DNA of 64,000 bases from Catenuloplanes niger. GTDB taxonomy: Bacteria > Actinomycetota > Actinomycetes > Mycobacteriales > Micromonosporaceae. Below the pieces are notes generated by a model. That model was not told the origin of the DNA. It saw only the letters and a program-made list of their open reading frames with translations, and did not search any database. The stretch spans positions 8,170,501 through 8,234,500 of the forward strand of contig NZ_JAVDYC010000001.1 of assembly GCF_031458255.1 (NCBI RefSeq). Direction: 5' to 3'. This document shows positions 1 through 64,000 of the stretch, piece by piece (the first letter of the stretch is position 1; each line of letters starts with the position of its first letter). The position numbers and the translations under genes were made by a program.

Positions 1-823
1 GCAGGTACATCGGGTCGAGCTGCACCCAGGAGATCGCGTCGCCGATCGAGCGGCCCCAGGACGGCGTCGGCGGCGGCACGCCCACGCCGAGGAACGACAG
101 CGCGGCCTCCATGCCGATCATCGACGGCACCAGCATCGTGCCGAAGACCAGCACCGTGGGCAGCAGGTTCGGCAGGATGTGCCGCCACAGCACCTGGTGC
201 GGCCGGGCACCGAGCGCGACCGCGGCCACCACGAACGTGCGCTCCCGCAGCGCGATGGTCTGCGCACGCACCACCCGGGCGATCGGCGGCCAGCCGAAGA
301 AGCCGACGACCAGCACCACCAGGAGCAGCCGGGGGATCTCCGGAGGCGCGACCGCGCTGAGCGCGATCATGAAGACCAGGGCCGGAAACCCGAAGACCAC
401 ACCCGTGGTACGGGAGGCGAGCGCGTCCCACCACCCGCCGGCGAAGCCCGCGGTGGCGCCGAGTGCGACACCGATCGCGATCGCGACGAGTGTGGCGCCC
501 ACGCCGACCAGCAGCGAGGTGCGGGCGCCGTGCAGCACGATCGCGAACAGGTCCCGGCCGGTCATCGGCTCGACGCCGAACCAGTGCTCCGCGCCGATGC
601 CGCCGCCGGCGCCGAGGGGCACGCCGCCGCCGGAGACCGCGTCCAGGTCGTAGGTGTAGGGGTCGTGCCCGGAGACCCGGGTGAGCAGCGGCGCGGCCAG
701 CGCGGCCGCGACCAGCGTCACGGCGACCACCCCGCCGGTCACGGCCCAGCGGTCACGGCGCAGCCGGCGCCAGACGTGCGCACGCTGCGCGGCCGGTGGC
801 GCGGAGAACACCATCTCCGTCAC
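1..823 (-). CDS. Oligopeptide ABC transporter permease, DppC type (3' end beyond window)
   Basis: Inner-membrane permease of a peptide/nickel-type ABC importer. About 274 residues are visible and the C-terminus lies beyond the left edge. It has the DppC layout: a short cytoplasmic head, one N-terminal membrane helix (about residues 25-48), a periplasmic loop ending in the family motif FGVEPMTGRDLF, then the transport domain. The coupling EAA loop reads VVAAVALGARPHQVLWRHIL at about 205-225, followed by PSMIGMEAALSFLG, also typical of DppC. I chose the GTG at 823 because GAGGGG stands just before it; an ATG at 814 is in frame. The gene is divergent from the amino-acid importer at 1044. The remaining opp/dpp genes should lie to the left. 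The family is secure; the substrate is unknown. Confidence 0.9.
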   Translation of the reverse strand, partial: MTEMVFSAPPAAQRAHVWRRLRRDRWAVTGGVVAVTLVAAALAAPLLTRVSGHDPYTYDLDAVSGGGVPLGAGGGIGAEHWFGVEPMTGRDLFAIVLHGARTSLLVGVGATLVAIAIGVALGATAGFAGGWWDALASRTTGVVFGFPALVFMIALSAVAPPEIPRLLLVVLVVGFFGWPPIARVVRAQTIALRERTFVVAAVALGARPHQVLWRHILPNLLPTVLVFGTMLVPSMIGMEAALSFLGVGVPPPTPSWGRSIGDAISWVQLDPMYL

Positions 824-1043
824 GGGACCCCCCTCAATTGGCGCCTAATCCTATGTGATCAATGGGAAATGTCCAGCCGGGGGACACGACGGTGACGGCG
901 GCAACGCGGGGAAGCGGAAGGTGTGTGCACGGTCACGTCCGGCCGCCGACGTAGGATGATCTTCTCTGTTGCCGGGCGGATAACTCTGGATTAATGTGGC
1001 TCGACCCGCCTGGCGTGCGGGCAGGGACCTGGGGAGACAAAGC

Positions 1044-1871
1044 ATGAAATCGCTCGGATACTCGCGCCGGATGGCCACGCTGGCGACCGCCGCCGCGCTG
1101 GTCGTCGGCGGGCTCGCCGGCTGCGCCAAGGAGGACACCGGCGGCACCACCGAGGGCGGCGTCGCGCTGATCAAGGCCGGTGCGCTCACCACCTGCACGC
1201 ACCTGCCGTACGCGCCGTTCCAGGCACCGGACGAGACCGGCAAGGTGGTCGGCTTCGACGTCGCGCTCGTCGATCTGGTCGCGAAGAAGCTCGGCGTGAC
1301 CCAGGAGATCATCGACACGCCGTTCGAGGGCATCAAGTCCGGCTCCGACCTCAACGCCGGCAAGTGCGACATCGCGGCAGCCGGCATGACCATCACCGAC
1401 GAGCGCAAGCAGGTGCTGGACTTCTCCGACCCGTACTTCGACGCCACCCAGGCGCTCGCGGTCCTCACCGGCAACCAGGTCAAGACGCTGGAGGAGCTCG
1501 CGGGCAAGCGCGTCGGCGTGCAGGGCGGCACCACCGGCGAGGACTACATCAAGACCCAGGTCGAGCAGAAGAGCCTGGACATCGAGGTCGTCTCGTACAA
1601 GGACCTGGCCGCGCAGCAGCAGGCGCTCGCCACCAAGCAGGTCGACGCGGCCGTCAACGACCTGCCGGTCTGGAACGAGTACATCAAGAACAACGTCGGC
1701 AAGGTCGAGGTCGCGGCCGGCTTCGACACCGGTGAGCAGTACGGCTTCGCGGTCAAGAAGGGCAACGCCGAGCTGCTCAAGGCCGTCAACGAGTCGCTCG
1801 CCGCGGCCCGCGCCGACGGCACCTACGACCAGATCTACGCGACCTGGATCGGCGCCAAGCCGACCGCCTGA
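1044..1871 (+). CDS. Amino-acid ABC transporter substrate-binding lipoprotein (SBP family 3)
   Basis: Extracytoplasmic binding protein of a polar amino-acid importer, 275 residues. The N-terminus is a lipoprotein signal: a basic start with RR, a hydrophobic stretch, then LAGC with the lipidated Cys at residue 27. The mature part is a PBPb domain with family landmarks such as GFDVALVDLVAKKLG, FEGIKSGSDLNAGKCDIAAAG and MTITDERKQVLDFSDPYF. The ATG at 1044 is preceded by GGGGAGA at good distance; an upstream in-frame start would add 16 residues ahead of the signal and is less likely. The gene is followed after 8 bases by its permease and then by the ATPase, so it forms a complete three-gene import operon. 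The ligand (Glu, Gln, His, Arg or a relative) cannot be named from sequence alone. Confidence 0.94.
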   Translation: MKSLGYSRRMATLATAAALVVGGLAGCAKEDTGGTTEGGVALIKAGALTTCTHLPYAPFQAPDETGKVVGFDVALVDLVAKKLGVTQEIIDTPFEGIKSGSDLNAGKCDIAAAGMTITDERKQVLDFSDPYFDATQALAVLTGNQVKTLEELAGKRVGVQGGTTGEDYIKTQVEQKSLDIEVVSYKDLAAQQQALATKQVDAAVNDLPVWNEYIKNNVGKVEVAAGFDTGEQYGFAVKKGNAELLKAVNESLAAARADGTYDQIYATWIGAKPTA

Positions 1872-1879
1872 CCGACCAC

Positions 1880-2674
1880 ATGAAGCTGACTCGACGCCGG
1901 CGGCAACGGCTCGTCCGTACCGCCGGCTATGTGGTTTTCGCACTGGTCATCCTGGCCGTGGTGACCGCCGCGGACTGGGCGACCCTGTCGGACGCGTTCT
2001 TCCGGCTCGACATCGCGCAGGGCATGTTCCCCGAGGCCATCACGGTCGCGCTGCGCAACACCGTTCTCTACACGCTGTTGGCGTTCGTGTTCGGCCTGGT
2101 CCTGGGCCTGATCCTGGCGCTGATGCGGCTGTCGTCGATCCTGCCGTACCGCTGGTTCGCGACCGCCTACATCGAGCTGTTCCGCGGCCTGCCGTCGCTG
2201 CTGGTGCTGTTCATGGTCGGCTACGGCGTGCCGCTGGCGTTCCCGGACCGGGAGATCCCGGGCGGCGTCTACGGCTCGGTCACGCTCGGTCTCGGCCTGA
2301 CCGCGGCCGCGTACATGGCGGAGACGCTGCGCGCCGGCATCCAGGCCGTCCCGAAGGGGCAGCTCGAGGCCGCGCGCACGCTCGGCATGTCACACACCCG
2401 GGCGATGATCTCGATCATCCTGCCGCAGGCGTTCCGGATCGTCATCCCGCCGCTGACCAACGAGATCATTCTGCTGACCAAGGACACCTCGCTGGTGTAC
2501 GTGCTCGGCGTGACCTCCACGACCATCGAGCTGACCAAGTTCGCCGGTGACGCGCTCAACACCCGCGTCAACCCGACGCCGCTGGTCGTGGCCGGCCTGC
2601 TCTACCTGCTGATCACGCTGCCGCTGTCGCAGCTGGTCCGCGGGCTGGAGCGGCGCGCCGCGAGGGAGAGGTGA
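1880..2674 (+). CDS. Polar amino-acid ABC transporter permease (HisM/GlnP type)
   Basis: Membrane permease of the importer, 264 residues. It has an arginine-rich N-terminus and a first helix at about 15-35, then the ABC transporter inner-membrane domain of the His/Glu/Gln/Arg/opine family. The [16 protein letters not shown] segment (about 95-110) and the EAA-type coupling loop [20 protein letters not shown] followed by [14 protein letters not shown] are characteristic. It lies 8 bases after the binding protein, and its stop overlaps a possible GTG start of the ATPase gene, which points to translational coupling. One permease gene implies a homodimeric channel, or a partner encoded elsewhere. 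Confidence 0.94.
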
Positions 2675-2679
2675 CCGCC

Positions 2680-3456
<777 letters not shown>

Positions 3457-3466
3457 CACCGACGAT

Positions 3467-3497
3467 CCCCGGCGCGGTCCACCCCGACCCGCCGGGG
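3467..3497 (+). terminator. Hairpin after the amino-acid importer operon
   Basis: A perfect 8-bp inverted repeat, CCCCGGCG and CGCCGGGG, is separated by 15 bases and starts 10 bases after the ATPase stop. There is no T-run, as is usual in high-GC actinomycetes. A role as terminator is inferred from position and symmetry only. Confidence 0.45.
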
Positions 3498-3582
3498 ACG
3501 CCCGCCCGCCCGCGCTCACACCCTTCACGCGCTCGGTCCCGGCCGGCACCGTGGGCGCCGGTCACGTACCGATGGGTGGGGT

Positions 3583-3588
3583 TACGCT
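3583..3588 (+). promoter_or_regulatory. Probable -10 box of a leaderless transcript (GNAT gene)
   Basis: The hexamer TACGCT fits the actinobacterial TANNNT pattern and ends 7 bases before the ATG at 3596, so transcription would start at or next to the start codon. No convincing -35 box is seen. This is inference from spacing. Confidence 0.35.
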
Positions 3589-3595
3589 GCTCGCC

Positions 3596-4156
3596 ATGTT
3601 CCCTCCAGTGAAGATCATCTCGGGTGGCTTGGAGATTCGTGAGTTCGGGTCGCGGGACGCGGCGCGGGTAGCAGCACTCGTGGCGGCCGGTGACCGGACG
3701 GCACTGCCGCCGGGCGGTCCCGGGGCCGTCACCGACGTGGAGGGGTGGCTGGCCGAGACGGTGCACCGGCGGCGGTTGACCGGCGAGGGTGTGCACCTGG
3801 CGATGGTGGAGGAGTCCAGCGGCGAGATCGTCGGCAGCATCGGGCTACGTGACACCGACTGGGAGGCGGGGCACAGCGAGATCGGCTACGGGGTCCGGGC
3901 CGATCGGCGCGGTCGAGGCCACGCGACCGAGGCGGCCCGCGCGGTCGGCCGGTGGGCACTCACCGACGGCGGGATGCGGCGGATCCAGTTGCATGCCCGC
4001 CTGGACAACGTCGCTTCCCTGCGGGTCGCCGAGAAGGCCGGATATCACCGGGAGGGCACCCTGCGGATGGCCGAGTGGGACGGCGAGAAGGCACACGACC
4101 TGGCCGTCTTCTCGATGATCGCGACAGATCTCCGGACCACCGAGCTCTCCCGATGA
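3596..4156 (+). CDS. GNAT acetyltransferase, RimJ/RimL type
   Basis: Acetyl-CoA-dependent N-acetyltransferase of about 186 residues. The family core is visible: an N-terminal IREFGSRDAARVAAL strand-helix, IVGSIGLRD, then the acetyl-CoA loop GYGVRADRRGRGHATEAA (RGRGHA at 105-110), and IQLHARLDNVASLRVAEKAGYHREG, which is the RimJ/RimL signature near the C-terminus. The ATG at 3596 is favoured because a TACGCT hexamer ends 7 bases upstream, the geometry of a leaderless actinobacterial transcript. Starts at 3551 (GTG) and 3572 are in frame but have no better support. It stands alone between the importer and a Nudix gene. The substrate (ribosomal protein N-terminus, small amine or antibiotic) cannot be told. 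Confidence 0.85.
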   Translation: MFPPVKIISGGLEIREFGSRDAARVAALVAAGDRTALPPGGPGAVTDVEGWLAETVHRRRLTGEGVHLAMVEESSGEIVGSIGLRDTDWEAGHSEIGYGVRADRRGRGHATEAARAVGRWALTDGGMRRIQLHARLDNVASLRVAEKAGYHREGTLRMAEWDGEKAHDLAVFSMIATDLRTTELSR

Positions 4157-4202
4157 CCCGGTCGGGGCCGCGTGCACCAGCCCGCGTGCCGTTGCGATTA
4201 TT

Positions 4203-4700
4203 GTGTCCGTGAATCCGCCGATCGCTGTCGACGTTGACGGAAATGAACTCCTGGAGTTCCGAACCGGACACGAACGGGATCTTGAGCGACTCGACCCCGA
4301 TGTGCCGCTTCCCCTGTCGCTGGTGGTCGGCAGGCACCAGGGTTCTACGCTCCTCGTCCTCAACCGCCGGCGCGGGCGGTGGGAGCTGCCCGGCGGCATG
4401 ATCGACCGTGGTGAGACACCTGGAGCCGCTGCAGTCCGCGAGTTCGTGGAGGAAACCGGTCAGGCCGCGCCGGACGTCGCCTACATCGGACTTGCCGTTT
4501 TCCGTTTGAAGCCGGACAACCGCGTGGAGTATGCGGCGGTTTATGGAGCCGTACTCGGCGGCCGCACCCCGTTCGAACCCAACGACGAGGTCGAGGCGAT
4601 TCGTTGGTGGGACGGTGCGGACATCCCGAACCTGTCGGCGCTCGATGCCGAGATCTGCCGATCGCTTCAGCGACGACACCGGAGCCGGTGCGGCGAATGA
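4203..4700 (+). CDS. Nudix hydrolase
   Basis: Nudix pyrophosphohydrolase of 165 residues, cytoplasmic, expected to cleave a nucleoside diphosphate linked to another group. The complete Nudix box GX5EX7REUXEEXGU runs from GGMIDRGE through REFVEETG at about residues 60-83, preceded by the usual LLVLNRRRGRWELPGG strand. The C-terminal part, EVEAIRWWDGADIPNLSALD, matches the common Nudix tail. The start is a GTG at 4203; a second in-frame GTG at 4209 is equally possible. No Shine-Dalgarno sequence is evident. It is convergent with the FAD monooxygenase gene. The substrate cannot be inferred. Confidence 0.85.
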   Translation: MSVNPPIAVDVDGNELLEFRTGHERDLERLDPDVPLPLSLVVGRHQGSTLLVLNRRRGRWELPGGMIDRGETPGAAAVREFVEETGQAAPDVAYIGLAVFRLKPDNRVEYAAVYGAVLGGRTPFEPNDEVEAIRWWDGADIPNLSALDAEICRSLQRRHRSRCGE

Positions 4701-4872
4701 GACGTCCTGTCATGCCGCAAGGTGCGCGCTCGGCGGTTTCGAGTTCAGCCTGCCGTGCACCGTCAAGGAGCGGCCCGCCGGCCGGGGCCGCGCCGGGCGC
4801 CGGAGCCACGGCTACCCGCGCTGCCCGCCTTCGCGTCTCCGCCGGGTCGTTGCGCGAGGGCGCGTCGGCGCC

Positions 4873-6084
4873 CTACGGCGCGGTCGAGGTCTCGGAGTCC
4901 GGGACGTCCGCGTAGTCCGGCAGGTCGACGCCATTGATCGCGCGTTCGACGACCGCCATGAGCGACTCCATGTCGGGCTCCGGGGCGGGTTCGGCGTCCG
5001 GGACGGCGCGGCTCTGCACGTGCAGACGGCCGATCTCCTGGTTGGCCTCGACGAACGGGCGCATCCGCCGTTCGTAGCCGGCGAACCCGGCCCGCGGGTC
5101 CCAGCCGGCGGCGGCCAGCTCTCCGGCGAGCAGATAGGCGCCGACCAGGGCCATCCCCGTGCCGCCGCCGGAGAACGGTGACGAGCTGAACGCCGCGTCG
5201 CCGAGCAGCCCCACCCGTCCGGCGGACCAGCGGTCCATCACGACCTGGGCGACCTGGTCGAGGTAGAAGTCCGGGGCGTCGTCGAGGTACGCGAGGATGC
5301 GCGGGGTCGACCAGCCCAGGCCGGACATCCGCTCCCGCAGGAGTCCCTTCTGCGCCTCGACGTCGCGGTGGTCGATGTCGAAGTCGGGTGCGGGGAAGGA
5401 GAGCATGGCCATCGCTCGGCCGGCGTCCGGAAGAGGCCGCAGGCCGACCGAGCGCCCGGACCCATGATCCTGGTAGTCGATCAGCCAGCGGTCCAGCCCG
5501 AACTCGTTGGGCACGCTGTAGAAGGCCAACACCAGACCGAGGTGACGGACGAACCGCTCGTGCGGTCCGAAGACCGTCGCCCGCAACGCCGAATGCAGCC
5601 CGTCGGCCCCGATCACCAGGTCGAAGCGTCGCCGGCCGCCACCCGCGAAGATGACGTCGACGCCGTCGGTGTCCTGGGTGAGCCCGGCGATCCGGTCGCC
5701 GAACACGTACTCGACAGCGTCCCGGGTGTCCTCGTACAGCACCCGGGACAGATCTCCGCGCAGGATCTCGATCTCGGAGATGTACCCGTCGCCGCCGTCG
5801 TCGTCCGCACGGAAGGTCTCCAGCACGTTCCCGTTCACGTCGACCGTGTGCGCGCCGGCGGTCTCGGTGCGGGCCGCGCGCACCACCGCGTCCAGCCCCA
5901 TGCGCCGGATGACCTCCTTGGCCACCCCGCGGGCGTCCACCGCCTGCCCGCCGGGACGCAACGCGGGAGCCCGCTCCACCACGGTGACCGCGGCCCCTCG
6001 CCTGCGCAGCCAGTGGGCCAGCGCCGGCCCCGCGATGCTCGCTCCCGCCACCAACACCCGGATACCGCTCACAGCGCCCCCCAT
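4873..6084 (-). CDS. FAD-dependent aromatic-ring monooxygenase-like protein
   Basis: Flavoprotein hydroxylase of the p-hydroxybenzoate hydroxylase class, 403 residues. The dinucleotide-binding fold is at the N-terminus (RVLVAGASIAGPALAHWLRRRG, about 9-30). The DG motif VIGADGLHSALR is near 180, and the GD motif VGLLGDAAFSSSPFSGGGTGMAL, which binds FAD ribityl, is near 300. Such proteins hydroxylate aromatic compounds, including tetracycline-type antibiotics. The start is taken at ATG 6084; a GTG at 6072 preceded by a G-run would give the shorter start MSGIRVLVAG and is a real alternative. It is a lone gene, convergent with Nudix, and no neighbouring biosynthetic or catabolic genes reveal the substrate. 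Confidence 0.87.
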   Translation of the reverse strand: MGGAVSGIRVLVAGASIAGPALAHWLRRRGAAVTVVERAPALRPGGQAVDARGVAKEVIRRMGLDAVVRAARTETAGAHTVDVNGNVLETFRADDDGGDGYISEIEILRGDLSRVLYEDTRDAVEYVFGDRIAGLTQDTDGVDVIFAGGGRRRFDLVIGADGLHSALRATVFGPHERFVRHLGLVLAFYSVPNEFGLDRWLIDYQDHGSGRSVGLRPLPDAGRAMAMLSFPAPDFDIDHRDVEAQKGLLRERMSGLGWSTPRILAYLDDAPDFYLDQVAQVVMDRWSAGRVGLLGDAAFSSSPFSGGGTGMALVGAYLLAGELAAAGWDPRAGFAGYERRMRPFVEANQEIGRLHVQSRAVPDAEPAPEPDMESLMAVVERAINGVDLPDYADVPDSETSTAP

Positions 6085-6322
6085 CAGTCCCGAATGAGTG
6101 AGGACGGTCCCCGTCCCGCCCCCTACGGGCATGCAGACTCGAGCGCGCCCGGGAAATCATCGCCGCGCCCCGACAGAAACGGTGGAAATTTCCGTCGCAC
6201 CGCGCCGAGGACATCCGCATGCGCTGGAACCCGGTTCGTACGCTCGCCCCGACCGCCGCTCCGGTCCGCCCGATCGGAGCGCTGATCACGCCCACCCACC
6301 CTGCCACGTCTGGAGAGCCCCG

Positions 6323-6727
6323 ATGGCCGATGTTCCTGACACGATCCTGGCCGACGGGCCCGGCGCGACGTACATCGGGCTGGTCCTGATGTCCGGGCTG
6401 TGCCTGGCGCCCATGATCATGCTGGGGATGGGGGCCTGGTCCGCGTCGGGGAGCCCGCGTGGTCGGCGCATCGCGACGGGGATCAGTGTCGTGATCGTGC
6501 TGTTCTACGGGCTGTCGTTGCTGGGCAGTAACTTCTCGTGGCCGGACCTGCGGTTCCACGGTGAGATCGGCGACGCCGTCCTGATGATCCTGCTCGCCTG
6601 CGGCGGCTTCCTGTCGCTGCCCTGGCTTGTCGCGTTCGGCGTTGCCAAGCTCGTCACGCGCGGCACGCCGGCACCCGCGCCACCAGCCGGTGATCACCGC
6701 ACCGGGCCTCGCCCACCGCTGCGGTGA
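6323..6727 (+). CDS. Small membrane protein, unknown function
   Basis: A 134-residue protein I do not recognise. Three hydrophobic segments are evident: about 16-41 (ATYIGLVLMSGLCLAPMIML), 52-72 (ISVVIVLFYGLSLLG) and 90-112, followed by a proline-rich polar tail. The ATG at 6323 is well supported by GGAGAG about 6 bases upstream, whereas a longer reading extending back to 6098 would add an arginine/proline-rich non-membrane stretch with no start signal. It is convergent with the DUF1345 gene, with a strong hairpin between them. Confidence 0.65.
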   Translation: MADVPDTILADGPGATYIGLVLMSGLCLAPMIMLGMGAWSASGSPRGRRIATGISVVIVLFYGLSLLGSNFSWPDLRFHGEIGDAVLMILLACGGFLSLPWLVAFGVAKLVTRGTPAPAPPAGDHRTGPRPPLR

Positions 6728-6766
6728 GCAAGGCCCGGACCTGCCCGCCGGAGCGGGTCCGCGGGC

Positions 6767-6800
6767 GCGGCGCCGGCCTTCGGAAGCGCGCCGGCGCCGC
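6767..6800. terminator. Bidirectional hairpin between convergent genes
   Basis: A perfect 11-bp inverted repeat (GCGGCGCCGGC and GCCGGCGCCGC) with a 12-base loop lies between the ends of the convergent genes at 6727 and 6818. It could stop transcription from both sides. Confidence 0.7.
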
Positions 6801-6817
6801 CGGTTCGTGGTGCGGGG

Positions 6818-7525
6818 TCAGCCGGCGATGAGGCTCAGCACCATGCCGAGGACGGCGGTGTTGTAGACGAAGGCGAGCAGGCCGTGGCACAGCACCACGC
6901 CGCGCATCCGGCTGGTCTGCACCGTCACGTCCGACGTACCGAACGTGGAGCCGACCGTGAACGCGAAGTAGGCGTACTCCAGCAGGGAGGGGTGCGGCGT
7001 CGCCGGGAAGTCCAGGTGCGCGGGGCCGGTGTTCTCCAGCTCCATCCGCGCGTACCGCTCGGAGTAGGCGAGCTGCAGGATCGTCCAGGCCACCAGCACC
7101 ATCGTGATGCCGATGACCCGGCTCATGTACGAGTTCAGATCGCTGCCCTTGAACACGACGATGTTGGTGCCGTTGGAGAGCACGATGAGCGCGGTGCCGA
7201 GCGTGATCAGGTAGGTGGTGCGCCGTCCGGCCAGCCGGCCGGGCCAGCCCGTGTCACCCCGGCGCGCCCGCCGGATACGGCGGATCCGGACCGTCGCGTA
7301 GATCAGGCCGAGCACGATCCAGATCACCGACGTGAGTACGAAGACCAGCGTCGCCAACCCGACCTTCGTGCCGGTGCTCGGCCCCCGGACCGTGACGGCC
7401 GCGGACGTCACCGTCGAGACCAGGAGCAGCAGGTCGAGCAGCCGGCTCGGCCACGGCGCGCGCCCGACCGGCGCACGGTCCCGCACGGGCTCGGCCGGTG
7501 CCTGGGCGAGTTGTTCCTGGAGCAC
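6818..7525 (-). CDS. DUF1345 integral membrane protein
   Basis: A 235-residue membrane protein of the DUF1345 family. Several hydrophobic helices are visible, and the C-terminal signature EYAYFAFTVGSTFGTSDV followed by RGVVLCHGLLAFVYNTAVLG recalls a potassium-channel pore loop and filter, a resemblance known for this family. Function is not established. The start is placed at a GTG (7525) with CGGAGAG immediately upstream; extending to 7693 would add about 56 low-complexity residues without support. It faces the 134-residue membrane protein tail to tail. Confidence 0.8.
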   Translation of the reverse strand: MLQEQLAQAPAEPVRDRAPVGRAPWPSRLLDLLLLVSTVTSAAVTVRGPSTGTKVGLATLVFVLTSVIWIVLGLIYATVRIRRIRRARRGDTGWPGRLAGRRTTYLITLGTALIVLSNGTNIVVFKGSDLNSYMSRVIGITMVLVAWTILQLAYSERYARMELENTGPAHLDFPATPHPSLLEYAYFAFTVGSTFGTSDVTVQTSRMRGVVLCHGLLAFVYNTAVLGMVLSLIAG

Positions 7526-7735
7526 GTCTCTCCGATCGTCAGCAGCCCGTCCTCCCCACCGCGGAGAGGAATATCCGCTCGTCGACGTATCCCACCGTCG
7601 AAGGCGCGACGGAAGGTATCGGACGCCGCCGCACGCCACCAAATCCGTCCCGGCGGCGACCCCACAAGACCCTGACATGCCCGCACAGACCACTTCGCCG
7701 GTACGCGTGAGGTCCCCGGCCCACCTCGACGGTGA

Positions 7736-8167
7736 TCATCCGGCGGGCGACGGCGGCCAGGGCTCCGGGAGAGGGCCGTGCGCCAGCCGCACCGCATAGT
7801 CGTCGCCGGTGGTGGCGAGCTCCTGGACCACTTGACGGGCCGCGTCGTCCTCGCCCCGGGCCCGAAGAAGCCGGATCAGCAGAAGGAGTGCGGTCCGGTC
7901 ACCACCGACCGCCCGGGCCCGCAGCTCGTCCGCACGACCCTCATCGTGCAGTTGCCGGTCGAGGCGCCGACGGGCGCGGTTGTCGGTTTCGGCGAGAACG
8001 GCGAGTTCGCCGAGTCGCCCGGCCCGGGCCAACCCGTCCAGACGCCCGAGGTGCGCCGGCCCGCCGGTGTCGTACCACCCGAACACCCGGAACGGCGCGG
8101 ACCGTGCTTCCGGGTTGTCGGTCCATTCGCGCCACAGCTCCGTGATCTCGACGTGCCACGCGAACAT
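7736..8167 (-). CDS. Short helical-repeat protein, hypothetical
   Basis: A 143-residue protein with no family I can name. The middle and end contain degenerate helical repeats such as DELRARAVGGDRTALLLLIR and LLRARGEDDAARQVVQELA, a pattern common in actinobacterial leucine/alanine-rich repeat proteins, which are usually much longer. It may therefore be the surviving start of a larger gene or a small stand-alone member. The ATG at 8167 follows CCGGAGGA closely, which supports a real start. Just upstream, base composition drops towards lower GC. Confidence 0.5.
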   Translation of the reverse strand: MFAWHVEITELWREWTDNPEARSAPFRVFGWYDTGGPAHLGRLDGLARAGRLGELAVLAETDNRARRRLDRQLHDEGRADELRARAVGGDRTALLLLIRLLRARGEDDAARQVVQELATTGDDYAVRLAHGPLPEPWPPSPAG

Positions 8168-8423
8168 GTCCTCCGGTGCAAAGTCGTGCCAGCGCTCAAA
8201 CGCTGTGCCGACGGACGAGGAGTGCGAGGTTTTGAGCGTCGTGACTTCTCGAACGTTATGCCCCGAATGCGGCCCGAATTGGGTTCATCCCTACCGATCC
8301 GGGACGAAGTCCGAGTGTCCGCTCTGATGCATTCCATCCCTGACCTGTAGCGGGTTGGCCGCAATGTCAATGCGGCGGATTTCATGACTCCAGCGACAAG
8401 AGTGGGGCAACGGCGCTTTCGGA

Positions 8424-8897
8424 CTAACTGGTGGGTGGCGGCGTTTGGTCATCAACCTCGGTCTGAAAAAACTTGATCAGGTCAGGAAATTCGTAGGGGC
8501 GCTCCAGCGTCAGCTTTCGAAAGACTGGCTGCATCGTCATCGCCTGTGCAACCCCGATCCAGTCGGACCCTGTATCGTCCGGGAATCGACTTCCTACCCG
8601 GACCGCATAATCCGCCGCCCCGGCCATGAGGTCGGCTATGATCAACACCCTCGCCAGGTCATCTCCGGTTAAGTCGATAGATTTACGCTCGAAAATATAA
8701 GGGCGAAAATCCGGTCGTTGGAAAATTAGCTGCAAACCGACGTCATACCTTTCGCTCGCGTGCCCCAATGTTTCGTAGCGACTCACGAGGTTGGAAATTC
8801 TGATTTGCTCCCGCAGGCTTCTGGTTTGCCGGGAAGCGAAATGGATCGTCGCAGCGACGGCAATTAGACTGATGACTTGGATTAGATTTCCGATCAA
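8424..8897 (-). CDS. Single-pass membrane-anchored hypothetical protein in low-GC DNA
   Basis: A 157-residue protein with one N-terminal membrane helix (about residues 3-21, IGNLIQVISLIAVAATIHFA), then a charged cytoplasmic domain with SLREQIRISNLVSRYETLG and ending in a short linker. The layout resembles many DUF4760-type or toxin/immunity-associated anchored proteins, but I cannot assign it. The start is a TTG at 8897 with AGGGGAAAG just upstream. Its codons use A and T in third position far more than neighbours do, a sign of recent transfer. It stands alone. Confidence 0.55.
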   Translation of the reverse strand: MIGNLIQVISLIAVAATIHFASRQTRSLREQIRISNLVSRYETLGHASERYDVGLQLIFQRPDFRPYIFERKSIDLTGDDLARVLIIADLMAGAADYAVRVGSRFPDDTGSDWIGVAQAMTMQPVFRKLTLERPYEFPDLIKFFQTEVDDQTPPPTS

Positions 8898-9064
8898 AGC
8901 TTTCCCCTATCTCGATCGGCATCAATTGGTTCATGGTAAGAGGTCGATTCAAGGGCGTCTGGTGCAATAGCGAGACCTTCATCGTGGGGCAATCCCCTCC
9001 CGCGAGCCCCGGCATGATCACGTGCCTGGATGTGGCTTTCGCCTTCAGAAATCCGCAGCGGCGC

Positions 9065-9637
9065 CTACTGATCTTGAGAGTCGCCGCGGCCTCGCAGGGC
9101 ATCCGCTCGCTGGCATGATCCCTCGATACCCGAACCCGGTGAACCCTCAATCCACGCCGTCCGGTCCGTGGAGCCTACGCGCGCGTGGACCAACCGGTTG
9201 CCGACCTGCCGGCAGTACCCGAGATGTCCGGCTTCCGGATATGTCCGCCCCGGATCATTGACCCAGCCAGCCGCCCGCGCCGGCTGGTCGAACTGCCGGC
9301 GCAGATCGTCGTAGGTGTAGGCGGCCGGGGTGTTGTACCGCTTGCCCACCTCAGCGAAGCCCGGCCCAGTCAGGCTACCTCCGCCACCATTTCCGAACCC
9401 CGAGTCGCAACTATAGGTTCGCGCATACTCCCCAGCGAAGCGGCCGTCAGGCGGAACCGTGTCGAGCAAAGGGTCCGCCTGAAACCGCTTGACCATCTCC
9501 GCCTGCTCGCGAGGCGGAGAGCACGTGACCATCTCCCACGCGATCACCCCCGCACCAACAACGAGCACCACAGCCACCCCGACACGAACCAAAGCCGACC
9601 GACTCAACGCCACCACGACGGTCCAATCCTCGCCCAC
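9065..9637 (-). CDS. Membrane-anchored extracytoplasmic hypothetical protein
   Basis: A protein of up to 190 residues. A hydrophobic helix at about 15-34 (LVRVGVAVVLVVGAGVIAW) is followed directly by TCSPP and an exported domain with four further cysteines, a glycine stretch (GNGGGGS) and a tail rich in Gly/Arg. The signal could be a membrane anchor or a long signal peptide. The start is uncertain: GTG 9637 gives the full length, while internal GTG/TTG codons about 8-11 residues later are also possible. No function is inferred. It lies beside the low-GC patch but is itself GC-rich. Confidence 0.5.
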   Translation of the reverse strand: MGEDWTVVVALSRSALVRVGVAVVLVVGAGVIAWEMVTCSPPREQAEMVKRFQADPLLDTVPPDGRFAGEYARTYSCDSGFGNGGGGSLTGPGFAEVGKRYNTPAAYTYDDLRRQFDQPARAAGWVNDPGRTYPEAGHLGYCRQVGNRLVHARVGSTDRTAWIEGSPGSGIEGSCQRADALRGRGDSQDQ

Positions 9638-10397
9638 GACGTATCACATATCGATGACGCCAACGATCGGCGCATGACGAGTCCATCGACATGCATCATC
9701 TAAACGTCGATCCCGGGCCGTGTGGTGCGGGAGCTGTCGTGACCGGCGACGGCAACCTGGCGACTGGACGTTCAGCTCGCCCCGGCCGGCCCTGGTCGCC
9801 GCTGCTCCACTCCCGACGGCACGGCCATGACCACCGAGGGGAGGTGCCGCATTCCGCCACAGTCTCGCCACCGCCCGGCATCCTGCGGACCGTCGAGACG
9901 CCGCACATCCCGCGATCCCCCAGAGTGACATTCGCTCATCGGCAGATTCGTGCGTCGACCGCTGTGGGGAGCCGTGATGCTGGGTGGCGCCGGACGGCGA
10001 CGTGATTGGATGATCGACGAGGTCGCCGGTTAGCGGGCACCTCGGTGCCGGCTGGTCGCCCACGGGCGGAGTTCGTGGATGGCTTCACCGAGGTGGAGTG
10101 GCCCGCAGGGGGCCTGGAACCGGTCGTCGACCACGTGGGCGATGAACCGGTTGTTCTTGCTCCGGTGCACCTCCTGCTCGGCGTATGTCGACCCGTCCAT
10201 ACCGGTTTCCCGCGGTTCGGTCTTCAGGAGTCAGTCGGGTGGTCAAGCCTTTGATTGATATGCCGTATTCGTGCTCCGTGTCTTCATTGCACTGAGTGGC
10301 GTACCACGCCTGAAGTCACGTCAACGAGTCGGGCCCTGCGTGCAGGACTGTGGATCTTGTGCGGTGGGTGGCCGGCGCGACGGTTTCGTGCATCCGG
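9638..10397. other. 760-bp stretch without a convincing gene
   Basis: Open frames occur on both strands, but none has a credible start, a hydrophobic or domain pattern, or actinobacterial third-position bias maintained over its length. I see no repeat or RNA structure that I would name. It may be decayed coding sequence. Confidence 0.4.
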
Positions 10398-10886
10398 TCA
10401 GGTGGCGGTGAAGAGCACCGCTCGCCGGGCGGCGGTGGCGCGGCGGAAGAAGTCGCGGATGTCGACGACGTTGTCCCAGGTGTACGCGAAGTCCGCGTCG
10501 TCGAGAGCGCCGCCGTACCCGGTGTCGTCGATCGCGTCGAACCGCCGGCGGAACCATGCCCGGTCCACCCGCTCCAGGGCGGCGGACACGTCGCTGACCT
10601 GCGCCGCGGTGATGTGCACGACGTGGTGCTCGTCGTGCAGATGGCGTCCGCCGAGGATCGTGTGCGACAGCGGATATCCGCCGTCGCCGTGGTGCGGCAT
10701 GCCGTCGGAAAGGCAGCGGTGGATGGCGTCCCAGGCCTTGTCCGAGTCAACCTTGAGCCGGTCCTCGGACCATGATTCCTCGAGTTCGCCGACGAACTCG
10801 TCGATCTCGCCGGCGTCCTCGGCGGCGTGAAGCGCGCGTTCCTGCTCCGGCGTGATCGCGAAGTGCGCCCCCAGCATGGCGTTCAT
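10398..10886 (-). CDS. DUF1877 (YfbM-like) protein
   Basis: A 162-residue cytoplasmic protein of the DUF1877/YfbM family. Recognisable parts are the N-terminal ITPEQERALHAAEDAGEID helix, KAWDAIHRCLSDG, ILGGRHLH, VVHITAAQVSDVSAAL and the terminal WDNVVDIRDFFRRATAARRAVLF. Biochemical function is unknown for the family. Members occur widely as single genes and sometimes near polymorphic toxin loci. ATG 10886 is used; an ATG three codons later is possible. The gap to the upstream AraC gene holds a small inverted repeat (ATATCT at 10905 and AGATAT at 10923) that could belong to its promoter. Confidence 0.82.
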   Translation of the reverse strand: MNAMLGAHFAITPEQERALHAAEDAGEIDEFVGELEESWSEDRLKVDSDKAWDAIHRCLSDGMPHHGDGGYPLSHTILGGRHLHDEHHVVHITAAQVSDVSAALERVDRAWFRRRFDAIDDTGYGGALDDADFAYTWDNVVDIRDFFRRATAARRAVLFTAT

Positions 10887-10966
10887 CGTATGCAGGCCCG
10901 CCGGATATCTAGCCTCCTAGGAAGATATAGCGGGTGTGCGGCAGGACGGGTGCGTACGCCGAGGAG

Positions 10967-11944
10967 TCAGCGGGTGCGCAAGGTCTCCGCCGGGGAGGTG
11001 CCGTAGGCGTCGCGGTAGGCGGCGGCGAAGCGGCCGAGGTGGGTGAAGCCCCATTGGCGGGCGATCGCGCCGACCGTGGCGCCGTGGGCCGGGTCCGCGG
11101 CGAGCAGGTCCCGGTGCGCGCGTTCGAGGCGGATGCGCCGCAGGTAGGCCATCGGCGTGGTGTCGAGGTGCCGGCGGAACGCGGCCTGCAGGCCACGGGG
11201 CCCGGTGCGGGCCGCGGTCGCCACGTCGGCCAGTGTCGTCGCGTCGGCCGCGTGTTCCTCGAGGTACGCGATCGCGCGCCGGACCGTCGCCGGCCCGGTC
11301 TCGCCGGGGCCGGGGAGGTAGCAGGCCGTGGTGGCCGTGCTGGGGAACGTCGCGATGGTGGCCGCGGCGGCCAGGTCGATGATGGCCGCGTGCGCCGGCG
11401 CGCTGGGCAGGGTGGCGTCCGGGGTGAGCACCACCCGGTGCAGGTAGGTGAGCGTCTCCTGCCAGTACCGGCCGAGCGACGCGGAGATCGGGCTCATCGA
11501 ACGGAACGCGAAGTCGGCCGGTTCCATCCCCCAGCGGGCCGCGGCCGCGTGGGTGACCGCGGTCAGCGGCAACCGCATGATCCGTACGTCGAAGTCGCTC
11601 AGGGTTCCCTGGAAGCACTGTCCGGGCGGCACCAGCACCAGGTCGCCGGTGGTGACGTGCACCTCTTCGCCGCCGGCGCGGATCGTGAGCTTGCCGTTCA
11701 GGACGTACGTGGCGTGCACGTACCCGACCGGTTCGGTGGAGATGTCCAGCGTGGTGGAGTACCGCATGCGGTCCAGTCCGATGACGCCGCTGTCGACGGA
11801 GCGGACCTGGTAGCTGAACTCGCTCAGCCGGGGCGGCACGCGCGCGGCGAAGTCGAAGTAGACGCGGCGCATCGCGTCGTGCGCCTCGTCCACGTTCGTC
11901 GTGGCGTACGCACTACGTCGCAGCGGCACCTCACCAGAGGTCAA
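10967..11944 (-). CDS. AraC-family transcriptional regulator
   Basis: A transcription factor of about 325 residues. The N-terminal half is a cupin-like sensor (GKLTIRAGGEEVHVTTGDLVLVPPGQ), resembling the AraC-binding-like domain of the PobR/XylS group. The C-terminal third carries the two AraC helix-turn-helix units, with TTLADVATAARTGPRGLQAAF, the linker TTPMAYLRRIRLERAHRDLL and the second unit GAIARQWGFTHLGRFAAAYRDAYGTSP. The start is placed at a TTG (11944) with GGAGG 8 bases upstream; an earlier TTG at 11986 and a GTG a few codons later are alternatives. It lies next to the glycosidase gene and could control it, but no operator was recognised. Confidence 0.88.
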   Translation of the reverse strand: MTSGEVPLRRSAYATTNVDEAHDAMRRVYFDFAARVPPRLSEFSYQVRSVDSGVIGLDRMRYSTTLDISTEPVGYVHATYVLNGKLTIRAGGEEVHVTTGDLVLVPPGQCFQGTLSDFDVRIMRLPLTAVTHAAAARWGMEPADFAFRSMSPISASLGRYWQETLTYLHRVVLTPDATLPSAPAHAAIIDLAAAATIATFPSTATTACYLPGPGETGPATVRRAIAYLEEHAADATTLADVATAARTGPRGLQAAFRRHLDTTPMAYLRRIRLERAHRDLLAADPAHGATVGAIARQWGFTHLGRFAAAYRDAYGTSPAETLRTR

Positions 11945-12005
11945 TCCGGGTACCTCCAGAGCCGAGGGGGATTCTGAAGGGGTCAACGACCGAGGCGGCG
12001 CGGGG

Positions 12006-12042
12006 GTGGTCCGGAACGCGCAATTTGCACGTTCCGGACCAC
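12006..12042. terminator. Perfect hairpin after the GH2 gene
   Basis: A perfect 13-bp inverted repeat, GTGGTCCGGAACG and CGTTCCGGACCAC, with an 11-base loop sits 6 bases beyond the stop of the glycosidase gene (minus strand). It probably acts as its terminator and separates it from the AraC gene downstream. Confidence 0.75.
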
Positions 12043-12047
12043 ATGGA

Positions 12048-14510
12048 TCACATGCTGGTCGAGTGCAGTTCGGCCACCTCGGCGTCCGTCAGTGCCCGAT
12101 CGTAGACACGCACCTGGTCGATCGCACCGCGCCAGAAGTCGACCGGCCCGCTGTTGTACCGGGCCCGGCCGATCGTCAGCGGCCCACCGGAGGAGTCACC
12201 GTGGCAGGCGCTGACGCTGCCGGTCCGCTGTCCGTCGACGTACAGCGTGATGGTGCCCACGGCCACGTCCCGGACGCCGGTCAGGTGGTACCAGCGGCCG
12301 GTCTCCGGCACGTCCGGGGCCAGCGCGCGCCCGCCCGCGAAGGAGAACGCGAACCGGTTGTCCGCGCTGGAGTACTGCAGGAAGAACGCGCTGCGGTTGG
12401 CGCCGTCCTGGCCGACCGCGGTCGCCCAGCCGCCGAGGCTGTCCAGCCGCACCCACGCGGACGCGGTGTAGCTGCCGGTGGTGTCCAGCACCGGCCCGGC
12501 CGTCTCCGCGTACTGCCCGGCGCCGTCGAGTTGCAGCGCGGCACCGGAGACGCCGTCGGTCCAGGCGGGCGCGCCGGTCAGGGTGGCGTCGTGGTCGCCG
12601 ACGGCGTCGACGGCGTTCCCGTCGAGCGGCCAGTGGCCCACGCCGGCCGGCCCGGGCGTGCCGGGTGCCGGGGCGCCTGCGCCGCTGCCGTCCACGGACG
12701 CGATGATCCGCTTGTTGATCTCCGCGACCGCGGCGAAGTCCATCTTCTCGACCGCCCGGTCGTACGTGTAGAAGCCGTTGACCTCATGTTCCACGTCGGT
12801 GATCTGGGTGTAGACGGACCCGGACAGCCCGCACCGCTCCGCCGCGCGCAGCAGGTCGGTCTGGTTCTCCACGTACCGCCGGGTGAGCGTCGCGCTGTCC
12901 GGCGTCATCTCGTAGGCGTGCCCGTCCGGGTACCACATGTGCCCGGGCACCTCGAGGCCGAAGCCGCCGTGCTCGCCGTCGGCCGCGACCCGGTTCGCGT
13001 CCGGCTGCGGCGCGGCCGGTCCGACGTAGTCGTGCCAGTCGATCATGTCGCCGCGCCCGGAGTCGCCCTTGGACGCGCAGCAGTTGACGCCGCTGTGCGC
13101 GTTGACGATCCGGGTCGGGTCCTGCGCCTTGACCGCGTCCGCGATCCGGCCGGTGGCCGCGCGGTCCCACTCGCCCCAGCCCTCGTTGAACGGCACCCAG
13201 GTGACGATCGAGGTCCAGGACTTCTTCTCGTCGACGATCTCGTGCAGCTGGCGCTCGAACTCCACCTGCGCCTCGACCGGGGGAGTGCCGCCGGTCCGCA
13301 TCGACGGCATGTCCTGCCAGACCATCATGCCGAGCCTGTCCGCCCAGTAGTACCAGCGGTCCGGCTCGGTCTTGATGTGCTTGCGGATCGTGTTGAAGCC
13401 GAGCCGCTTGGTCTGCGCGATGTCGAACCGCAGCGCCTCGTCCGTGGGCGCGGTGTAGATGCCGTCCGGCCAGTAGCCCTGGTCGAGCGTGGACAGGTTG
13501 AACAGGATCTTCCCGTTCAGCGTCTGGTACAGCTTCCCGTCCGCGCCGACCGCCTTGCCGACCTCGCGCATCCCGAAGTACGACCCCACCTCGTCCACCA
13601 CGGTACGGCCGCGGAGCACCCGCACGGACAGGTCGTACAGGAACGGTGAATCAGGGGACCAGAGCCTCGCCTTCGGTACGGGGACGCGCAGTTCACCGCC
13701 GGCGGCCCCGCTCGCCCGCCCGACGACCCGGTTGCCCTGCTTCGCGACCGCCTCGACGGTGAGCCCGGCCGCGGCCGCGATCCGCGGGTTGACGCGCAGC
13801 AGGCCGCCGGCCACGTCCGGGGTGAGGTCGAGCCGGTCGACGGCGCCGCGCCGCACCGGCTCCATCCACACGCTCTGCCAGATGCCGGACGCGCCGACGT
13901 AGAAGATGCCCGCGTCCGGGGTGTTGCGCTGCTTGCCGACCGGCTGCCAGGTCGCGTCCGTGAGGTCCTCGACGCCGACGATGATCTCCTGTGGGCCGCG
14001 CCGGGTCAGCGCGTCCGTGACGTCCGCGCTGAACGCGTCGTACCCGCCGCGGTGCGTGGCGACCCGGACGCCGTTGACCCAGACCGTCGCGTCGTAGTCG
14101 ACCGCGCCGAAGTGCAGCCGCAGCCGCTGGTCGCCGCCGACCCGCCAGCCGGCCGGCACGGTGAACGTGCGCCGGTAGAACATCCGGTCCTCGGAGCGCT
14201 GGATGCCGGAGAGCGCGGACTCGATCGGGTACGGCACGAGCACCCGCTCGGCCAGCGTGGTCCCGGTCGGCGGTGCCTGCCCTGCGGTGGCGGCGGCGAA
14301 CTCCCACACGCCGTTGAGGCTCTGCCAGCGGGCGCGGGTCAGCTGCGGGCGCGGATATTCCGGCAGCGCGTGGTGCGGGCCGGCGTCGTCTGTCCACGGT
14401 GTCGCGATCGGCGGGGTGCCCGGCTGCCACCGGGCCGGTGGGGGAGCGGCGACCGCGGGTGAGCCGGTGACCACGACCAGCGCGGCGACCAGCGCGGTGA
14501 ATGCCTTCAT
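12048..14510 (-). CDS. Secreted GH2-type glycoside hydrolase with C-terminal LamG domain
   Basis: An exported glycosidase of 820 residues. A signal peptide (MKAFTALVAALVVVTGSPAVAA) is followed by the three GH2 parts: sugar-binding jelly roll (LNGVWEFA, FYRRTFTVPAGW, WVNGVRVATHRGGYDAFSAD), immunoglobulin-like domain, and TIM barrel. The expected acid/base Glu is E443 in VPFNEGWGEWD, and ADGEHGGFG contains the likely nucleophile region. After a Gly/Pro/Ala linker comes a LamG/concanavalin-like domain (about 620-815, GHWPLDGNAVDAVGDHDATLTG to FWRGAIDQVRVYDRALTDAEVAELH), probably for polysaccharide binding. The ATG at 14510 has AGAAGGGA upstream. Activity could be beta-galactosidase, glucuronidase or mannosidase. 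The hairpin at 12006-12042 follows it. Confidence 0.9.
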   Translation of the reverse strand: MKAFTALVAALVVVTGSPAVAAPPPARWQPGTPPIATPWTDDAGPHHALPEYPRPQLTRARWQSLNGVWEFAAATAGQAPPTGTTLAERVLVPYPIESALSGIQRSEDRMFYRRTFTVPAGWRVGGDQRLRLHFGAVDYDATVWVNGVRVATHRGGYDAFSADVTDALTRRGPQEIIVGVEDLTDATWQPVGKQRNTPDAGIFYVGASGIWQSVWMEPVRRGAVDRLDLTPDVAGGLLRVNPRIAAAAGLTVEAVAKQGNRVVGRASGAAGGELRVPVPKARLWSPDSPFLYDLSVRVLRGRTVVDEVGSYFGMREVGKAVGADGKLYQTLNGKILFNLSTLDQGYWPDGIYTAPTDEALRFDIAQTKRLGFNTIRKHIKTEPDRWYYWADRLGMMVWQDMPSMRTGGTPPVEAQVEFERQLHEIVDEKKSWTSIVTWVPFNEGWGEWDRAATGRIADAVKAQDPTRIVNAHSGVNCCASKGDSGRGDMIDWHDYVGPAAPQPDANRVAADGEHGGFGLEVPGHMWYPDGHAYEMTPDSATLTRRYVENQTDLLRAAERCGLSGSVYTQITDVEHEVNGFYTYDRAVEKMDFAAVAEINKRIIASVDGSGAGAPAPGTPGPAGVGHWPLDGNAVDAVGDHDATLTGAPAWTDGVSGAALQLDGAGQYAETAGPVLDTTGSYTASAWVRLDSLGGWATAVGQDGANRSAFFLQYSSADNRFAFSFAGGRALAPDVPETGRWYHLTGVRDVAVGTITLYVDGQRTGSVSACHGDSSGGPLTIGRARYNSGPVDFWRGAIDQVRVYDRALTDAEVAELHSTSM

Positions 14511-14640
14511 CCGTACGCTTTCCCTTCTCACGGGGGCGTCGTGCGTTCCGGTCCGCAACAGACGGGAAACACTCAGAAACAATCAAGCACGACGACGGAA
14601 CGTGTGGCAATAGGCGCTGGTCGATTTCGTAAATGTTGTT

Positions 14641-14668
14641 TTGTGTTCGGACCGCGATGGTGCAGAAT
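14641..14668 (+). promoter_or_regulatory. Candidate promoter for the propeller-like gene
   Basis: TTGTGT (14641-14646) and CAGAAT (14663-14668) are separated by 16 bases; the GTG start at 14675 follows 6 bases later. This is a plausible housekeeping-type promoter, judged by eye. Confidence 0.35.
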
Positions 14669-14674
14669 CCCTGC

Positions 14675-15556
14675 GTGCACAACCCGAACGGTGCCCACCC
14701 GTTCCTTTCCAGTCCCGCCCGCCGCCTCGCGGTCACCGGCGGTCTCCTCGTCACCGTGGTCCGGCACGGCCTGGTCCTCCACGAACTCGGCGACGGCACC
14801 CCCGTGCGCGCGTTCGCCGCGCCGTCCGCATGGGCGCGCTGCGAACCGTTCGCGGACGCCGCCGGCCTCGGCGTGCTCACGCTGGACGGCGACGAACTCG
14901 TCCGGCTCTGGCGCCCGGCCGGCGCCCGCTGGCACGCGACCACGCTGGCGGCCCCCGGCCGCACGTTCCGCGCGTCGTCCCGCACCGTGATCGCGTTGAC
15001 CGCGCACGGCGGCACCGCGCACGTCCTCTTCGGAGACGGCGCCGTCCACGGGTACGACAGCGTCACCGGCGTGCGGACGTCCCGCACCCGGCTCGGGCCG
15101 CGGGCGCCGAAGCCGGTCGAGGAGCACCGGCACGCCGCGCGCCTCGCCGTGCACGCGGGCGTCGCCGACCGGGTGCCGTTCGTCGAGGGGGGCCGGGTGA
15201 TGTGGGCGTCCGCGGACGCGTGCGTGCCGGCGGTCCCGGTGGACGGCGCGCGTGCGGTCTCCGCGTTCGGTCCGGTCCTCGCCGTCGCCGCCGGCCGCGA
15301 CCTGCATCGCTTCCACGGCGACCACCCGCTCGGCCCGCGACCGGCCACGCACGCCCGCGACATCCTGGCGGTCGCCGCCGCCGAGATCGACGGCCACCCC
15401 GTGCTCTTCACCGCGGACGGCACGACCGTGCACCGCTGGCCCGCCGTTCCGCCCGCTTCCGCTGAGCCGCCCGCTTCCGCTGAGTGGGCTGGGTTCGCTG
15501 AGCCGCCCGCGTCCGCCGAGCGGCCGGGGCCATCGGGTGGGGCGCGTCCGGCGTGA
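14675..15556 (+). CDS. Propeller-like cytoplasmic protein, unknown function
   Basis: A protein of about 293 residues composed of short beta-rich repeats such as RRLAVTGGLLVTVVRHGLVL, AGLGVLTLDGDELVRLWRPA and AVSAFGPVLAVAAGRDLHRF, consistent with a WD40- or PQQ-like propeller. No enzyme motif is visible and it has no signal peptide. The C-terminus repeats PPASAEPPASAE from a tandem DNA repeat. The GTG at 14675 is favoured: TTGTGT and CAGAAT are 16 bases apart and the latter ends 6 bases before the GTG, a leaderless arrangement. ATG 14657 is the alternative. It is divergent from the GH2 gene. Confidence 0.6.
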   Translation: MHNPNGAHPFLSSPARRLAVTGGLLVTVVRHGLVLHELGDGTPVRAFAAPSAWARCEPFADAAGLGVLTLDGDELVRLWRPAGARWHATTLAAPGRTFRASSRTVIALTAHGGTAHVLFGDGAVHGYDSVTGVRTSRTRLGPRAPKPVEEHRHAARLAVHAGVADRVPFVEGGRVMWASADACVPAVPVDGARAVSAFGPVLAVAAGRDLHRFHGDHPLGPRPATHARDILAVAAAEIDGHPVLFTADGTTVHRWPAVPPASAEPPASAEWAGFAEPPASAERPGPSGGARPA

Positions 15557-15652
15557 CCGCTGTCCGCCCGGCCGGGGCGTGCGGGGACGGCTGATCGATC
15601 CGCCGGCGTCCCGGGGCGGTGGCGGCGGGCGGCGGGGCCTGCCGGGCCGGCC

Positions 15653-16240
15653 TCAGCCGCCGGTGACCAGGCGCCGGCTGCCCAGCGCGACCCGCGCCGC
15701 GATCTCCTCCACCGGCACCGACGACCGGTGGAAGAAGCCCTGTGTGTAGAGCGCCGCGTAGCCCTGGGCGAGCGCGATCTGCTCCTCGATCACGTGCAGC
15801 GAGTCCTGCATCGGCCGGTCGCCGGTCGCGGCGACCAGCTCGATCCAGTCGCTCATCAGCGCTCTGGTGGCCGCGGTCCGCTCCGGATCGTCCACCCCGG
15901 ACAACTCGGTCGAGAAGATCACCAAGAATCCCGCGCCGGTACGGACGGCGAAGCGCAGATACGCCGCCCCGGCCGCCGCGAAGCGGGCCACCGGGTCCGT
16001 CCCGGCCGCGTCCGCCGCCGCCGTCACCTCGCCCGCCAGGTCCCGGGCCGCCGTGGCCGCGACCGCGGAGAGCAGGTGCTCCCGGTCCGGGAAGTGCCGG
16101 TACGGCGCGGCCGTGCTGACCCCGAGTCGTCGTGCGACGCGCGCCACCGAGAACCCGCCCGGCCCGTCCTCGGCGAGCACCTCCAGGCTCGCCCGGATCA
16201 GCGCGGCCCGCAGGTCGCCGTGGTGATAGCCGCGCGCCAC
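15653..16240 (-). CDS. TetR-family regulator, likely represses the adjacent LLM gene
   Basis: A 195-residue one-component repressor. The N-terminal helix-turn-helix is clear: RAALIRASLEVLAEDGPGGFSVARVARRLGVSTAAPYRHFPDREHLL (about 10-57). The C-terminal ligand domain contains AAYLRFAVRTGAGFLVIFSTEL and belongs to the WHG/TetR_C_33-like group. It is divergent from the F420-type oxidoreductase at 16328, and the 87-bp gap carries three palindromic half-sites (CTCTTACA, TGTAAGAG, CTCTTACA) overlapping the predicted -10 of the oxidoreductase. It probably represses both itself and that gene until a small hydrophobic ligand binds. The start is a GTG at 16240 preceded by a G-run. Confidence 0.9.
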   Translation of the reverse strand: MARGYHHGDLRAALIRASLEVLAEDGPGGFSVARVARRLGVSTAAPYRHFPDREHLLSAVAATAARDLAGEVTAAADAAGTDPVARFAAAGAAYLRFAVRTGAGFLVIFSTELSGVDDPERTAATRALMSDWIELVAATGDRPMQDSLHVIEEQIALAQGYAALYTQGFFHRSSVPVEEIAARVALGSRRLVTGG

Positions 16241-16255
16241 TCTCCGTACCCCCGC

Positions 16256-16284
16256 TTGCCCTGGTGTTAATGGTCTCTTACATT
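16256..16284 (+). promoter_or_regulatory. Promoter of the LLM oxidoreductase gene
   Basis: TTGCCC (16256-16261) and TACATT (16279-16284) are separated by 17 bases. The -10 lies inside the first half-site of the TetR operator, so repressor binding would block RNA polymerase. Confidence 0.55.
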
Positions 16285-16307
16285 AGCAGTGTAAGAGGTC
16301 TCTTACA
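16275..16307. promoter_or_regulatory. Three-half-site TetR operator
   Basis: Half-sites CTCTTACA (16275-16282), TGTAAGAG (16290-16297) and CTCTTACA (16300-16307) alternate in orientation with gaps of 7 and 2 bases. They form two overlapping palindromes. The 13-mer GGTCTCTTACATT is also directly repeated at 16272 and 16297. Its place between divergent tetR and target genes makes it the likely binding site. Confidence 0.75.
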
Positions 16308-16327
16308 TTGGCGTGGAGGTACGCGGC

Positions 16328-17272
16328 GTGACGATCCGACTGGGTTACCAGATCCCGAGCTTCAGCTATCCCGGCGCGGCGCCCGGCGACATCTTCGGCA
16401 CGGTCGCGCGGCAGGCCCGCGACGCCGAGGCCGCCGGCTTCGACACGGTGCTGGTGATGGACCACATGTACCAGCTCCCGGCGATCGCACCGATCGAGGA
16501 ACCGATGCTGGAGGCGTACACGACGCTGGCCGCGCTGGCCCGCGAGACGCGCACCGTGCGACTGTCCACGCTGGTCACCGGCAACACGTACCGTAATCCC
16601 GCGCTGCTCGCGAAGACCGTCACCACGCTCGACGTGATCTCCGGCGGGCGCGCGGTGCTCGGCCTCGGCGCCGGCTGGTTCGCGCGCGAGCACGAGGACT
16701 ACGGCTTCGCGTTCGGCACCTGGACCGACCGGTTCGCCCGGCTGGACGAGGCGCTGCGGATCATCGGCCCGATGCTGCGCGGCGAGCGGCCCACGGTGGA
16801 CGGTGCGTGGTACCGGACCCGAGCCGCGATCAACAACCCGCGGCTGCGCCCGACCGTCCCGATCATGCTGGGCGGCAGCGGCGAGCAGCGGACGTTCCGG
16901 CTCTCCGCCCGCCACGCCGACCACCACAACATCAACTGCTACCGCCCGGACCTGCCGCACAAACTGTCCGTCCTCCGGCGACGCTGCGAGGAGATCGGCC
17001 GTGACCCGGCCACGCTCACGACCAGCTTCCTGACCCGCGCGGTGGTCACCGAGACCGCGGCGGAGGCGAAACGGATCATGGCGGAGCTGCCGGACACGTG
17101 GGGGCCGATCACGATCGCCGGTACGCCGGACCACCTCGCGTCCGTGCTGCACGACGAGGTGCTGGCGCACGGCGTCGGCGGTGTGATCATCAGCCTGATC
17201 CGGAACGGGCACGAACCGGGCGTTGTGACCTCCGCGGGCGAGGCGTTGCGACCGTTGATCTCGAGGACGTAA
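16328..17272 (+). CDS. LLM-class F420-dependent oxidoreductase
   Basis: A 314-residue (beta/alpha)8-barrel flavin/F420 enzyme of the luciferase-like monooxygenase superfamily, close to the TIGR03560-type F420-dependent group. Diagnostic stretches are the N-terminal IRLGYQIPSFSYPG, VLVMDHMYQLP, RTVRLSTLVTGNTYRNPALLAKTVTTLD, VLGLGAGWFAREHEDYGFAFG, the binding loop IMLGGSGEQRTFRLSARHADHHNI, and the terminal GVGGVIISLI. F420 rather than FMN use is inferred from family and host. The GTG at 16328 has GGAGG 9 bases upstream. It is under the TetR operator shared with the divergent repressor, so it is probably induced by the compound it reduces or detoxifies. Confidence 0.9.
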   Translation: MTIRLGYQIPSFSYPGAAPGDIFGTVARQARDAEAAGFDTVLVMDHMYQLPAIAPIEEPMLEAYTTLAALARETRTVRLSTLVTGNTYRNPALLAKTVTTLDVISGGRAVLGLGAGWFAREHEDYGFAFGTWTDRFARLDEALRIIGPMLRGERPTVDGAWYRTRAAINNPRLRPTVPIMLGGSGEQRTFRLSARHADHHNINCYRPDLPHKLSVLRRRCEEIGRDPATLTTSFLTRAVVTETAAEAKRIMAELPDTWGPITIAGTPDHLASVLHDEVLAHGVGGVIISLIRNGHEPGVVTSAGEALRPLISRT

Positions 17273-17354
17273 CGCCGTTCCACGTTTTCGCAGGTGGGGG
17301 AGCCGTTACGGTGACTTCGCCGATGATCGTCGGCGTGAGATCGAGGAGGCTCTC

Positions 17355-17810
17355 ATGAACCGTCGCGTGCTGATGGCGGGCGTCGCCACCGCACCCGTGA
17401 TCGCCGGACTGACCGCCGCGGGGGCGGCCGGTGCGGCACCGAAGGCCGAACGGACCGCTCGTTACGGCGGCACCTTCAAGGTGGCGATCCCGGCCGGCCC
17501 GCTGTGGAACAACGACCAGGCCCAACAGGTCGGCCCGTGGATCGCGGCCGCGCACGGCGGCACGTTCACCGGCCAGTGGTGGACCGTGGTCGGCGGCGCG
17601 ATGAGCGTGGTCGAGGTCGAGCTGCCGGTGCACCGGGACGGCGTCGACGAGTACACCACGGACGTCCCGGCCGGACCGCTGTGGAACAACGACGACGCGC
17701 GCGCCAAGTGCCCGCACATCTGCGCCAGCTTCGGCGGCGAGTGGACGGGCAACTGGCGCACGGTCATCTGGGGCAAGCTCAGCGTCGCCGAGTGCCGGTT
17801 CCGCGTGTGA
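17355..17810 (+). CDS. Secreted MVL-like mannan-binding lectin, two tandem repeats
   Basis: A 151-residue exported lectin. The signal peptide has RR near the start and a cleavage region around AGAAGAAP (about 22-30). The mature protein is two homologous about 53-residue units (about 40-92 and 99-151), each opening with PAGPLWNND and containing FTGQWWTVV..SV or WTGNWRTVI..SV. This closely matches Microcystis viridis lectin (MVL), a two-domain cyanobacterial lectin that binds the Man3-4GlcNAc2 core of high-mannose glycans. Repeat 2 carries a CPHIC pair and a further Cys absent from repeat 1, perhaps forming a disulfide. GAGGAGG precedes the ATG. Target glycans in this organism are unknown. Confidence 0.85.
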   Translation: MNRRVLMAGVATAPVIAGLTAAGAAGAAPKAERTARYGGTFKVAIPAGPLWNNDQAQQVGPWIAAAHGGTFTGQWWTVVGGAMSVVEVELPVHRDGVDEYTTDVPAGPLWNNDDARAKCPHICASFGGEWTGNWRTVIWGKLSVAECRFRV

Positions 17811-17817
17811 CCGGTGA

Positions 17818-17849
17818 ACCGGCCCGTTTCATCGCCGGAACGGGCCGGT
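17818..17849. terminator. Hairpin overlapping the 3' end of the PhoX-like gene
   Basis: A perfect 11-bp stem (ACCGGCCCGTT and AACGGGCCGGT) with a 10-base loop sits just after the lectin stop. It extends into the last codons of the convergent phosphatase gene (TGPFRR), so it could terminate both transcripts. Confidence 0.65.
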
Positions 17850-18989
17850 CACGCAGTACGTGATGCCGCCGGACGACGACCCGGACGTGCCACGCTGCGA
17901 CGAGAAGTAGAGCCGGTCACCGGCCGGGGTGAACGCGGGCCCGGTCAGCTCCGACGAGCCCTGGCCGCTCACCCGCAGGAACACCGAGATCCGGTCGTCC
18001 GGCGTGATCAGGCAGATCTCCATGTTCCCGCCGTCCTCGGCCACGTAGAGGTCGCCGGACGGCGCACCGGTCACATTGTCCACCCCGGTCAGCGGCGCCG
18101 ACCCGGGCGAGACCAGGTTGTCGTCGTAGGCCAGCTCGTACGTGCCCGCGGCCGGGTTCACCTGCCACACCCGGTTGTCGCCCTTGGTGGTGAACCACAC
18201 CGTCCCGTTCGCGTAGTGGCAGCCCTCGCCGCCGTTGAACGACTTCGCGCCGCTGACCTGACGGCGGACCGGCGTCGGCGAGCCGTCCGGGTCCGGCACG
18301 GTTCGCCAGGTGAACGTGCCGGACGTGCCCGAGCCGGCGACCATGACCTGCAGCGTGCCCGCGGACAGATCACCCCACACCGTGGGTACGAACCGGTAGA
18401 ACCGCCCGTCCGTCTCGTCCTCGGTCAGGTAGACGACCCCGCGGTCCGGGTCCGCGGCCGCGGCCTCGTGCGTGAACCGCCCCATCGCGGGCCGGACCAC
18501 GGCCGTGCCACCCAGCGGGTACGTCTCCCACACCCGGCCGAGCGACACCTCCTCGCAGGACAACCAGGTGTTCCACGGCGTCCTGCCGCCCGCGCAGTTC
18601 ATGTTCGTCCCGGACAGGATCCGCGACGCGCCGGTCACCGTGCCGTTCGCGTCGAAGACGATCCGCGACGCGCCCCCGCCCGCGGACGCGCTCACCTCCG
18701 AGTTCGACACGTAGACCCAGCCGCTGCCGTTCGGGATCACCGCGCCGCCGTCCGGCGCGTCGTGCCAGACGTAGGAGGTGCCCGGCACGACCTGCCGCGA
18801 CCGGGCGACCACCCGGCTGGTGAACCCGGCCGGCAGCGCGATGCCGTTCGCGTCCGCGGCCTGCAACGGCCCGTACGGCCCGGCCGCGTTCTGCGCCGGC
18901 GCCGCATACGCCGCCGACCATGCGGTGAACGGCAGCGCCAGCCCACCCGCGCCCGCCACGGTCGCACGCAACAAAGATCGTCGATCCAT
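17829..18989 (-). CDS. PhoX-like (DUF839) alkaline phosphatase-family protein, Tat-exported
   Basis: A 386-residue exported protein of the DUF839/PhoX family. A Tat-type signal (MDRRSLLRATVAGAGGLALP, with Ala-rich cleavage near residue 29) precedes a beta-propeller. Family hallmarks are CAGGRTPWNTWLSCEE (about 137-152), the MGRFTHEAAAADPDRGVVYLTEDE segment and GGEGCHYANGTVWFTTKGDNRVWQ. PhoX enzymes are Ca/Fe-dependent phosphatases. This one is shorter than classic PhoX (about 600 residues), so activity is uncertain. The ATG is 7 bases from TAGGGT, suggesting a leaderless message. It is convergent with the lectin gene. Confidence 0.85.
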   Translation of the reverse strand: MDRRSLLRATVAGAGGLALPFTAWSAAYAAPAQNAAGPYGPLQAADANGIALPAGFTSRVVARSRQVVPGTSYVWHDAPDGGAVIPNGSGWVYVSNSEVSASAGGGASRIVFDANGTVTGASRILSGTNMNCAGGRTPWNTWLSCEEVSLGRVWETYPLGGTAVVRPAMGRFTHEAAAADPDRGVVYLTEDETDGRFYRFVPTVWGDLSAGTLQVMVAGSGTSGTFTWRTVPDPDGSPTPVRRQVSGAKSFNGGEGCHYANGTVWFTTKGDNRVWQVNPAAGTYELAYDDNLVSPGSAPLTGVDNVTGAPSGDLYVAEDGGNMEICLITPDDRISVFLRVSGQGSSELTGPAFTPAGDRLYFSSQRGTSGSSSGGITYCVTGPFRR

Positions 18990-18996
18990 GCCGAGG

Positions 18997-19002
18997 ACCC
19001 TA
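18997..19002 (-). promoter_or_regulatory. Probable -10 box of a leaderless transcript (PhoX-like gene)
   Basis: TAGGGT on the minus strand ends 7 bases before the ATG at 18989 and fits TANNNT. No strong -35 box is seen. Confidence 0.35.
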
Positions 19003-19168
19003 GCGTTCCGTGGTTATCCGAAAGCAGAGCGTGGCGTTAACGGCATCCGGCGCCCCCGCGAACGCCCAACCCCACTCACCACACCCCCACCGCTCACCCG
19101 CCACGTGCCGCCATCTCCGCCGCGTTCCCGCCACGTCTCACCCGGCACCGCCACGTCTCACCCGGCAC

Positions 19169-19248
19169 CGCTGCGTCCGCCGTGTCCCCGCCACGTCTTG
19201 CCCGGCGCCGCTGCGTCCGCCGTGTTCCCGCCACGTCTTGCCCGGCGC
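19169..19248. repeat. Tandem duplication of a 40-bp unit
   Basis: Two adjacent 40-base copies (19169-19208 and 19209-19248) differ at one base. Each contains CTGCGTCCGCCGTGT followed by CCACGTCTTGCCCGG. Shorter related CCACGTCTCACCCGGCA units lie directly upstream. Confidence 0.8.
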
Positions 19249-19525
19249 CGTGCCTGCCGCCGGGTGCGCGCCGGACCCGGCGGCATGCTCGACGCCGGGT
19301 TCCTGCCTGGCCTGCCGCCCGGGTCTGCCGGGTCTGCCGGGTCTGCCGCCGCGTGTGGGCCGGACTTGCCGCCGGGCCCGTGCCGGGGCCTGTGCCGGAC
19401 CTCTGTCGAGCGGGTTGTGGCGCTTCGGCATGTGGTGCGCGCGCCTGCGAGGGGCGCGTCCGCGCCCACGATGCTCCTCCAGCGCTTCGCCGCGCGAAGG
19501 ATCTCGGTCCCCCGAAGGTGGGTGT

Positions 19526-19608
19526 CCTGAGTGATCAATCAGGTGGGCGAAAAAGAGGTCATTAGACGAAGTGGATCGTCTTTTTGCTCACCTGATTGAT
19601 CACTCAGG
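19526..19608. repeat. 83-bp long-armed inverted repeat
   Basis: Arms 19526-19545 and 19589-19608 are perfect 20-bp reverse complements (beginning CCTGAGTGATC). With one mismatch and one extra base they continue inwards through AAAAAGA (19550-19556) and TCTTTTT (19579-19585), giving arms near 31 bp around a 22-base centre. It is AT-rich compared with its surroundings. It could be a miniature inverted-repeat element or a strong hairpin. Confidence 0.85.
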
Positions 19609-19684
19609 GCGGTCGGGCGGACCTCTGCGGGCTTGGAGCCTCCCGCTGGGAGCGAGATAGTGCGATATTTCGGGCGTGGAGAGC

Positions 19685-19810
19685 TCCGAGTGCCGCTGCG
19701 GTTCCGAGTGCGGCTGCGATTCCGAGTGCGGTAGCGGCTCCGAGTGCGGTAGCGGCTCCGAGTGCGGCTGCGGTTCCAAGTGCGGTAGCGGTTTCGAGTG
19801 CGGCAGCGGT
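19685..19810. repeat. 18-bp tandem array, seven units
   Basis: Seven consecutive 18-base units of the form TCCGAGTGCGGTAGCGGC, with scattered single-base changes. In one forward frame each unit encodes SECG(C/S)(G/D). Confidence 0.85.
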
Positions 19811-19976
19811 GATGAGCCGGTGGGCGGGGCAGCAGGGGCGCGAACACGGGCTGGGCATGACCTGTGCGGGCGATGCCGCGGTTTGTCCCTTGCGGGAGGG
19901 CGGCTGCAAGCAGAGCGGGGGCAGCTGGCGGGGTTCGGCGGCTTGCCGCCGGGTTTGGTGACCACCCACCCGGCGT

Positions 19977-20051
19977 GCAGGGAGGAGCGCCAGCGACGAC
20001 CGGTGCCCGCGGGAGCATGCGGGCAGCACCACGCCGGAAGCGGGAAGATCC
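19977..20051 (+). repeat. 75-bp dispersed repeat, copy 1
   Basis: Matches the reverse complement of 49071-49145 over its whole 75-base length. The first 46 bases are identical except one, then there is a divergent stretch of about 10, then the last 19 (GCCGGAAGCGGGAAGATCC) are identical. It begins GCAGGGAGGAGCGCC. It lies in non-coding DNA. Confidence 0.85.
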
Positions 20052-20222
20052 GCTTTTGACTGGATCCGAGGTCCCGGCCGGGCCAGGTGTTGTGGTCGGC
20101 CGGGTCGGTGGCCGGCTTATCCCCGAGCCGGCGGACTTCGCTGCCCGGCTGCCTCCGCGGCCGGACCGAGCCGGGTCGGATGCGGTCGGGATGTGCCGGG
20201 TTCGAGGATGCGGCCGGCGTGC

Positions 20223-22592
20223 CTATGCCGGTCCGTGCGGTGCGGCCGGGCCGCGGCTGGCTCCGCCCGGCACGTCGAGCGTTCCGAGCAGGCGGCCGAG
20301 GCCGCGTGTCGAATCGGTGGCCGGCCGGTGGGCCCGTGGTGTCGTGGGCGGGTGCGGTCGCGGTGGTGGTTCGAGCGGGTGGCCGAGACCGTGTGGCGAG
20401 GCGGCGGCCGGTGGGTCGGCCGGCGGGGCCGTGAATGGGTCCGGTGCGGCGAAGGCGATGCCGGTCGCGTCGATCGCCGCCAGGTCGGCGCGGGTCAGAC
20501 CCCGCCCGGTGAAGCGTTCCACCGCGAGCAGGCCCTTCTCCGCGCGCTCGCCGAACGCCGCCAGGTCCAGTCCGGCCAGCGCGTCCGCGACCGGGCCGGC
20601 CGGGATGTCCGGGTGCGGGTCCGGTGCCGGTTCGACGCTGGCCAGGACCCAGCCGTGCTCGGCGAACGACAGCCGGGTGCGCGCGTTGTCGTTCCAGAAC
20701 ATGCTGGCGGCCCGGCCGCGCGCGGACAGCGCGGCCAGCACCCCGGCGTGCGACCCACGACGGTGGTGCTCCTCCACGATCAGCACCGCATCCGGCGTCG
20801 CCAGCACGGTCAGCGCGTCCGCGCCGAACGCCCGGTCCGGGAACGGCAGCGGTGCGTCCGGGTCCGCCCCGAACGCGCGCAGCGCCTCGTCGGCCGTCAC
20901 CCCGGTCGCGATCGTGACCGTGGCCGCGAGCTGCAGCCGGGAGTGGCGGATCCAGCGGTACGCCCGGTGCGGCGGCACGGGCGCGGCCGGCTCGCCGCGC
21001 AGCCGGTGGCCGAGCCGGTCCGTGCCGCGCAGCAGGAGCGGTGGCGCGGGCGGTGCGGCCCACACGGTCAGCCGGTACGACTCCGGCCCACCGTCCTCGA
21101 CGTCCCGGCCACGCGCGTGCACCCGCAGCCGGTAGTCGCCGGGCCAGGGCGGCGTCACGCCGCGGTGCGATCCGCGGCCGGCACCGATCAGCGTCGCCTG
21201 CCCCGTCCGGGCCCGCCAGCTGACCTCCGCCACCTCGTCCCATCCCTCGTCGACGGTCTCCGGCGCCTCCGCCAGCACGTCCAGCTCCACCCGCACATGT
21301 CCGCCGTCCCCGCCGGTCCGGATCACCGCCCCACCATCGACCGCGACGACCAACCCGGTATCCCCGAACCCATTTCCCGCGCTTGGTTCGCGGTGCCCGC
21401 CTGACTGGCGGTGCCCACTTGGTTCGCGGTTCCCGCCTGGTACCCGGTTCCCGCCGGGCTCGGGGTTTCCGCTTAGCTCGCGGTTCGCGCCAGGTTCGCC
21501 GTTCGCGCCAGGCTCGCCGTTCGTGCTGGGCTCGTGGCTTCCGCTGGGCTCGGGGTTTCCGGCCGGGCGGGCGGCTGGCGGCGGTTGGTCGTCCTCGGGC
21601 GCCGACGGCCGGGTGGACTCGGGGAGGTGGTCGGCCTCCGTGAGGGCGAACAGGTGGCCGGCCGGTAGCACGCTGCCCGTGCTGTGCTGGGGATATTGGT
21701 ACTCGGCGCGGATCTTCGCCAGCCGAGCTGCGGCGTAGGCGGGTGGCATCGGGGTCTCCCGCAGCAGGATCGCGGCTACGCCGAGGCCGAGCCCGACCGC
21801 CGCGTCCGCGTGCCGGATGCCCGGCCAGGGGGCCGTGTTCCGCAGGGCCGCGTGTGCCACCGCGACCGCGAGTCCGACATGTCCGGCGCCGTGCCGGGCC
21901 GCGATCGCCTCCTCGTCCGCACCGGGCGGGGCGGACGGCAACCGCACCGCCGGGTGCCCGGCCAGCCGCCGGGTCAGGTCGAGTACCGGGTCGCCGAGCG
22001 TGCGGACCAGCGTGGCCGCGGCGGACAGTGCCGCACTGGCCATCCCGTCAGTGACCATCCAGTATCCGCCGGCGGTCGGCCCGGTCGGCCCGGTCGGCAC
22101 TTGCGGCACGTGCGCGCCGAGAAGCGCAGGGCCGGCGACGTCGCCCAGCTCGGTCAGCGTTAGCTCGAGCGCGCCGAGCACCCGCTCGGTCAGCGGCGCG
22201 CCGAGAGCCCGAAGCGCGGCCAGTACCGGGTGGTCGCTCGGCGACGGTGCCCGGCCACCAAGCGATAATGGCCGGCCGTCAAGCGATAGCGGCCGGCCGT
22301 CAAGCGACGGCACCGGCCTGTCAAGCGACGACACCCGGCTGTCAAGCGACGACACCCGGCTGTCAAGCGACGACACCGGGCCGTCAAGCGACGGTGCCCG
22401 GCCGTCAAGTGTTGGTGCCCGGCCGGCCGGGATTGCGTTGGCGGACGGGAACTCCGGGGCCCGGTCGTTCGCGACGCCGAGTCGGCCCAGGCGTGCCGCG
22501 GGGCCGTCGGCCAGCCGCCCGGCCAACAGTCGTGTGCCGTGGCCGACGGCCGCGGCGATCCGGTCCAGGTTCGCGTCTGACATCTCGGTCAT
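20223..22592 (-). CDS. Large DUF6461-containing protein with in-frame repeat inserts
   Basis: A 789-residue cytoplasmic protein. Residues 61-116 hold eight 7-residue repeats of the form SLDGRPL/SLDSRVS. Residues about 125-320 are an alanine-rich helical domain (ALRALGAPLTERVLGALELTLTELG and others). Ten hexapeptide repeats (GEPGAN, GGNREPS type) follow near 345-405. A beta-rich domain comes next, then a C-terminal DUF6461-like domain (about 545-690: RLQLAATVTIATGVTADEALRAFGADPDA, FAEHGWVLASVEP, LAAFGERAEKGLLAVERFTG). The final 90 residues are Pro/Arg-rich. DUF6461 function is not established. GGGAGG precedes the ATG. Both repeat blocks look like slippage-prone linkers. Confidence 0.7.
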   Translation of the reverse strand: MTEMSDANLDRIAAAVGHGTRLLAGRLADGPAARLGRLGVANDRAPEFPSANAIPAGRAPTLDGRAPSLDGPVSSLDSRVSSLDSRVSSLDRPVPSLDGRPLSLDGRPLSLGGRAPSPSDHPVLAALRALGAPLTERVLGALELTLTELGDVAGPALLGAHVPQVPTGPTGPTAGGYWMVTDGMASAALSAAATLVRTLGDPVLDLTRRLAGHPAVRLPSAPPGADEEAIAARHGAGHVGLAVAVAHAALRNTAPWPGIRHADAAVGLGLGVAAILLRETPMPPAYAAARLAKIRAEYQYPQHSTGSVLPAGHLFALTEADHLPESTRPSAPEDDQPPPAARPAGNPEPSGSHEPSTNGEPGANGEPGANRELSGNPEPGGNRVPGGNREPSGHRQSGGHREPSAGNGFGDTGLVVAVDGGAVIRTGGDGGHVRVELDVLAEAPETVDEGWDEVAEVSWRARTGQATLIGAGRGSHRGVTPPWPGDYRLRVHARGRDVEDGGPESYRLTVWAAPPAPPLLLRGTDRLGHRLRGEPAAPVPPHRAYRWIRHSRLQLAATVTIATGVTADEALRAFGADPDAPLPFPDRAFGADALTVLATPDAVLIVEEHHRRGSHAGVLAALSARGRAASMFWNDNARTRLSFAEHGWVLASVEPAPDPHPDIPAGPVADALAGLDLAAFGERAEKGLLAVERFTGRGLTRADLAAIDATGIAFAAPDPFTAPPADPPAAASPHGLGHPLEPPPRPHPPTTPRAHRPATDSTRGLGRLLGTLDVPGGASRGPAAPHGPA
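21381..21560. repeat. In-frame 18-bp repeats (hexapeptide linker)
   Basis: About ten degenerate 18-base units coding for hexapeptides such as GEPGAN and GNREPS lie inside the DUF6461 gene. Because units are multiples of three, copy-number change would keep the frame. Confidence 0.75.
22245..22412. repeat. In-frame 21-bp repeats (heptapeptide linker)
   Basis: Eight 21-base units coding for heptapeptides such as SLDSRVS and SLDGRPL lie near the N-terminus of the DUF6461 gene. Neighbouring units are close to identical at DNA level, suggesting recent duplication. Confidence 0.8.
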
Positions 22593-23148
22593 TGCCCGCC
22601 TCCCTCACCCCGCGGGCCACTGTAGAGGAAGGGTCCGACAGGTCATGTGACCGAACAACGATCCGGAAGGTAGGCCCGTCCGCGGCCGAACCGGTGCCCG
22701 ATGCCACTCAGCTTGTCTTGCTCGCGGCTCGTCCCTGCCCACACCCGCGACACCGGCTCACCCGCCCCCGCTGTGAGATGAGCGGTTACGGATCCCGTCC
22801 CGCGGAGGCCGCATACCACCACACCTTGACCACGCCGCATGGGCAAGGTGCGACGGTCGTCGATGCCGGCGCGCGCGGTACGGGTGGTGCAGGGGCAAGC
22901 GGGTCGTGGCGCACCCGACGGTGCGGGAGTCGCTGATCCGCGGAGCCGGTGCGGTGCTGTGTGCCGGTGCCCGGATGGTCTCCTGCCGTGGCGGCCGGAG
23001 CCGGCAACGCGCCGCACAAGCCACGCGGTCTGCGAGTGTGTCCGCCGCACGGCCACCAGCGACACGGGGATCGTCGTTCGGTGCCGTGCGTGACGGGCGG
23101 GCCGGCGCGGTGGTGAGGGAATCGGATTCCCTCACCACCGGGCACCGG
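22593..23148. other. 556-bp gap without a recognised gene
   Basis: It lies upstream of the DUF6461 gene and downstream of the penicillin-binding protein gene (both minus strand). Short open frames in several phases lack start signals and domain content. The only structured element seen is the palindrome at 23109-23139. Confidence 0.45.
23109..23139. terminator. Perfect palindrome after the penicillin-binding protein gene
   Basis: Two 15-base arms (GGTGGTGAGGGAATC and GATTCCCTCACCACC) flank a single G, 9 bases beyond the stop of the PBP gene. It is likely the terminator of that gene. Confidence 0.65.
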
Positions 23149-25680
23149 TCAGTCCGGGAAGCCCGGAATGTCGGGCAGGCCGGGAATGTCCGGGATGGAA
23201 ATGCCCTGGTCGTCATCGTCATCGTCGTTGTTGCCGCCGCCACCGTTGTTGCCGCCACCGCCGTTGGCCGGTGGGCGCGGGGGCGCGTTGCCGTTGCTGA
23301 TGCGCAGGACCACCGTGCCGCCCTCGACCGTGCTGTCGCCGGGTTCGGTGCGGGCGACGCGGCCCGCCGCGCAGGTGGAGTCGACGCGTTCGGCGGAGAC
23401 CTGGACCTGGAAGCCGCGCGCCTTCAGCCGGGTGATCGCATCCGCCTCGGAGTTGCAGGTCACGGACGGGATCGACACCAGCTTGCCGGTGATCATCTTT
23501 TCGCTGGGCGGCGTGAACTCCCTGGCTTCCTTGCCCTTCATCGCGTCGGCCAGCGTGTTGATCACGGCGGGGTTGACCGCCTCGGAGTGCGGATCACCCC
23601 AGGCGTCGCCGCCACCCTGCATGGACGTGTTGTGGTTGTCCGGGTCGCCGACGATGCCGGCGACCGTGAGCTGCACGGTGCTGACCACGAACGCGGCGGT
23701 GCGGTAGCCGTCCGTGGTGCCGGACTTGCCGATCACGGGCTTGCCGATCCGGTCGCGCGCGCCCGGGTCGGTGCTGCCCGCGCACCGCGACGTCTCGGAC
23801 CGGTCGCCGACCGGGCAGCGCGCCGCGTCCGCGACCGCGCGCGCCACGTCCTTGTCGATCGCTTGCCCGCAGCGTGGATCGCCGGCGGCCAGCTTCTGCT
23901 TGTCCTGCCAGATCTCCGCGACCGGGATCGGCTCGCAGTAGCGGCCGTCCGCGGCGATCGTCGCGTACGCGTTCGCCAGGTCCAGTGACGTGGTGTCGGA
24001 GACGCCGAGCGTGAACGCGCCCCAGGTGGACGAGCCCTTCTCCAGCCGCTGGTCCTCCTCGGTGCGGAACTTGATGCCGAGGCGCTTCGCGGCGTCGACC
24101 ACCTTGTCCGCGCCGACCCGCTCCTCCAGCGGCACGAAGTACGTGTTCACCGACCGGCCGAACCCGGACCACATGTTGAACGTGCCGGTCAGCGACGAGG
24201 AGAAGTTCGCCGGGCAGTAGACCGGGCGGCCGCGGCAGGGCCCGGTGGTGTTCGGCTCGACCGGGAAGTTGGAGACGTAGTACGACCGCGGCGAGGCGAT
24301 GTCGTACGTCAGCGGGTAGCCCTTCTCCAGCGCCGCGACCAGCGTGAACAGCTTGAACGTCGACCCGCCCTGGAACCCGCCCACGTCCGGGCTGCCGGTG
24401 ATGATCGGGTTCGTGGTGTTCGGGTACGTCCCGCGCACGCCGGCCCGTCGCTTCACCGGGTCGCTGTTCGGCTCGTTGCCCCGGTCGTCGTTCTTGTAGA
24501 CCCGGTTGACCGCGAGCGCGCGCACGTGCCCGGTGCCCGGCTGCACGGCCGCGACCGTCAGCGCGTTGCGGTTGCCGTCCGCCGCGTACCGGCCGACGTT
24601 CGCCCGGGCGGACTTCTGGATGTTCGGGTCGAGCGAGGTCACGATGCGGTAGCCGCCGCTCTTCAGCCGCCGCTCCCGGTCGTACGGCGTGGCACCGAAC
24701 GTCTCCTGGTCCATCCACCAGCGGTAGAAGTAGTCGCAGAAGAAGCCCCAGTCGTTCTTGCTGGTGTTCACGCAACCGCCCGGCGTGCGCTTGCCGTTGA
24801 CCTTGATCTCGGCCCGCTTGGCCTTCTCGCCCTCCTCGGCCGTGATGAAGCCGAGCTCGACCATGCCGGGGATGACGTAGTTGTTGCGGCGGTCGAGCGC
24901 CAGCTTCTTACCCTCCTCGGTGGTCGGGTCGTACGCGGACGGCGCCTTGACCATGCCGGCCAGCAGCGCGGCCTCCTCGATCGTGAGGTCCTTGGGCTGC
25001 TTGGAGAAGTAGACCTGACTGGCCGCCCAGACGCCGTAGGAGCCGGCGCCGAACGGTGCCATGTTCAGGTAGTTGGTGATGATGTCCTCCTTGGACATCT
25101 CCTCCTCGACCTGCATCGCGTACCGCACCTCGCGGGCCTTGCGGGCCGTGGTGTCCTCGGTGGCCGCGACCACGTCGGCCGGGTGGGTGGCCGAGTACGA
25201 GATCGCCATCCGCACGTACTGCATGGTCAGCGTGGACGCGCCCTGCTGGGCGGCCTCGCTGTTCTTGTTGTTCAGGAACGCGCGCAGGATGCCCTTGTAG
25301 TCGACGCCGTTGTGCGTGAAGAACGTGCGGTCCTCGGCGGCGACGATCGCGTCGCGGATGACCTGCGGCATCTCGCGGTACTCGATGTCCTTGCGGTTCT
25401 CGTCATAGATCATGGCGAGTTGTGTCTTGTTGTCGGACGCGTACAGATATGTGTTCTGTGGCGTCCGCTGCACCGTGATCTCGGTGGGCAGACTGTCGAA
25501 CGCCTCGATGCCGGACTTCGTCGCCAGGCCGGATATCGCTGCCACCGGGAAAGCGGCCGCGGCCACGACCACACCGGCCAGCAGGCCGCAGATGATCAGC
25601 GAGAACGCGCTGGTCAGCGGCGAGTGGTCCCGGTTGCCGGCGCGGAACAGGCCGGTCAGCCGGGTCAGGGGCGGAGCCAT
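23149..25680 (-). CDS. Class A penicillin-binding protein with PASTA domain
   Basis: A bifunctional peptidoglycan synthase of 843 residues, anchored by one helix (about 24-46). The GT51 glycosyltransferase domain has the catalytic EDRTFF (116-121) and GASTLTMQ (147-154). The transpeptidase domain has SxxK at S440 (GGSTFKLF), SVN in GRSVNTYF, and KSGTT (K652). A PASTA domain follows (about 735-800, VSIPSVTCNSEADAITRLKARGFQV). The tail is Pro/Gly/Asn-rich, then an Asp run and repeated IPDIPGLPDIPGFPD. It resembles mycobacterial PonA. AAGGAG precedes the ATG. It builds and cross-links cell wall outside the membrane. It is divergent from the anchored protein at 25853. Confidence 0.95.
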   Translation of the reverse strand: MAPPLTRLTGLFRAGNRDHSPLTSAFSLIICGLLAGVVVAAAAFPVAAISGLATKSGIEAFDSLPTEITVQRTPQNTYLYASDNKTQLAMIYDENRKDIEYREMPQVIRDAIVAAEDRTFFTHNGVDYKGILRAFLNNKNSEAAQQGASTLTMQYVRMAISYSATHPADVVAATEDTTARKAREVRYAMQVEEEMSKEDIITNYLNMAPFGAGSYGVWAASQVYFSKQPKDLTIEEAALLAGMVKAPSAYDPTTEEGKKLALDRRNNYVIPGMVELGFITAEEGEKAKRAEIKVNGKRTPGGCVNTSKNDWGFFCDYFYRWWMDQETFGATPYDRERRLKSGGYRIVTSLDPNIQKSARANVGRYAADGNRNALTVAAVQPGTGHVRALAVNRVYKNDDRGNEPNSDPVKRRAGVRGTYPNTTNPIITGSPDVGGFQGGSTFKLFTLVAALEKGYPLTYDIASPRSYYVSNFPVEPNTTGPCRGRPVYCPANFSSSLTGTFNMWSGFGRSVNTYFVPLEERVGADKVVDAAKRLGIKFRTEEDQRLEKGSSTWGAFTLGVSDTTSLDLANAYATIAADGRYCEPIPVAEIWQDKQKLAAGDPRCGQAIDKDVARAVADAARCPVGDRSETSRCAGSTDPGARDRIGKPVIGKSGTTDGYRTAAFVVSTVQLTVAGIVGDPDNHNTSMQGGGDAWGDPHSEAVNPAVINTLADAMKGKEAREFTPPSEKMITGKLVSIPSVTCNSEADAITRLKARGFQVQVSAERVDSTCAAGRVARTEPGDSTVEGGTVVLRISNGNAPPRPPANGGGGNNGGGGNNDDDDDDQGISIPDIPGLPDIPGFPD

Positions 25681-25852
25681 CGGTCTCCTTCGACGGGCGG
25701 TAGTGATCGGAATTCTCCCTCTTCGGAGGCCCTGCCGCCCACCCCGGTCGCCTGATGACGGGAAATTCCTCGATCCGTGGGTGAACCGGTGGCCCCCCTC
25801 GTTCCGTTACCCACGGCGACATGTCAGCGGAGCCGGACCGGGAGCCTCCATC

Positions 25853-26941
25853 GTGTACGACACCCCACCCACCGATCGTGACCTGCGACGGGAGCGTCTG
25901 GGAACCCGGATCGCGCTGATCAGCGCCACGCTGACGGTGGCGGCGGTGGTGGTCACCGGCGTGATCGTCGCCCGGAACGCGCCGGGTTTCATCACCGTCA
26001 CCGACGGTGAGCCGGACACCGGGCAGCTGGCGGTGCCGGGTGACGTGGTGGCGCAGGGACTGGCCGCGCCGCCGTTCAGCTACACGTTCCACGGTTACAC
26101 CGCCGGCGAGCTGAAGGTGTCCGAGCCGATGCTGGTCACGCCCGGCTACCAGGAGGCGTGGATCCGCCGGCCGTACGAGCTGGTCGAGCTGGAGGACGAC
26201 AACGGCGAGGTGATCGACTCCCGGCCCGGTTACGACGCGCTGCTGACCGTCTACCGGCCCGGCGTCTACGACCCGGAGCGCTACCTCGGCCAGGAGCGGA
26301 TCACGGTGCGCGGGCGGGACGGCTTCTGGGCCGAGAACGTGCCCTACCAGCGGGAGTTCGTCGACGAGCAGCCGCGTCCCGGGGTGGCCTGGCAGTACGC
26401 GGACGACGCGTGGGCGGTGATCTCGATGATCGCGGCCGAGCCGTACCCCCGGGCGGATCTTCTCGCGGTCGCGGAGGGTCTCACGATGACCGCGCCCTAT
26501 CCGGCCACCACCCCGATCGACCTGGTCACCGTGCCGGAGGGATACACGCTCACGTCCGGCGGCACGGTCGACGACTGGCCGCTCAGCGTGAGCGAGCAGC
26601 TGGGCAGCATCCGGCTGACCGCGGACCGGCCGGAGTACCGGGGGCTGACCATGCCGGTCGACGTGCTGGAGAGCGGCGTGCCCACGATCGCGGTCCGGCT
26701 GGTCGACGCGCGCTGGACGTCGCACACCGGCGTCACCACCCCGGGCGCGCCCGCGACCTGCGTCGACGACAACACCTGCGTGCGGCTCACCGCGGACGGC
26801 AGGTGGCTCGTCGAGGGCCACGCGCCGCCGGCCGCCGAGGTCGACCCGGAGCTGCTGGAGCGGGTCGTCGGCGATGCCGTGCTGGCCGACGTGCCGAACC
26901 GCGGCAGCTGGTTCCCGCTCGTCGAGGCCGCGGCTCCCTAA
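25853..26941 (+). CDS. Membrane-anchored extracytoplasmic hypothetical protein
   Basis: A 362-residue protein. A short basic cytoplasmic head (DRDLRRERLGTR) is followed by one hydrophobic helix (about 21-43, ALISATLTVAAVVVTGVIVA) and an exported region of about 310 residues rich in Val/Pro/Asp. No catalytic motif or named domain is seen. It has one likely disulfide pair in CVDDNTC. Some stretches (AVISMIAAEPYPRADLLAVAEGL) recall DUF-type lipoproteins that accompany cell-wall genes. The GTG at 25853 has GGAG 8 bases before it; the frame stays open upstream to 25412, but that part is antisense to the PBP gene. It is divergent from the PBP gene, so an envelope role is plausible but unproven. Confidence 0.75.
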   Translation: MYDTPPTDRDLRRERLGTRIALISATLTVAAVVVTGVIVARNAPGFITVTDGEPDTGQLAVPGDVVAQGLAAPPFSYTFHGYTAGELKVSEPMLVTPGYQEAWIRRPYELVELEDDNGEVIDSRPGYDALLTVYRPGVYDPERYLGQERITVRGRDGFWAENVPYQREFVDEQPRPGVAWQYADDAWAVISMIAAEPYPRADLLAVAEGLTMTAPYPATTPIDLVTVPEGYTLTSGGTVDDWPLSVSEQLGSIRLTADRPEYRGLTMPVDVLESGVPTIAVRLVDARWTSHTGVTTPGAPATCVDDNTCVRLTADGRWLVEGHAPPAAEVDPELLERVVGDAVLADVPNRGSWFPLVEAAAP

Positions 26942-27030
26942 CCACGAACGGCGGTTTCAAACATCAAAGTCCGCTGGGAGTACGACGTAAGCCCGCTGAA
27001 TGCTCGGGAACTGCTCACGTCGGAGGCTTG

Positions 27031-27213
27031 TCAACCGCCGTCGCCGGGCTCCGCGGACAGCAATCGGCGCAGTTCGTCCAGATCCGGGACCAGCAGCACC
27101 GGGGCGATCCCCTCCAGGCGTTCGGCCAGCCGGAGGCGCTCGGCGGGGGAGGCCGCGACCGCGATCAGCAGCGGGCTCGGCTCGTCGTCGGCATGCTTAT
27201 CTCTTGGTGACAA
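27031..27213 (-). pseudogene. Short relative of the receiver-like half of a winged-helix regulator
   Basis: A 60-codon frame (TTG start at 27213). Its sequence SPLLIAVAASPAERLRLAERLEGIAPVLLVPDLDELRRLLSAEPG aligns by eye with residues about 8-50 of the regulator encoded at 38969-39502 (LTIGIAATPDDRRRLARLLGDTEAFLIVSSVDQARQFLDIVG). No DNA-binding half follows, so it may be a truncated paralogue; a genuine small protein is also possible. The surrounding DNA (27180-27290) is AT-rich for this genome. Confidence 0.4.
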
Positions 27214-27407
27214 CTTGCTTACGTACCGTCTTGATCGTCCATTCTGCTAGATCATAGTGTCCCTTCGGGCTTCCGGCGTCATCCCTCCGGAGCCTGGGCA
27301 TGGAAGTTCGCCGTTCGCGAGATCCTCCGAACGGCGGGGCGAGACTTCCGCCGCCCTCCGCATGACTCGCTCAACCCCCCGAGTCGTACCGAGGAGAGGC
27401 AGCATCG

Positions 27408-30400
27408 ATGTTCGATCGTCCACACCTGCTTAGAGCCGCGGCGGCCACCGCCGTCGCGGCCGCGAGCCTCCTGGTGTCCGTCGTCGGCGCGCAGCCTGCG
27501 CAGGCCGCCGCCAAGGAGGACAAGATTCCACCGGCGCTCGCGCAGCAGTTCGCGGCGAAGGCCGAGGCTGACTACTGGATCCGGTTCACCGCAAAGGCCG
27601 ACCTGGGCAAGGCCGCCGCGACCAAGGACTGGAACGCGCGCGGCACCGCGGTCGCCGCGGAGCTGAAGAAGACGGCGAACGCCGCGCAGGAGAAGGTGCG
27701 CGCGGAGCTGACCTCGGCCGGGGTCAGCTTCCAGTCGTTCTGGGCCACCAACGCGATCAAGGTGACCGGCGGGTCCACGACGACCGCCCAGAAGATCGCC
27801 GCGCTGCCCGAGGTGCAGGGCCTCTACCCGAGCGTCGCCTACGAGATCCCGGAGACGAAGGAGGGCGACGACGAGAAGACCGTGAACGCCCTCGAGTGGG
27901 GCATCGCCAGCATCAACGCCGACGACGTCTGGTCGCAGTACGGCGTGACCGGCGAGAACGTCGTCATCGCCAACATCGACACCGGCGTGCAGTTCGACCA
28001 CCCCGCGCTGGTCGGCAAGTACCGTGGCAACAACGGCGACGGTACGTTCGACCACAACTACAACTTCTTCGACGCGGCCAACGCCTGTGCCGGTGACGCG
28101 CCGTGCGACACCGACGGCCACGGCACGCACACGATGGGCACGATGGCCGGTGCCGACGGCGGCAACCAGGTCGGCGTCGCGCCCGGCGTCAAGTGGATCG
28201 CGGCCAACGGCTGCTGCCCGTCCGACGCCGCGCTGATCACCTCCGGCCAGTGGATGCTGGAGCCGACCGACTCCGCCGGCCAGAACCCGGACGCGAGCAA
28301 GCGGCCCAACATCATCAACAACTCCTGGGGTACGCGGCTGCCGTCCAACGAGCCGTTCATGGAGGACATCACGAACGCCTGGACCGCGTCCGGCATCTTC
28401 GGCGTCTGGTCCAACGGCAACATCGGCCTGTCCGGCTGCAACACCAGCGGTTCCCCGGGCAGCCTGGTCAGCAACTACTCGGCCGGCGCCTACGACGTGA
28501 ACAACGCGATCGCGAACTTCTCCTCCCGCGGGGCCGGGCAGAACGGCGAGGTCAAGCCGAACATCTCCGCCCCGGGCGTGAACGTGCGCTCCAGCGTCCC
28601 CGGCAACGGCTACGAGAGCATCTCCGGCACGTCGATGGCCGCACCGCACCTGGCCGGCGCGATCGCGCTGCTCTGGTCGGCCGCGCCCGCGCTGGTCGGT
28701 GACATCGCCGGCACCCGCGCGCTGCTCGACGGCAGCGCGATCGACGTCAACAACACCAGCTGCGGCGGTACGGCCACGGACAACAACGTCTGGGGCGAGG
28801 GCCGCCTGGACGCGCTGGCGCTGCTGAACTCGGCGCCGATCGGCGACACCGGCACGCTGGCCGGCACGGTCACCGGGCCCGGCGGCACGCCGGTCGCCGG
28901 TGCCACCGTCACGGTCGCCGGCGCGGTCGAGCGCACGCTCACCACGGCCGCGGACGGCACGTTCAGCGTGCTGCTGCCGGCCGGCGACTACACGGTCACG
29001 ATCGCCGGCTTCGGGTTCGGCACCGTGACCCGCACCGTCACCATCAGCAACAACGCCACCACCACGCTCGACGTGGCGCTGGCCGAGGTGCCGAAGGTCA
29101 AGGTCACCGGCACGATCACGGACGGCTCCGGTCACGGCTGGCCGCTGTACGCCAAGATCACCGTCGCGGGCCCGTCCGGTGTGTCCGACTACACCGACCC
29201 GACCGACGGCTACTACGAGCTCGAGCTGCCGGCCGGCGCGACCTACCAGCTGACCGTGGATCCGGTCTACCCCGGATACCAGACCGTCAGCGAGAACGTC
29301 ACGGTCGGCGTCTCGGACGCCACCTGGGACAAGGCGGTGCCGGTCGACGTCGCGGCGTGCACCACCGCGCCCGGCTACGGCTGGGTCTCCGACGGTGAGT
29401 ACGAGACGTTCGACGCCGCCTCCACGCCCGCCGGCTGGACGGTGACCGACGCGGCCGGCCGCGGCCAGACCTGGAAGTTCACCGACGACGGCAACCGCGG
29501 CAACAAGACCGGCGGCACCGGCGGCTTCGCCATCGTCGACAGCGACGAGTACGGTGCCGGCGGCGCGCAGGACACCTCGCTGGTCAGCCCGGTCGTCAAC
29601 CTGTCCGCGGTGACCGCGCCGGTGATCCGGTTCAACCAGGACTTCAACTGGCTGGGCTCGGACCGGGCCGATGTCGACCTGAGCGTCGACGGCGGCGCCA
29701 CCTGGACGAACGTGCTGCGGCAGACCACGGACGCGCTCGGCCCGCGCACCACCGAGATCCCGATCCCGACCGCGGCCGGTGAGCCGGACGTGCAGGTCCG
29801 CTTCCGCTACTACGACGCCAGCTACGAGTGGTGGTGGGCGGTCGACAACGTGCTGATCGGCACCAACTTCGAGTGCAAGCCGGTCACCGCCGGCCTGGTC
29901 GTCGGCCACGTCGAGGACAAGAACACCGGCGGGTACGTCAACGGCGCCACCGTCAGCGGCGGCGGCACCTCGGCCGTCACCGCGGCGACGCCGGACGACC
30001 CGGGCCTGGAGGACGGCTTCTTCTGGCTGGTCTCCACGGCCACCGGAAAGATCGACTACACCGCGGCCGCGGCGAACTACGCGTCCCAGACGAAGTCCGT
30101 CACGGTCAAGGCGAACCGGGTCGTCGCCACGTCGTTCCAGCTCGCGGCCGGTCAGATCACGGTCACCCCGGCCGCGGTCACCGGCACGGTCCGCATGCCG
30201 GACGGCACGGTCAGCAAGAAGATCACCGTCAAGAACAACGGCGGGCTGCCGGTCGAGCTGGAGTTCAGCGAGCGGCCCGGCGGCTTCGAGCTGCTCCGCG
30301 CGGACGGCACCAAGGTCACCGACCGGCAGCTCCTGGCCGCCGCCGGTGCGCCGCTGCAGCGACTGACCACGCCGGCCTCGTTCGCCAGCCGCTCGTCGAT

Positions 30401-31766
30401 GGCCGCCACCGCGGTCCCGGCCGCCACGGCGCCGAGCGCGGCGCCGTGGACCGGGATCGGCAACTACCCGGCCAACGTGATGGACAACCGGGTCGTGTCG
30501 CTGGACGGCAGGACCTACTCCATCGCCGGCGGCAACGGCACCGCGTCCTCCGCGAAGAACTACGTGTACGACGCGGTGGCGCAGGCCTGGTCCGGGATCG
30601 CGGACCTGCCCGAGGCGCGGAACGCGGTCACGGCCGGCGCGATCGACGGCAAGATCTACGTCACCGGTGGCTGGGGCCCGGCCGGCCCGTCGCCGACCAC
30701 CTGGTCCTACGACCCCGACGCGAACACCTGGACCAAGCTGGCCGACAACCCGGCGCCGCGCGCCGCGGCCGCGCAGGCGGTGCTGGACGGCAAGCTCTAC
30801 GCGATCGGCGGCTGCACCACGGCCGCCTGCACCCCGATGTCCAACACCGTGACCGCGTACGACCCGGGCACGAACACCTGGTCGACCGCGGCCGCGTACC
30901 CGAAGTCGGTGGCGTTCGGCTCGTGCGGCGCGATCGCGGACGCGATCTACTGCACCGGCGGCAACGACGGTTCCGCCTCGCAGAAGGCGTCCTACACCTT
31001 CGACGGCACGGCGTGGACCGCGATCGCGGACGCGCCGGCCGACAACTGGGCGTCGTCGTACGCGGTGGCCAACGGCAAGCTGCTGGTCGTCGGCGGTTCG
31101 CAGGGCGGCGCGATCACGAACGCCGGCTTCGCCTACGACCCGGACGCCGGCACCTGGTCGGCGCTGCCGAACGCGAACGCCGCCCGCTACCGCGGCGGTG
31201 CGGCCTGCGGCTTCTACAAGGTGGGCGGCTCGTCCGGCAACTTCAACGCGCTGCCGGACAGTGAGGTGCTGCCCGGCTTCGAGGAGTGCGCCACCGGTGC
31301 GGACGTCTCCTGGCTGACGCTGGACAAGACGACCGCGACGCTCGCGCCCGGCAAGTCGGTCACGGTCACGGCCACGCTCGCCGGCACGGTCGAGCAGCCC
31401 GGCACGTACACCGCGGGCATCGCGATCAAGGAGAACACGCCGTACACCGTGGCGCCGGTGTCGGTCACGCTCACCGTCCAGCCGCCCAAGACCTGGGGCA
31501 AGCTGCTCGGCACCGTGACCGGCATCAACTGCCAGGGCGTCAGCGCACCGCTGGCCGGCGCCACCGTCCAGGTCGACTCCTGGGCACAGTCCTTCACGTT
31601 CACCACGGACGCGGCCGGCCGGTACGCCCACTGGCTGGACAACCGCAACAACCCGCTCACCCTGATCGTCGCCAAGGACGGCTGGAAGCCGCAGACCAAG
31701 ACCACGAAGATCAACACGAGTACGCCGACCACGGTCGACTGGGCACTGCGCCCCACCACCTGCTGA
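27408..31766 (+). CDS. Secreted multidomain subtilase (S8) with kelch propeller
   Basis: A 1452-residue exoprotein. It has a signal peptide (cleavage near AQA, about residue 34) and a pro-region. The subtilase domain has catalytic D191 (IDTGVQFDHP), H238 (DGHGTHTMG), oxyanion Asn in NNSWG (about 305) and S409 (GTSMAAPH). Next come two carboxypeptidase-regulatory-like beta domains (about 480-640, TLAGTVTGPGGTPVAGATVTV), a jelly-roll region (about 690-820) and another regulatory-like domain. A kelch propeller (about 1010-1290, with YDPDANTWTKLADNPAPRAAAAQAVLDGKLYAIGG-type blades) is followed by a BACON-like domain and a last regulatory-like domain. It resembles bacillopeptidase F-type proteases fused to adhesion modules. 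GAGGAGAGG precedes the ATG. Confidence 0.93.
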   Translation: MFDRPHLLRAAAATAVAAASLLVSVVGAQPAQAAAKEDKIPPALAQQFAAKAEADYWIRFTAKADLGKAAATKDWNARGTAVAAELKKTANAAQEKVRAELTSAGVSFQSFWATNAIKVTGGSTTTAQKIAALPEVQGLYPSVAYEIPETKEGDDEKTVNALEWGIASINADDVWSQYGVTGENVVIANIDTGVQFDHPALVGKYRGNNGDGTFDHNYNFFDAANACAGDAPCDTDGHGTHTMGTMAGADGGNQVGVAPGVKWIAANGCCPSDAALITSGQWMLEPTDSAGQNPDASKRPNIINNSWGTRLPSNEPFMEDITNAWTASGIFGVWSNGNIGLSGCNTSGSPGSLVSNYSAGAYDVNNAIANFSSRGAGQNGEVKPNISAPGVNVRSSVPGNGYESISGTSMAAPHLAGAIALLWSAAPALVGDIAGTRALLDGSAIDVNNTSCGGTATDNNVWGEGRLDALALLNSAPIGDTGTLAGTVTGPGGTPVAGATVTVAGAVERTLTTAADGTFSVLLPAGDYTVTIAGFGFGTVTRTVTISNNATTTLDVALAEVPKVKVTGTITDGSGHGWPLYAKITVAGPSGVSDYTDPTDGYYELELPAGATYQLTVDPVYPGYQTVSENVTVGVSDATWDKAVPVDVAACTTAPGYGWVSDGEYETFDAASTPAGWTVTDAAGRGQTWKFTDDGNRGNKTGGTGGFAIVDSDEYGAGGAQDTSLVSPVVNLSAVTAPVIRFNQDFNWLGSDRADVDLSVDGGATWTNVLRQTTDALGPRTTEIPIPTAAGEPDVQVRFRYYDASYEWWWAVDNVLIGTNFECKPVTAGLVVGHVEDKNTGGYVNGATVSGGGTSAVTAATPDDPGLEDGFFWLVSTATGKIDYTAAAANYASQTKSVTVKANRVVATSFQLAAGQITVTPAAVTGTVRMPDGTVSKKITVKNNGGLPVELEFSERPGGFELLRADGTKVTDRQLLAAAGAPLQRLTTPASFASRSSMAATAVPAATAPSAAPWTGIGNYPANVMDNRVVSLDGRTYSIAGGNGTASSAKNYVYDAVAQAWSGIADLPEARNAVTAGAIDGKIYVTGGWGPAGPSPTTWSYDPDANTWTKLADNPAPRAAAAQAVLDGKLYAIGGCTTAACTPMSNTVTAYDPGTNTWSTAAAYPKSVAFGSCGAIADAIYCTGGNDGSASQKASYTFDGTAWTAIADAPADNWASSYAVANGKLLVVGGSQGGAITNAGFAYDPDAGTWSALPNANAARYRGGAACGFYKVGGSSGNFNALPDSEVLPGFEECATGADVSWLTLDKTTATLAPGKSVTVTATLAGTVEQPGTYTAGIAIKENTPYTVAPVSVTLTVQPPKTWGKLLGTVTGINCQGVSAPLAGATVQVDSWAQSFTFTTDAAGRYAHWLDNRNNPLTLIVAKDGWKPQTKTTKINTSTPTTVDWALRPTTC

Positions 31767-31783
31767 CACCCGGTCCCCACCAC

Positions 31784-31820
31784 GGGCCCGCCTCCGGTCG
31801 ACGAGACCGGGGGCGGGCCC
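31784..31820 (+). terminator. Strong hairpin after the subtilase gene
   Basis: A 15-bp stem (GGGCCCGCC-T-CCGGT with ACCGG-G-GGCGGGCCC, one G-U pair) and a 7-base loop start 18 bases after the stop, followed by TTCGTTGTGG. It separates the protease from the downstream operon. Confidence 0.8.
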
Positions 31821-31974
31821 TTCGTTGTGGCACTCGTCACGTCACGCTTTCGGGCGGACCTCCTCGGCATCGACGCAGGTGGCTCCCGTCGACGTCCCCG
31901 AAAGGTGACCTTTGGGCTTAAGGGAACGTAAAAGTTCATAACCCGCAGGCGTGTTAGCGTTCCGCCGCCCTCTC

Positions 31975-31990
31975 TTGGGAACGCTCCCAA
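31975..31990. promoter_or_regulatory. LacI/CebR-like operator before the glycosyltransferase operon
   Basis: TTGGGAACGCTCCCAA is a near-perfect 16-base palindrome, very close to the TGGGAGCGCTCCCA box bound by CebR-type LacI regulators in actinomycetes. It ends 30 bases before the first ATG of the operon. The cognate repressor is not adjacent. Confidence 0.6.
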
Positions 31991-32020
31991 TCAGCTCAAA
32001 GCACCTTATAGGGGATCGCC

Positions 32021-33307
32021 ATGACTTCTGTCATCGTGGCCGCCACGCCCTTCCACGGACACGTCACCCCGCTTCTCACCGCCGCCACCGACCTGGCCGC
32101 CCACGGCCACGAGGTGCTGTTCCTGACCGGTGCCCGCTACGCCGGCCGCGTCCGCGCGGCCGGACTGCGATTCGTCCCGCTCGACCCCGAGGCCGACTTC
32201 GACGACCGCGACATGGACGCCTCGTTCCCCGGCTTCGCGGACGTCCCACCCGGGCCGGGCCAGCACGCGTTCTTCTGGCAGCGGGTCTTCGCCGACGCCG
32301 CCGGGGCACAGCACCGGCAGCTGACCGCGCTGCTCACCGAGTTCCCCGCGGCCGTCCTGGTGCACGACACGATCTTCCTCGGCGCGCTGCCGTTCTCCCT
32401 CACCGACGATCCGGGCCGGCCGCTCACCGTCTGCCTCGGCGTGCTGCCGCCGATGCTGACCAGCGCGGACGCGCCCCCGTTCGGGCTGGGCGTGCCGTTC
32501 ACCGCGGACCGCGACCGGATCCGCGCGCTCAACACCGAGCTGCTCGAGGTGTACGCCGACATGCAGCGCGACATCGAGAAGACGTTCGCCGGCCTCGGCG
32601 TCCCGCTGCCCGGCTTCATCTTCGACTGCGCGGTCACCGCGCCCGCCCACTACCTGCAGCTCACCGTCCCGGCCTTCGAGTACCCGCGCACGGACGCGCC
32701 CGCCTCGTTCCGGTGCGCCGGCGCGCTGCCGCCGTCGGCCGGTGGCGCCTACGAACCGCCGGGATGGTGGCCCGAACTGCGCGCCGGCCGGCCGGTGGTG
32801 GTGGTCACCCAGGGCACGCTCGCCAACGACGACCTGTCCGAGCTGATCGTCCCCGCGATGCGCGGGCTGGCCGGCCTGGACGCGCTGGTCGTCGTCGCCA
32901 CCGCCCGCCCGGACGGCCCGGACGAGGTGCGCCGGCTGCTGCCGGACCGGCCGGACAACGCCCGGGTCGAGGGCTACGTCCCGTTCGACCTGCTGCTGCC
33001 GTACGCCGACGTGCTGGTCACCAACGGCGGGTACGGCGGCGTGCACACCGCGCTGCACCACGGCGTACCGCTGGTGGTGGCCGGCGACACCGAGGACAAG
33101 GCCGAGGTGGCCGCCCGCGTGGCGTGGTCCGGCGTCGGCGTGGACGTGCGCACCGGCCGCCCCGGCCCGGAGCGGATCGGGGACGCGGTACGCACGGTGC
33201 TGACCGACGCCGCGTACCGGCGCCAGGCCCGGGCCATGCGGGACGAGTTCGCCCGCCACGACCCGATCCGGGCCCTCGCGGCGCTGGTCGCCGGGGCGGC
33301 CCGGTGA
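32021..33307 (+). CDS. GT1 glycosyltransferase (macrolide/UDP-glycosyltransferase type)
   Basis: First gene of a five-gene operon; 428 residues, GT-B fold. The N-terminal acceptor domain begins VIVAATPFHGHVTPLLTAATDLAAHGHEVLFLTG, the classic MGT/GT1 opening with the catalytic His candidate in FHGH. The C-terminal nucleotide-sugar domain has VVVVTQGTLAN and VTNGGYGGVHTALHHGVPLVVAGD (about 331-355), equivalent to the donor-binding loop. Such enzymes add glucose, GlcNAc or deoxysugars to small hydrophobic acceptors. AGGGG lies 7 bases before the ATG. Its TGA overlaps the GTG of the decarboxylase, so the two are translationally coupled. The acceptor is probably the product of the coupled pathway. 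Confidence 0.9.
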   Translation: MTSVIVAATPFHGHVTPLLTAATDLAAHGHEVLFLTGARYAGRVRAAGLRFVPLDPEADFDDRDMDASFPGFADVPPGPGQHAFFWQRVFADAAGAQHRQLTALLTEFPAAVLVHDTIFLGALPFSLTDDPGRPLTVCLGVLPPMLTSADAPPFGLGVPFTADRDRIRALNTELLEVYADMQRDIEKTFAGLGVPLPGFIFDCAVTAPAHYLQLTVPAFEYPRTDAPASFRCAGALPPSAGGAYEPPGWWPELRAGRPVVVVTQGTLANDDLSELIVPAMRGLAGLDALVVVATARPDGPDEVRRLLPDRPDNARVEGYVPFDLLLPYADVLVTNGGYGGVHTALHHGVPLVVAGDTEDKAEVAARVAWSGVGVDVRTGRPGPERIGDAVRTVLTDAAYRRQARAMRDEFARHDPIRALAALVAGAAR

Positions 33308-34437
33308 CCGAGGCGCTGCTCGCCGAGCGCCTGCTCGCGCTGATCGCGGCGGAACGGACCAAGGTCGGCTTCCCCGGCTGGTCCGCACCGCTGCCCGCCG
33401 TGCTCACCGCGTTCTTCGCCTACGAGCTCAACAACTACGGCGACCCGGGCACCGACCCGGTGTTCGCCTGGCACACCAAGGACCTGGAACGCGAACTGGT
33501 CGGCGAGCTCGCCGACGTGTTCGGCGCGGCGCCGGGCCGGCACTGGGGCTACGTCACCTCCGGCGGCGGCGAAGGCGTGCTCGCCGGGCTGTGGGAGGCC
33601 CGGCGCCGCCACCCCGGCGCCCGCGTCTACCACTCCACGGCCGCGCACGCGAGCGTGGCCCGCGCCGCCGACCTGCTGCGGATGGACGCGGTCGCGGTCC
33701 CGGCCGGCCCGCGCGGCGAGATGGACTACGCGGCGCTGGAACGGCTGGTGCGCGGCCGGCCCGCGATCGTGCTGGCGACCGTCGGCACCACGCTGACCGA
33801 GGCGGTCGACGACGTACCGCGGATCCGGGCCACGCTGCGCCGGGCCGGGGCCACCGGCGGGTACGTGCACGCGGACGCGGCGCTGGCCGGGCTGCCGCTC
33901 GCACTCGCCAGCGCCGGGCCGCCGCCGTTCGGGCTGACCGGTGCCGGTGCGGACAGCCTGTCGATCAGCGGGCACAAGTTCCTCGGCGTCCCGTTCCCGT
34001 GCGGTGTCTACCTCGCCCGCCGGGCCCCGGGCGTCGCCGCGGACCCCGGCGACCTGATGTGCGGCGCACCCGACGCGCTCAGCAGCTCGCGGAGCGGGCA
34101 CGCCGCGCTGATCCTGTGGTACCTGATGCGCCGGCACGGCCGGGACGGGCTGCGTGAGCTGGCCGACCGGGGCCGGGCCACCGCGGAGTACGCCGAACGC
34201 GCGCTCACGGCCGCCGGCTGGCCCGCCTGGCGCGCGCATCCGCAGGCCCGCACGGTCGTGTTCGCCACGCCGCCGCGACCGGTGCCGCGCGACTGGCCGA
34301 TGCCGTCGGTCGGCGGTCTCAGCCACATCGTCTGCACGCCGGGCGTCACCCGCGCCCGGATCGACCTCTTCGTCGCGGCCGTCGCCGAGGCCGCGCATGC
34401 ACACCCCAGGAGCGAGCTGGTATGTCAACCGCACTGA
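33304..34437 (+). CDS. PLP-dependent decarboxylase, histidine-decarboxylase-like (group II)
   Basis: A 377-residue pyridoxal-phosphate enzyme. ELNNYGDPGTDPVFAWHTKDLERELV and WGYVTSGGGEGVLAGLWEAR match group II histidine decarboxylases. YHSTAAHASVARAADLL supplies the PLP-stacking His, HADAAL the PLP-binding Asp, and SGHKFLG the Schiff-base lysine, K225. Expected chemistry is decarboxylation of an amino acid to an amine in the cytoplasm, though the substrate (His, aromatic or other) cannot be read from sequence. GTG start in a GTGA overlap with the GT1 gene; its own end overlaps the GT2 gene by 16 bases. Its place between two glycosyltransferases suggests that the amine is glycosylated. Confidence 0.88.
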   Translation: MTEALLAERLLALIAAERTKVGFPGWSAPLPAVLTAFFAYELNNYGDPGTDPVFAWHTKDLERELVGELADVFGAAPGRHWGYVTSGGGEGVLAGLWEARRRHPGARVYHSTAAHASVARAADLLRMDAVAVPAGPRGEMDYAALERLVRGRPAIVLATVGTTLTEAVDDVPRIRATLRRAGATGGYVHADAALAGLPLALASAGPPPFGLTGAGADSLSISGHKFLGVPFPCGVYLARRAPGVAADPGDLMCGAPDALSSSRSGHAALILWYLMRRHGRDGLRELADRGRATAEYAERALTAAGWPAWRAHPQARTVVFATPPRPVPRDWPMPSVGGLSHIVCTPGVTRARIDLFVAAVAEAAHAHPRSELVCQPH

Positions 34438-35327
34438 GCGCCAGCGTGATCATCCCGACCTACAACCGGGCCGAGCTGCTCGGCCACACGCTGGAGTCGC
34501 TGGCCCGGCAGGACCTGCCGGCCGGCCGGTTCGAGGTGATCGTCGCGGACGACGGCTCGGCCGACCACACCCCGGCCGTGGTCGACGCCTACCGCGACCG
34601 GCTGGACCTGAGCTACCACTTCCAGCCGGACGAGGGCTACCGGGTCTCCGCCGTGCGCAACCTCGGGCTGTCCCACGCCCGCGGCGACGTCAGCGTGTTC
34701 CTCGACTCCGGCGTGCTCGCGCATCCCGGCCTGGTCCGCGCGCACGTCGACCGGCACGCCCGCGGCGGTGGGGAACGGGCCGTCATCGGCTACGTCTGGG
34801 GTTTCAACCTGGACAACGAGGACGCCGCCACGATCATCGACCTGATCGACCCGTCCGACGCCGGGGCCGCGATCGCCACGCTCGCCGCGGACGGGCGCTG
34901 GCCGGACATGCGCGAGGACTTCTACCGGCGCCACCACGACGACCTGGCGGACCTGCCCGCGCCGTGGACCGTGTTCTGGAGCTGCAACGTCTCGGTCCGG
35001 ACCGCGCTGGCCCGCGAGGTCGGCGCGTTCGACGAGCACTTCCGCAGCTGGGGCGGGGAGGACGTGGACTTCGGCATCCGGCTGCACCTGGCCGGCGCCC
35101 GGTTCGAGATCAGCCGCGCGGCCGTGGCACTGCACCATCCGCACGAGAAGGTGTTCGCCGACAACCTGGCCACGCTGATCCCGAACTACCTGCACATCGT
35201 GGCGAAGTATCCGACGCCGCTGATCCGGCTGCTGCCCGCGGTGCCGACCATCAGCCCGTTCAACCTCAACGACGTCGCCGCGTTCCTGGCCCTGCCGCGC
35301 TGCGCCGACGTGCTGGCCGGGCGATGA
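34422..35327 (+). CDS. GT2 family glycosyltransferase with galactosyltransferase-like C-terminus
   Basis: A 301-residue GT-A enzyme. The N-terminus SASVIIPTYNRAELLGHTLESLARQ and VADDGS (43-46) define GT2. GYRVSAVRNLGLSHARGDVSVFLDSG holds the metal-site region, with LDSG in place of a full DxD. WGGEDVDFGIRLHLAGARF (about 207-225) matches the Glyco_transf_7C motif with the catalytic Glu/Asp pair. No membrane segment is clear, so it is probably cytoplasmic or peripheral. AGGAGCGAG precedes the ATG at 34422, which lies inside the decarboxylase 3' end. An ATGA overlap links it to the next gene. It likely adds a sugar to the same product or carrier as the GT1 enzyme. Confidence 0.88.
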   Translation: MSTALSASVIIPTYNRAELLGHTLESLARQDLPAGRFEVIVADDGSADHTPAVVDAYRDRLDLSYHFQPDEGYRVSAVRNLGLSHARGDVSVFLDSGVLAHPGLVRAHVDRHARGGGERAVIGYVWGFNLDNEDAATIIDLIDPSDAGAAIATLAADGRWPDMREDFYRRHHDDLADLPAPWTVFWSCNVSVRTALAREVGAFDEHFRSWGGEDVDFGIRLHLAGARFEISRAAVALHHPHEKVFADNLATLIPNYLHIVAKYPTPLIRLLPAVPTISPFNLNDVAAFLALPRCADVLAGR

Positions 35328-37165
35328 CCGCGCTGCTGCGGGCGGTGACCGGGTCGGCCGCGCTGACCGCGGGGCTCCGGGCGACGACCGCGGGGCTCCG
35401 GGTGGTGCCGCTCGCCGGGGCCGGGACGGTCGCCGGGCTGACCGCGACCGCGCTCGTCACCGGCGCGCTGCCGGTGCTGTTCGCGGTGGCGAGCAGCCAG
35501 GTCCTCGGCGCCTCGGCCGGGCCGGTGCGCGGCCCGCGGCTGCTGGTCTGGTTCGCGGTCGCGACCGGCGCGCTGCTGCTGCGCGAGGTGCTCGCGCAGG
35601 TCCGGACGGCGCTGGCCGAACTGGCCGCGCGCCGGATCGACGGCGCGGTGACCGCGCGGATGATGACCGCCGCGCTCGCCGACCCGGGCCTCACGTCACT
35701 GACCCGGCCGGCGACCGTGGACGCGCTGCGGATCGCCGCCCGCGAGCTGGAGGAGGGGGTACGCAGTCCCGGGCAGGCGGGCGCGGCCGCGGTGGTGCTG
35801 CTCGCCCGGGTCGTGGAGTGGGCCGGCTACTGCCTGTGCGTGGCGGTGGCGTTCGCATGGTGGGCCGGTGCCGTGCTGGCCGGTGTGGTGCTGCTGTTCC
35901 GGCACGCCCAGCGGTACGGGCTGCGCCGCTACGCCGCGGCCCGGGACGCGCTCGCCGGCCCGGAACGGGAGATCGACTACCTGCGGCGGCTGTCCGTCGC
36001 GCCGGACGCCGGCAAGGAGATCCGGGTCTTCGGGCTCGGCGGCTGGCTGCACGATCGGCTCGGCACGGCCTACCACGCCTGGCTGCACCCGCTGTGGGCG
36101 GCGCGGCGGGCCGCCTACCTGGCGCCGTTCCACCGGGTCACCGCGGTCGGCGTACCGGCCGTCGCGCTGGTGCTGGCCGCGCTCGGCGCGACCGGCGGGC
36201 ACCTGCCCGCCACCGCGTTCTTCCTGACCGTGCTGGCCACGCTCGGCGCGCTCCGGCTCGGTGAGTTCTATCCGGAGGTCGACCTGCAGACCACGGTCGG
36301 GATGCGCGCGCACGACGCGGTCGACCGCTTCGCCGGGCTGGCCGGGGGCGGCGCGCCGGCCGGGTCCGCCCCGGCACCCGGCGTGCGCGGCGAGATCCGG
36401 TTCGACGGCGTGAGGTTCACCTATCCCGGCCGGGACCGGCCCGTCCTCGACCGGCTCGACCTCGCGCTGCCGGCCGGGCGGTGCACCGCGATCGTCGGCG
36501 CGAACGGCGCGGGCAAGTCCACGCTGGTCAAGCTGCTGGCCCGGCTGCACGACCCGGACACCGGCCGGATCCTGGTCGACGGCGTGGACCTGGCCGGGAC
36601 GGACGTCGCGGCCTGGCGGCGCCGGATCGCGGTCACGTTCCAGGACTTCGCCCGGTACGAGATGTCCGCGGCGGACAACATCGGACTCGGCGCCGCGGGT
36701 CCGCTCGACGACCGGGCCGGCATCCGGGCCGCGGCCGCGGCCGCCGGGATCGCCGCCGACCTGGACCGGCTGCCGGCCGGGCTGGACACGCCGCTGGCAC
36801 CGCACCTGACCGGCGGGACCGACCTGTCCGGCGGCCAGTGGCAGCGGATCGCGCTGGCCCGGGCGGTGTTCGCGCTCCGGCACGGCGCCACCGTGCTGGT
36901 CCTGGACGAGCCGACGGCCAGCCTCGACGTCCGCACCGAGGCCCGGTTCTTCGACGAGTTCGCCGAGCTGACCCGGGGCGCGACCACCGTGCTGGTGTCG
37001 CACCGGTTCGCCACCGTCCGGCACGCCGACCACATCGTGGTCCTCGCCGGCGGCCGGGTCGCCGAGCGCGGCACCCACGACGAGCTGATCGCGCTCGGCG
37101 GCGACTACGCGCGGATGTACGGCCTGCAGGCCGCCCGCTACCACGACCGGCAGGTGCCCGCATGA
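35324..37165 (+). CDS. ABC exporter half-transporter A (TMD-NBD fusion)
   Basis: A 613-residue fused permease-ATPase. The N-terminal membrane domain (about 25-320) is Ala/Val/Leu-rich with up to six helices. The ATPase domain has Walker A GANGAGKST (about 391), Q-loop FQDFARYEMSAADNIGLG, signature LSGGQWQR (about 501), Walker B VLVLDEPTASLD and the H-loop SHRF. The FQDF.RYE form of the Q-loop region is common in actinobacterial exporters of peptides and natural products, for example RamA/RamB-like pairs. It overlaps the GT2 gene by ATGA and the second transporter by ATGA. Presumably it forms a heterodimer with the next protein to export the operon's product. Confidence 0.9.
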   Translation: MTALLRAVTGSAALTAGLRATTAGLRVVPLAGAGTVAGLTATALVTGALPVLFAVASSQVLGASAGPVRGPRLLVWFAVATGALLLREVLAQVRTALAELAARRIDGAVTARMMTAALADPGLTSLTRPATVDALRIAARELEEGVRSPGQAGAAAVVLLARVVEWAGYCLCVAVAFAWWAGAVLAGVVLLFRHAQRYGLRRYAAARDALAGPEREIDYLRRLSVAPDAGKEIRVFGLGGWLHDRLGTAYHAWLHPLWAARRAAYLAPFHRVTAVGVPAVALVLAALGATGGHLPATAFFLTVLATLGALRLGEFYPEVDLQTTVGMRAHDAVDRFAGLAGGGAPAGSAPAPGVRGEIRFDGVRFTYPGRDRPVLDRLDLALPAGRCTAIVGANGAGKSTLVKLLARLHDPDTGRILVDGVDLAGTDVAAWRRRIAVTFQDFARYEMSAADNIGLGAAGPLDDRAGIRAAAAAAGIAADLDRLPAGLDTPLAPHLTGGTDLSGGQWQRIALARAVFALRHGATVLVLDEPTASLDVRTEARFFDEFAELTRGATTVLVSHRFATVRHADHIVVLAGGRVAERGTHDELIALGGDYARMYGLQAARYHDRQVPA

Positions 37166-38922
37166 TCTCCACGGCCGTCCTGCTGCTGCGCAACGCGTGG
37201 CGCGCCGACCCGCGCCGCATCCTGACCGCGGCCGGGTTCGCGCTCGGCGGCGCGCTGGCCGGCCCACTGATCGCCGCCGCGCTCGCCGCGATGACCGGCG
37301 CGGTGCTCACCGGGCGCCCGGTGGCCGCCGCCGTGTCCGGTGCGGCCGTGGCCGTGCTGGCCGTGGCCGCGCTGACGTTCACCCACTTCGGGCACGTCTT
37401 CTGGTTCGAACTGTCCGAACTGGCCGAGCTCGACTTCGACCGGGACCTGGCCGCGCTCTCCAACGGCTCGGACGGCATCGCGCACCACGAGCGCGCGGAC
37501 CTGGCCGACCGGTTCACGCTGCTGCAGCGGGAGAGCCGGCAGTTCCACACCGGGCTCGGCGCGGTGCTCGGCCTCGGCGGCCTGGTGCTGGCCGTGCCGG
37601 TCACCGCGGTGCTGCTCGCCCGGGTCAGCCCGCTGCTGCTGTTCCTGCCGCTGGCCGTGCTGCCGCCGCTGGCCGCGGCCCGCCTCGCCGAGCGGGTCCT
37701 GGACCGGGCCCGGACCGCGGCGGCCGAGCCGACCCGGGTGGCGCGGCACCTGTTCGGGCTGGTCACCTCCCCGCGGTACGCCGGCGAGCTGCGCGTCGCC
37801 GGGGTGGGCGGGCTCCTGCTGGACCGGCACGCGGCACTGTGGCGGACCGCCACCGGGCTGCTCACCGCGGGTCAGCTGCGTGCCGCCGCGATCCGTGCGG
37901 CGGGTCAGGCGCTGTTCGCGCCGGCCTACGGCGCGGCCGTGCTCGTCGCGGTCGACCGGGCGGCCGGGGCCGGCACCGTCGTGCTCGTGGTCGCGCTGGC
38001 CGTGCAGGTCAACGCGCAGTTCACCGCCGCGGTGGCGCTGGTGCGGGACCTGCAGCGGATCGACACCGCGTACCGGCACGCGGCCGAGGTGCGGGCCGCG
38101 GTCGCGGGCACCGGCGCCACCGGCGACGGCGAGGTGCCGGACCGGCTGCGGACCGGCATCACGCTCGACGGCGTCTCGTTCCGGCGCCCCGGCGCGGACC
38201 GGGCGGTGCTGCGGGACGTGCACCTGACGCTGCCGGCCGGCGCCACGGTCGCGGTGATCGGCGAGAACGGTGCCGGCAAGTCCACCCTGATCAAGCTGCT
38301 GTGCGGCCTGTACACGCCGACCACCGGACGAATCCTGGTGGACGGCGTGGACCTGCGGCGGATCCCGGCGGCCCGCTGGCGGGACCGGCTGTCGGCCGGT
38401 TTCCAGGACCACGTCCGCTTCGAGTTCCCGGTCCGGGAGACCGTGGGCGTGGGTGACCTGCCGCGGCTCGGCGACGACCGGGCGGTACGCGACGCGCTGT
38501 CCCGGGCCGGCGCGGAGGCGATGGTCGACGCGCTTCCGCGCGGCCTGGACTCGCCGCTGGGCACCGCCTACACCGACGGCACCGGCCTGTCCGGCGGCCA
38601 GTGGCAGCGGCTGGCGCTCGGCCGGGCGTTCATGCGCCGTACGCCGCTGCTGCTGGTGCTGGACGAGCCGGCGTCCGCGCTGGACCCCGATGCCGAGCAC
38701 CGGCTCTTCGACCGGTACGCGGCCCAGGCCTCGGCCGTCGCCGCGCGCGCCGGTGCGATCACCGTGTTCGTCTCGCACCGGTTCTCGACCGTCCGCGCCG
38801 CCGACCTGATCGTGGTGCTGCGCGACGGCCGGGTCGCCGAGGCCGGCGACCACGAGACCCTGCTGGCCGCGGGCGGCGCGTACGCCGGCCTCTATGCGGT
38901 GCAGGCCGCCGCGTACCGCTGA
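37162..38922 (+). CDS. ABC exporter half-transporter B (TMD-NBD fusion)
   Basis: A 586-residue partner of the preceding exporter. The membrane domain (about 1-320) is followed by an ATPase with Walker A GENGAGKST (about 367), FQDHVRFEFPVRETVGVGD, signature LSGGQWQR (about 475), Walker B LLLVLDEPASALD and an H-loop in SHRF. In the D-loop ASALDPD stands where the partner has ASLDVR; both sites look able to hydrolyse ATP. Its ATG overlaps the preceding stop. It is the last gene of the operon; a 10-bp perfect hairpin (38938-38965) separates it from the convergent regulator gene. Confidence 0.9.
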   Translation: MISTAVLLLRNAWRADPRRILTAAGFALGGALAGPLIAAALAAMTGAVLTGRPVAAAVSGAAVAVLAVAALTFTHFGHVFWFELSELAELDFDRDLAALSNGSDGIAHHERADLADRFTLLQRESRQFHTGLGAVLGLGGLVLAVPVTAVLLARVSPLLLFLPLAVLPPLAAARLAERVLDRARTAAAEPTRVARHLFGLVTSPRYAGELRVAGVGGLLLDRHAALWRTATGLLTAGQLRAAAIRAAGQALFAPAYGAAVLVAVDRAAGAGTVVLVVALAVQVNAQFTAAVALVRDLQRIDTAYRHAAEVRAAVAGTGATGDGEVPDRLRTGITLDGVSFRRPGADRAVLRDVHLTLPAGATVAVIGENGAGKSTLIKLLCGLYTPTTGRILVDGVDLRRIPAARWRDRLSAGFQDHVRFEFPVRETVGVGDLPRLGDDRAVRDALSRAGAEAMVDALPRGLDSPLGTAYTDGTGLSGGQWQRLALGRAFMRRTPLLLVLDEPASALDPDAEHRLFDRYAAQASAVAARAGAITVFVSHRFSTVRAADLIVVLRDGRVAEAGDHETLLAAGGAYAGLYAVQAAAYR

Positions 38923-38937
38923 ACGCGCCCCGGGGCG

Positions 38938-38965
38938 GGTGTGGTGGGCCTCGCTCCACCACACC
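38938..38965. terminator. Hairpin between the exporter operon and the convergent regulator
   Basis: GGTGTGGTGG and CCACCACACC form a perfect 10-bp stem with an 8-base loop, between the ends of convergent genes at 38922 and 38969. It is probably bidirectional. Confidence 0.7.
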
Positions 38966-38968
38966 TCC

Positions 38969-39502
38969 CTAGTGGGACGCGTAGCGGAAGCCGACGCCGC
39001 GGACCGAGAGGATGCGGGCGGAGGTGCCGATGTCGGCCAGCTTGCGGCGGACGCGGCGGACGACGGAGTGCAGGTCGGAGCCGCGGCCGAGGTGCTCGTT
39101 GCCCCAGACCTCGAGGTGCAGCTGCTTGTAGGTCCACACCTGGCCGGGCGAGCCGACCAGGCAGTTCAGGAAGTCGTGCTCCAGCGGGGTGAGGCTGACC
39201 TCGCGGTCCCGCCAGCGCAGCACGCGCCGGTCGGAGTCGACGCGCAGCGCCGGTTGCTCCGCGACGACCGGGGCCGCCGCCGGTGGCGTGGCCATGGTCG
39301 CGGTGGCGGTCGCGGTCGCGGCGAGCGTCGTGATCACGGTCGACTCGGGGGAGCCGACGATGTCGAGGAACTGGCGGGCCTGGTCGACGCTGGAGACGAT
39401 CAGGAACGCCTCGGTGTCGCCGAGCAGCCGGGCCAGCCGGCGTCGGTCGTCCGGCGTGGCCGCGATGCCGATGGTCAATGATGTGACCGGGATCTCCGTC
39501 AT
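38969..39502 (-). CDS. Winged-helix (OmpR-type) transcriptional regulator
   Basis: A 178-residue regulator. The C-terminal 100 residues form an OmpR/PhoB DNA-binding winged helix: RVLRWRDREVSLTPLEHDFLNCLVGSPGQVWTYKQLHLEVWGN, SDLHSVVRRVRRKLADIG and the terminal ILSVRGVGFRY. The N-terminal 60 residues (SLTIGIAATPDDRRRLARLLGDTEAFLIVSS) look like a degenerate receiver or sensor lacking the phospho-acceptor Asp pattern. An Ala/Thr-rich linker joins them. GGAGG 7 bases before the ATG at 39502 fixes the start. It is convergent with the exporter operon, with an AT-rich divergent promoter region on its other side. Control of the operon is possible but not shown. Confidence 0.87.
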   Translation of the reverse strand: MTEIPVTSLTIGIAATPDDRRRLARLLGDTEAFLIVSSVDQARQFLDIVGSPESTVITTLAATATATATMATPPAAAPVVAEQPALRVDSDRRVLRWRDREVSLTPLEHDFLNCLVGSPGQVWTYKQLHLEVWGNEHLGRGSDLHSVVRRVRRKLADIGTSARILSVRGVGFRYASH

Positions 39503-39789
39503 GCCGCACCTCCGGAATTCCCCGGAAACCGGGAGCCACGCTGTGATGGCGATCAATTGGCATGGACCCTAATCCCGGATTGTCACGTGCCGGTTAAGAA
39601 ACTGCTGGTCTGCCACCGGTTGTTGTCGTATGTGCGACACGCAGCGACGAATTGGAATTTCTCGATTTTTACATCCGCAAAATAGCAGCCAATGCGTATT
39701 GGATCGCCGCAGAACGGGTATGAGACCGAGCACCGCGGGGCCGCCACGGCCCGCGGCATGCCGTACCGGAACGTACGTGAGGAGCTGCC
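39503..39789. promoter_or_regulatory. AT-rich divergent promoter region
   Basis: The gap between divergent genes is the AT-richest stretch in this part of the window (notably 39640-39700, with GATTTTTACATCC and CAAAATAGC). It includes a small inverted repeat TGTCG/CGACA near 39626-39641. It should contain promoters for the winged-helix gene and the HPF-like gene; exact boxes are not clear. Confidence 0.4.
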
Positions 39790-40200
39790 ATGACTACCGC
39801 CGCGAGCCCGGCCACCGTCGCCACCTGCCTGCGGGTCGGCGCCGGATTCTCCCAGGGGGACCGGAACTGGATCGCCGAGCAGTTCGCCACGCTGGACGCG
39901 CGCCTCGCCTCCTTCGACGTCGACGCCACCGAACTGGAGGTGTCGGTCAAGGACCGGGAGGCGAAGGGCCAGAAGGTCACGCTGGAGTGCTGGATCGCCG
40001 GCCGCCCGAAGATCGTCACCACCTCGACCGAGGAGGACCTGCACGCCGCGCTGAACGACGTGCGTGACGACCTGCGCCGCAAGCTCAACGACTCGAAGTC
40101 CCGCCAGGAGCCGCGGAACAACCGGCACCTGCGCGAGGGCCGGCCGGAGATCGAGGAGCCGGAGCTGATCCCGGCCGAGGGTCTCCCGGCCCGCGACTGA
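39790..40200 (+). CDS. HPF/RaiA-like ribosome-associated protein
   Basis: A 136-residue protein whose first about 105 residues fit the S30AE/hibernation-promoting-factor pattern: FSQGDRNWIAEQFATLDARLASF, TELEVSVKDREAKGQKVTLECWIAG, KIVTTSTEEDLHAALNDVRDDLRRKL. This is the beta-alpha-beta-beta-beta-alpha order of the domain. It lacks the C-terminal dimerisation domain of long-form HPF; instead a charged tail (HLREGRPEIEEPELIP) follows. The expected role is binding the 30S decoding region in stationary phase or stress; this remains a fold-level inference. GAGGAG precedes the ATG, and a 32-nt perfect palindrome terminates it. Confidence 0.68.
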   Translation: MTTAASPATVATCLRVGAGFSQGDRNWIAEQFATLDARLASFDVDATELEVSVKDREAKGQKVTLECWIAGRPKIVTTSTEEDLHAALNDVRDDLRRKLNDSKSRQEPRNNRHLREGRPEIEEPELIPAEGLPARD

Positions 40201-40217
40201 CCGCCGGCGGTACGTGA

Positions 40218-40249
40218 CGAAGGGCCCCGGCGCGCGCCGGGGCCCTTCG
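40218..40249 (+). terminator. Perfect 32-nt palindrome after the HPF-like gene
   Basis: CGAAGGGCCCCGGCGC and its exact reverse complement lie side by side 18 bases after the stop, folding into a very stable hairpin. It is probably the terminator of the HPF-like gene. Confidence 0.8.
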
Positions 40250-40362
40250 CCGGGCCGGTGCCGGGTGACGACGCGCACGACCGCGCCCGGTCGCGGCCGC
40301 CGCATGGCACCGTCTCCCGTAGGACCTCCGACGGCCGGAGGCGACCGAGGAGCCTCGCGACG

Positions 40363-41691
40363 ATGACCACGACCACACCGGACGCGCACAGGTCCGCGGA
40401 CGACGAACCGTGGACGGACACGCCGGTGCGTGTCGCCGGCGGCCTGCTGCGCGGGCGCCGGGAGAACGGCCTGACCGTGCTGCGCGGCGTCCGGTACGCG
40501 ACCGCCGCCCGCTTCGCCGCGCCGGAGCCCGAGCCGCCGTGGGACGGCGAGCGGGACGCGCTCGCGGACGTGGGCGTGCCACCGCAGCCCGCGTCCCGGC
40601 CCACCTCACCGCTGGGCGTGATCACGGTCGGCACGCCGACCGAGGACTGCCTGCGCCTCACCGTCGCCACCCCGGCCGCGGACGACCGCCGCCGCCCGGT
40701 GCTGGTCTTCCTGCACGGCGGCGGCTACCGCTCCGGCAGCGCGGCCTGGGGGCGGTACGACGTACGCCGCCTGGCCCGCGAGGGCGACCTGGTGGTGGTC
40801 GGCGTCGGCAGCCGGATCGGCGCGCTCGGCTGGCTGCGCCTGCCCGGTCTCGCGCCCGGCAACCTCGGGCTGGCCGACCAGGTGACGGCGCTGCGCTGGA
40901 TCCGGGACAACATCGCCCACCTGGGCGGCGACCCGGATCGGATCACGTTGGCCGGCCACTCCTCCGGCGCGCACGCGGTCGTCTGCCTGATCGGGGTGCC
41001 GGCCGCGCGCGGGCTGTTCCACCGGGCGATCGTGCAGAGCCCGCCGCTCGGCCTCGGGCTGGGCTCGCCGGCCGCGTCCGCGCGGGCGTCCGCCGCGTTC
41101 CTGCGCCGGCTCGGCACGGACCCGCGCTCGGCCGGCGTCGCGGAGGTCGTCGCGGCCCAGGAGCGCGCCGAACGGGACCTGGCGGTGCGCACGGTCGGCG
41201 GGCTGGTGCCCGCGTTCATGCCGGTCGCGGGCGCGGACCTGCTGCCGGCGCCGGACGCCTGGCGGGCCGCCGCGGTGGAGAACGCACCACACCTGCAGAT
41301 CATCGCGGGTACGGCGGACCGCGAACTCGCGTACTTCTTCCGCAACACGCCGCTGGCCACGGTGCCGGGCCTGGAGCGGACGTCGACCGGGCGCGTCTTC
41401 ACCCGCCCCACGCAGCGCTTCGCGGAGCTGATGGCCGCGGGTGGCGCGCGCGTGCACACGTACCGGGTCGGTGCGTCCGGCCCCGGGCTGCCGCTGCGCG
41501 GCGCGCACTGCGGTGAGCTGCCGTGGCTGTTCGGCACGGAGCCGGACTGGGCCGGCGCGCCCATCCTGAACGGCCGCTCCTGGGCCGAGGTCGACGCGGA
41601 CGGCGCCCCGATGCGCGCCGCCTGGCTGCGCTTCACCGCCACCGGCGACCCCGGCTGGCCCGCCGACCCGGCCCACCCGCACCGCTTCTGA
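40363..41691 (+). CDS. Type B carboxylesterase
   Basis: A 442-residue alpha/beta-hydrolase of the carboxylesterase/para-nitrobenzyl esterase family, without a signal peptide. The N-terminal GGLLRGRRENGLTVLRGVRYATA and EDCLRLTV match the family. The oxyanion hole is HGGGY, the nucleophile is S200 in GHSSG (family usual GESAG), and GNLGLADQVTALRWIRDNIAHLGGDPDRITL is diagnostic. The catalytic His is probably in AHCGELPWLF. It hydrolyses esters of unknown origin. The start at 40363 is supported by GAGGAG about 10 bases upstream. It stands alone, downstream of a strong terminator. Confidence 0.9.
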   Translation: MTTTTPDAHRSADDEPWTDTPVRVAGGLLRGRRENGLTVLRGVRYATAARFAAPEPEPPWDGERDALADVGVPPQPASRPTSPLGVITVGTPTEDCLRLTVATPAADDRRRPVLVFLHGGGYRSGSAAWGRYDVRRLAREGDLVVVGVGSRIGALGWLRLPGLAPGNLGLADQVTALRWIRDNIAHLGGDPDRITLAGHSSGAHAVVCLIGVPAARGLFHRAIVQSPPLGLGLGSPAASARASAAFLRRLGTDPRSAGVAEVVAAQERAERDLAVRTVGGLVPAFMPVAGADLLPAPDAWRAAAVENAPHLQIIAGTADRELAYFFRNTPLATVPGLERTSTGRVFTRPTQRFAELMAAGGARVHTYRVGASGPGLPLRGAHCGELPWLFGTEPDWAGAPILNGRSWAEVDADGAPMRAAWLRFTATGDPGWPADPAHPHRF

Positions 41692-41893
41692 CCGCCGTTC
41701 CCCGGTACGCCCACGGCCCCGGCCCATCCGGCTGTCCGGTGGACCACGGGCGGGGCGTCGGCGGCCGCCCGGGCGGCGACGCGCGCGATCAGCCCGGCCG
41801 GCCGTGCCGTGCGGCGGCCCGATGTGGCGTGCATCCGCTCGGCCGGCCGCGCTCAGGCGACGTCCACCAGGTCCGCCACCCGCCACGCGCCGG

Positions 41894-43753
41894 TCAGGAG
41901 GCCTCGGCCGGCCGGGCGGGTGGGGCGGCCGCGCGCCAGCGGGCCAGGTTCGCGCGTGCGGAGGCGGTGCCCGGGTGCTCGGGACCGAGCACCGCCTCGC
42001 AGTCCGCCAGCAGGCCCGCGAACGCGGCCACCGCACCGGCGGAGTCCCCGGCCAGCCCGCGCGCGTACGCGAGGTTGCTCCGGCACGTCCACGTGTTCGC
42101 GTGATGCGCGCCGAGCACCTGTGCCGACTCCGCGAGCAGCACCTCGTACGCGGCGACCGCGCTCTCCGCGTCACCGGACTCGCCCAGCCAGCGGGCCGCG
42201 TTCCCGCGCGCCAGCAGCGCCCGCGGGTGGTCCGCGCCGAGCAGCCGGCCGGTGTCCGCGGCCAGCCGCGCGCTCGCCGCGGCCGCGCCCGCCGGGTCGC
42301 CGGCCGCGCCCCGGCTGTGACACGCGCGGGCCCGCACCGGGTGCAGCGCCACCGCGTCACCGGCCGCGCCGAGCAACGCGTCCGTGCCGGCCCGCAGCCG
42401 GGCCGCGTACCCGGGATCGCGCTCCTCGTCCGGCCAGGCCTCCAGGACCGCCTCCGCCGCGGCCGTGGCCGCGTCCGCCAGCTCGGCCGCGGACAGGTCG
42501 TCCAGCAGCAGCCGGCGTACCAGCGGGTGCAGCGTCACCGTGGTCTCGTCCGCGACGACCAGGCCCAGCCGGTGCAGCGCGGCCAGCCCGGTGCGGATCT
42601 CCGTCGCGTCCAGCGGGCCGCCCGTGGCCGCGTGCGTGCACAGCCAGTCCCGGGCCGTCGCGGTGATCAGCACCGGCACCGGGACGCCGGCCGGGTCCAG
42701 CACCGCGGACAGTGCCAGCAGCGGGGTGGCCAGGCCGGCCGGCTCGGCGCGGTCCGCGGCCTCGACCGCGAGCGCCAGCGACGCCGCGACCGCGCGCTCC
42801 GGGTCCCGGTGCACGCCGGTGCCGCGCGCGGCCAGCCGCCGCCGGTACCAGGAGCAGGGCAGCGTCTCCTCGGCCAGGAACGCGCCGGCCAGCGCGACCG
42901 CGAGCGGCAGCCCGCCGAGATCGGCCGCGACGCCGTCCGGGTCGTCGACCAGGTCCGGCCGCCGGGCCAGCCGGGCGCGCAGGAAGTCACGCGCCTCGGT
43001 CCGGGTGAACGCGGGCAGTGGTACGTCCCGGCCCTGCACGGCCGTGGCCGGCAACCGGGTGGTGATCACGGTGCGGCCGCCCGGCGGTGGCAGCAGCCCC
43101 TCCAGGTCCGCCGCGTCCGTGACGTCGTCCAGCACCACCAGCCAGCGACGGTCCTCGCCGGTGAGCGCGTCCGGCAGCGGCCGTCCCAGCTCGGCGGCGG
43201 CCCGGCCGTACCCGCTGATGATCTGGTCCTGGGAACCGGCCGGGATCCAGAGCAGCAGGTCGATCTCGCGCCCCCGCCACAGCTCCTCGGCCAGGTGCGC
43301 GGCCGCCTGCGTCTTGCCGGCGCCACCGGGCCCGGTCAGCACCCACCGGCCCGGCCGCGCCGCGATGCCGCGCACCGACGCGCGCGGCTGATGGCCGTCG
43401 GCCGGCCGGGGGACCGCGCCGATCCGGCACCGGTCCGCGTCGCGGGTGGTGACGCGCTGCCGGGGGAACGCACGTTCGTAGAGCTCACGCCAGGCGGTCA
43501 TGGTCAGCTCCTGCGCCGCTAGCGGACGTTGCCGGCTGGCCGCGTATCCGGCGCACCCGTCGATGAACGCCTCGACCGTGGCCCAGCGCATGCCGCCGGA
43601 GCCGCCGGTGACCGCGGCGAGCGCTGATCGGCTGACCCGGTGCCCCCGGCGGTGCGCGTGATCCTTCAGGCTGTCCGCCTTCGGGAGTCCGGCACTGGTG
43701 TGCAGGCGGCGAAGTCGCTGCCGCAGCATGTCCACCGGGCGCTCGTCGGGCAC
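41894..43753 (-). CDS. STAND NTPase: HTH-like head, NB-ARC ATPase, TPR tail
   Basis: A 619-residue signal-transduction ATPase. The head (about 1-75, MLRQRLRRLHTSAGLPKADSLKDHAHRRGHRVSRSALAAV) resembles the small helical domain that precedes NB-ARC in actinobacterial regulators. The NB-ARC part has P-loop GPGGAGKTQ (141-148), Walker B RRWLVVLDDV, a VITTRLP sensor, and GLPLAVALAGAFL. Winged-helix and TPR-like repeats follow (GADHPRALLARGNAARWLGESGDAESAVAAYEVLL and the next copy). Such proteins act as nucleotide-gated switches in transcription or anti-phage defence; no toxic effector domain is visible here. The GTG at 43753 has AGGAGG 7 bases upstream. Confidence 0.85.
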   Translation of the reverse strand: MPDERPVDMLRQRLRRLHTSAGLPKADSLKDHAHRRGHRVSRSALAAVTGGSGGMRWATVEAFIDGCAGYAASRQRPLAAQELTMTAWRELYERAFPRQRVTTRDADRCRIGAVPRPADGHQPRASVRGIAARPGRWVLTGPGGAGKTQAAAHLAEELWRGREIDLLLWIPAGSQDQIISGYGRAAAELGRPLPDALTGEDRRWLVVLDDVTDAADLEGLLPPPGGRTVITTRLPATAVQGRDVPLPAFTRTEARDFLRARLARRPDLVDDPDGVAADLGGLPLAVALAGAFLAEETLPCSWYRRRLAARGTGVHRDPERAVAASLALAVEAADRAEPAGLATPLLALSAVLDPAGVPVPVLITATARDWLCTHAATGGPLDATEIRTGLAALHRLGLVVADETTVTLHPLVRRLLLDDLSAAELADAATAAAEAVLEAWPDEERDPGYAARLRAGTDALLGAAGDAVALHPVRARACHSRGAAGDPAGAAAASARLAADTGRLLGADHPRALLARGNAARWLGESGDAESAVAAYEVLLAESAQVLGAHHANTWTCRSNLAYARGLAGDSAGAVAAFAGLLADCEAVLGPEHPGTASARANLARWRAAAPPARPAEAS

Positions 43754-44216
43754 CGCGCGTCCTCCTCGCCACGATCGGTTGCCGCACGTCACACTGCTCG
43801 CGCGGTCAGGCGAACACGGACGGTAGTGCCGGCTGGAATCCCGCGACGGACAGCGCGTCCGGGGGTCGCCCGATCAGGCGTGGGGTGATCACTCGGTCGG
43901 TGGCGCCGGCGTCCCCGGTCGGCGGCGAGGCCGCGCATGGTCCGCGGCCCGCCGCCAGTCGGAGGTCGAACAGCCCCTTCCGGCGAGGCGCGCCGCCCCG
44001 TGGCACCCGCTCCGCCGTTTCGACCACTCGGGGCAGGTTAGTCAAATTTGCGACGCCACCGAAACGGTCGTTGATCCATCCCGGCCGCCCGGACGGCCCA
44101 GGCCGCCGTCCACCGTCCGGTCAACCACGCTTGACCCCGGCCCGGGGACACGGGTCCTGCCGGCGTCTCGACCGCGGGCTTGACCCTGGCCCGGGGACAG
44201 GGTTTCTACTGGCGCC
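43754..44216. other. 463-bp gap with a repeated TTGACC-containing block
   Basis: No gene was recognised. Near its right end a 25-base block occurs twice (44129-44153 and 44178-44202); both copies carry TTGACC followed by a GGCCCGGGGACA core. Confidence 0.5.
44129..44202. repeat. Two direct repeats upstream of a membrane-protein gene
   Basis: Copies at 44129-44153 and 44178-44202 start 49 bases apart and agree at 23 of 25 positions. Each contains GCTTGACCC and GGCCCGGGGACA. The second TTGACC (44180-44185) could be the -35 box of the gene that starts at 44217. Confidence 0.75.
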
Positions 44217-44867
44217 ATGTTGAGGGAATGGCGCCGGAACCGGGCGATCCAGCGGGTCAGGCCGGGGACCGGGCGCCCGCTGAAGCGATTCCGCTGGTGG
44301 CAGCCGCTGTCCCGGGCCCTGCTCTACCTCACGCTCCCCGGCCCGGACGGCCGGGAGAGCGTCTACGCCGTCGAGGTACGCCACCTGCAGTCCGACGACG
44401 ACGGGTTCGGCCGGGCCCACCTCTACCTGGACGGCCGGCACCACGCCGAGTCCCGGCTCCCCGCGGTCTTCCCGGTGCCCGGCGGCGTGATCGAGGTGGC
44501 GGTGTCCCTCTTCGGGCTGAGACGCTGCCACTACGTGACCGACGCGGGCGAGGAGTGCCAGCTGGTCCCGGACCCGCGCTCCGCCGAGGGCCGCCGCGCG
44601 CGCTTCGACCGCGACCACCCGGCGCTGAGCCGCGGCCTCGGCGGGTTCTCGCTGGTGCTGCTGGTCGTGGCGTCGGTTCTGGCGCTCCCGCAGCTCGCGG
44701 AGCCGATCCTGGGCATACCGCCGCTGGCGGAACGCGTCGGGCCGTACACCTCGCCGATCGACCTGCCGGTCTGGCTCAACATCGCGCTCGGCGTGGCGGT
44801 CGCGGCCGCCAGCACCGAACGCGCGCTGCGCCTGCGCTACAGCTGGCTCGACGCGGCCGCGAACTGA
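44217..44867 (+). CDS. Two-helix membrane protein, unknown function
   Basis: A 216-residue protein I do not recognise. A basic N-terminal 30 residues (LREWRRNRAIQRVRP) and a beta-rich domain (about 30-110; YAVEVRHLQSDDDGFGRAHLYLDG, FPVPGGVIEVAVSLFGLRRCHYV) precede two hydrophobic segments (about 142-165 and 184-203). The ATG follows a possible promoter formed by TTGACC of the second direct repeat and a pyrimidine-rich TTTCTACT about 17 bases later, 6 bases from the start; this suggests a leaderless or short-leader message. No SD is seen. Confidence 0.65.
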   Translation: MLREWRRNRAIQRVRPGTGRPLKRFRWWQPLSRALLYLTLPGPDGRESVYAVEVRHLQSDDDGFGRAHLYLDGRHHAESRLPAVFPVPGGVIEVAVSLFGLRRCHYVTDAGEECQLVPDPRSAEGRRARFDRDHPALSRGLGGFSLVLLVVASVLALPQLAEPILGIPPLAERVGPYTSPIDLPVWLNIALGVAVAAASTERALRLRYSWLDAAAN

Positions 44868-44949
44868 CAACTTCTCCTCAGGTCCGCCCGCCGCCCGCCG
44901 AAACGCCGGTCCCCGGAACCGGGAGAGATCGTTCGTGAGGAGCCCGTCC

Positions 44950-45426
44950 ATGCGCAGAGCCGCATCCGCCGCCGTCGCCGTCGTGCTCGTCGGGGGCCTG
45001 CTGACCATGCCGGCCTCCGCGGCCCAGGCCCGCAAGGGCGGCGACCGCACCCCGCCCCGGCTGACCGTCACGTCCTACGCGATGGAGAACAGCACGCTCA
45101 CGGTCTCGGTCGGCGCCTCCGACGCGTCCGGCGTGCGGGGCGTGTCACTGCTGGTCCGCGGCAAGGTGGTCGCCACCGACACCACCGCGCCGTACCAGCT
45201 GACCGCGGACCTGTCCGCCTACAGCGGCGGCGAGGTCCGGTGGAAGGTCCGCGCGGTCGACCGCCGCGGCAACGACCGCACCACCGAGGACCGCAAGTCC
45301 CGCGTCAAGCCCCGCCCGGAGCGCCCCCGCCCGACCCCGACGGTCACCCCGGCCCCGACGGCCACCCCGACCCCGGCGCCGGCCCCGACCGGGACGGCCA
45401 CGCCGGAACCCACCGAGACGGACTGA
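44950..45426 (+). CDS. Secreted Ig-like domain protein with Pro/Thr-rich tail
   Basis: A 158-residue exported protein. The signal peptide (MRRAASAAVAVVLVGGLLTMPASAAQA) is cleaved near residue 25. One bacterial immunoglobulin-like domain follows (about 33-105, PPRLTVTSYAMENSTLTVSVGASDASGVRGVSLLVRGKVVATDTTAPYQLTADLS), typical of Big_9/Big_17-type modules. The last 45 residues are a repeated PTPTVTPAPTATP stretch, like wall-spanning or glycosylated linkers. ATG 44950 is chosen over GTG 44935 because GAGGAG lies 7 bases before it. No catalytic function is expected; it may be an adhesin or a wall-associated structural protein. Confidence 0.8.
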   Translation: MRRAASAAVAVVLVGGLLTMPASAAQARKGGDRTPPRLTVTSYAMENSTLTVSVGASDASGVRGVSLLVRGKVVATDTTAPYQLTADLSAYSGGEVRWKVRAVDRRGNDRTTEDRKSRVKPRPERPRPTPTVTPAPTATPTPAPAPTGTATPEPTETD

Positions 45427-45478
45427 CCGGCGCGCGTCGTGGCCGGCACCGTACGCGGCGGTTCCGGCCGGCCAGGGC

Positions 45479-45504
45479 CTCACACGAACGGCCCGGCTGC
45501 CGAT
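45479..45504 (+). promoter_or_regulatory. FliA (sigma-28)-like promoter before the EAL gene
   Basis: CTCA (45479-45482), 16 bases, GCCGAT (45499-45504), then 9 bases to the GTG. The same arrangement stands before the histidine kinase at 53630. It resembles the CTCA-N15..17-GCCGAA form I recall for Actinoplanes FliA promoters and the enterobacterial GCCGATAA box. Confidence 0.65.
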
Positions 45505-45513
45505 GGTGCCGGG

Positions 45514-46782
45514 GTGAGCGCCATATCGGGCACCCCCTCCCGCCCCGTCGTGGATGCCGGGCCGGGCCTTGCCGGTCTGTTGCGGGACGGCGGCCTGCAC
45601 ACCGTCTTTCAGCCGTTCATCGACCTGGACTCCGGCACGGTGGTCGCCTACGAGGCGCTGCTGCGCGGGCCCGAGGCGACCCGGTGGGCCTCGCCGATGG
45701 CGCTGCTGGAGGCCGCCCGGGCGACCGGGCGGCTGGCCGACCTCGAACACGCCTCGCTGCGCGCGTCGCTGGCCGGCGCGGCCGCCACGTCGGACGGCCA
45801 GGCGGTGACGCTGTTCGTCAACGTCGAGCCCCGCACGCTCACCGACCACCTGGACGTCGTGCTCGACGCGCTCGCCGGGCGCGCCGAACACGTGCAGGTG
45901 GTCGTCGAGATCACCGAGCGGGCCCTGGCCGCGGACCTGGCCGGCGTGCTGGCGGCCGCCGAACGGCTGCGCGCCGCCGGTTGCGCCATCGCCCTCGACG
46001 ACGTCGGCGCGGAACCGGCGTCGCTCGCCTTCATCCCGCTGCTGCGCCCGGAGGTGGTCAAACTCGACCTGCGCCTGCTGCGCACCGTCAAGGACCCGGC
46101 CACGGTGACCGTGGCCGGCGCCGTCCAGGCGTACGCGGAGCAGAGTGGCGCCGAGGTCGTCGCCGAGGGCATCGAGACGCCGGAGGACCTGACCCGCGCG
46201 CTCGTGCTCGGCGCGACCCTGGGCCAGGGCTGGCTGTGGGGTCGCGGCGAACGCCGGGTGTCGCGCACGGTCTTCGCGCCGGAGCGGTTCACCGCCCGGT
46301 CGATCGGGCCGGCGCTGCGGGCCACGCCGTACGAACTGATCGGCTACCGGCGGCGGGTCCGGCGCGCGCCCAAGCACCTGCTCATCCCGCTGTCGAAGAC
46401 GCTGGAGACGACGGCCCTGCAGGCCACGGTGCCGCCGATCGTGCTCGCCGCCTTCGAGCACGCCCGCTTCTTCCGCCCGTCGACCGTGCGGGACTTCACC
46501 GAGCTCGCGGCCGCGCTGCCGTTCGTCGCCGCGCTGGGCGTGGACATGCCGGCCCGCCCGGCGCCCGGCGTGCGGGGCGTCGCGCTGTCGCCGGTGGACC
46601 CGCTGGCCAGCGAGTGGACCGTGGTGGTCCTGGGCGCGCACACCTGCGGCGCGCTGATGGCGCGCGACCTGGGCGACACCGGCGCCGACGGCGACCGGGA
46701 GTTCGAGTTCGTCGTCAGCTACGACCGGGCCCTGGTCACGGCGGCCGCGCACTCGCTGGCCGGCCGGCTCACCGCCGACTGA
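45514..46782 (+). CDS. EAL-domain protein with C-terminal DICT sensor
   Basis: A 422-residue cytoplasmic signalling protein. The EAL domain (about 20-260) has YEALLRG (E47), FVNVEP, EITE, LDDVGAEPAS, VVKLDLRLL and VVAEGIET, so most metal- and base-binding residues of c-di-GMP phosphodiesterases are present. The usual DDFG motif reads DDVG. A DICT sensory domain follows (about 270-415, YELIGYRRRVRRAPKHLLIPLSKTLE to FEFVVSYDRALVTAAAHSL), a module found with GGDEF/EAL and histidine kinase domains. The GTG at 45514 is fixed by the promoter-like CTCA-N16-GCCGAT ending 9 bases earlier. It probably lowers c-di-GMP and may act on motility. Its stop directly abuts that of the LacI gene. Confidence 0.88.
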   Translation: MSAISGTPSRPVVDAGPGLAGLLRDGGLHTVFQPFIDLDSGTVVAYEALLRGPEATRWASPMALLEAARATGRLADLEHASLRASLAGAAATSDGQAVTLFVNVEPRTLTDHLDVVLDALAGRAEHVQVVVEITERALAADLAGVLAAAERLRAAGCAIALDDVGAEPASLAFIPLLRPEVVKLDLRLLRTVKDPATVTVAGAVQAYAEQSGAEVVAEGIETPEDLTRALVLGATLGQGWLWGRGERRVSRTVFAPERFTARSIGPALRATPYELIGYRRRVRRAPKHLLIPLSKTLETTALQATVPPIVLAAFEHARFFRPSTVRDFTELAAALPFVAALGVDMPARPAPGVRGVALSPVDPLASEWTVVVLGAHTCGALMARDLGDTGADGDREFEFVVSYDRALVTAAAHSLAGRLTAD

Positions 46783-47796
46783 TCAGGCGGAGCCGCGCCG
46801 CACCAGGTGCGTGGGGAGGACGACCGGCACCCGGTCCTCGCCGTCGAGCACGCCGAGCAGCATCCGGGTCATCTCGCCGCCCAGCGCCTGGATCGGCTGG
46901 TGCACGGTGGTCAGCGGCGGATCGGTCCGGGTGGCGATGCCGAGGTCGTCGAAGCCGACCACGGCCACGTCACCCGGCACGGACCGGCCGGCCGCGCCGA
47001 GCGCGCGCAGGGCGCCGGCGGCCATGTTGTCGCTGGCCGCGAAGACGCCGTCGAGGTCGGGGTGGCGGGCCAGCAGGCCGGTCATCGCGGCGGCGCCGCC
47101 GGCCTCGGTGAAGTCGCCCTCGGCGACGCCGTGCGGGGTCAGCCCGGCCATGATCAGCGCCTCCCGGTAGCCGCGCTGCCGGGCCTCCGCGACCTCGGTG
47201 CCGCTCTCCCCGGTGATGGTGACGATCCGGGTGCGGCCGAGACCGACGAGGTGCTCGGTGGCGAGCCGGGCCCCGCCGGCGTTGTCCGCGTCGACGTACC
47301 ACCGTGGCCGCAGCCGCAGCGGGCGGCCGCCGTAGACGGCCGGCACGCCGGCCTCCCGCACGATCCGGGTCAGCGGGTCGTCGCCGCGCAGCGCCATCAG
47401 CATGACGCCGTCGACGCCCCGGGTGCGCAGCAGGTTCGTCAGCCGGGCCCGGCCCCGGCCGGCGCTGGCCAGGCAGAGCAGCAGGTGCAGGTCGGTCTGC
47501 TCGAGCGCCGCGGACACCCCCACGATCACCTGGGCGAAGAACGGGTCGGCGAACAGCTGGGGATCGTCGTGGGAGATCGCGAGGGCGACGATCCCGGTCC
47601 GGCGGGTGGCCAGCGCGCGGGCGGTGCGGTCGGGCAGGTAGCCGAGTTCCTTGACGGCCCGGTGGACCGCGTCCCGGGTCGCGCGGCTGACGTGCGGCGC
47701 GTTGTTGATCGCCCGGGACGCCGCGGACCGGGACACGCCGGCCCGCTCGGCCACCTGGTCGAGCGTCGGTTGCCGCCGGGGCGCCGCGGTCGCCAT
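46783..47796 (-). CDS. LacI-family regulator of the adjacent cellulase gene
   Basis: A 337-residue repressor. The HTH TLDQVAERAGVSRSAASRAINNAPHVSRATRDAVHRAVKELGYLPD (about 11-56) is typical LacI/GalR, followed by the hinge and a periplasmic-binding-like sugar sensor (GIVALAISHDDPQLFADPFFAQVIVGV, FAASDNMAAGALRALGAAGRSVPGDVAVVGFDD). It is divergent from the GH6 cellulase gene at 48054. Two near-identical 18-bp palindromes in the gap (47904-47921, 48003-48020) match the ACTGGAAGCGCTTCCAGT type bound by LacI-family proteins. By analogy with CebR, a cellulose-derived sugar may be the inducer. An ATG at 47796 is used because the HTH begins just after; frame extends further upstream without support. 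Confidence 0.9.
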   Translation of the reverse strand: MATAAPRRQPTLDQVAERAGVSRSAASRAINNAPHVSRATRDAVHRAVKELGYLPDRTARALATRRTGIVALAISHDDPQLFADPFFAQVIVGVSAALEQTDLHLLLCLASAGRGRARLTNLLRTRGVDGVMLMALRGDDPLTRIVREAGVPAVYGGRPLRLRPRWYVDADNAGGARLATEHLVGLGRTRIVTITGESGTEVAEARQRGYREALIMAGLTPHGVAEGDFTEAGGAAAMTGLLARHPDLDGVFAASDNMAAGALRALGAAGRSVPGDVAVVGFDDLGIATRTDPPLTTVHQPIQALGGEMTRMLLGVLDGEDRVPVVLPTHLVRRGSA

Positions 47797-47903
47797 CTCG
47801 ATGCCGGGTCCTTCCCGTCCGCCGTGGGCGGCCGTCAGCGGTACCGGACACATATCGATGGACGATCGTATCGAGCCCGGTCGGCGCCGGGCCACCCCGC
47901 GGG

Positions 47904-47921
47904 ACTGGAAGCGCTTCCGGT
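47904..47921. promoter_or_regulatory. LacI-type operator 1
   Basis: ACTGGAAGCGCTTCCGGT, an 18-base palindrome with one mismatch, lies 108 bases upstream of the lacI-type start codon. It differs from operator 2 at a single base. Confidence 0.8.
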
Positions 47922-47963
47922 CGGCTGGCACTCCCGGGGGCGCCGATCCGTGTGGATGCCCGG

Positions 47964-47991
47964 TTGCCGTTGGATCGCGCGCGTCTTAGAT
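47964..47991 (+). promoter_or_regulatory. Candidate promoter of the GH6 gene
   Basis: TTGCCG (47964-47969) and TTAGAT (47986-47991) are separated by 16 bases. A second possible -35, TTGACA (47991-47996), lies directly next to operator 2. Which is used cannot be told by eye. Confidence 0.35.
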
Positions 47992-48002
47992 TGACAGATA
48001 TA

Positions 48003-48020
48003 ACTGGAAGCGCTTCCAGT
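48003..48020. promoter_or_regulatory. LacI-type operator 2 before the cellulase gene
   Basis: ACTGGAAGCGCTTCCAGT is a perfect 18-base palindrome, 33 bases upstream of the GH6 start codon and just downstream of the candidate promoter. Bound repressor would block transcription. Confidence 0.85.
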
Positions 48021-48053
48021 CCGACCTCCGTCCCCGTACCGGGAGAAGCGACC

Positions 48054-49022
48054 ATGACCCGACTGATCCGTCCTCGGACGCTCGCCGCAGCGCTGGCCCT
48101 GACCATTCCCGCGGTCCTGCTCGGCGCGCCCGCCGCGCACGCCGACCCGATCGGCCAGACCAGCGGCTTCTACGTCAACCCGAACTCCAGCCCCGCGTCC
48201 TGGGTGGCCGCGAACCCCGGCGACGGGCGCGCCGCGGCGATCCGCAGCCAGATCGCCCAGCGGCCGATGGCCAGCTGGTTCGGCAACTGGAGCGGCGACA
48301 TCGCGTCCGCGGTCGGCGGCTACGTCGGTGCCGCGGACGCGGTCGACAAGCTGCCCCTGCTGGTGGCCTACAACATCCCCGGCCGGGACGCGTGCGGCGG
48401 CCACTCCGGCGGCGGCGCCGGCAGCGTCGCCGCGTACGACGCGTGGATCTCGTCCTTCGCCTCCGCCGTCGGCAACCGGCCGGCCGTCGTGGTCGTCGAG
48501 CCGGACTCGCTCGGCGACTTCAGCTGTATGAACCAGACGCAGATCAACGACCGGGTGGGCATGCTGTCCCGGGCCGTCGCGCAGTTCCGGTCCAAGGCGC
48601 CGAACACCTGGGTGTACCTGGACGCCGGCAACCCGGGCTGGGTCGACGCCCAGACGATGGCACAACGCCTGAACACGGCCGGCATCGCCAACGCGCGCGG
48701 CTTCGCGCTGAACGTCTCGAACTACTTCACCACCGGCGAGAACACCGACTTCGGCGGCCGGGTCGCCGCGGCGCTGCGCAACTACGGCCACCAGAAGCCG
48801 TTCGTGATCGACACCAGCCGCAACGGCAACGGCGCCAACGGCCAGTGGTGCAACCCGGCCGGCCGCCGGATCGGCACCCCCACCCAGCTGGGCGGCGGCG
48901 CCGAGATGCTGCTGTGGCTCAAGACGCCGGGCGAGTCCGACGGCAACTGCGGCGTCGGCGGCGGATCCAGCGCCGGCCAGTTCCTGCCCGAGGTCGCCTA
49001 CAAGATGATCTACGGCTACTAG
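48054..49022 (+). CDS. Secreted GH6 cellulase (endoglucanase/cellobiohydrolase), catalytic domain only
   Basis: A 322-residue secreted enzyme cutting beta-1,4-glucan by inversion. Signal peptide with cleavage after AHA (residue 30). The two GH6 signatures are visible: VAYNIPGRDACGGHSGGG (slightly altered, RDAC for RDC) and VVVVEPDSLG, which contains the catalytic acid. VYLDAGNPGW, FVIDTSRNGNG, and AEMLLWLKTPGESDGNC are further landmarks. There is no cellulose-binding module, unlike many Streptomyces homologues. GGGAGAAG precedes the ATG. It is repressed by the divergent LacI protein through two operators. A small hairpin (49023-49043) follows the stop. Confidence 0.93.
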   Translation: MTRLIRPRTLAAALALTIPAVLLGAPAAHADPIGQTSGFYVNPNSSPASWVAANPGDGRAAAIRSQIAQRPMASWFGNWSGDIASAVGGYVGAADAVDKLPLLVAYNIPGRDACGGHSGGGAGSVAAYDAWISSFASAVGNRPAVVVVEPDSLGDFSCMNQTQINDRVGMLSRAVAQFRSKAPNTWVYLDAGNPGWVDAQTMAQRLNTAGIANARGFALNVSNYFTTGENTDFGGRVAAALRNYGHQKPFVIDTSRNGNGANGQWCNPAGRRIGTPTQLGGGAEMLLWLKTPGESDGNCGVGGGSSAGQFLPEVAYKMIYGY

Positions 49023-49043
49023 TCCGGCGCCGTTCGCGCCGGA
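49023..49043 (+). terminator. Short hairpin after the GH6 gene
   Basis: TCCGGCG and CGCCGGA form a 7-bp stem with a 7-base loop starting right after the stop codon. Confidence 0.5.
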
Positions 49044-49070
49044 CGCCGGCGAGGATCGAATCCGACACCG

Positions 49071-49145
49071 GGATCTTCCCGCTTCCGGCACGTCCGGGTC
49101 CGCATGCTCCCGCGGGCACCGGTCGTCGCCGGCGCTCCTCCCTGC
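49071..49145 (-). repeat. 75-bp dispersed repeat, copy 2
   Basis: Reverse-complement match to 19977-20051. The outer 46 and 19 bases are nearly identical and the intervening 10 bases differ. It lies between the cellulase gene and the TetR operator. Confidence 0.85.
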
Positions 49146-49221
49146 CGGTTCGCGGTCGCACGGTCCACACCGGACCGTGCGACCGCTTCCGTCGCTCCCA
49201 CCGGTGTCCGCCGTCACGAAT

Positions 49222-49247
49222 TTAATAAATGACTGTTCATTTATTAA
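49222..49247. promoter_or_regulatory. TetR operator (autoregulatory)
   Basis: TTAATAAATGA and TCATTTATTAA are perfect 11-base arms around CTGT, in strikingly AT-rich DNA upstream of the TetR gene at 49279. Possible -35 ATGACT (49229-49234) and -10 TACAGT (49252-49257), 17 bases apart, overlap and follow the site. Confidence 0.75.
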
Positions 49248-49278
49248 CTGCTACAGTCGGCGCGAAGGGAGGGCGTCC

Positions 49279-49860
49279 ATGGCCCGGCCACGCACCACCA
49301 GTGACGAAGACATCCTCGCCGCCACCGGGCGCGCCATCGGTGCGCACGGCCCCGGCGGGCTCACCCTGGCGCACGTCGGCGCGGCGGCCGGGGTCTCACC
49401 GGCCACCCTGTCGCAGCGGTTCGGGTCCAAGCGGGGCCTGCTGCTCGCGTTCGCCGCGCACGAGGCCGCGCACGCCGCCGCGCCGTACCACCGGGCGCGG
49501 GCCGCGCACGACTCGCCACTCGCGGCGCTGCACGCGGTCGCCGAGGAATACGCCGGCCGGCTGTCCACGCCCGAGGAGATGGCCAACGACCTCGGCATGC
49601 TGCAGCTCGACCTGTCCGACCCGGAGTTCCGCGCGCACGCCGCCGCGCACGCGCACGCGGTGGACGCGGCGCTGCGGGAGCTGGTCGCCGACGCCGTCAC
49701 CCGGGGCGAGCTGCCGTCCCGTACCGACGTGGCCCGGCTGTCCCGCGCCATCAAGATCACCATCGACGGCTCGCTGTTGCGGTGGGCCCTCACCGGCGAC
49801 GGCGATCCCGCCGCCCAGCTCCACGACGACCTCGATCACCTGCTCGGGAGAACCGCATGA
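49279..49860 (+). CDS. TetR-family regulator, autoregulated
   Basis: A 193-residue repressor. HTH: ILAATGRAIGAHGPGGLTLAHVGAAAGVSPATLSQRFGSKRGLLLAF (about 12-58). The C-terminal domain is rich in His/Ala (AHEAAHAAAPYHRAR, AHAAAHAHAVDAALRELV) and of unknown ligand. A perfect 26-bp palindrome with 11-base arms 31 bases upstream is a likely operator, so it probably controls its own two-gene operon. GAAGGGAGGG precedes the ATG. Its stop overlaps the start of the dihydrofolate-reductase-like gene (ATGA), so the two are co-translated. Confidence 0.9.
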   Translation: MARPRTTSDEDILAATGRAIGAHGPGGLTLAHVGAAAGVSPATLSQRFGSKRGLLLAFAAHEAAHAAAPYHRARAAHDSPLAALHAVAEEYAGRLSTPEEMANDLGMLQLDLSDPEFRAHAAAHAHAVDAALRELVADAVTRGELPSRTDVARLSRAIKITIDGSLLRWALTGDGDPAAQLHDDLDHLLGRTA

Positions 49861-50387
49861 CCTTCACCGCCACCGTCTTCATCGGCACCAGCCTGGACGG
49901 CTTCATCGCGCGCCCGGACGACGACATCGCCTGGCTGACCTCCCGCGGCGAGCGCGCCGGTGACATGGGCTTCGGCGCGTTCCTCGACTCGGTCGACGCC
50001 GTGGTCATGGGCCGCAACACGTACCGGCAGGCGGTCTCGTTCGGCGAGGAGAACTGGCCCTACGGCGACCGGCACGTCGGCGTCCTGAGCACCACGCTCG
50101 CCGACGACGCCGACCCGCGCGTCACGGTCTACCGCGACCTGGACGGCCTCGTCGCCGACCTGGACGCCCGCGGGCTCAGGCACGTCTATCCCGACGGCGG
50201 GCGCCTCATCCAGAGCCTGCTCCGCGCCGGCCGCGTCGACGCGTTCATCATCAGCATCGCCCCGGTCCTGATCGGCGCCGGTCACCGGCTCTTCGGCGAA
50301 CTGCCCACGGACGTGCCGCTGCGCCTGGACTCCGCCACCGACGTCGGCGGCGGCTTCGCGCAGCTGCGCTACACCGTGGAGAAATAG
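49857..50387 (+). CDS. Dihydrofolate reductase-family (RibD C-terminal-like) protein
   Basis: A 176-residue protein of the DHFR/RibD reductase superfamily. Visible landmarks are the N-terminal ATVFIGTSLDGFIARPDDDIAWL, DAVVMGRNTYRQAV, GVLSTTL, and HVYPDGGRLIQSLLRAGRVDAFIISIAPVLIGAGHRLFGELP, the last being diagnostic of the RibD_C fold that binds NADPH. It lacks a fused deaminase. These stand-alone members act as NADPH-dependent reductases of unknown substrates rather than true DHFR. It is the second gene of the TetR operon and coupled to it by a 4-base overlap. Confidence 0.88.
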   Translation: MTFTATVFIGTSLDGFIARPDDDIAWLTSRGERAGDMGFGAFLDSVDAVVMGRNTYRQAVSFGEENWPYGDRHVGVLSTTLADDADPRVTVYRDLDGLVADLDARGLRHVYPDGGRLIQSLLRAGRVDAFIISIAPVLIGAGHRLFGELPTDVPLRLDSATDVGGGFAQLRYTVEK

Positions 50388-50599
50388 CTCCACCGCCGCC
50401 GCGATCACCGCGGTAACCGGAATCCGCCGGGTGTGACGAGCCCTCACGGCAGCCGGAGTTCGCCGGGCGCGGCGGCCACCGCCCGTAGCCGGGGACCGCT
50501 CGCGCGGTACCCGAGAGGCCGGATGCCGATCGCGTCCGCCGGGCCGACTCGTGAGGTGGAGCCGATGGCCGACCCGACCACCTACCCCCTCGGGCACCG

Positions 50600-51271
50600 T
50601 CACGCCGGCGACGGCACCCCCATGCCGGTCAGCACGATGTCGGCCAGGCGGCGGGAACGGGCCGCCCGGTGCGCGGCGGTGCCGGGACCCGCGCTGCCGC
50701 CCGCGCCGCCGGTCGCGGTGACGCCGAGGTTCGCGCCGCCGCCCGCGGCGACGACCAGGAGGACGTCGGCCGCGGTCAGGTCCGGGCGGAGTGCGCCGGC
50801 CGCGCGGGCCCGGGCGACCAGCATCGCGAGGTCGCGGTGGAACGCGGCGACCCGGTCCGCGTGACCCGGCAGCGTCGCGTTCGCCGCCCGGATCGCGGCG
50901 GCGAGCAGCGCGCCGTCCGCCTGGGCCTCGAACGCGTGCTCCACGTACGCCCGCAGCGCCCGCGCCGGGTCCGGGTCCGCGACCGCGCGGCGCACCGAGG
51001 CGTCGCACGCCCGGGACTGTTCCGCGACCACCGCGTCCATCAGGTCGCGCCGCGCCGGGAAGTGCCGGTAGAGCGTCGCCGCGGACACGCCCGCGTCCCG
51101 CGCCACCTCGCGCACCCGCACCGCGTCACCGCCCGGCCCGAACAGCCGCCGCGCCGCCGTCAGGATCCGCCGCCGGTTGGCCGCGGCGTCCTGCCGTACC
51201 CGCGCGGGTTCGTGGTTGTCGCCGTTCCGAGACGGCTTCGCGCCGCCGTCTCTCACTTCGCCGCGTTCCAT
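50600..51271 (-). CDS. TetR-family regulator, divergent from a quinone-reductase-like gene
   Basis: A repressor of about 223 residues. HTH region: NRRRILTAARRLFGPGGDAVRVREVARDAGVSAATLYRHFPARRDLMDAV (about 32-80). The C-terminal domain (ALRAYVEHAFEAQADGALLAAAIRAAN, DVLLVVAAGGGANLGV) is of the SdpR/YbiH-like type common near oxidoreductases. ATG 51271 is supported by GGGGAGG 10 bases upstream; an ATG at 51295 is an alternative. It is divergent from the oxidoreductase at 51338, with only 66 bases between, so it probably controls both. Confidence 0.87.
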   Translation of the reverse strand: MERGEVRDGGAKPSRNGDNHEPARVRQDAAANRRRILTAARRLFGPGGDAVRVREVARDAGVSAATLYRHFPARRDLMDAVVAEQSRACDASVRRAVADPDPARALRAYVEHAFEAQADGALLAAAIRAANATLPGHADRVAAFHRDLAMLVARARAAGALRPDLTAADVLLVVAAGGGANLGVTATGGAGGSAGPGTAAHRAARSRRLADIVLTGMGVPSPA

Positions 51272-51337
51272 GGCCGCCGGACCTCCCCACTCCATACGGT
51301 TGCCGCGATCGTTCCGCCGACAACGAAAGCACACACC

Positions 51338-52261
51338 ATGCAGGCTCTGCTGTTCACCGCGCACGGCGGCCCCGAGGTCCTCACCGTCGCCGACGTCCCC
51401 GCGCCGCACGCCGGCCCCGGCCGGATCCGCGTCGCGGTCCGCGCGGCCGGCGTCTCACCCGCGGACGACGCGATCCGCTCCGGCGCGTGGAAGGACATCT
51501 ACCCGATCCCGCTGCCGTACGTGGTGGGCGTCGACGCCGCCGGTGTGGTCGACGAGATCGGCGACGGCGTCGACGGCGTCCACCTGGGCGACGAGGTCTA
51601 CGGCGTGCGGCCGGCCGGCGCCACCACCGCCGCGCACGCGGTCCTCGACCTGTGGGCCGCCAAGCCCGTCGCCTGGACCTGGTCCCAGGCCGGTGGCGCG
51701 GCCGCCGCGGTCGCCACCGGCAGCCACGCACTCGACGAACTCGGCGTCCGAGCCGGGTCGACGCTGCTGCTCGACGGCGCGAGCGGGGGAGTCGGCGCGA
51801 TCACGGTCCAGCTCGCCGTGGCGCGCGGCGCCCGGGTGATCGGCACCGCCGGCCCGGCCAACCACGCGTTCCTCCGCGATCTCGGCGCCGAGCCGGTCAC
51901 CTACGGTCCCGGTCTCGCCGACCGGGTCGGCACCCGGGTGGACGCCGCGCTGGACGTGAGCGGTCACGGCGACGTCCGCCGGCTGGTCGCGCTCACCGGC
52001 TCCCCGGACGCGGTGCGCACCCTGGTCGCCCACAACGCCGCGCACGGTGTCCGCCTGCTGCGGGTCGACCCGTCCGGCGTTCCCGCGGCCCTCACCGCGG
52101 CCGCCGCGCTGGCCGACGCGGGCCGCCTCACCGTCCCGATCGCCGCCGAATACCCGATCACCGACGGCCCGGCCGCGCACGCCCGCATCGCCACCGGCCA
52201 CGCCCGCGGCAAGGTCGTCATCACTCTCACCACCCAGCCCGACGAGGCCGCGGCCCGCTGA
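51338..52261 (+). CDS. Zinc-independent MDR oxidoreductase (quinone reductase-like)
   Basis: A 307-residue NADPH-dependent enzyme of the medium-chain dehydrogenase/reductase superfamily. It has the GroES-like N-terminus (GGPEVLTVADVPAPHAGPGRIRVAVRAAGVSPAD, VVGVDAAGVVDEIGDGVDGVHLGDEVYG) and the Rossmann motif LLLDGASGGVGAITVQLAVARGARVIGTA (about 143-170). The cysteines and histidines that bind catalytic and structural zinc in alcohol dehydrogenases are absent, pointing to quinone/enone reductases. The ATG at 51338 follows a weak GAAAG; a TACGGT box about 40 bases upstream could drive it. Probably induced through the divergent TetR by electrophiles or quinones. Confidence 0.88.
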   Translation: MQALLFTAHGGPEVLTVADVPAPHAGPGRIRVAVRAAGVSPADDAIRSGAWKDIYPIPLPYVVGVDAAGVVDEIGDGVDGVHLGDEVYGVRPAGATTAAHAVLDLWAAKPVAWTWSQAGGAAAAVATGSHALDELGVRAGSTLLLDGASGGVGAITVQLAVARGARVIGTAGPANHAFLRDLGAEPVTYGPGLADRVGTRVDAALDVSGHGDVRRLVALTGSPDAVRTLVAHNAAHGVRLLRVDPSGVPAALTAAAALADAGRLTVPIAAEYPITDGPAAHARIATGHARGKVVITLTTQPDEAAAR

Positions 52262-52309
52262 GGTGGCGGATGCCGCACGCAGCCCGCCGGGCACTCGGGC
52301 CCGCCGGGT

Positions 52310-52690
52310 CCAACCGGTTCGCCGGGTTCGCGGGTTCTGCCGGGTTCACCGGCTCTGCCGGGTTCGCCGGGCCCGCCCGGTCCGCGGCCCGCTCGGTCTG
52401 CCTGGTCCGCCGGGTCTGCCAGGTCGCCGTGTCTGCCTGGTCCGCCGTGTCTGCCGGGTCCACCGGGCCTGCCGGGTTCGTCGGGCTCGCCGGGCCCGCC
52501 CGGTCCGCGGGCCGCCGGGTCCGCCGGGCCGCCCGGTCTGCCTGGTCCGCCGGGCCGCCCGGTCTGCCTGGTCTGCCTGGTCCGCCGGGTCTGCCGGGTC
52601 CGCCGTGCCCGCCTGGTCCGCCGGTTCGGCCGGGTCCGCTGTGCCCTCCCGGTCCGCCGGGCTGCTGGGCCCTGGGTCTGCCTGGACTTT
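52310..52690. repeat. Degenerate 9-bp repeat tract
   Basis: Many near-copies of CCGGGTCTGCC and CCGGGTCCGCC run with irregular spacing in multiples of three. The same 9-mer occurs three times in a row near 19320. Confidence 0.65.
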
Positions 52691-52979
52691 TGGGCCACCG
52701 GCTGCCGAAGCGCGAGGGTCGCCCAGCTTGCGGAGCCCGCCCGCCCAGGTGTCCGGCTGTCCGGGGCCATGGAGCCCTCCGGGGTTGCCGAGCCCTTTGG
52801 CGCCGCCGGGACTGCCGAGGCGCGGGGTCACCCAGCCCGCGGAGGGCGCCCAGCCCGCGGAGATTGCGGAGGCGCCGAGGTGGCGCGGGGCGCGGAGGGT
52901 GCCAGGTGGACTGGGCCGCCGTGGGGCGCGTGCGCCACACGTGCCGGGCGGGAACCGGTGGTGCCGGCTCCTTCGTCGG

Positions 52980-53001
52980 TTTTTGTCTGATCAGACAAAA
53001 A
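52980..53001. promoter_or_regulatory. Perfect 22-bp palindromic operator before the ABM gene
   Basis: Arms TTTTTGTCTGA and TCAGACAAAAA abut with no spacer. The palindrome contains a possible -35 (TTGTCT, 52983-52988), and TATGGT (53007-53012) 18 bases later is a good -10. Length, symmetry and position suggest a TetR-type repressor site. Confidence 0.65.
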
Positions 53002-53054
53002 CTCTGTATGGTGGGGTCGCCACCGTACCGACACCGAGGAGGACACGGGACGCC

Positions 53055-53411
53055 ATGATCGCCCATGACAAGCGCGCGCCGACCGGCAAGGTCATCAGTG
53101 CCTACTACACCGTGCATCCGGAGGACCGGCAGACGTTCGTCGATGCCGTCGTCCCGCATCTGTCCACGACAGCTCGGCAGGACGGGTGCACGTACTACGT
53201 GTTCGCGCAGGATCTCACCGACCCGAACACGATCCACCTCACCGAGGGATGGCGGGATCAGGCCGCCATCGACGCGCATTTCGCCGACGAGAACTTCCTC
53301 TCCGCCGTTCGCGCCGTCCTCGGTGGCGTGCGCATTCTCGACTACCAGGCGGAGACCTACGACGTCGCGGCGCAGGCCGCCGGCGCGCTCCCCGGCGCCG
53401 GGGCGAACTGA
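53055..53411 (+). CDS. Antibiotic biosynthesis monooxygenase (ABM)-domain protein
   Basis: A 118-residue protein with one ABM/dimeric alpha-beta barrel domain: VISAYYTVHPEDRQTFVDAVVPHLSTTARQDGCTYYVFAQDLTDPNTIHLTEGWRDQAAIDAHFADENFLSAV. YgiN-like relatives are quinol monooxygenases, others act in polyketide oxidation or haem handling. No metal site is visible. GAGGAGG lies about 13 bases upstream of the ATG, a rather long spacing. A 22-bp perfect palindrome overlaps its likely promoter, so expression should be ligand-controlled. It is probably part of the oxidative-stress/quinone theme of this region, by inference only. Confidence 0.85.
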   Translation: MIAHDKRAPTGKVISAYYTVHPEDRQTFVDAVVPHLSTTARQDGCTYYVFAQDLTDPNTIHLTEGWRDQAAIDAHFADENFLSAVRAVLGGVRILDYQAETYDVAAQAAGALPGAGAN

Positions 53412-53594
53412 CGCCGGGCACCCGGCGGCGCACGCGCTCGCCGATGTCGAGCGGTTCGCCGGTGTCCCCGCCCGGGACTGGAGCCTCCGCATGAACCGTC
53501 CCGACGCGGGAAGGGACGCGGCCCGGCCTCGGCGCTCGCCTCGCGTCCTTTTTATCCGAAAAATCACTCCGAACGTAGTGTATTCCACAAGACG

Positions 53595-53620
53595 CTCAGC
53601 ATCGCGGGCTCGCTGCCGAT
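53595..53620 (+). promoter_or_regulatory. FliA (sigma-28)-like promoter before the histidine kinase
   Basis: CTCA (53595-53598), 16 bases, GCCGAT (53615-53620), then 9 bases to the ATG. Spacing and the bases following GCCGAT (GGTGC.GGG) are the same as before the EAL gene at 45514. Confidence 0.65.
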
Positions 53621-53629
53621 GGTGCGGGC

Positions 53630-55876
53630 ATGTCGACCGGCCGGAGGAGGGCGGGCTGGCGGGGCGCCACCGTGCTCGCCGTCCTCGTCACCGTGGCCGG
53701 GATCGTGCTCGCCCTGACGGCCGGCGGCATCGTCGCGGCCGGGCAGCGGGACGCGGCGGCGGAGCAGCTGCGCGAGCGGACGAACACGATCGCGACCCGG
53801 CTCGCGGCCGAGGCCCGGCGCTACACGGACGCGGTGTCGCTGGTCGCCGCGTCGCTGAGCAACCGGCCGGCGGTGACCGCGCCGCAGTTCGGCACCGCGA
53901 TCGCGCCGGTCGAGCGGATGCTGCTGCCCGGCGCCACCACGATCGCGTTCCTGGCGCCGGTGGCCCGCGGCGACGTGGCGGCGGCGCAGCGACGCTGGCA
54001 GCAGCGCGGCGCGGCCGGACTGACCCTGCGCCCGGTCAACGTGGCCGCGCCGGAGCACTACTTCTACATCTTCGACGCGCCGCTGGACGGCGGCACCTAC
54101 CGGATGGCCGGCGCGGACGTGTCCACCGCCCGCGAGCCCGTGTCGGCGCTGCGCGGCGCGCGGGACGGCCGCCGGCTGACCGTGTCCGACGCGTACTGGC
54201 TGCTGCGCGACGCGGACGTGCCGGTCGAGGTGCGGCAGCTGTCGTTCGTGGTGACCGCGCCGGTCTTCACCGCGCCGGAGCCGGGTGTCCGCGAGTTCGC
54301 CGGATGGGTGCTGATGAGCCTGCGCGGCCTGGACTTCCTGACCGGGGCGCTGGACACCGGCACGCCGGAGCCGGTCGACGTCACGCTGAGCGCGACCGTG
54401 CGGGGCGCCCGCGCGGACGTGGCCACGCTGCGCGGCACCGCGCCGGGCACCCGCGACCTGACCGGCAGCGCGCAGATCCGGGTCGGCAACCGGGCCTGGA
54501 CGCTGCGGTTCGCGGTGCACGCCGGCGCGCTGCAGTCGGATCGGGCGGGGGTGCCGGTGGTGCTGGCCACGGCCGGTTCCGCGCTGTCGGTGTGTGTGGC
54601 CGCGCTGATCTGGGTGCTGGCCACCGGCCGGGACCGGGCCCGCGCGCGGGTGGACGCCGCGACCCGGCAGCTGCGGGCGTCCGCGCGGGCCGTCGAGGCG
54701 GAGCGCGCGTACCTCGTACAGGTGCTCGATCTGCTGGATCTGACCGTGGTGACGTGTGACGTGACCGGCCGGGTGGTGCACATGAACCGTACCGGCCGGT
54801 CGCGGTTCGGCGGTCCGCACGAGGTGCTGCACGTGCGGGACACGATCGAGGGCATGGGCCTGACCCGGCCCGACGGCACGCCGCTGACCGCGCACGACGC
54901 GCCGCTGTTGCGCGCGCTGCGGGACGAGCCGGTGCACGCGGAGGAGATCGTCCGGCACCTGCCGGACGGGTCGGTGCGCCGGCTGCTCACCCACGCGCGG
55001 GCGCTGCGCGATCCGGACGGGGCGATCGCCGGCGCGGTCTCCTGCGCCTACGACGTGACGCCGCTGCGTGAGCGGGAGGCGGAGCTGGCCGCGTTCGCCG
55101 GGATCGTGGCGCACGATCTGAAGAACCCACTGGCCATGGTCATCGGGTACGTGGACCTGCTGCTCGACGACCTGGCCGGCAACGCGGAGCTGACCGAGGA
55201 GCACCTGCGCACGCTCGGCCGGGTCCTGGTCACCGGCCGCCGCATGCGCCGCCTGATCGACGACCTGCTCGGCATGGCCCACGCCCGGGACGGCGTGCTC
55301 CGCCCGGCGGACGTGGACCTGCGCGCGCTGGCCGGTGAGGTGGTGGCGGAGCGCCTGGCCACGGCCGGGGACCCGCCGCCGCAGGTGTACGTCGGGCCGC
55401 TCGCGCCGGTGCACGGCGACGCCGGGATGCTGCGCCAGCTCGTCGACAACCTGATCGGGAACGCGATCAAGTACACGCCGCCGAGCCACGCCGCCCGGGT
55501 GGACGTGACCACGACCGTGCTGCCGGACGGCCGGGTGCGCCTGGAGGTCGCGGATCGTGGCATCGGCATCCCGGCCGGCCATCATTCCCAGGTGTTCAAC
55601 GACTTCCACCGCGCGCACCCGGCGGACGGCTACGCCGGCACCGGCCTCGGCCTGTCCATCTGCCGCCGCATCGTGGAACGCCACGGCGGGTCGATCCACG
55701 TGGAGGACAACCAGGGTGGCGGCGCCCGTTTCTGCGTGACGCTGCCCGCGGCGACGGGTGAGGCGCCGCCGGTGGCGACCGGCGGGTCACCGGTCACCAC
55801 CGGGGAGGCGGCTCCGCGCCGGGCGCAGCCGCCGGTCGCCGCGGCCCCGACCGAGCCGCCGTCGGTGCTGCGGTGA
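53630..55876 (+). CDS. Sensor histidine kinase, CHASE-PAS-HisKA-HATPase
   Basis: A 748-residue membrane kinase. Membrane helices at about 14-36 and 306-326 bracket an extracytoplasmic CHASE-type sensor (LRERTNTIATRLAAEARRYTDAVSLVAASLSNRP, IAFLAPVARGDVAAAQRRW). A PAS domain (about 362-485) follows, then HisKA with H-box AHDLKNPLAMVIGYVDLLL (His near 495) and HATPase with N-box NLIGNAIKY, G1 DRGIGIP and G2 GTGLGLSICRRIVERHGG. The last 50 residues are Pro/Ala/Thr-rich. No response regulator gene is adjacent (orphan). It may be co-regulated with the EAL-DICT gene. Confidence 0.92.
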   Translation: MSTGRRRAGWRGATVLAVLVTVAGIVLALTAGGIVAAGQRDAAAEQLRERTNTIATRLAAEARRYTDAVSLVAASLSNRPAVTAPQFGTAIAPVERMLLPGATTIAFLAPVARGDVAAAQRRWQQRGAAGLTLRPVNVAAPEHYFYIFDAPLDGGTYRMAGADVSTAREPVSALRGARDGRRLTVSDAYWLLRDADVPVEVRQLSFVVTAPVFTAPEPGVREFAGWVLMSLRGLDFLTGALDTGTPEPVDVTLSATVRGARADVATLRGTAPGTRDLTGSAQIRVGNRAWTLRFAVHAGALQSDRAGVPVVLATAGSALSVCVAALIWVLATGRDRARARVDAATRQLRASARAVEAERAYLVQVLDLLDLTVVTCDVTGRVVHMNRTGRSRFGGPHEVLHVRDTIEGMGLTRPDGTPLTAHDAPLLRALRDEPVHAEEIVRHLPDGSVRRLLTHARALRDPDGAIAGAVSCAYDVTPLREREAELAAFAGIVAHDLKNPLAMVIGYVDLLLDDLAGNAELTEEHLRTLGRVLVTGRRMRRLIDDLLGMAHARDGVLRPADVDLRALAGEVVAERLATAGDPPPQVYVGPLAPVHGDAGMLRQLVDNLIGNAIKYTPPSHAARVDVTTTVLPDGRVRLEVADRGIGIPAGHHSQVFNDFHRAHPADGYAGTGLGLSICRRIVERHGGSIHVEDNQGGGARFCVTLPAATGEAPPVATGGSPVTTGEAAPRRAQPPVAAAPTEPPSVLR

Positions 55877-55879
55877 GGG

Positions 55880-56698
55880 CTAGCCCTTGACGGCGCCGGA
55901 CGTCATGCCGGCCACGATCTGCCGGTTGAAGAACGCGAACATGACCAGCGGCGGGATCGTGATGAGCAGGATGTTCATGAACAGCAGGTGGTAGTCCGTG
56001 CTGTACTGCCCGGCGAAGTTGTACAGCGTCAGCTGCACGGTCGCGTTCCGGTCGCCCGGTAGGAAGTACAGCGGGTTCACGAAGTCGTTGAACACCGTGA
56101 CGCTCTGCACCACGATCGCGGTCACGATCACGGACCGCAGCAGCGGGAGGACGACCCGGAAGAACAGCCGCAGCGGCCCGGCCCCGTCCAGGATCGCCGC
56201 CTCGTCCAGCTCCCGCGGGATCGTGGCGATGAACGCGCGGAACAGCAGCACGCAGAACGACAGCCCGAACGCGACCTCGACCAGGATCAGCCCCGGCATC
56301 GTGCGGAACAGCCCGAGCCGTTGCAGCACCCAGATCGTCGGCACCACGGCCGGCGGGATGATCAGCCCGGCCAGCACCAGGAGGTTGACCGGACCGGTCC
56401 ACCGCGACGGCCGCCGCTGCAGCACGAACGCCACCATCGCGGCCAGCACCACCATGATCGAGACGCTTGCCACGGTCAGGATCGTGCTGTTGATGTACGC
56501 GATGACGAGCATGTAGTCGCGGGCCTGGACCACCTCGACGAGGTTCGCCAGGAACCGCGGCTGCGACGGCCAGGAGAACTCCAGCCGGGACGCCTCCGCC
56601 CGGCTCTTGCCGGCCGTCAGCACGATGAACAGGAACGGCACGCCGAACACCACGCCGGACAGCACGATCGCCAGCAGGCCCAGCAGCTTCGATCTCAC
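55880..56698 (-). CDS. Sugar ABC transporter permease 2 (MalG type)
   Basis: A 272-residue carbohydrate importer permease of the CUT1 family. Membrane helices begin at residue 5; the EAA loop is ELDEAAILDGAGPLRLFFRVVLPLLRSVI (about 165-193), standard for MalG-like proteins. It starts at a GTG (56698) inside the last codon of permease 1 (ATGTGA), with GGAGG upstream, so both are coupled. It is the last gene of the rhamnoside operon. No ATPase gene follows: actinomycete CUT1 importers often share the ATPase MsiK encoded elsewhere. Only 3 bases separate its stop from that of the convergent histidine kinase. Confidence 0.93.
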   Translation of the reverse strand: MRSKLLGLLAIVLSGVVFGVPFLFIVLTAGKSRAEASRLEFSWPSQPRFLANLVEVVQARDYMLVIAYINSTILTVASVSIMVVLAAMVAFVLQRRPSRWTGPVNLLVLAGLIIPPAVVPTIWVLQRLGLFRTMPGLILVEVAFGLSFCVLLFRAFIATIPRELDEAAILDGAGPLRLFFRVVLPLLRSVIVTAIVVQSVTVFNDFVNPLYFLPGDRNATVQLTLYNFAGQYSTDYHLLFMNILLITIPPLVMFAFFNRQIVAGMTSGAVKG

Positions 56699-57567
56699 AT
56701 CTCCACCTCCCGCCGGTTCAGCCACCTCGACAGCGGCAGCACGATCGCGGTGACCAGCGCGAACAACACCACGTTCCCGGCCGTGGAGAGCCCGTAGAAC
56801 CCGGCCTGGTACTGCTTGTAGATCACCGACGCGATCACGTCGGACGTGAAGCCCGGCCCGCCGCGGGTCATCGCCCAGATCAGGTCGAACGAGCGCAGCC
56901 CGCCGATCAGCGACAGGATGATCACGGTGGCGGTGGCCGGCCGGCACAGCGGCAGGACGATGCGGCGGAACCGGGCCCAGGCGCCCGCGCCGTCCGTCTT
57001 CGCCGCCTCGACGTACTCGGCCGGGATGGACACGATCCCGGCGATGTAGATGACGGTCGCCAGCCCGACCCCTTTCCATACGTCCACCAGCGCCACGGAC
57101 AGCAGCGCCCACGACGGGTCGGTCAGCCAGCCCGGCCCGTCGACGCCGAGCACCGCCAGCGACTGATTGATCAGTCCGCGCTCCGGGTTCATCAGCACGG
57201 TGAACGTCAGGCCCACACCGATCGTGCTGACCAGCACCGGGAAGAACACCACGGACCGCAGCCAGCCGCGCGCCGCGATCTGCGAGGTCAGCAGCAGCGC
57301 GAGCGCCATGCCCAGCACCACCTTCAGCCCGGACGTGACCACGCCGTAGATCAGCGTGTTCGTGAGGCCTTTCACCAGCGCGGGCTCGCGGAAGAACGTC
57401 ACGAAGTTGTCCAGCCCGACGAACGTGGAGTCGAACACGCTCCACCGGGTCAGGCTGAACCAGAAGCTGGTCACGGTCGGCACGACGAACAGCACGCCGT
57501 AGATCACCGCGGCCGGCAGATAGAACCAGTGGGGGTACGGGCTGCGCGCCCGGGCCGGTGTGGTCAT
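56695..57567 (-). CDS. Sugar ABC transporter permease 1 (MalF type)
   Basis: A 290-residue CUT1 permease. Six helices are expected, beginning FYLPAAVIYGVLFVVPTVTSFWFSLTRW (about 15-42); the EAA-type loop YVEAAKTDGAGAWARFRRIVLPLCRPATA (about 185-213) is diagnostic. ATG 57567 lies 4 bases after the stop of the binding-protein gene, so the operon is tightly packed. With permease 2 it forms the channel for the sugar delivered by the lipoprotein. The neighbour GH78 enzyme suggests rhamnose-containing oligosaccharides as cargo. Confidence 0.93.
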   Translation of the reverse strand: MTTPARARSPYPHWFYLPAAVIYGVLFVVPTVTSFWFSLTRWSVFDSTFVGLDNFVTFFREPALVKGLTNTLIYGVVTSGLKVVLGMALALLLTSQIAARGWLRSVVFFPVLVSTIGVGLTFTVLMNPERGLINQSLAVLGVDGPGWLTDPSWALLSVALVDVWKGVGLATVIYIAGIVSIPAEYVEAAKTDGAGAWARFRRIVLPLCRPATATVIILSLIGGLRSFDLIWAMTRGGPGFTSDVIASVIYKQYQAGFYGLSTAGNVVLFALVTAIVLPLSRWLNRREVEM

Positions 57568-57571
57568 CCCG

Positions 57572-58876
57572 TCACCAGCCCGGCAGGCCGAGTTGCTGCG
57601 CCTGCTTCTCGACGTCCCGGTCGTAGAGCGCGGCCCCGTCCGCGGCCGGCCGGATGCCGGAGCCGACCTCGACCGTGATCTGCTCCAGCGCCGGTCCCTT
57701 GACCGGCGACAGGAACTCCAGCGCCAGGCTGGACGCGCCGGGCGTGTCGAAGTACGCCTGCATGTCCAGGATCGCCTGCGGCGTGCCGGCCGGCAGCGTG
57801 CACCCCTTCACCATGTACGGCCCGCTCGGCGGGCTCGCCTCGGCGAACGCGGCACACCCCTCGGGGCTGGCCACGTACGCGAGGAACTTCCGGGCCGCGT
57901 CGAGCCGCTCGCCCTCGGTCGACCTCGGGATGTAGACGCCGGCGGACGCCCACACGGTCAGCCCGTTCGTCGCCGCGTCCGGGCCCGGCACCGCGAACAG
58001 TCCGATGTCGCCGATCCGGTCGGGATGGTCGGTCGCGAGGCTGGTCACCACGGACGTGAGGATCGGGTAGTGCGCGCCCCGGCCCTCGGCCAGCCGGGCC
58101 AGCCCGTCGACCATCTTCGCGGACGCGAAGTCGTCGTTGAGATATCCGGCGTCGTGCACCTCCTGCAGGTGCTGGAAGCCGCGCAGCGCCGCCGGCGAGG
58201 TGGCGTACTTCGTCCGGTTGGCCGTGTAGTCGGCCGCGAACGACGGCTCGGCCGCGGCCACGTTGTGGAAGTCGGCGAGCACGAACAGCTGCGACGTCCA
58301 GGTGTCCTGATAGGTCTGGACGACCGCCGCGATCCCGCCGGCCGCCTTTATCCGCGCGTTGTTCGCCATGAACTCCGCCCACGTCTTCGGCACGGTCAGC
58401 CCGAGCCGGGCGTAGACCGCCTTGTTGTAGAGCACCGCGCCGCCCATCGACGCGTTGAACGGCACGCCGTACAGCTGCCCGTCCGCGGTCACGGTCCGCC
58501 GGAAGTTGTCGTCGAGCCGCGCGGCGAACGGCTGGTCGGTGACCGGGGCGAGGTTCTGCGCGGGCGCGAGCGCCTGGAACAGCGACCCGGAGTTGTACTG
58601 GAAGATGTCGCTCATGTCGCCGGTCGACAGCCGGGTCTTCACCACGTTGTCGCCCTCGCTGCCCTGCGGCCGGGTCTCCACGTCGATGGTGATGTCCGGG
58701 TTCGCCGCGGTGAAGCCCTTCGCGAGCGCCTCGGCCGGCTTCAGCGACTCGGCTGAGTTGTCGACCAGGAACGTGAGCGTGAGCGTCCCGTCGTCGCTGT
58801 CGCCGAGACTGCCGGGGGAGCACGCGGTCAGCGCCAGCAGCGCGGCCACGGCCGTGACGATCAGTCGGTTTCTCAT
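57572..58876 (-). CDS. Sugar-binding lipoprotein of ABC importer (SBP family 1)
   Basis: A 434-residue extracellular solute-binding protein. Lipoprotein signal MRNRLIVTAVAALLALTAC with lipidated Cys19, then a linker and the family 1 fold: LTLTFLVDNSAESLKPAEALAKGFTAANPDITIDVET, DIFQYNSGSLFQAL, GQLYGVPFNASMGGAVLYNKAVYARLGLTVPKTWAEF, and the C-terminal AARKFLAYVASPEGCAAF. It binds the transported sugar outside the membrane. GGAGG precedes its ATG, and the start overlaps the GH78 stop (ATGA). The ligand is probably rhamnose or a rhamno-oligosaccharide, inferred from the coupled GH78 gene. Confidence 0.93.
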   Translation of the reverse strand: MRNRLIVTAVAALLALTACSPGSLGDSDDGTLTLTFLVDNSAESLKPAEALAKGFTAANPDITIDVETRPQGSEGDNVVKTRLSTGDMSDIFQYNSGSLFQALAPAQNLAPVTDQPFAARLDDNFRRTVTADGQLYGVPFNASMGGAVLYNKAVYARLGLTVPKTWAEFMANNARIKAAGGIAAVVQTYQDTWTSQLFVLADFHNVAAAEPSFAADYTANRTKYATSPAALRGFQHLQEVHDAGYLNDDFASAKMVDGLARLAEGRGAHYPILTSVVTSLATDHPDRIGDIGLFAVPGPDAATNGLTVWASAGVYIPRSTEGERLDAARKFLAYVASPEGCAAFAEASPPSGPYMVKGCTLPAGTPQAILDMQAYFDTPGASSLALEFLSPVKGPALEQITVEVGSGIRPAADGAALYDRDVEKQAQQLGLPGW

Positions 58877-61695
58877 GGGGTGCCTCCACGGAATCCTCGC
58901 GGTGTCGATCGAGCAGCATCCTTGCGGGATCGCTCGAGCAGCGCGTCCAGGCGGGCGCGCAGCGCAGCCGCGCCGGGTGCGAACCCGTACGCGGTGGCGG
59001 CGTCGGACAACTCCGTCGCCGGCCGGTCGAGATAGGGGCCGAGCTGCCGGGCCAGGTGCGCCTCGTCGCGGGCCACGCCGGACGTGACCGCGGCCTCGAC
59101 CACGCTCGTCCACAGTGGTGCGTGGTCCATCAGCGCCCGGATCGTGTCCGGCGTCCCGGCGGGTGGGGTGGGGTCCGGGACCGTCCACGCGTGCCGGCCG
59201 CGCCCGACGTGGAGCGGCTCTGCGGCGCCGGGCAGGAAGACGGTGGCGGTGCTGCCGGCCGGGACCGTGACCCGCACCGTGAGCCGGCCGTCCGCGCGTT
59301 CCCAGCCGGCGTGCGCGACACCGTACGGCGTGTGGTGCCGGGCCCGGGCGAAGCTCAGCGCCGGGGTCGGTACCGGCCGGATCAGCAGCTCGCGGTAGCC
59401 GGGTGCGGCCGGTGCCAGCCCGGCCACGGTCCGGTGCAGCCAGTCCGCGACCGCGCCGAGCGCGTAGTGGTTGAACGACGTCATCTCGCCCGGATTGATG
59501 CTGCCGTCCGGGAGCATGCTGTCCCACCGCTCCCAGACCGTGGTCGCGCCCATCGTCACCGGGTAGAGCCAGCTCGGGCAGCCGGTCTGCAGCAGCAGCC
59601 GGTAGGCCAGCTCCGGTTCGCCCGCATCGGTCAGCGCGTCCGCCAGCAGCGGGGTGCCGACGAACCCGGTGCTGATCCGGAACCCGGACGTGCGCACCAG
59701 GTCGGCCAGCCGCCGCCCCGCCCGGCGCCGCTGCTCCTCGCCGGGCAGCAGCGCCCAGCACAGCGCCAGCGCGTAGACCGTGGGCGCGTCGCTGAGCACC
59801 CGCCCGGACGCGGTCGTGTACTCGGCCGCGAACGCCGCCCGTACCCGCTCGGCCAGGTTCCGGTAGTGACGGGCCGCCGCCGGGTCGCCGACCGCCGCGG
59901 CTGCCTGAGCGGTCAGTTCGGCGGAGCGGGCCAGGTGCGCGGTCGCCACCACGTCCGGGTCGGCCTTGGCCGCGGCCGGCTCGTCCGGCGGTGCGGACGG
60001 GTCCAGCCAGTCGCCGAACTGGAAGCCGCCGGTCCACAGCAGATCGTCGCCGGCCAGCGCCGCGACCCGGTCCACCCAGCCGCGCATGCTCGGCAGCTGG
60101 CGGCGCAGCACCTCCAGGTCGCCGGTGCGCCGGTGGACCGTCCACGGCACGATCACGGCCGCGTCGCCCCACGCGGCCGCGGCCGGGCCGGTGCCGCGCA
60201 GCACGTCCGGCACGACGAACGGCACCGAACCGTCGCTGTGCTGCTCCGCGGCCAGGTCGGCGAGCCAGGAGGTGAGGAACCCGGCGCTGTCGAACAGGAA
60301 ACTCGCGGTGGGGGCGAAGACCTGGATGTCGCCGGTCCAGCCGAGCCGCTCGTTGCGCTGCGGGCAGTCCGTGGGGACGTCCAGGAAGTTGCCGCGCATG
60401 CTCCAGACCACGTTGTCGTGGAACCGGTTCAGCAGCTCGTCGGACGACTCGAACCAGCCGGTCCGCCGCAGATCGGTGCCGACCACGACGGCCCGCACGT
60501 CCTCGAGGCGCAGCCCGTCGACGCCGGTGACCTCGGCGTACCGGAAGCCGTGGAACGTCAGCGACGGTGCGAGCACCGTCTCGTCCGGGCCGGCCAGCAC
60601 CCAGGTGTCCGTGGCCTTCGCGGTCCGCAGTGGCCGGACGCCGAGTTCGCCGTGCTCCAGCACCTCCGCGTGCCGCACCCGGATCTCATGACCGGCCGGG
60701 TGACCGCGCACGGTGAGCCGCACCCAGCCGACCAGGTTCTGGCCGAAGTCGACGAGCGTGGCACCGCTCGGCGAGGTGCTGATCTCCACCGCCGGTACGG
60801 TCTCGGTGACCCGCACGGCCGGTCCGTCCGGCGCGCACAGCCGCCGCGGATCGCCGTCGGCCAGATCAAGGGCGACGACCTCCCCGCCGGTACGGGTGAG
60901 GTCCGTGCGCTGACCGTCGTAGAGGTCGTCCGCGACGATCGTGCCGGTGCGCGCGGTCCAGGACGCGTCCGTGCCCACCGTCCGGGTGCTGCCGTCCGCG
61001 TGGGTGATCTCCAGCTGGGCGAGCAGCGCGAGCCGGTCGCCGTAGAGCGCGCGCTCGTGCCGGAACCCGAGGTGCCCGCGCCACCAGCCGTTGCCGAGCT
61101 GCACGTCGATCCGGTTCTCGCCGTCGCGCAGCAGCCCGGTCACGTCGTAGGTCTGGTATCGCAACCGGTGCCGGTAGGCGGTCCACCCGGGCGTGAGCAG
61201 CGCGTCCCCGGCCCGCTCCCCGTTGATCGACGCCTCGTAGAGCCCTTCCGCCGTGATGTACAACCGGGCGGAGACGACGCCACCCGCGGCGGCGGTCCCG
61301 GGCGTGGTGAAGACGGCGGAGAGGATCGGGGACGAGTCGTCCGGGCCGGTGCGCGGGCTGATGAACCGGGCCGACCAGTCGTCCGGCGCGAGCAGGCCCG
61401 CCTCGACCGTGGTCGGCGTGCTCCAGCCGCTCCACCCGTGGCCGGCGTCCCGCACCCGCACCGTCACCTCGGCGCGCTCCCGGGACCGCAGCGGGGTGTC
61501 CGGCCACGCGACCAGCACCTGGTCCGCACCCTCGCGGGCGAACGTCTCGGTGCGGCCGCCGCGGCTGACGCGTACCTCGTACCCCCGTTGCCGGTCGTGC
61601 TCGTCGGGCAGCCACCAGGAGAGCCGGGGCGTGGCCGTGCCGATGCCGAGGACGGGGCCGGCGTGGTGCTCGAAGCGGACGGCGGTCGGGAACAT
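58873..61695 (-). CDS. Alpha-L-rhamnosidase, GH78
   Basis: A 940-residue glycoside hydrolase without a signal peptide, so it probably cleaves rhamnosides after uptake. N-terminal beta domains (RFEHHAGPVLGIGTATPRLSWWL; ARLYITAEGLYEASINGERAGDALLTPGWTAY) and a RhaB-like domain (LVDFGQNLVGWVRLTVRGHPAGHEIRVRHAEVLE) precede the (alpha/alpha)6 catalytic domain with FLDVPTDCPQRNERLGWTGDIQVFAPTASFLFD and the conserved WERWDSMLPDGSINPGEMTSFNHYALGAVADWLHR. The Asp/Glu residues in these segments include the catalytic pair. The C-terminal 80 residues form an extra helical stretch. First gene of a four-gene operon; divergent AraC activator. Confidence 0.93.
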   Translation of the reverse strand: MFPTAVRFEHHAGPVLGIGTATPRLSWWLPDEHDRQRGYEVRVSRGGRTETFAREGADQVLVAWPDTPLRSRERAEVTVRVRDAGHGWSGWSTPTTVEAGLLAPDDWSARFISPRTGPDDSSPILSAVFTTPGTAAAGGVVSARLYITAEGLYEASINGERAGDALLTPGWTAYRHRLRYQTYDVTGLLRDGENRIDVQLGNGWWRGHLGFRHERALYGDRLALLAQLEITHADGSTRTVGTDASWTARTGTIVADDLYDGQRTDLTRTGGEVVALDLADGDPRRLCAPDGPAVRVTETVPAVEISTSPSGATLVDFGQNLVGWVRLTVRGHPAGHEIRVRHAEVLEHGELGVRPLRTAKATDTWVLAGPDETVLAPSLTFHGFRYAEVTGVDGLRLEDVRAVVVGTDLRRTGWFESSDELLNRFHDNVVWSMRGNFLDVPTDCPQRNERLGWTGDIQVFAPTASFLFDSAGFLTSWLADLAAEQHSDGSVPFVVPDVLRGTGPAAAAWGDAAVIVPWTVHRRTGDLEVLRRQLPSMRGWVDRVAALAGDDLLWTGGFQFGDWLDPSAPPDEPAAAKADPDVVATAHLARSAELTAQAAAAVGDPAAARHYRNLAERVRAAFAAEYTTASGRVLSDAPTVYALALCWALLPGEEQRRRAGRRLADLVRTSGFRISTGFVGTPLLADALTDAGEPELAYRLLLQTGCPSWLYPVTMGATTVWERWDSMLPDGSINPGEMTSFNHYALGAVADWLHRTVAGLAPAAPGYRELLIRPVPTPALSFARARHHTPYGVAHAGWERADGRLTVRVTVPAGSTATVFLPGAAEPLHVGRGRHAWTVPDPTPPAGTPDTIRALMDHAPLWTSVVEAAVTSGVARDEAHLARQLGPYLDRPATELSDAATAYGFAPGAAALRARLDALLERSRKDAARSTPRGFRGGTP

Positions 61696-61710
61696 GGCAC
61701 TCCCCGGTGA

Positions 61711-61722
61711 TGTAACGATTCA
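61711..61722. promoter_or_regulatory. Candidate operator in the rhamnoside divergent promoter region
   Basis: TGTAACGATTCA is an imperfect 12-base palindrome lying 15 bases upstream of the GH78 start codon. Its form recalls LacI-family sites, but the neighbouring regulator is AraC-type, so assignment is tentative. Confidence 0.3.
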
Positions 61723-61836
61723 CGGGCGCTGGAACGGTGTTACGGCTAGGTTTCGCCTGCGTCGATCCTCCGGCCGGAAGGGACCCCCGACATAGCCCCG
61801 GATGCGCGGCCTCTAGCACAGAATGCGCATCGGGCC

Positions 61837-61842
61837 TATCGT
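61837..61842 (+). promoter_or_regulatory. Probable -10 box of a leaderless transcript (AraC gene)
   Basis: TATCGT fits TANNNT and ends 6 bases before the ATG at 61849. Confidence 0.4.
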
Positions 61843-61848
61843 CGGCCC

Positions 61849-62763
61849 ATGTCGGCGCCGCCCCCCGTGGACAACACGCGCTCGATGCTGCACTTCATCG
61901 ACGGGTCGGTCGCCTACGCGGGCCACTACCTGCACGAGGGTGTGCACGAGACGCACACGCACAGTTTCGTGGAGATCGCGGTCGTGGTCGGCGGGTCCGG
62001 CACCCACCACAGCCTGTCCGGGCGCCGGCGGCTCGAGGTCGGCGACGCGATCCTGCTCCGGCCCGGCGTCTGGCACGGCTACGAGGAGTGCCGCGGGCTG
62101 GACCTCTACAACTGCTGCTTCTCCACCGAGCTGCTGCAGCGCGAGCTGGCCTGGATGCGCGGCGACCCGATGCTCGGCTATCTGCTGTGGACCGGGCCGT
62201 ACTCCGACCGGCGCCGCGGCATCCTCACCACCCGGCTGACCGGGGACGCGCTGGCCGAGTCGCTCACCCACCTGGACGCGCTCGACCGGCTGCGCGCACT
62301 GCCGGTCGCGCTGCACCGCGGCGACATCATCGGCCGGCTCGCGCTGTTCCTCAGCCACCTGGCCCGGTCCGTCTTCGACGTCGGCGCCGCGCCCGGCCGC
62401 ACCCATCCGGCGGTGACCCGCGCCATGCACCTGCTGGAGGAGCGCCCGGCGTACGCGTGGAGCCTGACCGCGCTCGCGGACGCGCTGCACCTGACGCCCG
62501 GCCACCTGGTCCGGGTGTTCAAGACCGCGACCGGCCTGCCGCCGATGGCCTACCTGAACCGGCACCGGGTCGAGATCGCGGCCGACCGCCTGCTGCACAC
62601 GGACACCCCGATCGGCCGGATCGGCGAGCTGGTCGGCTGGCCCGACCCGAACTACTTCGCCCGGCGGTTCCGCGCGCACTACGGGATGAGCGCGTCCGCC
62701 TACCGGGCCCGCTTCACGCATCGCGTCGCGAAGCTGCGCACGTTCACCGGAATCGACGCGTAG
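61849..62763 (+). CDS. AraC-family activator of the rhamnoside operon
   Basis: A 304-residue regulator. The cupin sensor has HETHTHSFVEIAVVVGGSGTHHSLSGRRRLEVGDAILLRPGVWHGYEE (about 30-83), with the His residues typical of RhaR/RhaS-type sugar sensors. Two AraC HTH units follow (YAWSLTALADALHLTPGHLVRVFKTATGLPPMAYLNRHRVEIAADRLLHT; IGRIGELVGWPDPNYFARRFRAHYGMSASAYRARF). It is divergent from GH78 across 153 bases. It probably activates the GH78-SBP-permease genes when rhamnose or a derivative is present. TATCGT at 61837-61842, 6 bases before the ATG, suggests a leaderless message. Confidence 0.92.
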   Translation: MSAPPPVDNTRSMLHFIDGSVAYAGHYLHEGVHETHTHSFVEIAVVVGGSGTHHSLSGRRRLEVGDAILLRPGVWHGYEECRGLDLYNCCFSTELLQRELAWMRGDPMLGYLLWTGPYSDRRRGILTTRLTGDALAESLTHLDALDRLRALPVALHRGDIIGRLALFLSHLARSVFDVGAAPGRTHPAVTRAMHLLEERPAYAWSLTALADALHLTPGHLVRVFKTATGLPPMAYLNRHRVEIAADRLLHTDTPIGRIGELVGWPDPNYFARRFRAHYGMSASAYRARFTHRVAKLRTFTGIDA

Positions 62764-62794
62764 ATCGTGCTAATCCGCGGCCCGAGCTGCTGTT

Positions 62795-62831
62795 CCGGGC
62801 GTTCGTGCCGATTCCGGGCCGTCGCGCCCGG
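62795..62831. terminator. Possible hairpin between convergent genes
   Basis: CCGGGCG and CGCCCGG are separated by 23 bases and followed by ATGTTTTGATCGTTT. They lie between the AraC gene and the convergent AlkZ-like gene. Weak evidence. Confidence 0.35.
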
Positions 62832-62845
62832 ATGTTTTGATCGTT

Positions 62846-63955
62846 TCAGCACAGCACCCGCACCTGGGCGGCCGGCAGCTCCTTGCGCCACCAGTGGCCG
62901 TAGCGGCCGTAGACCGCCGGGTCGCGCCCGGCCAGGAACGCGATCAGGGATCGTGCCTCGCCGGTCAGCCCGTGCCACGTCTCCTCGCCGAGCGGGTGGA
63001 ACGCGGTGATCTCGACGCCCTCGCCGGTCACCCGCCACACGCCGGCGACCCGCCCGTCCACCAGCACCGCCGGCAGAACGTCGCCGTTCCGGCGGAAGAT
63101 CACCGGACGGTACGCGGCCGGTACGACGCGGCTGCGGTCGGCGTAGGCGAGCAGGACGCTGTCCCACATCGGCAGCAGCCGGGGCGGCGCGACCGTGTCC
63201 TCGTCCGGGAGCGCGCCGCCCGGCACGTCCAGCAGCCGGCCGCCGAGCCGGACCAGGCGGTCGCCGAGCCGGTCGACGGCGCGCCGGATCGCCGACTGAG
63301 TCAGCAGACTGAACTGCCCGATGTCCTGCGGCGTCGCCGGCCCGAAGCCCTCCAGGTAGCGGAGCACGAGCTCCTGCGCCGCCTGCTCGGTCGGCCGCGA
63401 GCCGGCGGCGGCGACGTAGGTGGCGGGCGGTGGCCCGTACGCCCACGGGCCGCCGGTGGGCACGTGGCGCAACGGGGCGAACGTGCGCAGCGCCCACCAC
63501 ACCCACCGCCCGGGCACACCGGTCCGCTCCGCGAGCATCGCCTCGATGTCCGCGCCGGTGCGCGGCGTCGCGGCGAACTCGGCCAGCGCGGGCAGCAGCG
63601 CGTCGCCGTCCACGTCGGACAGTCCGGTGCCCCGGTAGCGCTGGTCGTACAGCCGGCCGTCGCGCAGCCGGGGCGCCATCGCGCCGTGCAGGACCGGCCA
63701 GTCGTCCGCGTGCACCGCGTGCAGCGTCATCCGGACCAGCGTGGCCCGGACCACGGTGCTGTCCGCGAAGGCGGCGTCCAGCGTGGCCGGGTCGAAGCCG
63801 GACAGCCGGTTCCACAGCGCCAGGTACGGCGACGCGGGCGACTGGGCCTGCAACGCGACCACCCGGCGGACGCCGTCCGGCGTGGACAGCGGCGCGCGTG
63901 CGAGCAGCAGCTGACGGGCGAGCGTGGCGCGGTTGAGCCGGGTCATCGAGGTCAC
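62846..63955 (-). CDS. AlkZ/YcaQ-like winged-helix DNA-binding protein (HTH_42)
   Basis: A 369-residue protein of the HTH_42 family, which includes Streptomyces AlkZ and E. coli YcaQ, DNA glycosylases that unhook interstrand crosslinks. RATLARQLLLARAP and VVALQAQSPASPYLALWNRL (LQAQ near residue 36) correspond to the family's catalytic QxQ region. Further landmarks are TVVRATLVRMTLHAVHADDW, YLEGFGPATPQDIGQFS, LLPMWDSVLLAYADRSRVVP and FRRNGDVLPAVLVDGRVAGVWR. Many actinomycetes carry several such genes, some self-resistance factors next to biosynthetic clusters. GTG 63955 is used; ATG 63946 is equally possible. Confidence 0.87.
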   Translation of the reverse strand: MTSMTRLNRATLARQLLLARAPLSTPDGVRRVVALQAQSPASPYLALWNRLSGFDPATLDAAFADSTVVRATLVRMTLHAVHADDWPVLHGAMAPRLRDGRLYDQRYRGTGLSDVDGDALLPALAEFAATPRTGADIEAMLAERTGVPGRWVWWALRTFAPLRHVPTGGPWAYGPPPATYVAAAGSRPTEQAAQELVLRYLEGFGPATPQDIGQFSLLTQSAIRRAVDRLGDRLVRLGGRLLDVPGGALPDEDTVAPPRLLPMWDSVLLAYADRSRVVPAAYRPVIFRRNGDVLPAVLVDGRVAGVWRVTGEGVEITAFHPLGEETWHGLTGEARSLIAFLAGRDPAVYGRYGHWWRKELPAAQVRVLC

Positions 63956-64000
63956 CGGGCACAGTGTTCCGAAACGCGGGACCGCGCGGGGTGAGAAATC

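What the first reader, a model, noticed from the sequence alone, without database searches (positions are those of the whole stretch)
31975..38965. Compact GT1-decarboxylase-GT2-dual ABC exporter operon: candidate undescribed glycosyl-amine pathway
Seen: five genes on one strand, every junction overlapping (GTGA, 16-base overlap, ATGA, ATGA), preceded by a CebR-like palindrome and closed by a 10-bp hairpin. Known: GT1 and GT2 glycosyltransferases, a group II PLP decarboxylase and paired TMD-NBD exporters are each familiar. Inference: such tight coupling implies one job. The simplest model is that an amino acid is decarboxylated to an amine, given one or two sugars, and pumped out. There is no PKS, NRPS, LanC/LanM or obvious precursor peptide, so standard cluster classes would miss it.
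Basis: partly seen in the sequence, partly recalled or inferred. Interest (0 to 1): 0.72.

Follow-up and report, generated by a model that had tools for sequence, protein, structure and literature searches.

The report
Cellulose-switched sugar-transfer and export operon
Five tightly coupled genes form a self-contained cassette, apparently switched by the cell's cellulose sensor, that probably makes and exports a sugar-tagged small molecule, using a decarboxylase relative that has lost the residue needed to make ordinary amines.

Summary
All five genes recur in order in 3 of 354 same-family genomes, in two genera with different flanks; GT1-decarboxylase-GT2 recurs in a Burkholderiaceae MAG. In 3 of 5 same-genus genomes the flanks remain and the cassette is absent, placing its edges near 31,824-38,967.

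Two results change the interpretation. First, the palindrome is one base from the published CebR cellulose operator; the strict form occurs 3 times in the 9.74-Mb genome: here, before an SBP/permease/GH1/LacI operon, and before a GH9 cellulase. A site of this class precedes all three five-gene copies. Second, the 'decarboxylase' lacks the catalytic-loop tyrosine in 4 of 4 cassette copies, while 20 of 22 aligned relatives, including the sister protein, keep it.

So an ordinary amine is not the default product. I favour decarboxylation-dependent oxidation to an aldehyde, or another tyrosine-independent PLP reaction, with glycosylation and export. GT2-ABC1-ABC2 recurs as a block elsewhere (6 of 10 loci examined). 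Substrate and product are unknown. The enzyme kinds are known; the combination and wiring look new.

The parts
31824..38967 (+). Whole cassette as an insertion/deletion unit (edges known to a few bases)
   Evidence: Left-flank similarity to three same-genus genomes without the cassette ends at 31820-31823 and right-flank similarity starts at 38968-38971; 52, 747 and 2995 bp lie between the flanks in G002, G004 and G001.
31976..31989 (.). CebR-type operator TGGGAACGCTCCCA, 31 nt before the GT1 start codon
   Evidence: 3 strict sites in the genome, reversed control 0; the same class of site stands upstream of GT1 in L043 and L075.
32021..33307 (+). GT1: GT-B (family 1) glycosyltransferase, 428 aa
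   Evidence: EryCIII-like_C 74 bits, UDPGT 27.6 bits; PDB best match CalG1.
33304..34437 (+). Decarboxylase-like PLP enzyme of the histidine/serine decarboxylase lineage, 377 aa, without the loop tyrosine (Met252 at Lys225+27)
   Evidence: Pyridoxal_deC 54.2 bits; histidine decarboxylase model 259.8 bits, cut-off 305; alignment and tree.
34422..35327 (+). GT2: GT-A (family 2) glycosyltransferase-like protein, 301 aa, with D-S-G at the DXD position
   Evidence: Glycos_transf_2 84.5 bits, Glyco_transf_7C 32.9 bits; PDB best match chondroitin synthase; alignment.
35324..37165 (+). ABC1: exporter half, 613 aa
   Evidence: ABC_tran 97.5 bits; Walker A, LSGGQ, Walker B.
37162..38922 (+). ABC2: exporter half, 586 aa
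   Evidence: ABC_tran 97.9 bits; Walker A, LSGGQ, Walker B.
38923..38982 (+). Closing hairpin (terminator-like, no T run)
   Evidence: -43 kcal/mol, z -4.44. Part of the predicted outer stem lies beyond the cassette edge.

Best explanation
A self-contained, horizontally moving biosynthesis-and-export cassette of about 7.1 kb under cellulose (CebR-type) control. Proposed working: (1) when cello-oligosaccharides enter the cell, a LacI-family repressor leaves the operator and the five genes are transcribed together (inferred from operator sequence, rarity and company; about 0.75). (2) The PLP enzyme binds an amino acid, or an amino acid already carrying a sugar, as a decarboxylase would. Because the loop tyrosine that lets the intermediate become an amine is gone, the reaction most likely ends differently, by decarboxylation-dependent oxidative deamination to an aldehyde or by another tyrosine-independent route (loss of the tyrosine is shown; the outcome is inferred; not a plain amine about 0.6, aldehyde specifically about 0.35). 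(3) GT1 and GT2 add one or two sugars, before or after that step (inferred; about 0.6). (4) ABC1 and ABC2 act as a pair to export the product (inferred from pairing with GT2 in several loci; about 0.7).
For: Unit: same five genes and order in G000, G003 and G338, the last in another genus with different flanks; overlaps kept in 4 of 4 junctions in L043 and 3 of 4 in L075; empty sites in 3 of 5 same-genus genomes. GT1-DC-GT2 core in a Burkholderiaceae MAG at 57, 58 and 52% identity. Control: strict operator at 3 places in the genome, the other two before an SBP/permease/GH1/LacI operon and a GH9 cellulase with CBM; site upstream of GT1 in L043 and L075; a third strict site in G003 lies before a CBM2-GH5 cellulase. 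Chemistry: no Tyr in the loop in 4 of 4 cassette enzymes, Tyr in the aligned column in 20 of 22 others, cassette enzymes one clade at 100/99 with Tyr-bearing L044 as sister. In dopa decarboxylase the tyrosine-to-phenylalanine change gives an aldehyde-forming enzyme (PMC7497351, passages), and serine-decarboxylase-like plant enzymes that form aldehydes are known (PMC4177580, abstract, discussion and passages). Export: GT2-ABC1-ABC2 contiguous in 6 of 10 other loci.
Against: No expression, binding or enzyme data. Which LacI protein binds is not shown: no CebR model was found in NCBIfam for the candidate, and looser sites of this class occur 7-16 times in all 13 genomes examined, with or without the cassette. 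The cassette loop has Met or Leu, not Phe as in the known aldehyde-forming enzymes, so the outcome is uncertain; one remote relative (L059) lacks the Tyr without being in a cassette. The Burkholderiaceae copy has neither an operator of this class nor the ABC pair in the stretch held. The cassette is rare: 3 of 354 family genomes, none other in 394 class genomes.
Confidence: 0.45

Rival explanations
1. One reading: the enzyme is a true decarboxylase that makes an amine, which GT1 and GT2 glycosylate and the ABC pair exports.
For: Pyridoxal_deC and PLP-binding Lys, His and Asp kept; lineage of histidine and serine decarboxylases. A conserved Cys follows the lost Tyr position in 4 of 4 cassette copies and could be a substitute proton donor (inference).
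Against: Loop Tyr lost in 4 of 4, kept in the closest relative outside the cassette; the corresponding Tyr is essential in AtSerDC and CsAlaDC (PMC11407765, abstract and passages); three cassette enzymes score 259.8, 283.2 and 277.3 against a cut-off of 305, sister 329.7.
Confidence: 0.25
2. The PLP enzyme no longer decarboxylates and does another fold-type I reaction (elimination, transamination, carbon-carbon bond formation), perhaps on a glycosylated amino acid.
For: Changed loop motif [ML]CGAPD and changed neighbourhood (SSSR[SN]GH) common to the cassette clade. Precedent for PLP enzymes acting on a glycosylated amino acid: LmbF and CcbF on S-glycosyl-cysteine (PMC11794154, abstract and outline only); those are not group II enzymes (recalled).
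Against: No residue or neighbour gene points to a particular reaction; closest sequence matches are all decarboxylases.
Confidence: 0.2
3. Self-protection: GT1 inactivates a toxic compound and the ABC pair pumps it out; the PLP enzyme is accessory.
For: GT1 resembles the macrolide glycosyltransferase family, below cut-off (109.7 against 260); ABC pairs often export drugs (recalled).
Against: GT1-DC-GT2, without the ABC pair, is the part conserved furthest; no drug-specific family reached its cut-off; cellulose-type control does not fit a drug response.
Confidence: 0.07
4. Cell-surface glycan or glycolipid assembly, with the exporter flipping a glycolipid and the PLP enzyme supplying an amine substituent such as ethanolamine.
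For: GT2 matches chondroitin synthase and exopolysaccharide glycosyltransferase models, the latter below cut-off; MsbA-type models lead for both ABC proteins, below cut-off; GT2-ABC blocks recur.
Against: No polymerase, lipid carrier or anchoring gene in the 7.1-kb unit; the unit moves alone.
Confidence: 0.13

Closest known systems
Bacterial histidine decarboxylase / plant serine decarboxylase (group II PLP decarboxylases)
   Same: Same lineage by sequence (best PDB matches 7erv/7eru, then 8jij/8jg7); PLP lysine, stacking histidine and aspartate kept.
   Different: Catalytic-loop tyrosine absent in 4 of 4 cassette copies; below the curated histidine-decarboxylase cut-off in the three tested.
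Aldehyde-forming relatives of group II decarboxylases (aromatic aldehyde synthases; MtAAS/CaAAS of the serine-decarboxylase-like group)
   Same: Tyrosine of the mobile loop replaced (Tyr to Phe in the described cases, PMC7497351 passages); a serine-decarboxylase-like background for MtAAS/CaAAS (PMC4177580).
   Different: Here Met or Leu stands in the place; activity unknown. The passages I saw of PMC4177580 do not tie MtAAS activity to that residue.
CebR regulon, including CebR control of the thaxtomin cluster in Streptomyces scabies
   Same: A biosynthetic-looking unit behind a CebR-type site, in a genome where such sites stand before a ceb-like operon and a cellulase (PMC4890002 and PMC12527672, passages).
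   Different: No shared biosynthetic genes; different organism; the product is not predicted to resemble thaxtomin; binding not shown.
GT2-ABC1-ABC2 blocks of other gene clusters in the same bacterial family (this work)
   Same: Same three genes in the same order at about 51-59% identity in L110, L111, L112, L113, L116, L118.
   Different: Those loci hold other partners (an ATP-grasp-like protein, argininosuccinate-synthase-like, TauD, MFS, a second GT2), no GT1-DC pair and no operator of this class in the stretches held.

Membership tests
Group II PLP amino acid decarboxylase (histidine/serine decarboxylase type) | PLP-binding lysine (SGHK), stacking histidine and aspartate (H-x-D-A-A) | tested here: met
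   Kept in the window enzyme and its three cassette relatives; invariant in alignment A1: H115, D191, K225.
Group II PLP amino acid decarboxylase (histidine/serine decarboxylase type) | Catalytic tyrosine in the mobile loop | tested here: not met
   Absent in 4 of 4 cassette enzymes; present in the aligned column in 20 of 22 other relatives aligned. Lys-to-Tyr spacing of 27 (CsAlaDC Lys309/Tyr336) falls on Met252.
Histidine decarboxylase equivalog (NCBIfam NF002748) | Score of 305 bits or more | tested here: not met
   259.8 (window), 283.2 (L075) and 277.3 (L039); L043 not tested. Non-cassette L044 329.7 and L076 412.2 pass.
Decarboxylation-dependent aldehyde synthase | Loop tyrosine replaced (Phe in the described cases) | tested here: inconclusive
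   Replaced, but by Met or Leu.
Decarboxylation-dependent aldehyde synthase | Aldehyde, ammonia and hydrogen peroxide from an amino acid | not testable with these tools
   Needs purified enzyme.
CebR regulon member | CebR-type operator close to the promoter of the first gene | tested here: met
   31976-31989, 31 nt before GT1; site class also upstream of GT1 in L043 (32 nt) and L075 (111 nt).
CebR regulon member | Same operator before cellobiose/cellulose genes of the same genome | tested here: met
   The other two strict sites stand before SBP/permease/GH1/LacI and before a GH9-CBM2 cellulase.
CebR regulon member | A recognisable CebR that binds the site and is released by cellobiose | tested here: inconclusive
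   A LacI-family protein lies in the ceb-like operon but no CebR model exists among the NCBIfam hits, all of which are under their cut-offs. Binding not testable here.
Macrolide glycosyltransferase (NCBIfam TIGR01426) | Score of 260 bits or more | tested here: not met
   GT1 scores 109.7.
GT2 nucleotide-sugar transferase with DXD metal site | DXD motif | tested here: not met
   D-S-G in the window; D-[ST]-[GS] in 21 of 21 aligned relatives. The family trait may mean another metal arrangement; that DXD is usual is recalled.
Heterodimeric ABC exporter | Two adjacent exporter halves with complete ATPase motifs | tested here: met
   Walker A, LSGGQ, Walker B in both.
Heterodimeric ABC exporter | ABC transmembrane domain | tested here: inconclusive
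   Not reported by Pfam at E 0.001; N-terminal halves look hydrophobic by eye; full-length NCBIfam exporter models match partly and below cut-off.

The most novel reading that the evidence does not exclude
A cellulose-responsive, horizontally moving pathway in which a tyrosine-less group II PLP enzyme does a new reaction on an amino acid or glycosyl-amino acid, giving a small class of exported glycosides made from central metabolites alone and missed by cluster finders that look for known scaffold enzymes.
Probability: 0.25. Interest if true: 0.75.

Novelty: new variant of a known kind. Interest (0 to 1): 0.5.

Why it matters
It names a small, complete, testable unit: five genes, an operator and defined edges, seen with and without the cassette at the same place. 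If the operator works, it would be a case of CebR-type control of a metabolite unit outside the known thaxtomin example, linking plant-polymer breakdown to export of an unknown glycoside. The tyrosine loss, set against a close relative that keeps it, makes a long-asked question (how group II decarboxylases change reaction) testable in a bacterial pair of enzymes.

Tried and rejected
Plasmids: tblastn of the decarboxylase alone found 68 records, none at 60% identity or more, best 42.7%; no cassette signal there. GT1, GT2 and ABC were not searched in plasmids, and phages were not searched.

Class sample: 1 of 394 genomes (the window's own) at E <= 1e-95. Burkholderiaceae sample: 1 of 399 at E <= 1e-80. 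Only 4-5 candidates per genome were fully scored, so distant copies could be missed.

L070: a GT1 relative (about 45%) and an ABC pair (about 42%) lie 4 kb or more apart with another gene between; rejected as a partial cassette.

Degenerate DXD as a sign of a dead GT2: rejected, because D-[ST]-[GS] is the rule in 21 of 21 aligned relatives.

Precursor peptide upstream: five small ORFs, none supported in L075 or L039.

AlphaFold2 model of the decarboxylase-like protein: mean pLDDT 60.8, loop 244-264 under 50; too poor to use, no fold search made. Second structure job not used.

Direct repeats of 6 bases or more at the cassette edges, searched within 50-base stretches: none.

Literature: searches for a described cluster of this kind (listings only) showed no title that describes it; the library holds open-licence papers only, so this is weak evidence of novelty. 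Papers seen: PMC11407765 (abstract, passages), PMC4177580 (abstract, discussion section, passages), PMC7497351, PMC4890002, PMC12527672 and PMC3377646 (passages), PMC11794154 (abstract and outline).
Full report
What is there. Overlaps are 4, 16, 4 and 4 bp. Pfam names them EryCIII-like_C/UDPGT, Pyridoxal_deC, Glycos_transf_2 with Glyco_transf_7C, and ABC_tran twice. The genome has 9,742,698 bases in one contig and belongs to a family in which 354 genomes could be searched. I did not identify the organism by name.

One unit. With the decarboxylase-like protein as bait, 5 of 354 family genomes have a match at E <= 1e-95. Three hold all five genes in order: the window's genome, G003 of the same genus (91, 94, 93, 91, 93% identity), and G338 of another genus (65, 65, 71, 65, 64%). 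In one search one stop is reported within the G338 match; the match runs to the gene's end and the reading frame found there is open over 376 aa. The other two, G027 (L044) and G313 (L076), hold the decarboxylase alone in the 20 kb read; beside each lies what looks by eye like an amino acid permease. In L043 the four overlaps are the same as in the window; in L075 three of four are 4-bp overlaps and the decarboxylase-GT2 junction is a 21-bp gap. The scan of genome contigs confirmed 4 loci. One, L039 from a Burkholderiaceae MAG, has GT1-DC-GT2 in order at 57, 58 and 52% without the ABC pair; the other three have none of the partners. It is the only one of 399 genomes of its family with a match at E <= 1e-80.

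Edges and mobility. The stretch 27400-41700 was searched against four same-genus genomes. G003 matches along nearly all of it at 92%. In G001, G002 and G004 the two flanks match at 80-94% and lie close together, and the cassette is missing. Similarity ends at window 31820-31823 on the left and resumes at 38968-38971 on the right; 2995, 52 and 747 bp lie between in G001, G002 and G004. So 2 of 5 genomes of the genus (G000-G004) carry the cassette at this place and 3 do not. The 2995 bp of G001 hold unrelated reading frames, so the place seems variable. No short direct repeat was found at the edges, and no mobility gene lies inside. Insertion and loss are both possible for the genus; the different flanks in G338 and the MAG copy speak for horizontal movement.

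Cellulose wiring. The palindrome is TGGGAACGCTCCCA at 31976-31989, one base from the perfect CebR site TGGGAGCGCTCCCA reported upstream of cebE in Streptomyces scabies (PMC4890002, passages). TGGGARCGYTCCCA occurs at 3 places in this genome and the reversed pattern at none. The second place (6079243) stands before a solute-binding protein, a permease, a GH1 and a LacI regulator; the third (3707336) before a GH9 cellulase with CBM2 and CBM4_9. In G003 the same 14-mer stands before GT1, before a CBM2-GH5 cellulase, and at a third place I did not read. In G338 the site before GT1 is TGGAAGCGCTCCCA (on the gene's strand), 111 nt from the start; another copy of that 14-mer in G338 stands before what looks by eye like a GH6 cellulase. 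Of the DNA between the left edge and GT1, 83% identity over 199 columns is seen to L043 and nothing significant to L075, so between genera the operator is what persists. Against over-reading: the looser pattern TGGRARCGYTYCCA occurs 7-16 times in each of 13 genomes, with controls of 0-2 and whether or not the cassette is present; the class of site is therefore a regulon mark, not a cassette mark. Which LacI protein acts is open: the ceb-like operon has one (all its NCBIfam hits are under their cut-offs), and another lies in this window at 46783-47931 beside a GH6 enzyme with the site TGGAAGCGCTTCCA at 48005. The Burkholderiaceae copy has no such site in the stretch held.

The changed decarboxylase. 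The nearest solved structures are bacterial histidine decarboxylase and plant serine decarboxylase. In this lineage a tyrosine in a mobile loop is essential: Tyr341 of AtSerDC and Tyr336 of CsAlaDC (PMC11407765, abstract and passages). Lys309 and Tyr336 of CsAlaDC are 27 apart; in the window enzyme Lys225+27 is Met252. I aligned 26 proteins: the window's, 19 from the stronger hits, four and two; weaker hits were left out. All four cassette enzymes have [ML]-C-G-A-P-D there and no tyrosine in the loop; 20 of the 22 others have tyrosine in the aligned column, the exceptions being the remote L059 and L061. Some of the 22 are near-copies (L040/L042, L049/L050). The tree puts the four cassette enzymes in one clade (100/99) with L044, which has the tyrosine, as sister (100/99). 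The NCBIfam histidine decarboxylase cut-off of 305 is missed by three cassette enzymes (259.8, 283.2, 277.3; L043 not run) and passed by L044 (329.7) and L076 (412.2). PLP-binding residues stay. So this is not simply decay: one change on the branch that leads to the cassette, kept across genera and phyla. In dopa decarboxylase, changing this tyrosine to phenylalanine makes an aldehyde-forming enzyme (PMC7497351, passages), and aldehyde-forming members of the serine-decarboxylase-like group exist (PMC4177580; the passages I saw do not name the residue). Here the residue is Met or Leu, which has no tested precedent that I found, hence my modest odds.

The export block. GT2 relatives reach E <= 1e-45 in 55 of 354 family genomes. 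I read ten stretches around the best: GT2-ABC1-ABC2 lie in a row on one strand in 6 of 10 (L110, L111, L112, L113, L116, L118); in L119 the ABC pair is on the opposite strand; L114, L115 and L117 have no ABC pair in the stretch. Partners in some of them are an ATP-grasp-like protein, argininosuccinate-synthase-like, TauD, MFS, aminotransferase and a second GT2. The cassette therefore looks like GT1-DC chemistry joined to an existing GT2-exporter block; the MAG copy, with GT2 but no ABC, shows that GT1-DC-GT2 can stand without that exporter. All 21 aligned GT2 relatives have D-[ST]-[GS] where DXD is usual (the usual form is recalled).

Working model. Cello-oligosaccharides release the repressor; the five genes are made together; the PLP enzyme converts an amino acid (or glycosyl-amino acid) by a reaction that no longer ends in a tyrosine-dependent amine; GT1 and GT2 add sugars; the ABC pair exports. 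Shown: the genes, the unit, its edges, the operator and its company, the tyrosine loss. Inferred: repressor binding, reaction, substrates, order, product and export.

Verdict. Its simplest chemistry is weakened, and a more specific and testable picture takes its place. All enzyme kinds are known, so I rate it a new variant of a known kind.

Noticed in passing
window 46783-49022: LacI regulator (-) divergent from a GH6 glycoside hydrolase (+), with a CebR-class site TGGAAGCGCTTCCA at 48005.
   Followed up: partly
window 27408-31766: 1452-aa subtilase with carboxypeptidase-regulatory-like and kelch repeats; conserved left flank of the cassette in all five same-genus genomes.
   Followed up: partly
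L137 (G001): The place where the cassette sits holds about 3 kb of unrelated reading frames in G001, including what looks by eye like an alpha/beta hydrolase; a possible variable site.
   Followed up: partly
L110, L111, L112, L113, L116, L118: GT2-ABC1-ABC2 blocks in other gene clusters, L111 with argininosuccinate-synthase-like, TauD and ATP-grasp-like neighbours; possibly another uncharacterised metabolite family.
   Followed up: partly
all aligned GT2 relatives: D-[ST]-[GS] in place of DXD in 21 of 21.
   Followed up: partly
window 38969-39556 and 39790-40200: Regulator with only a Trans_reg_C DNA-binding domain and a small S30AE-like protein next to the cassette.
   Followed up: no
L040, L042: Two nearly identical Burkholderiales loci hold a Tyr-bearing decarboxylase relative near genes that look by eye like type III secretion parts.
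   Followed up: no
window 58873-62763: GH78 rhamnosidase (-) beside an AraC-type regulator (+).
   Followed up: no
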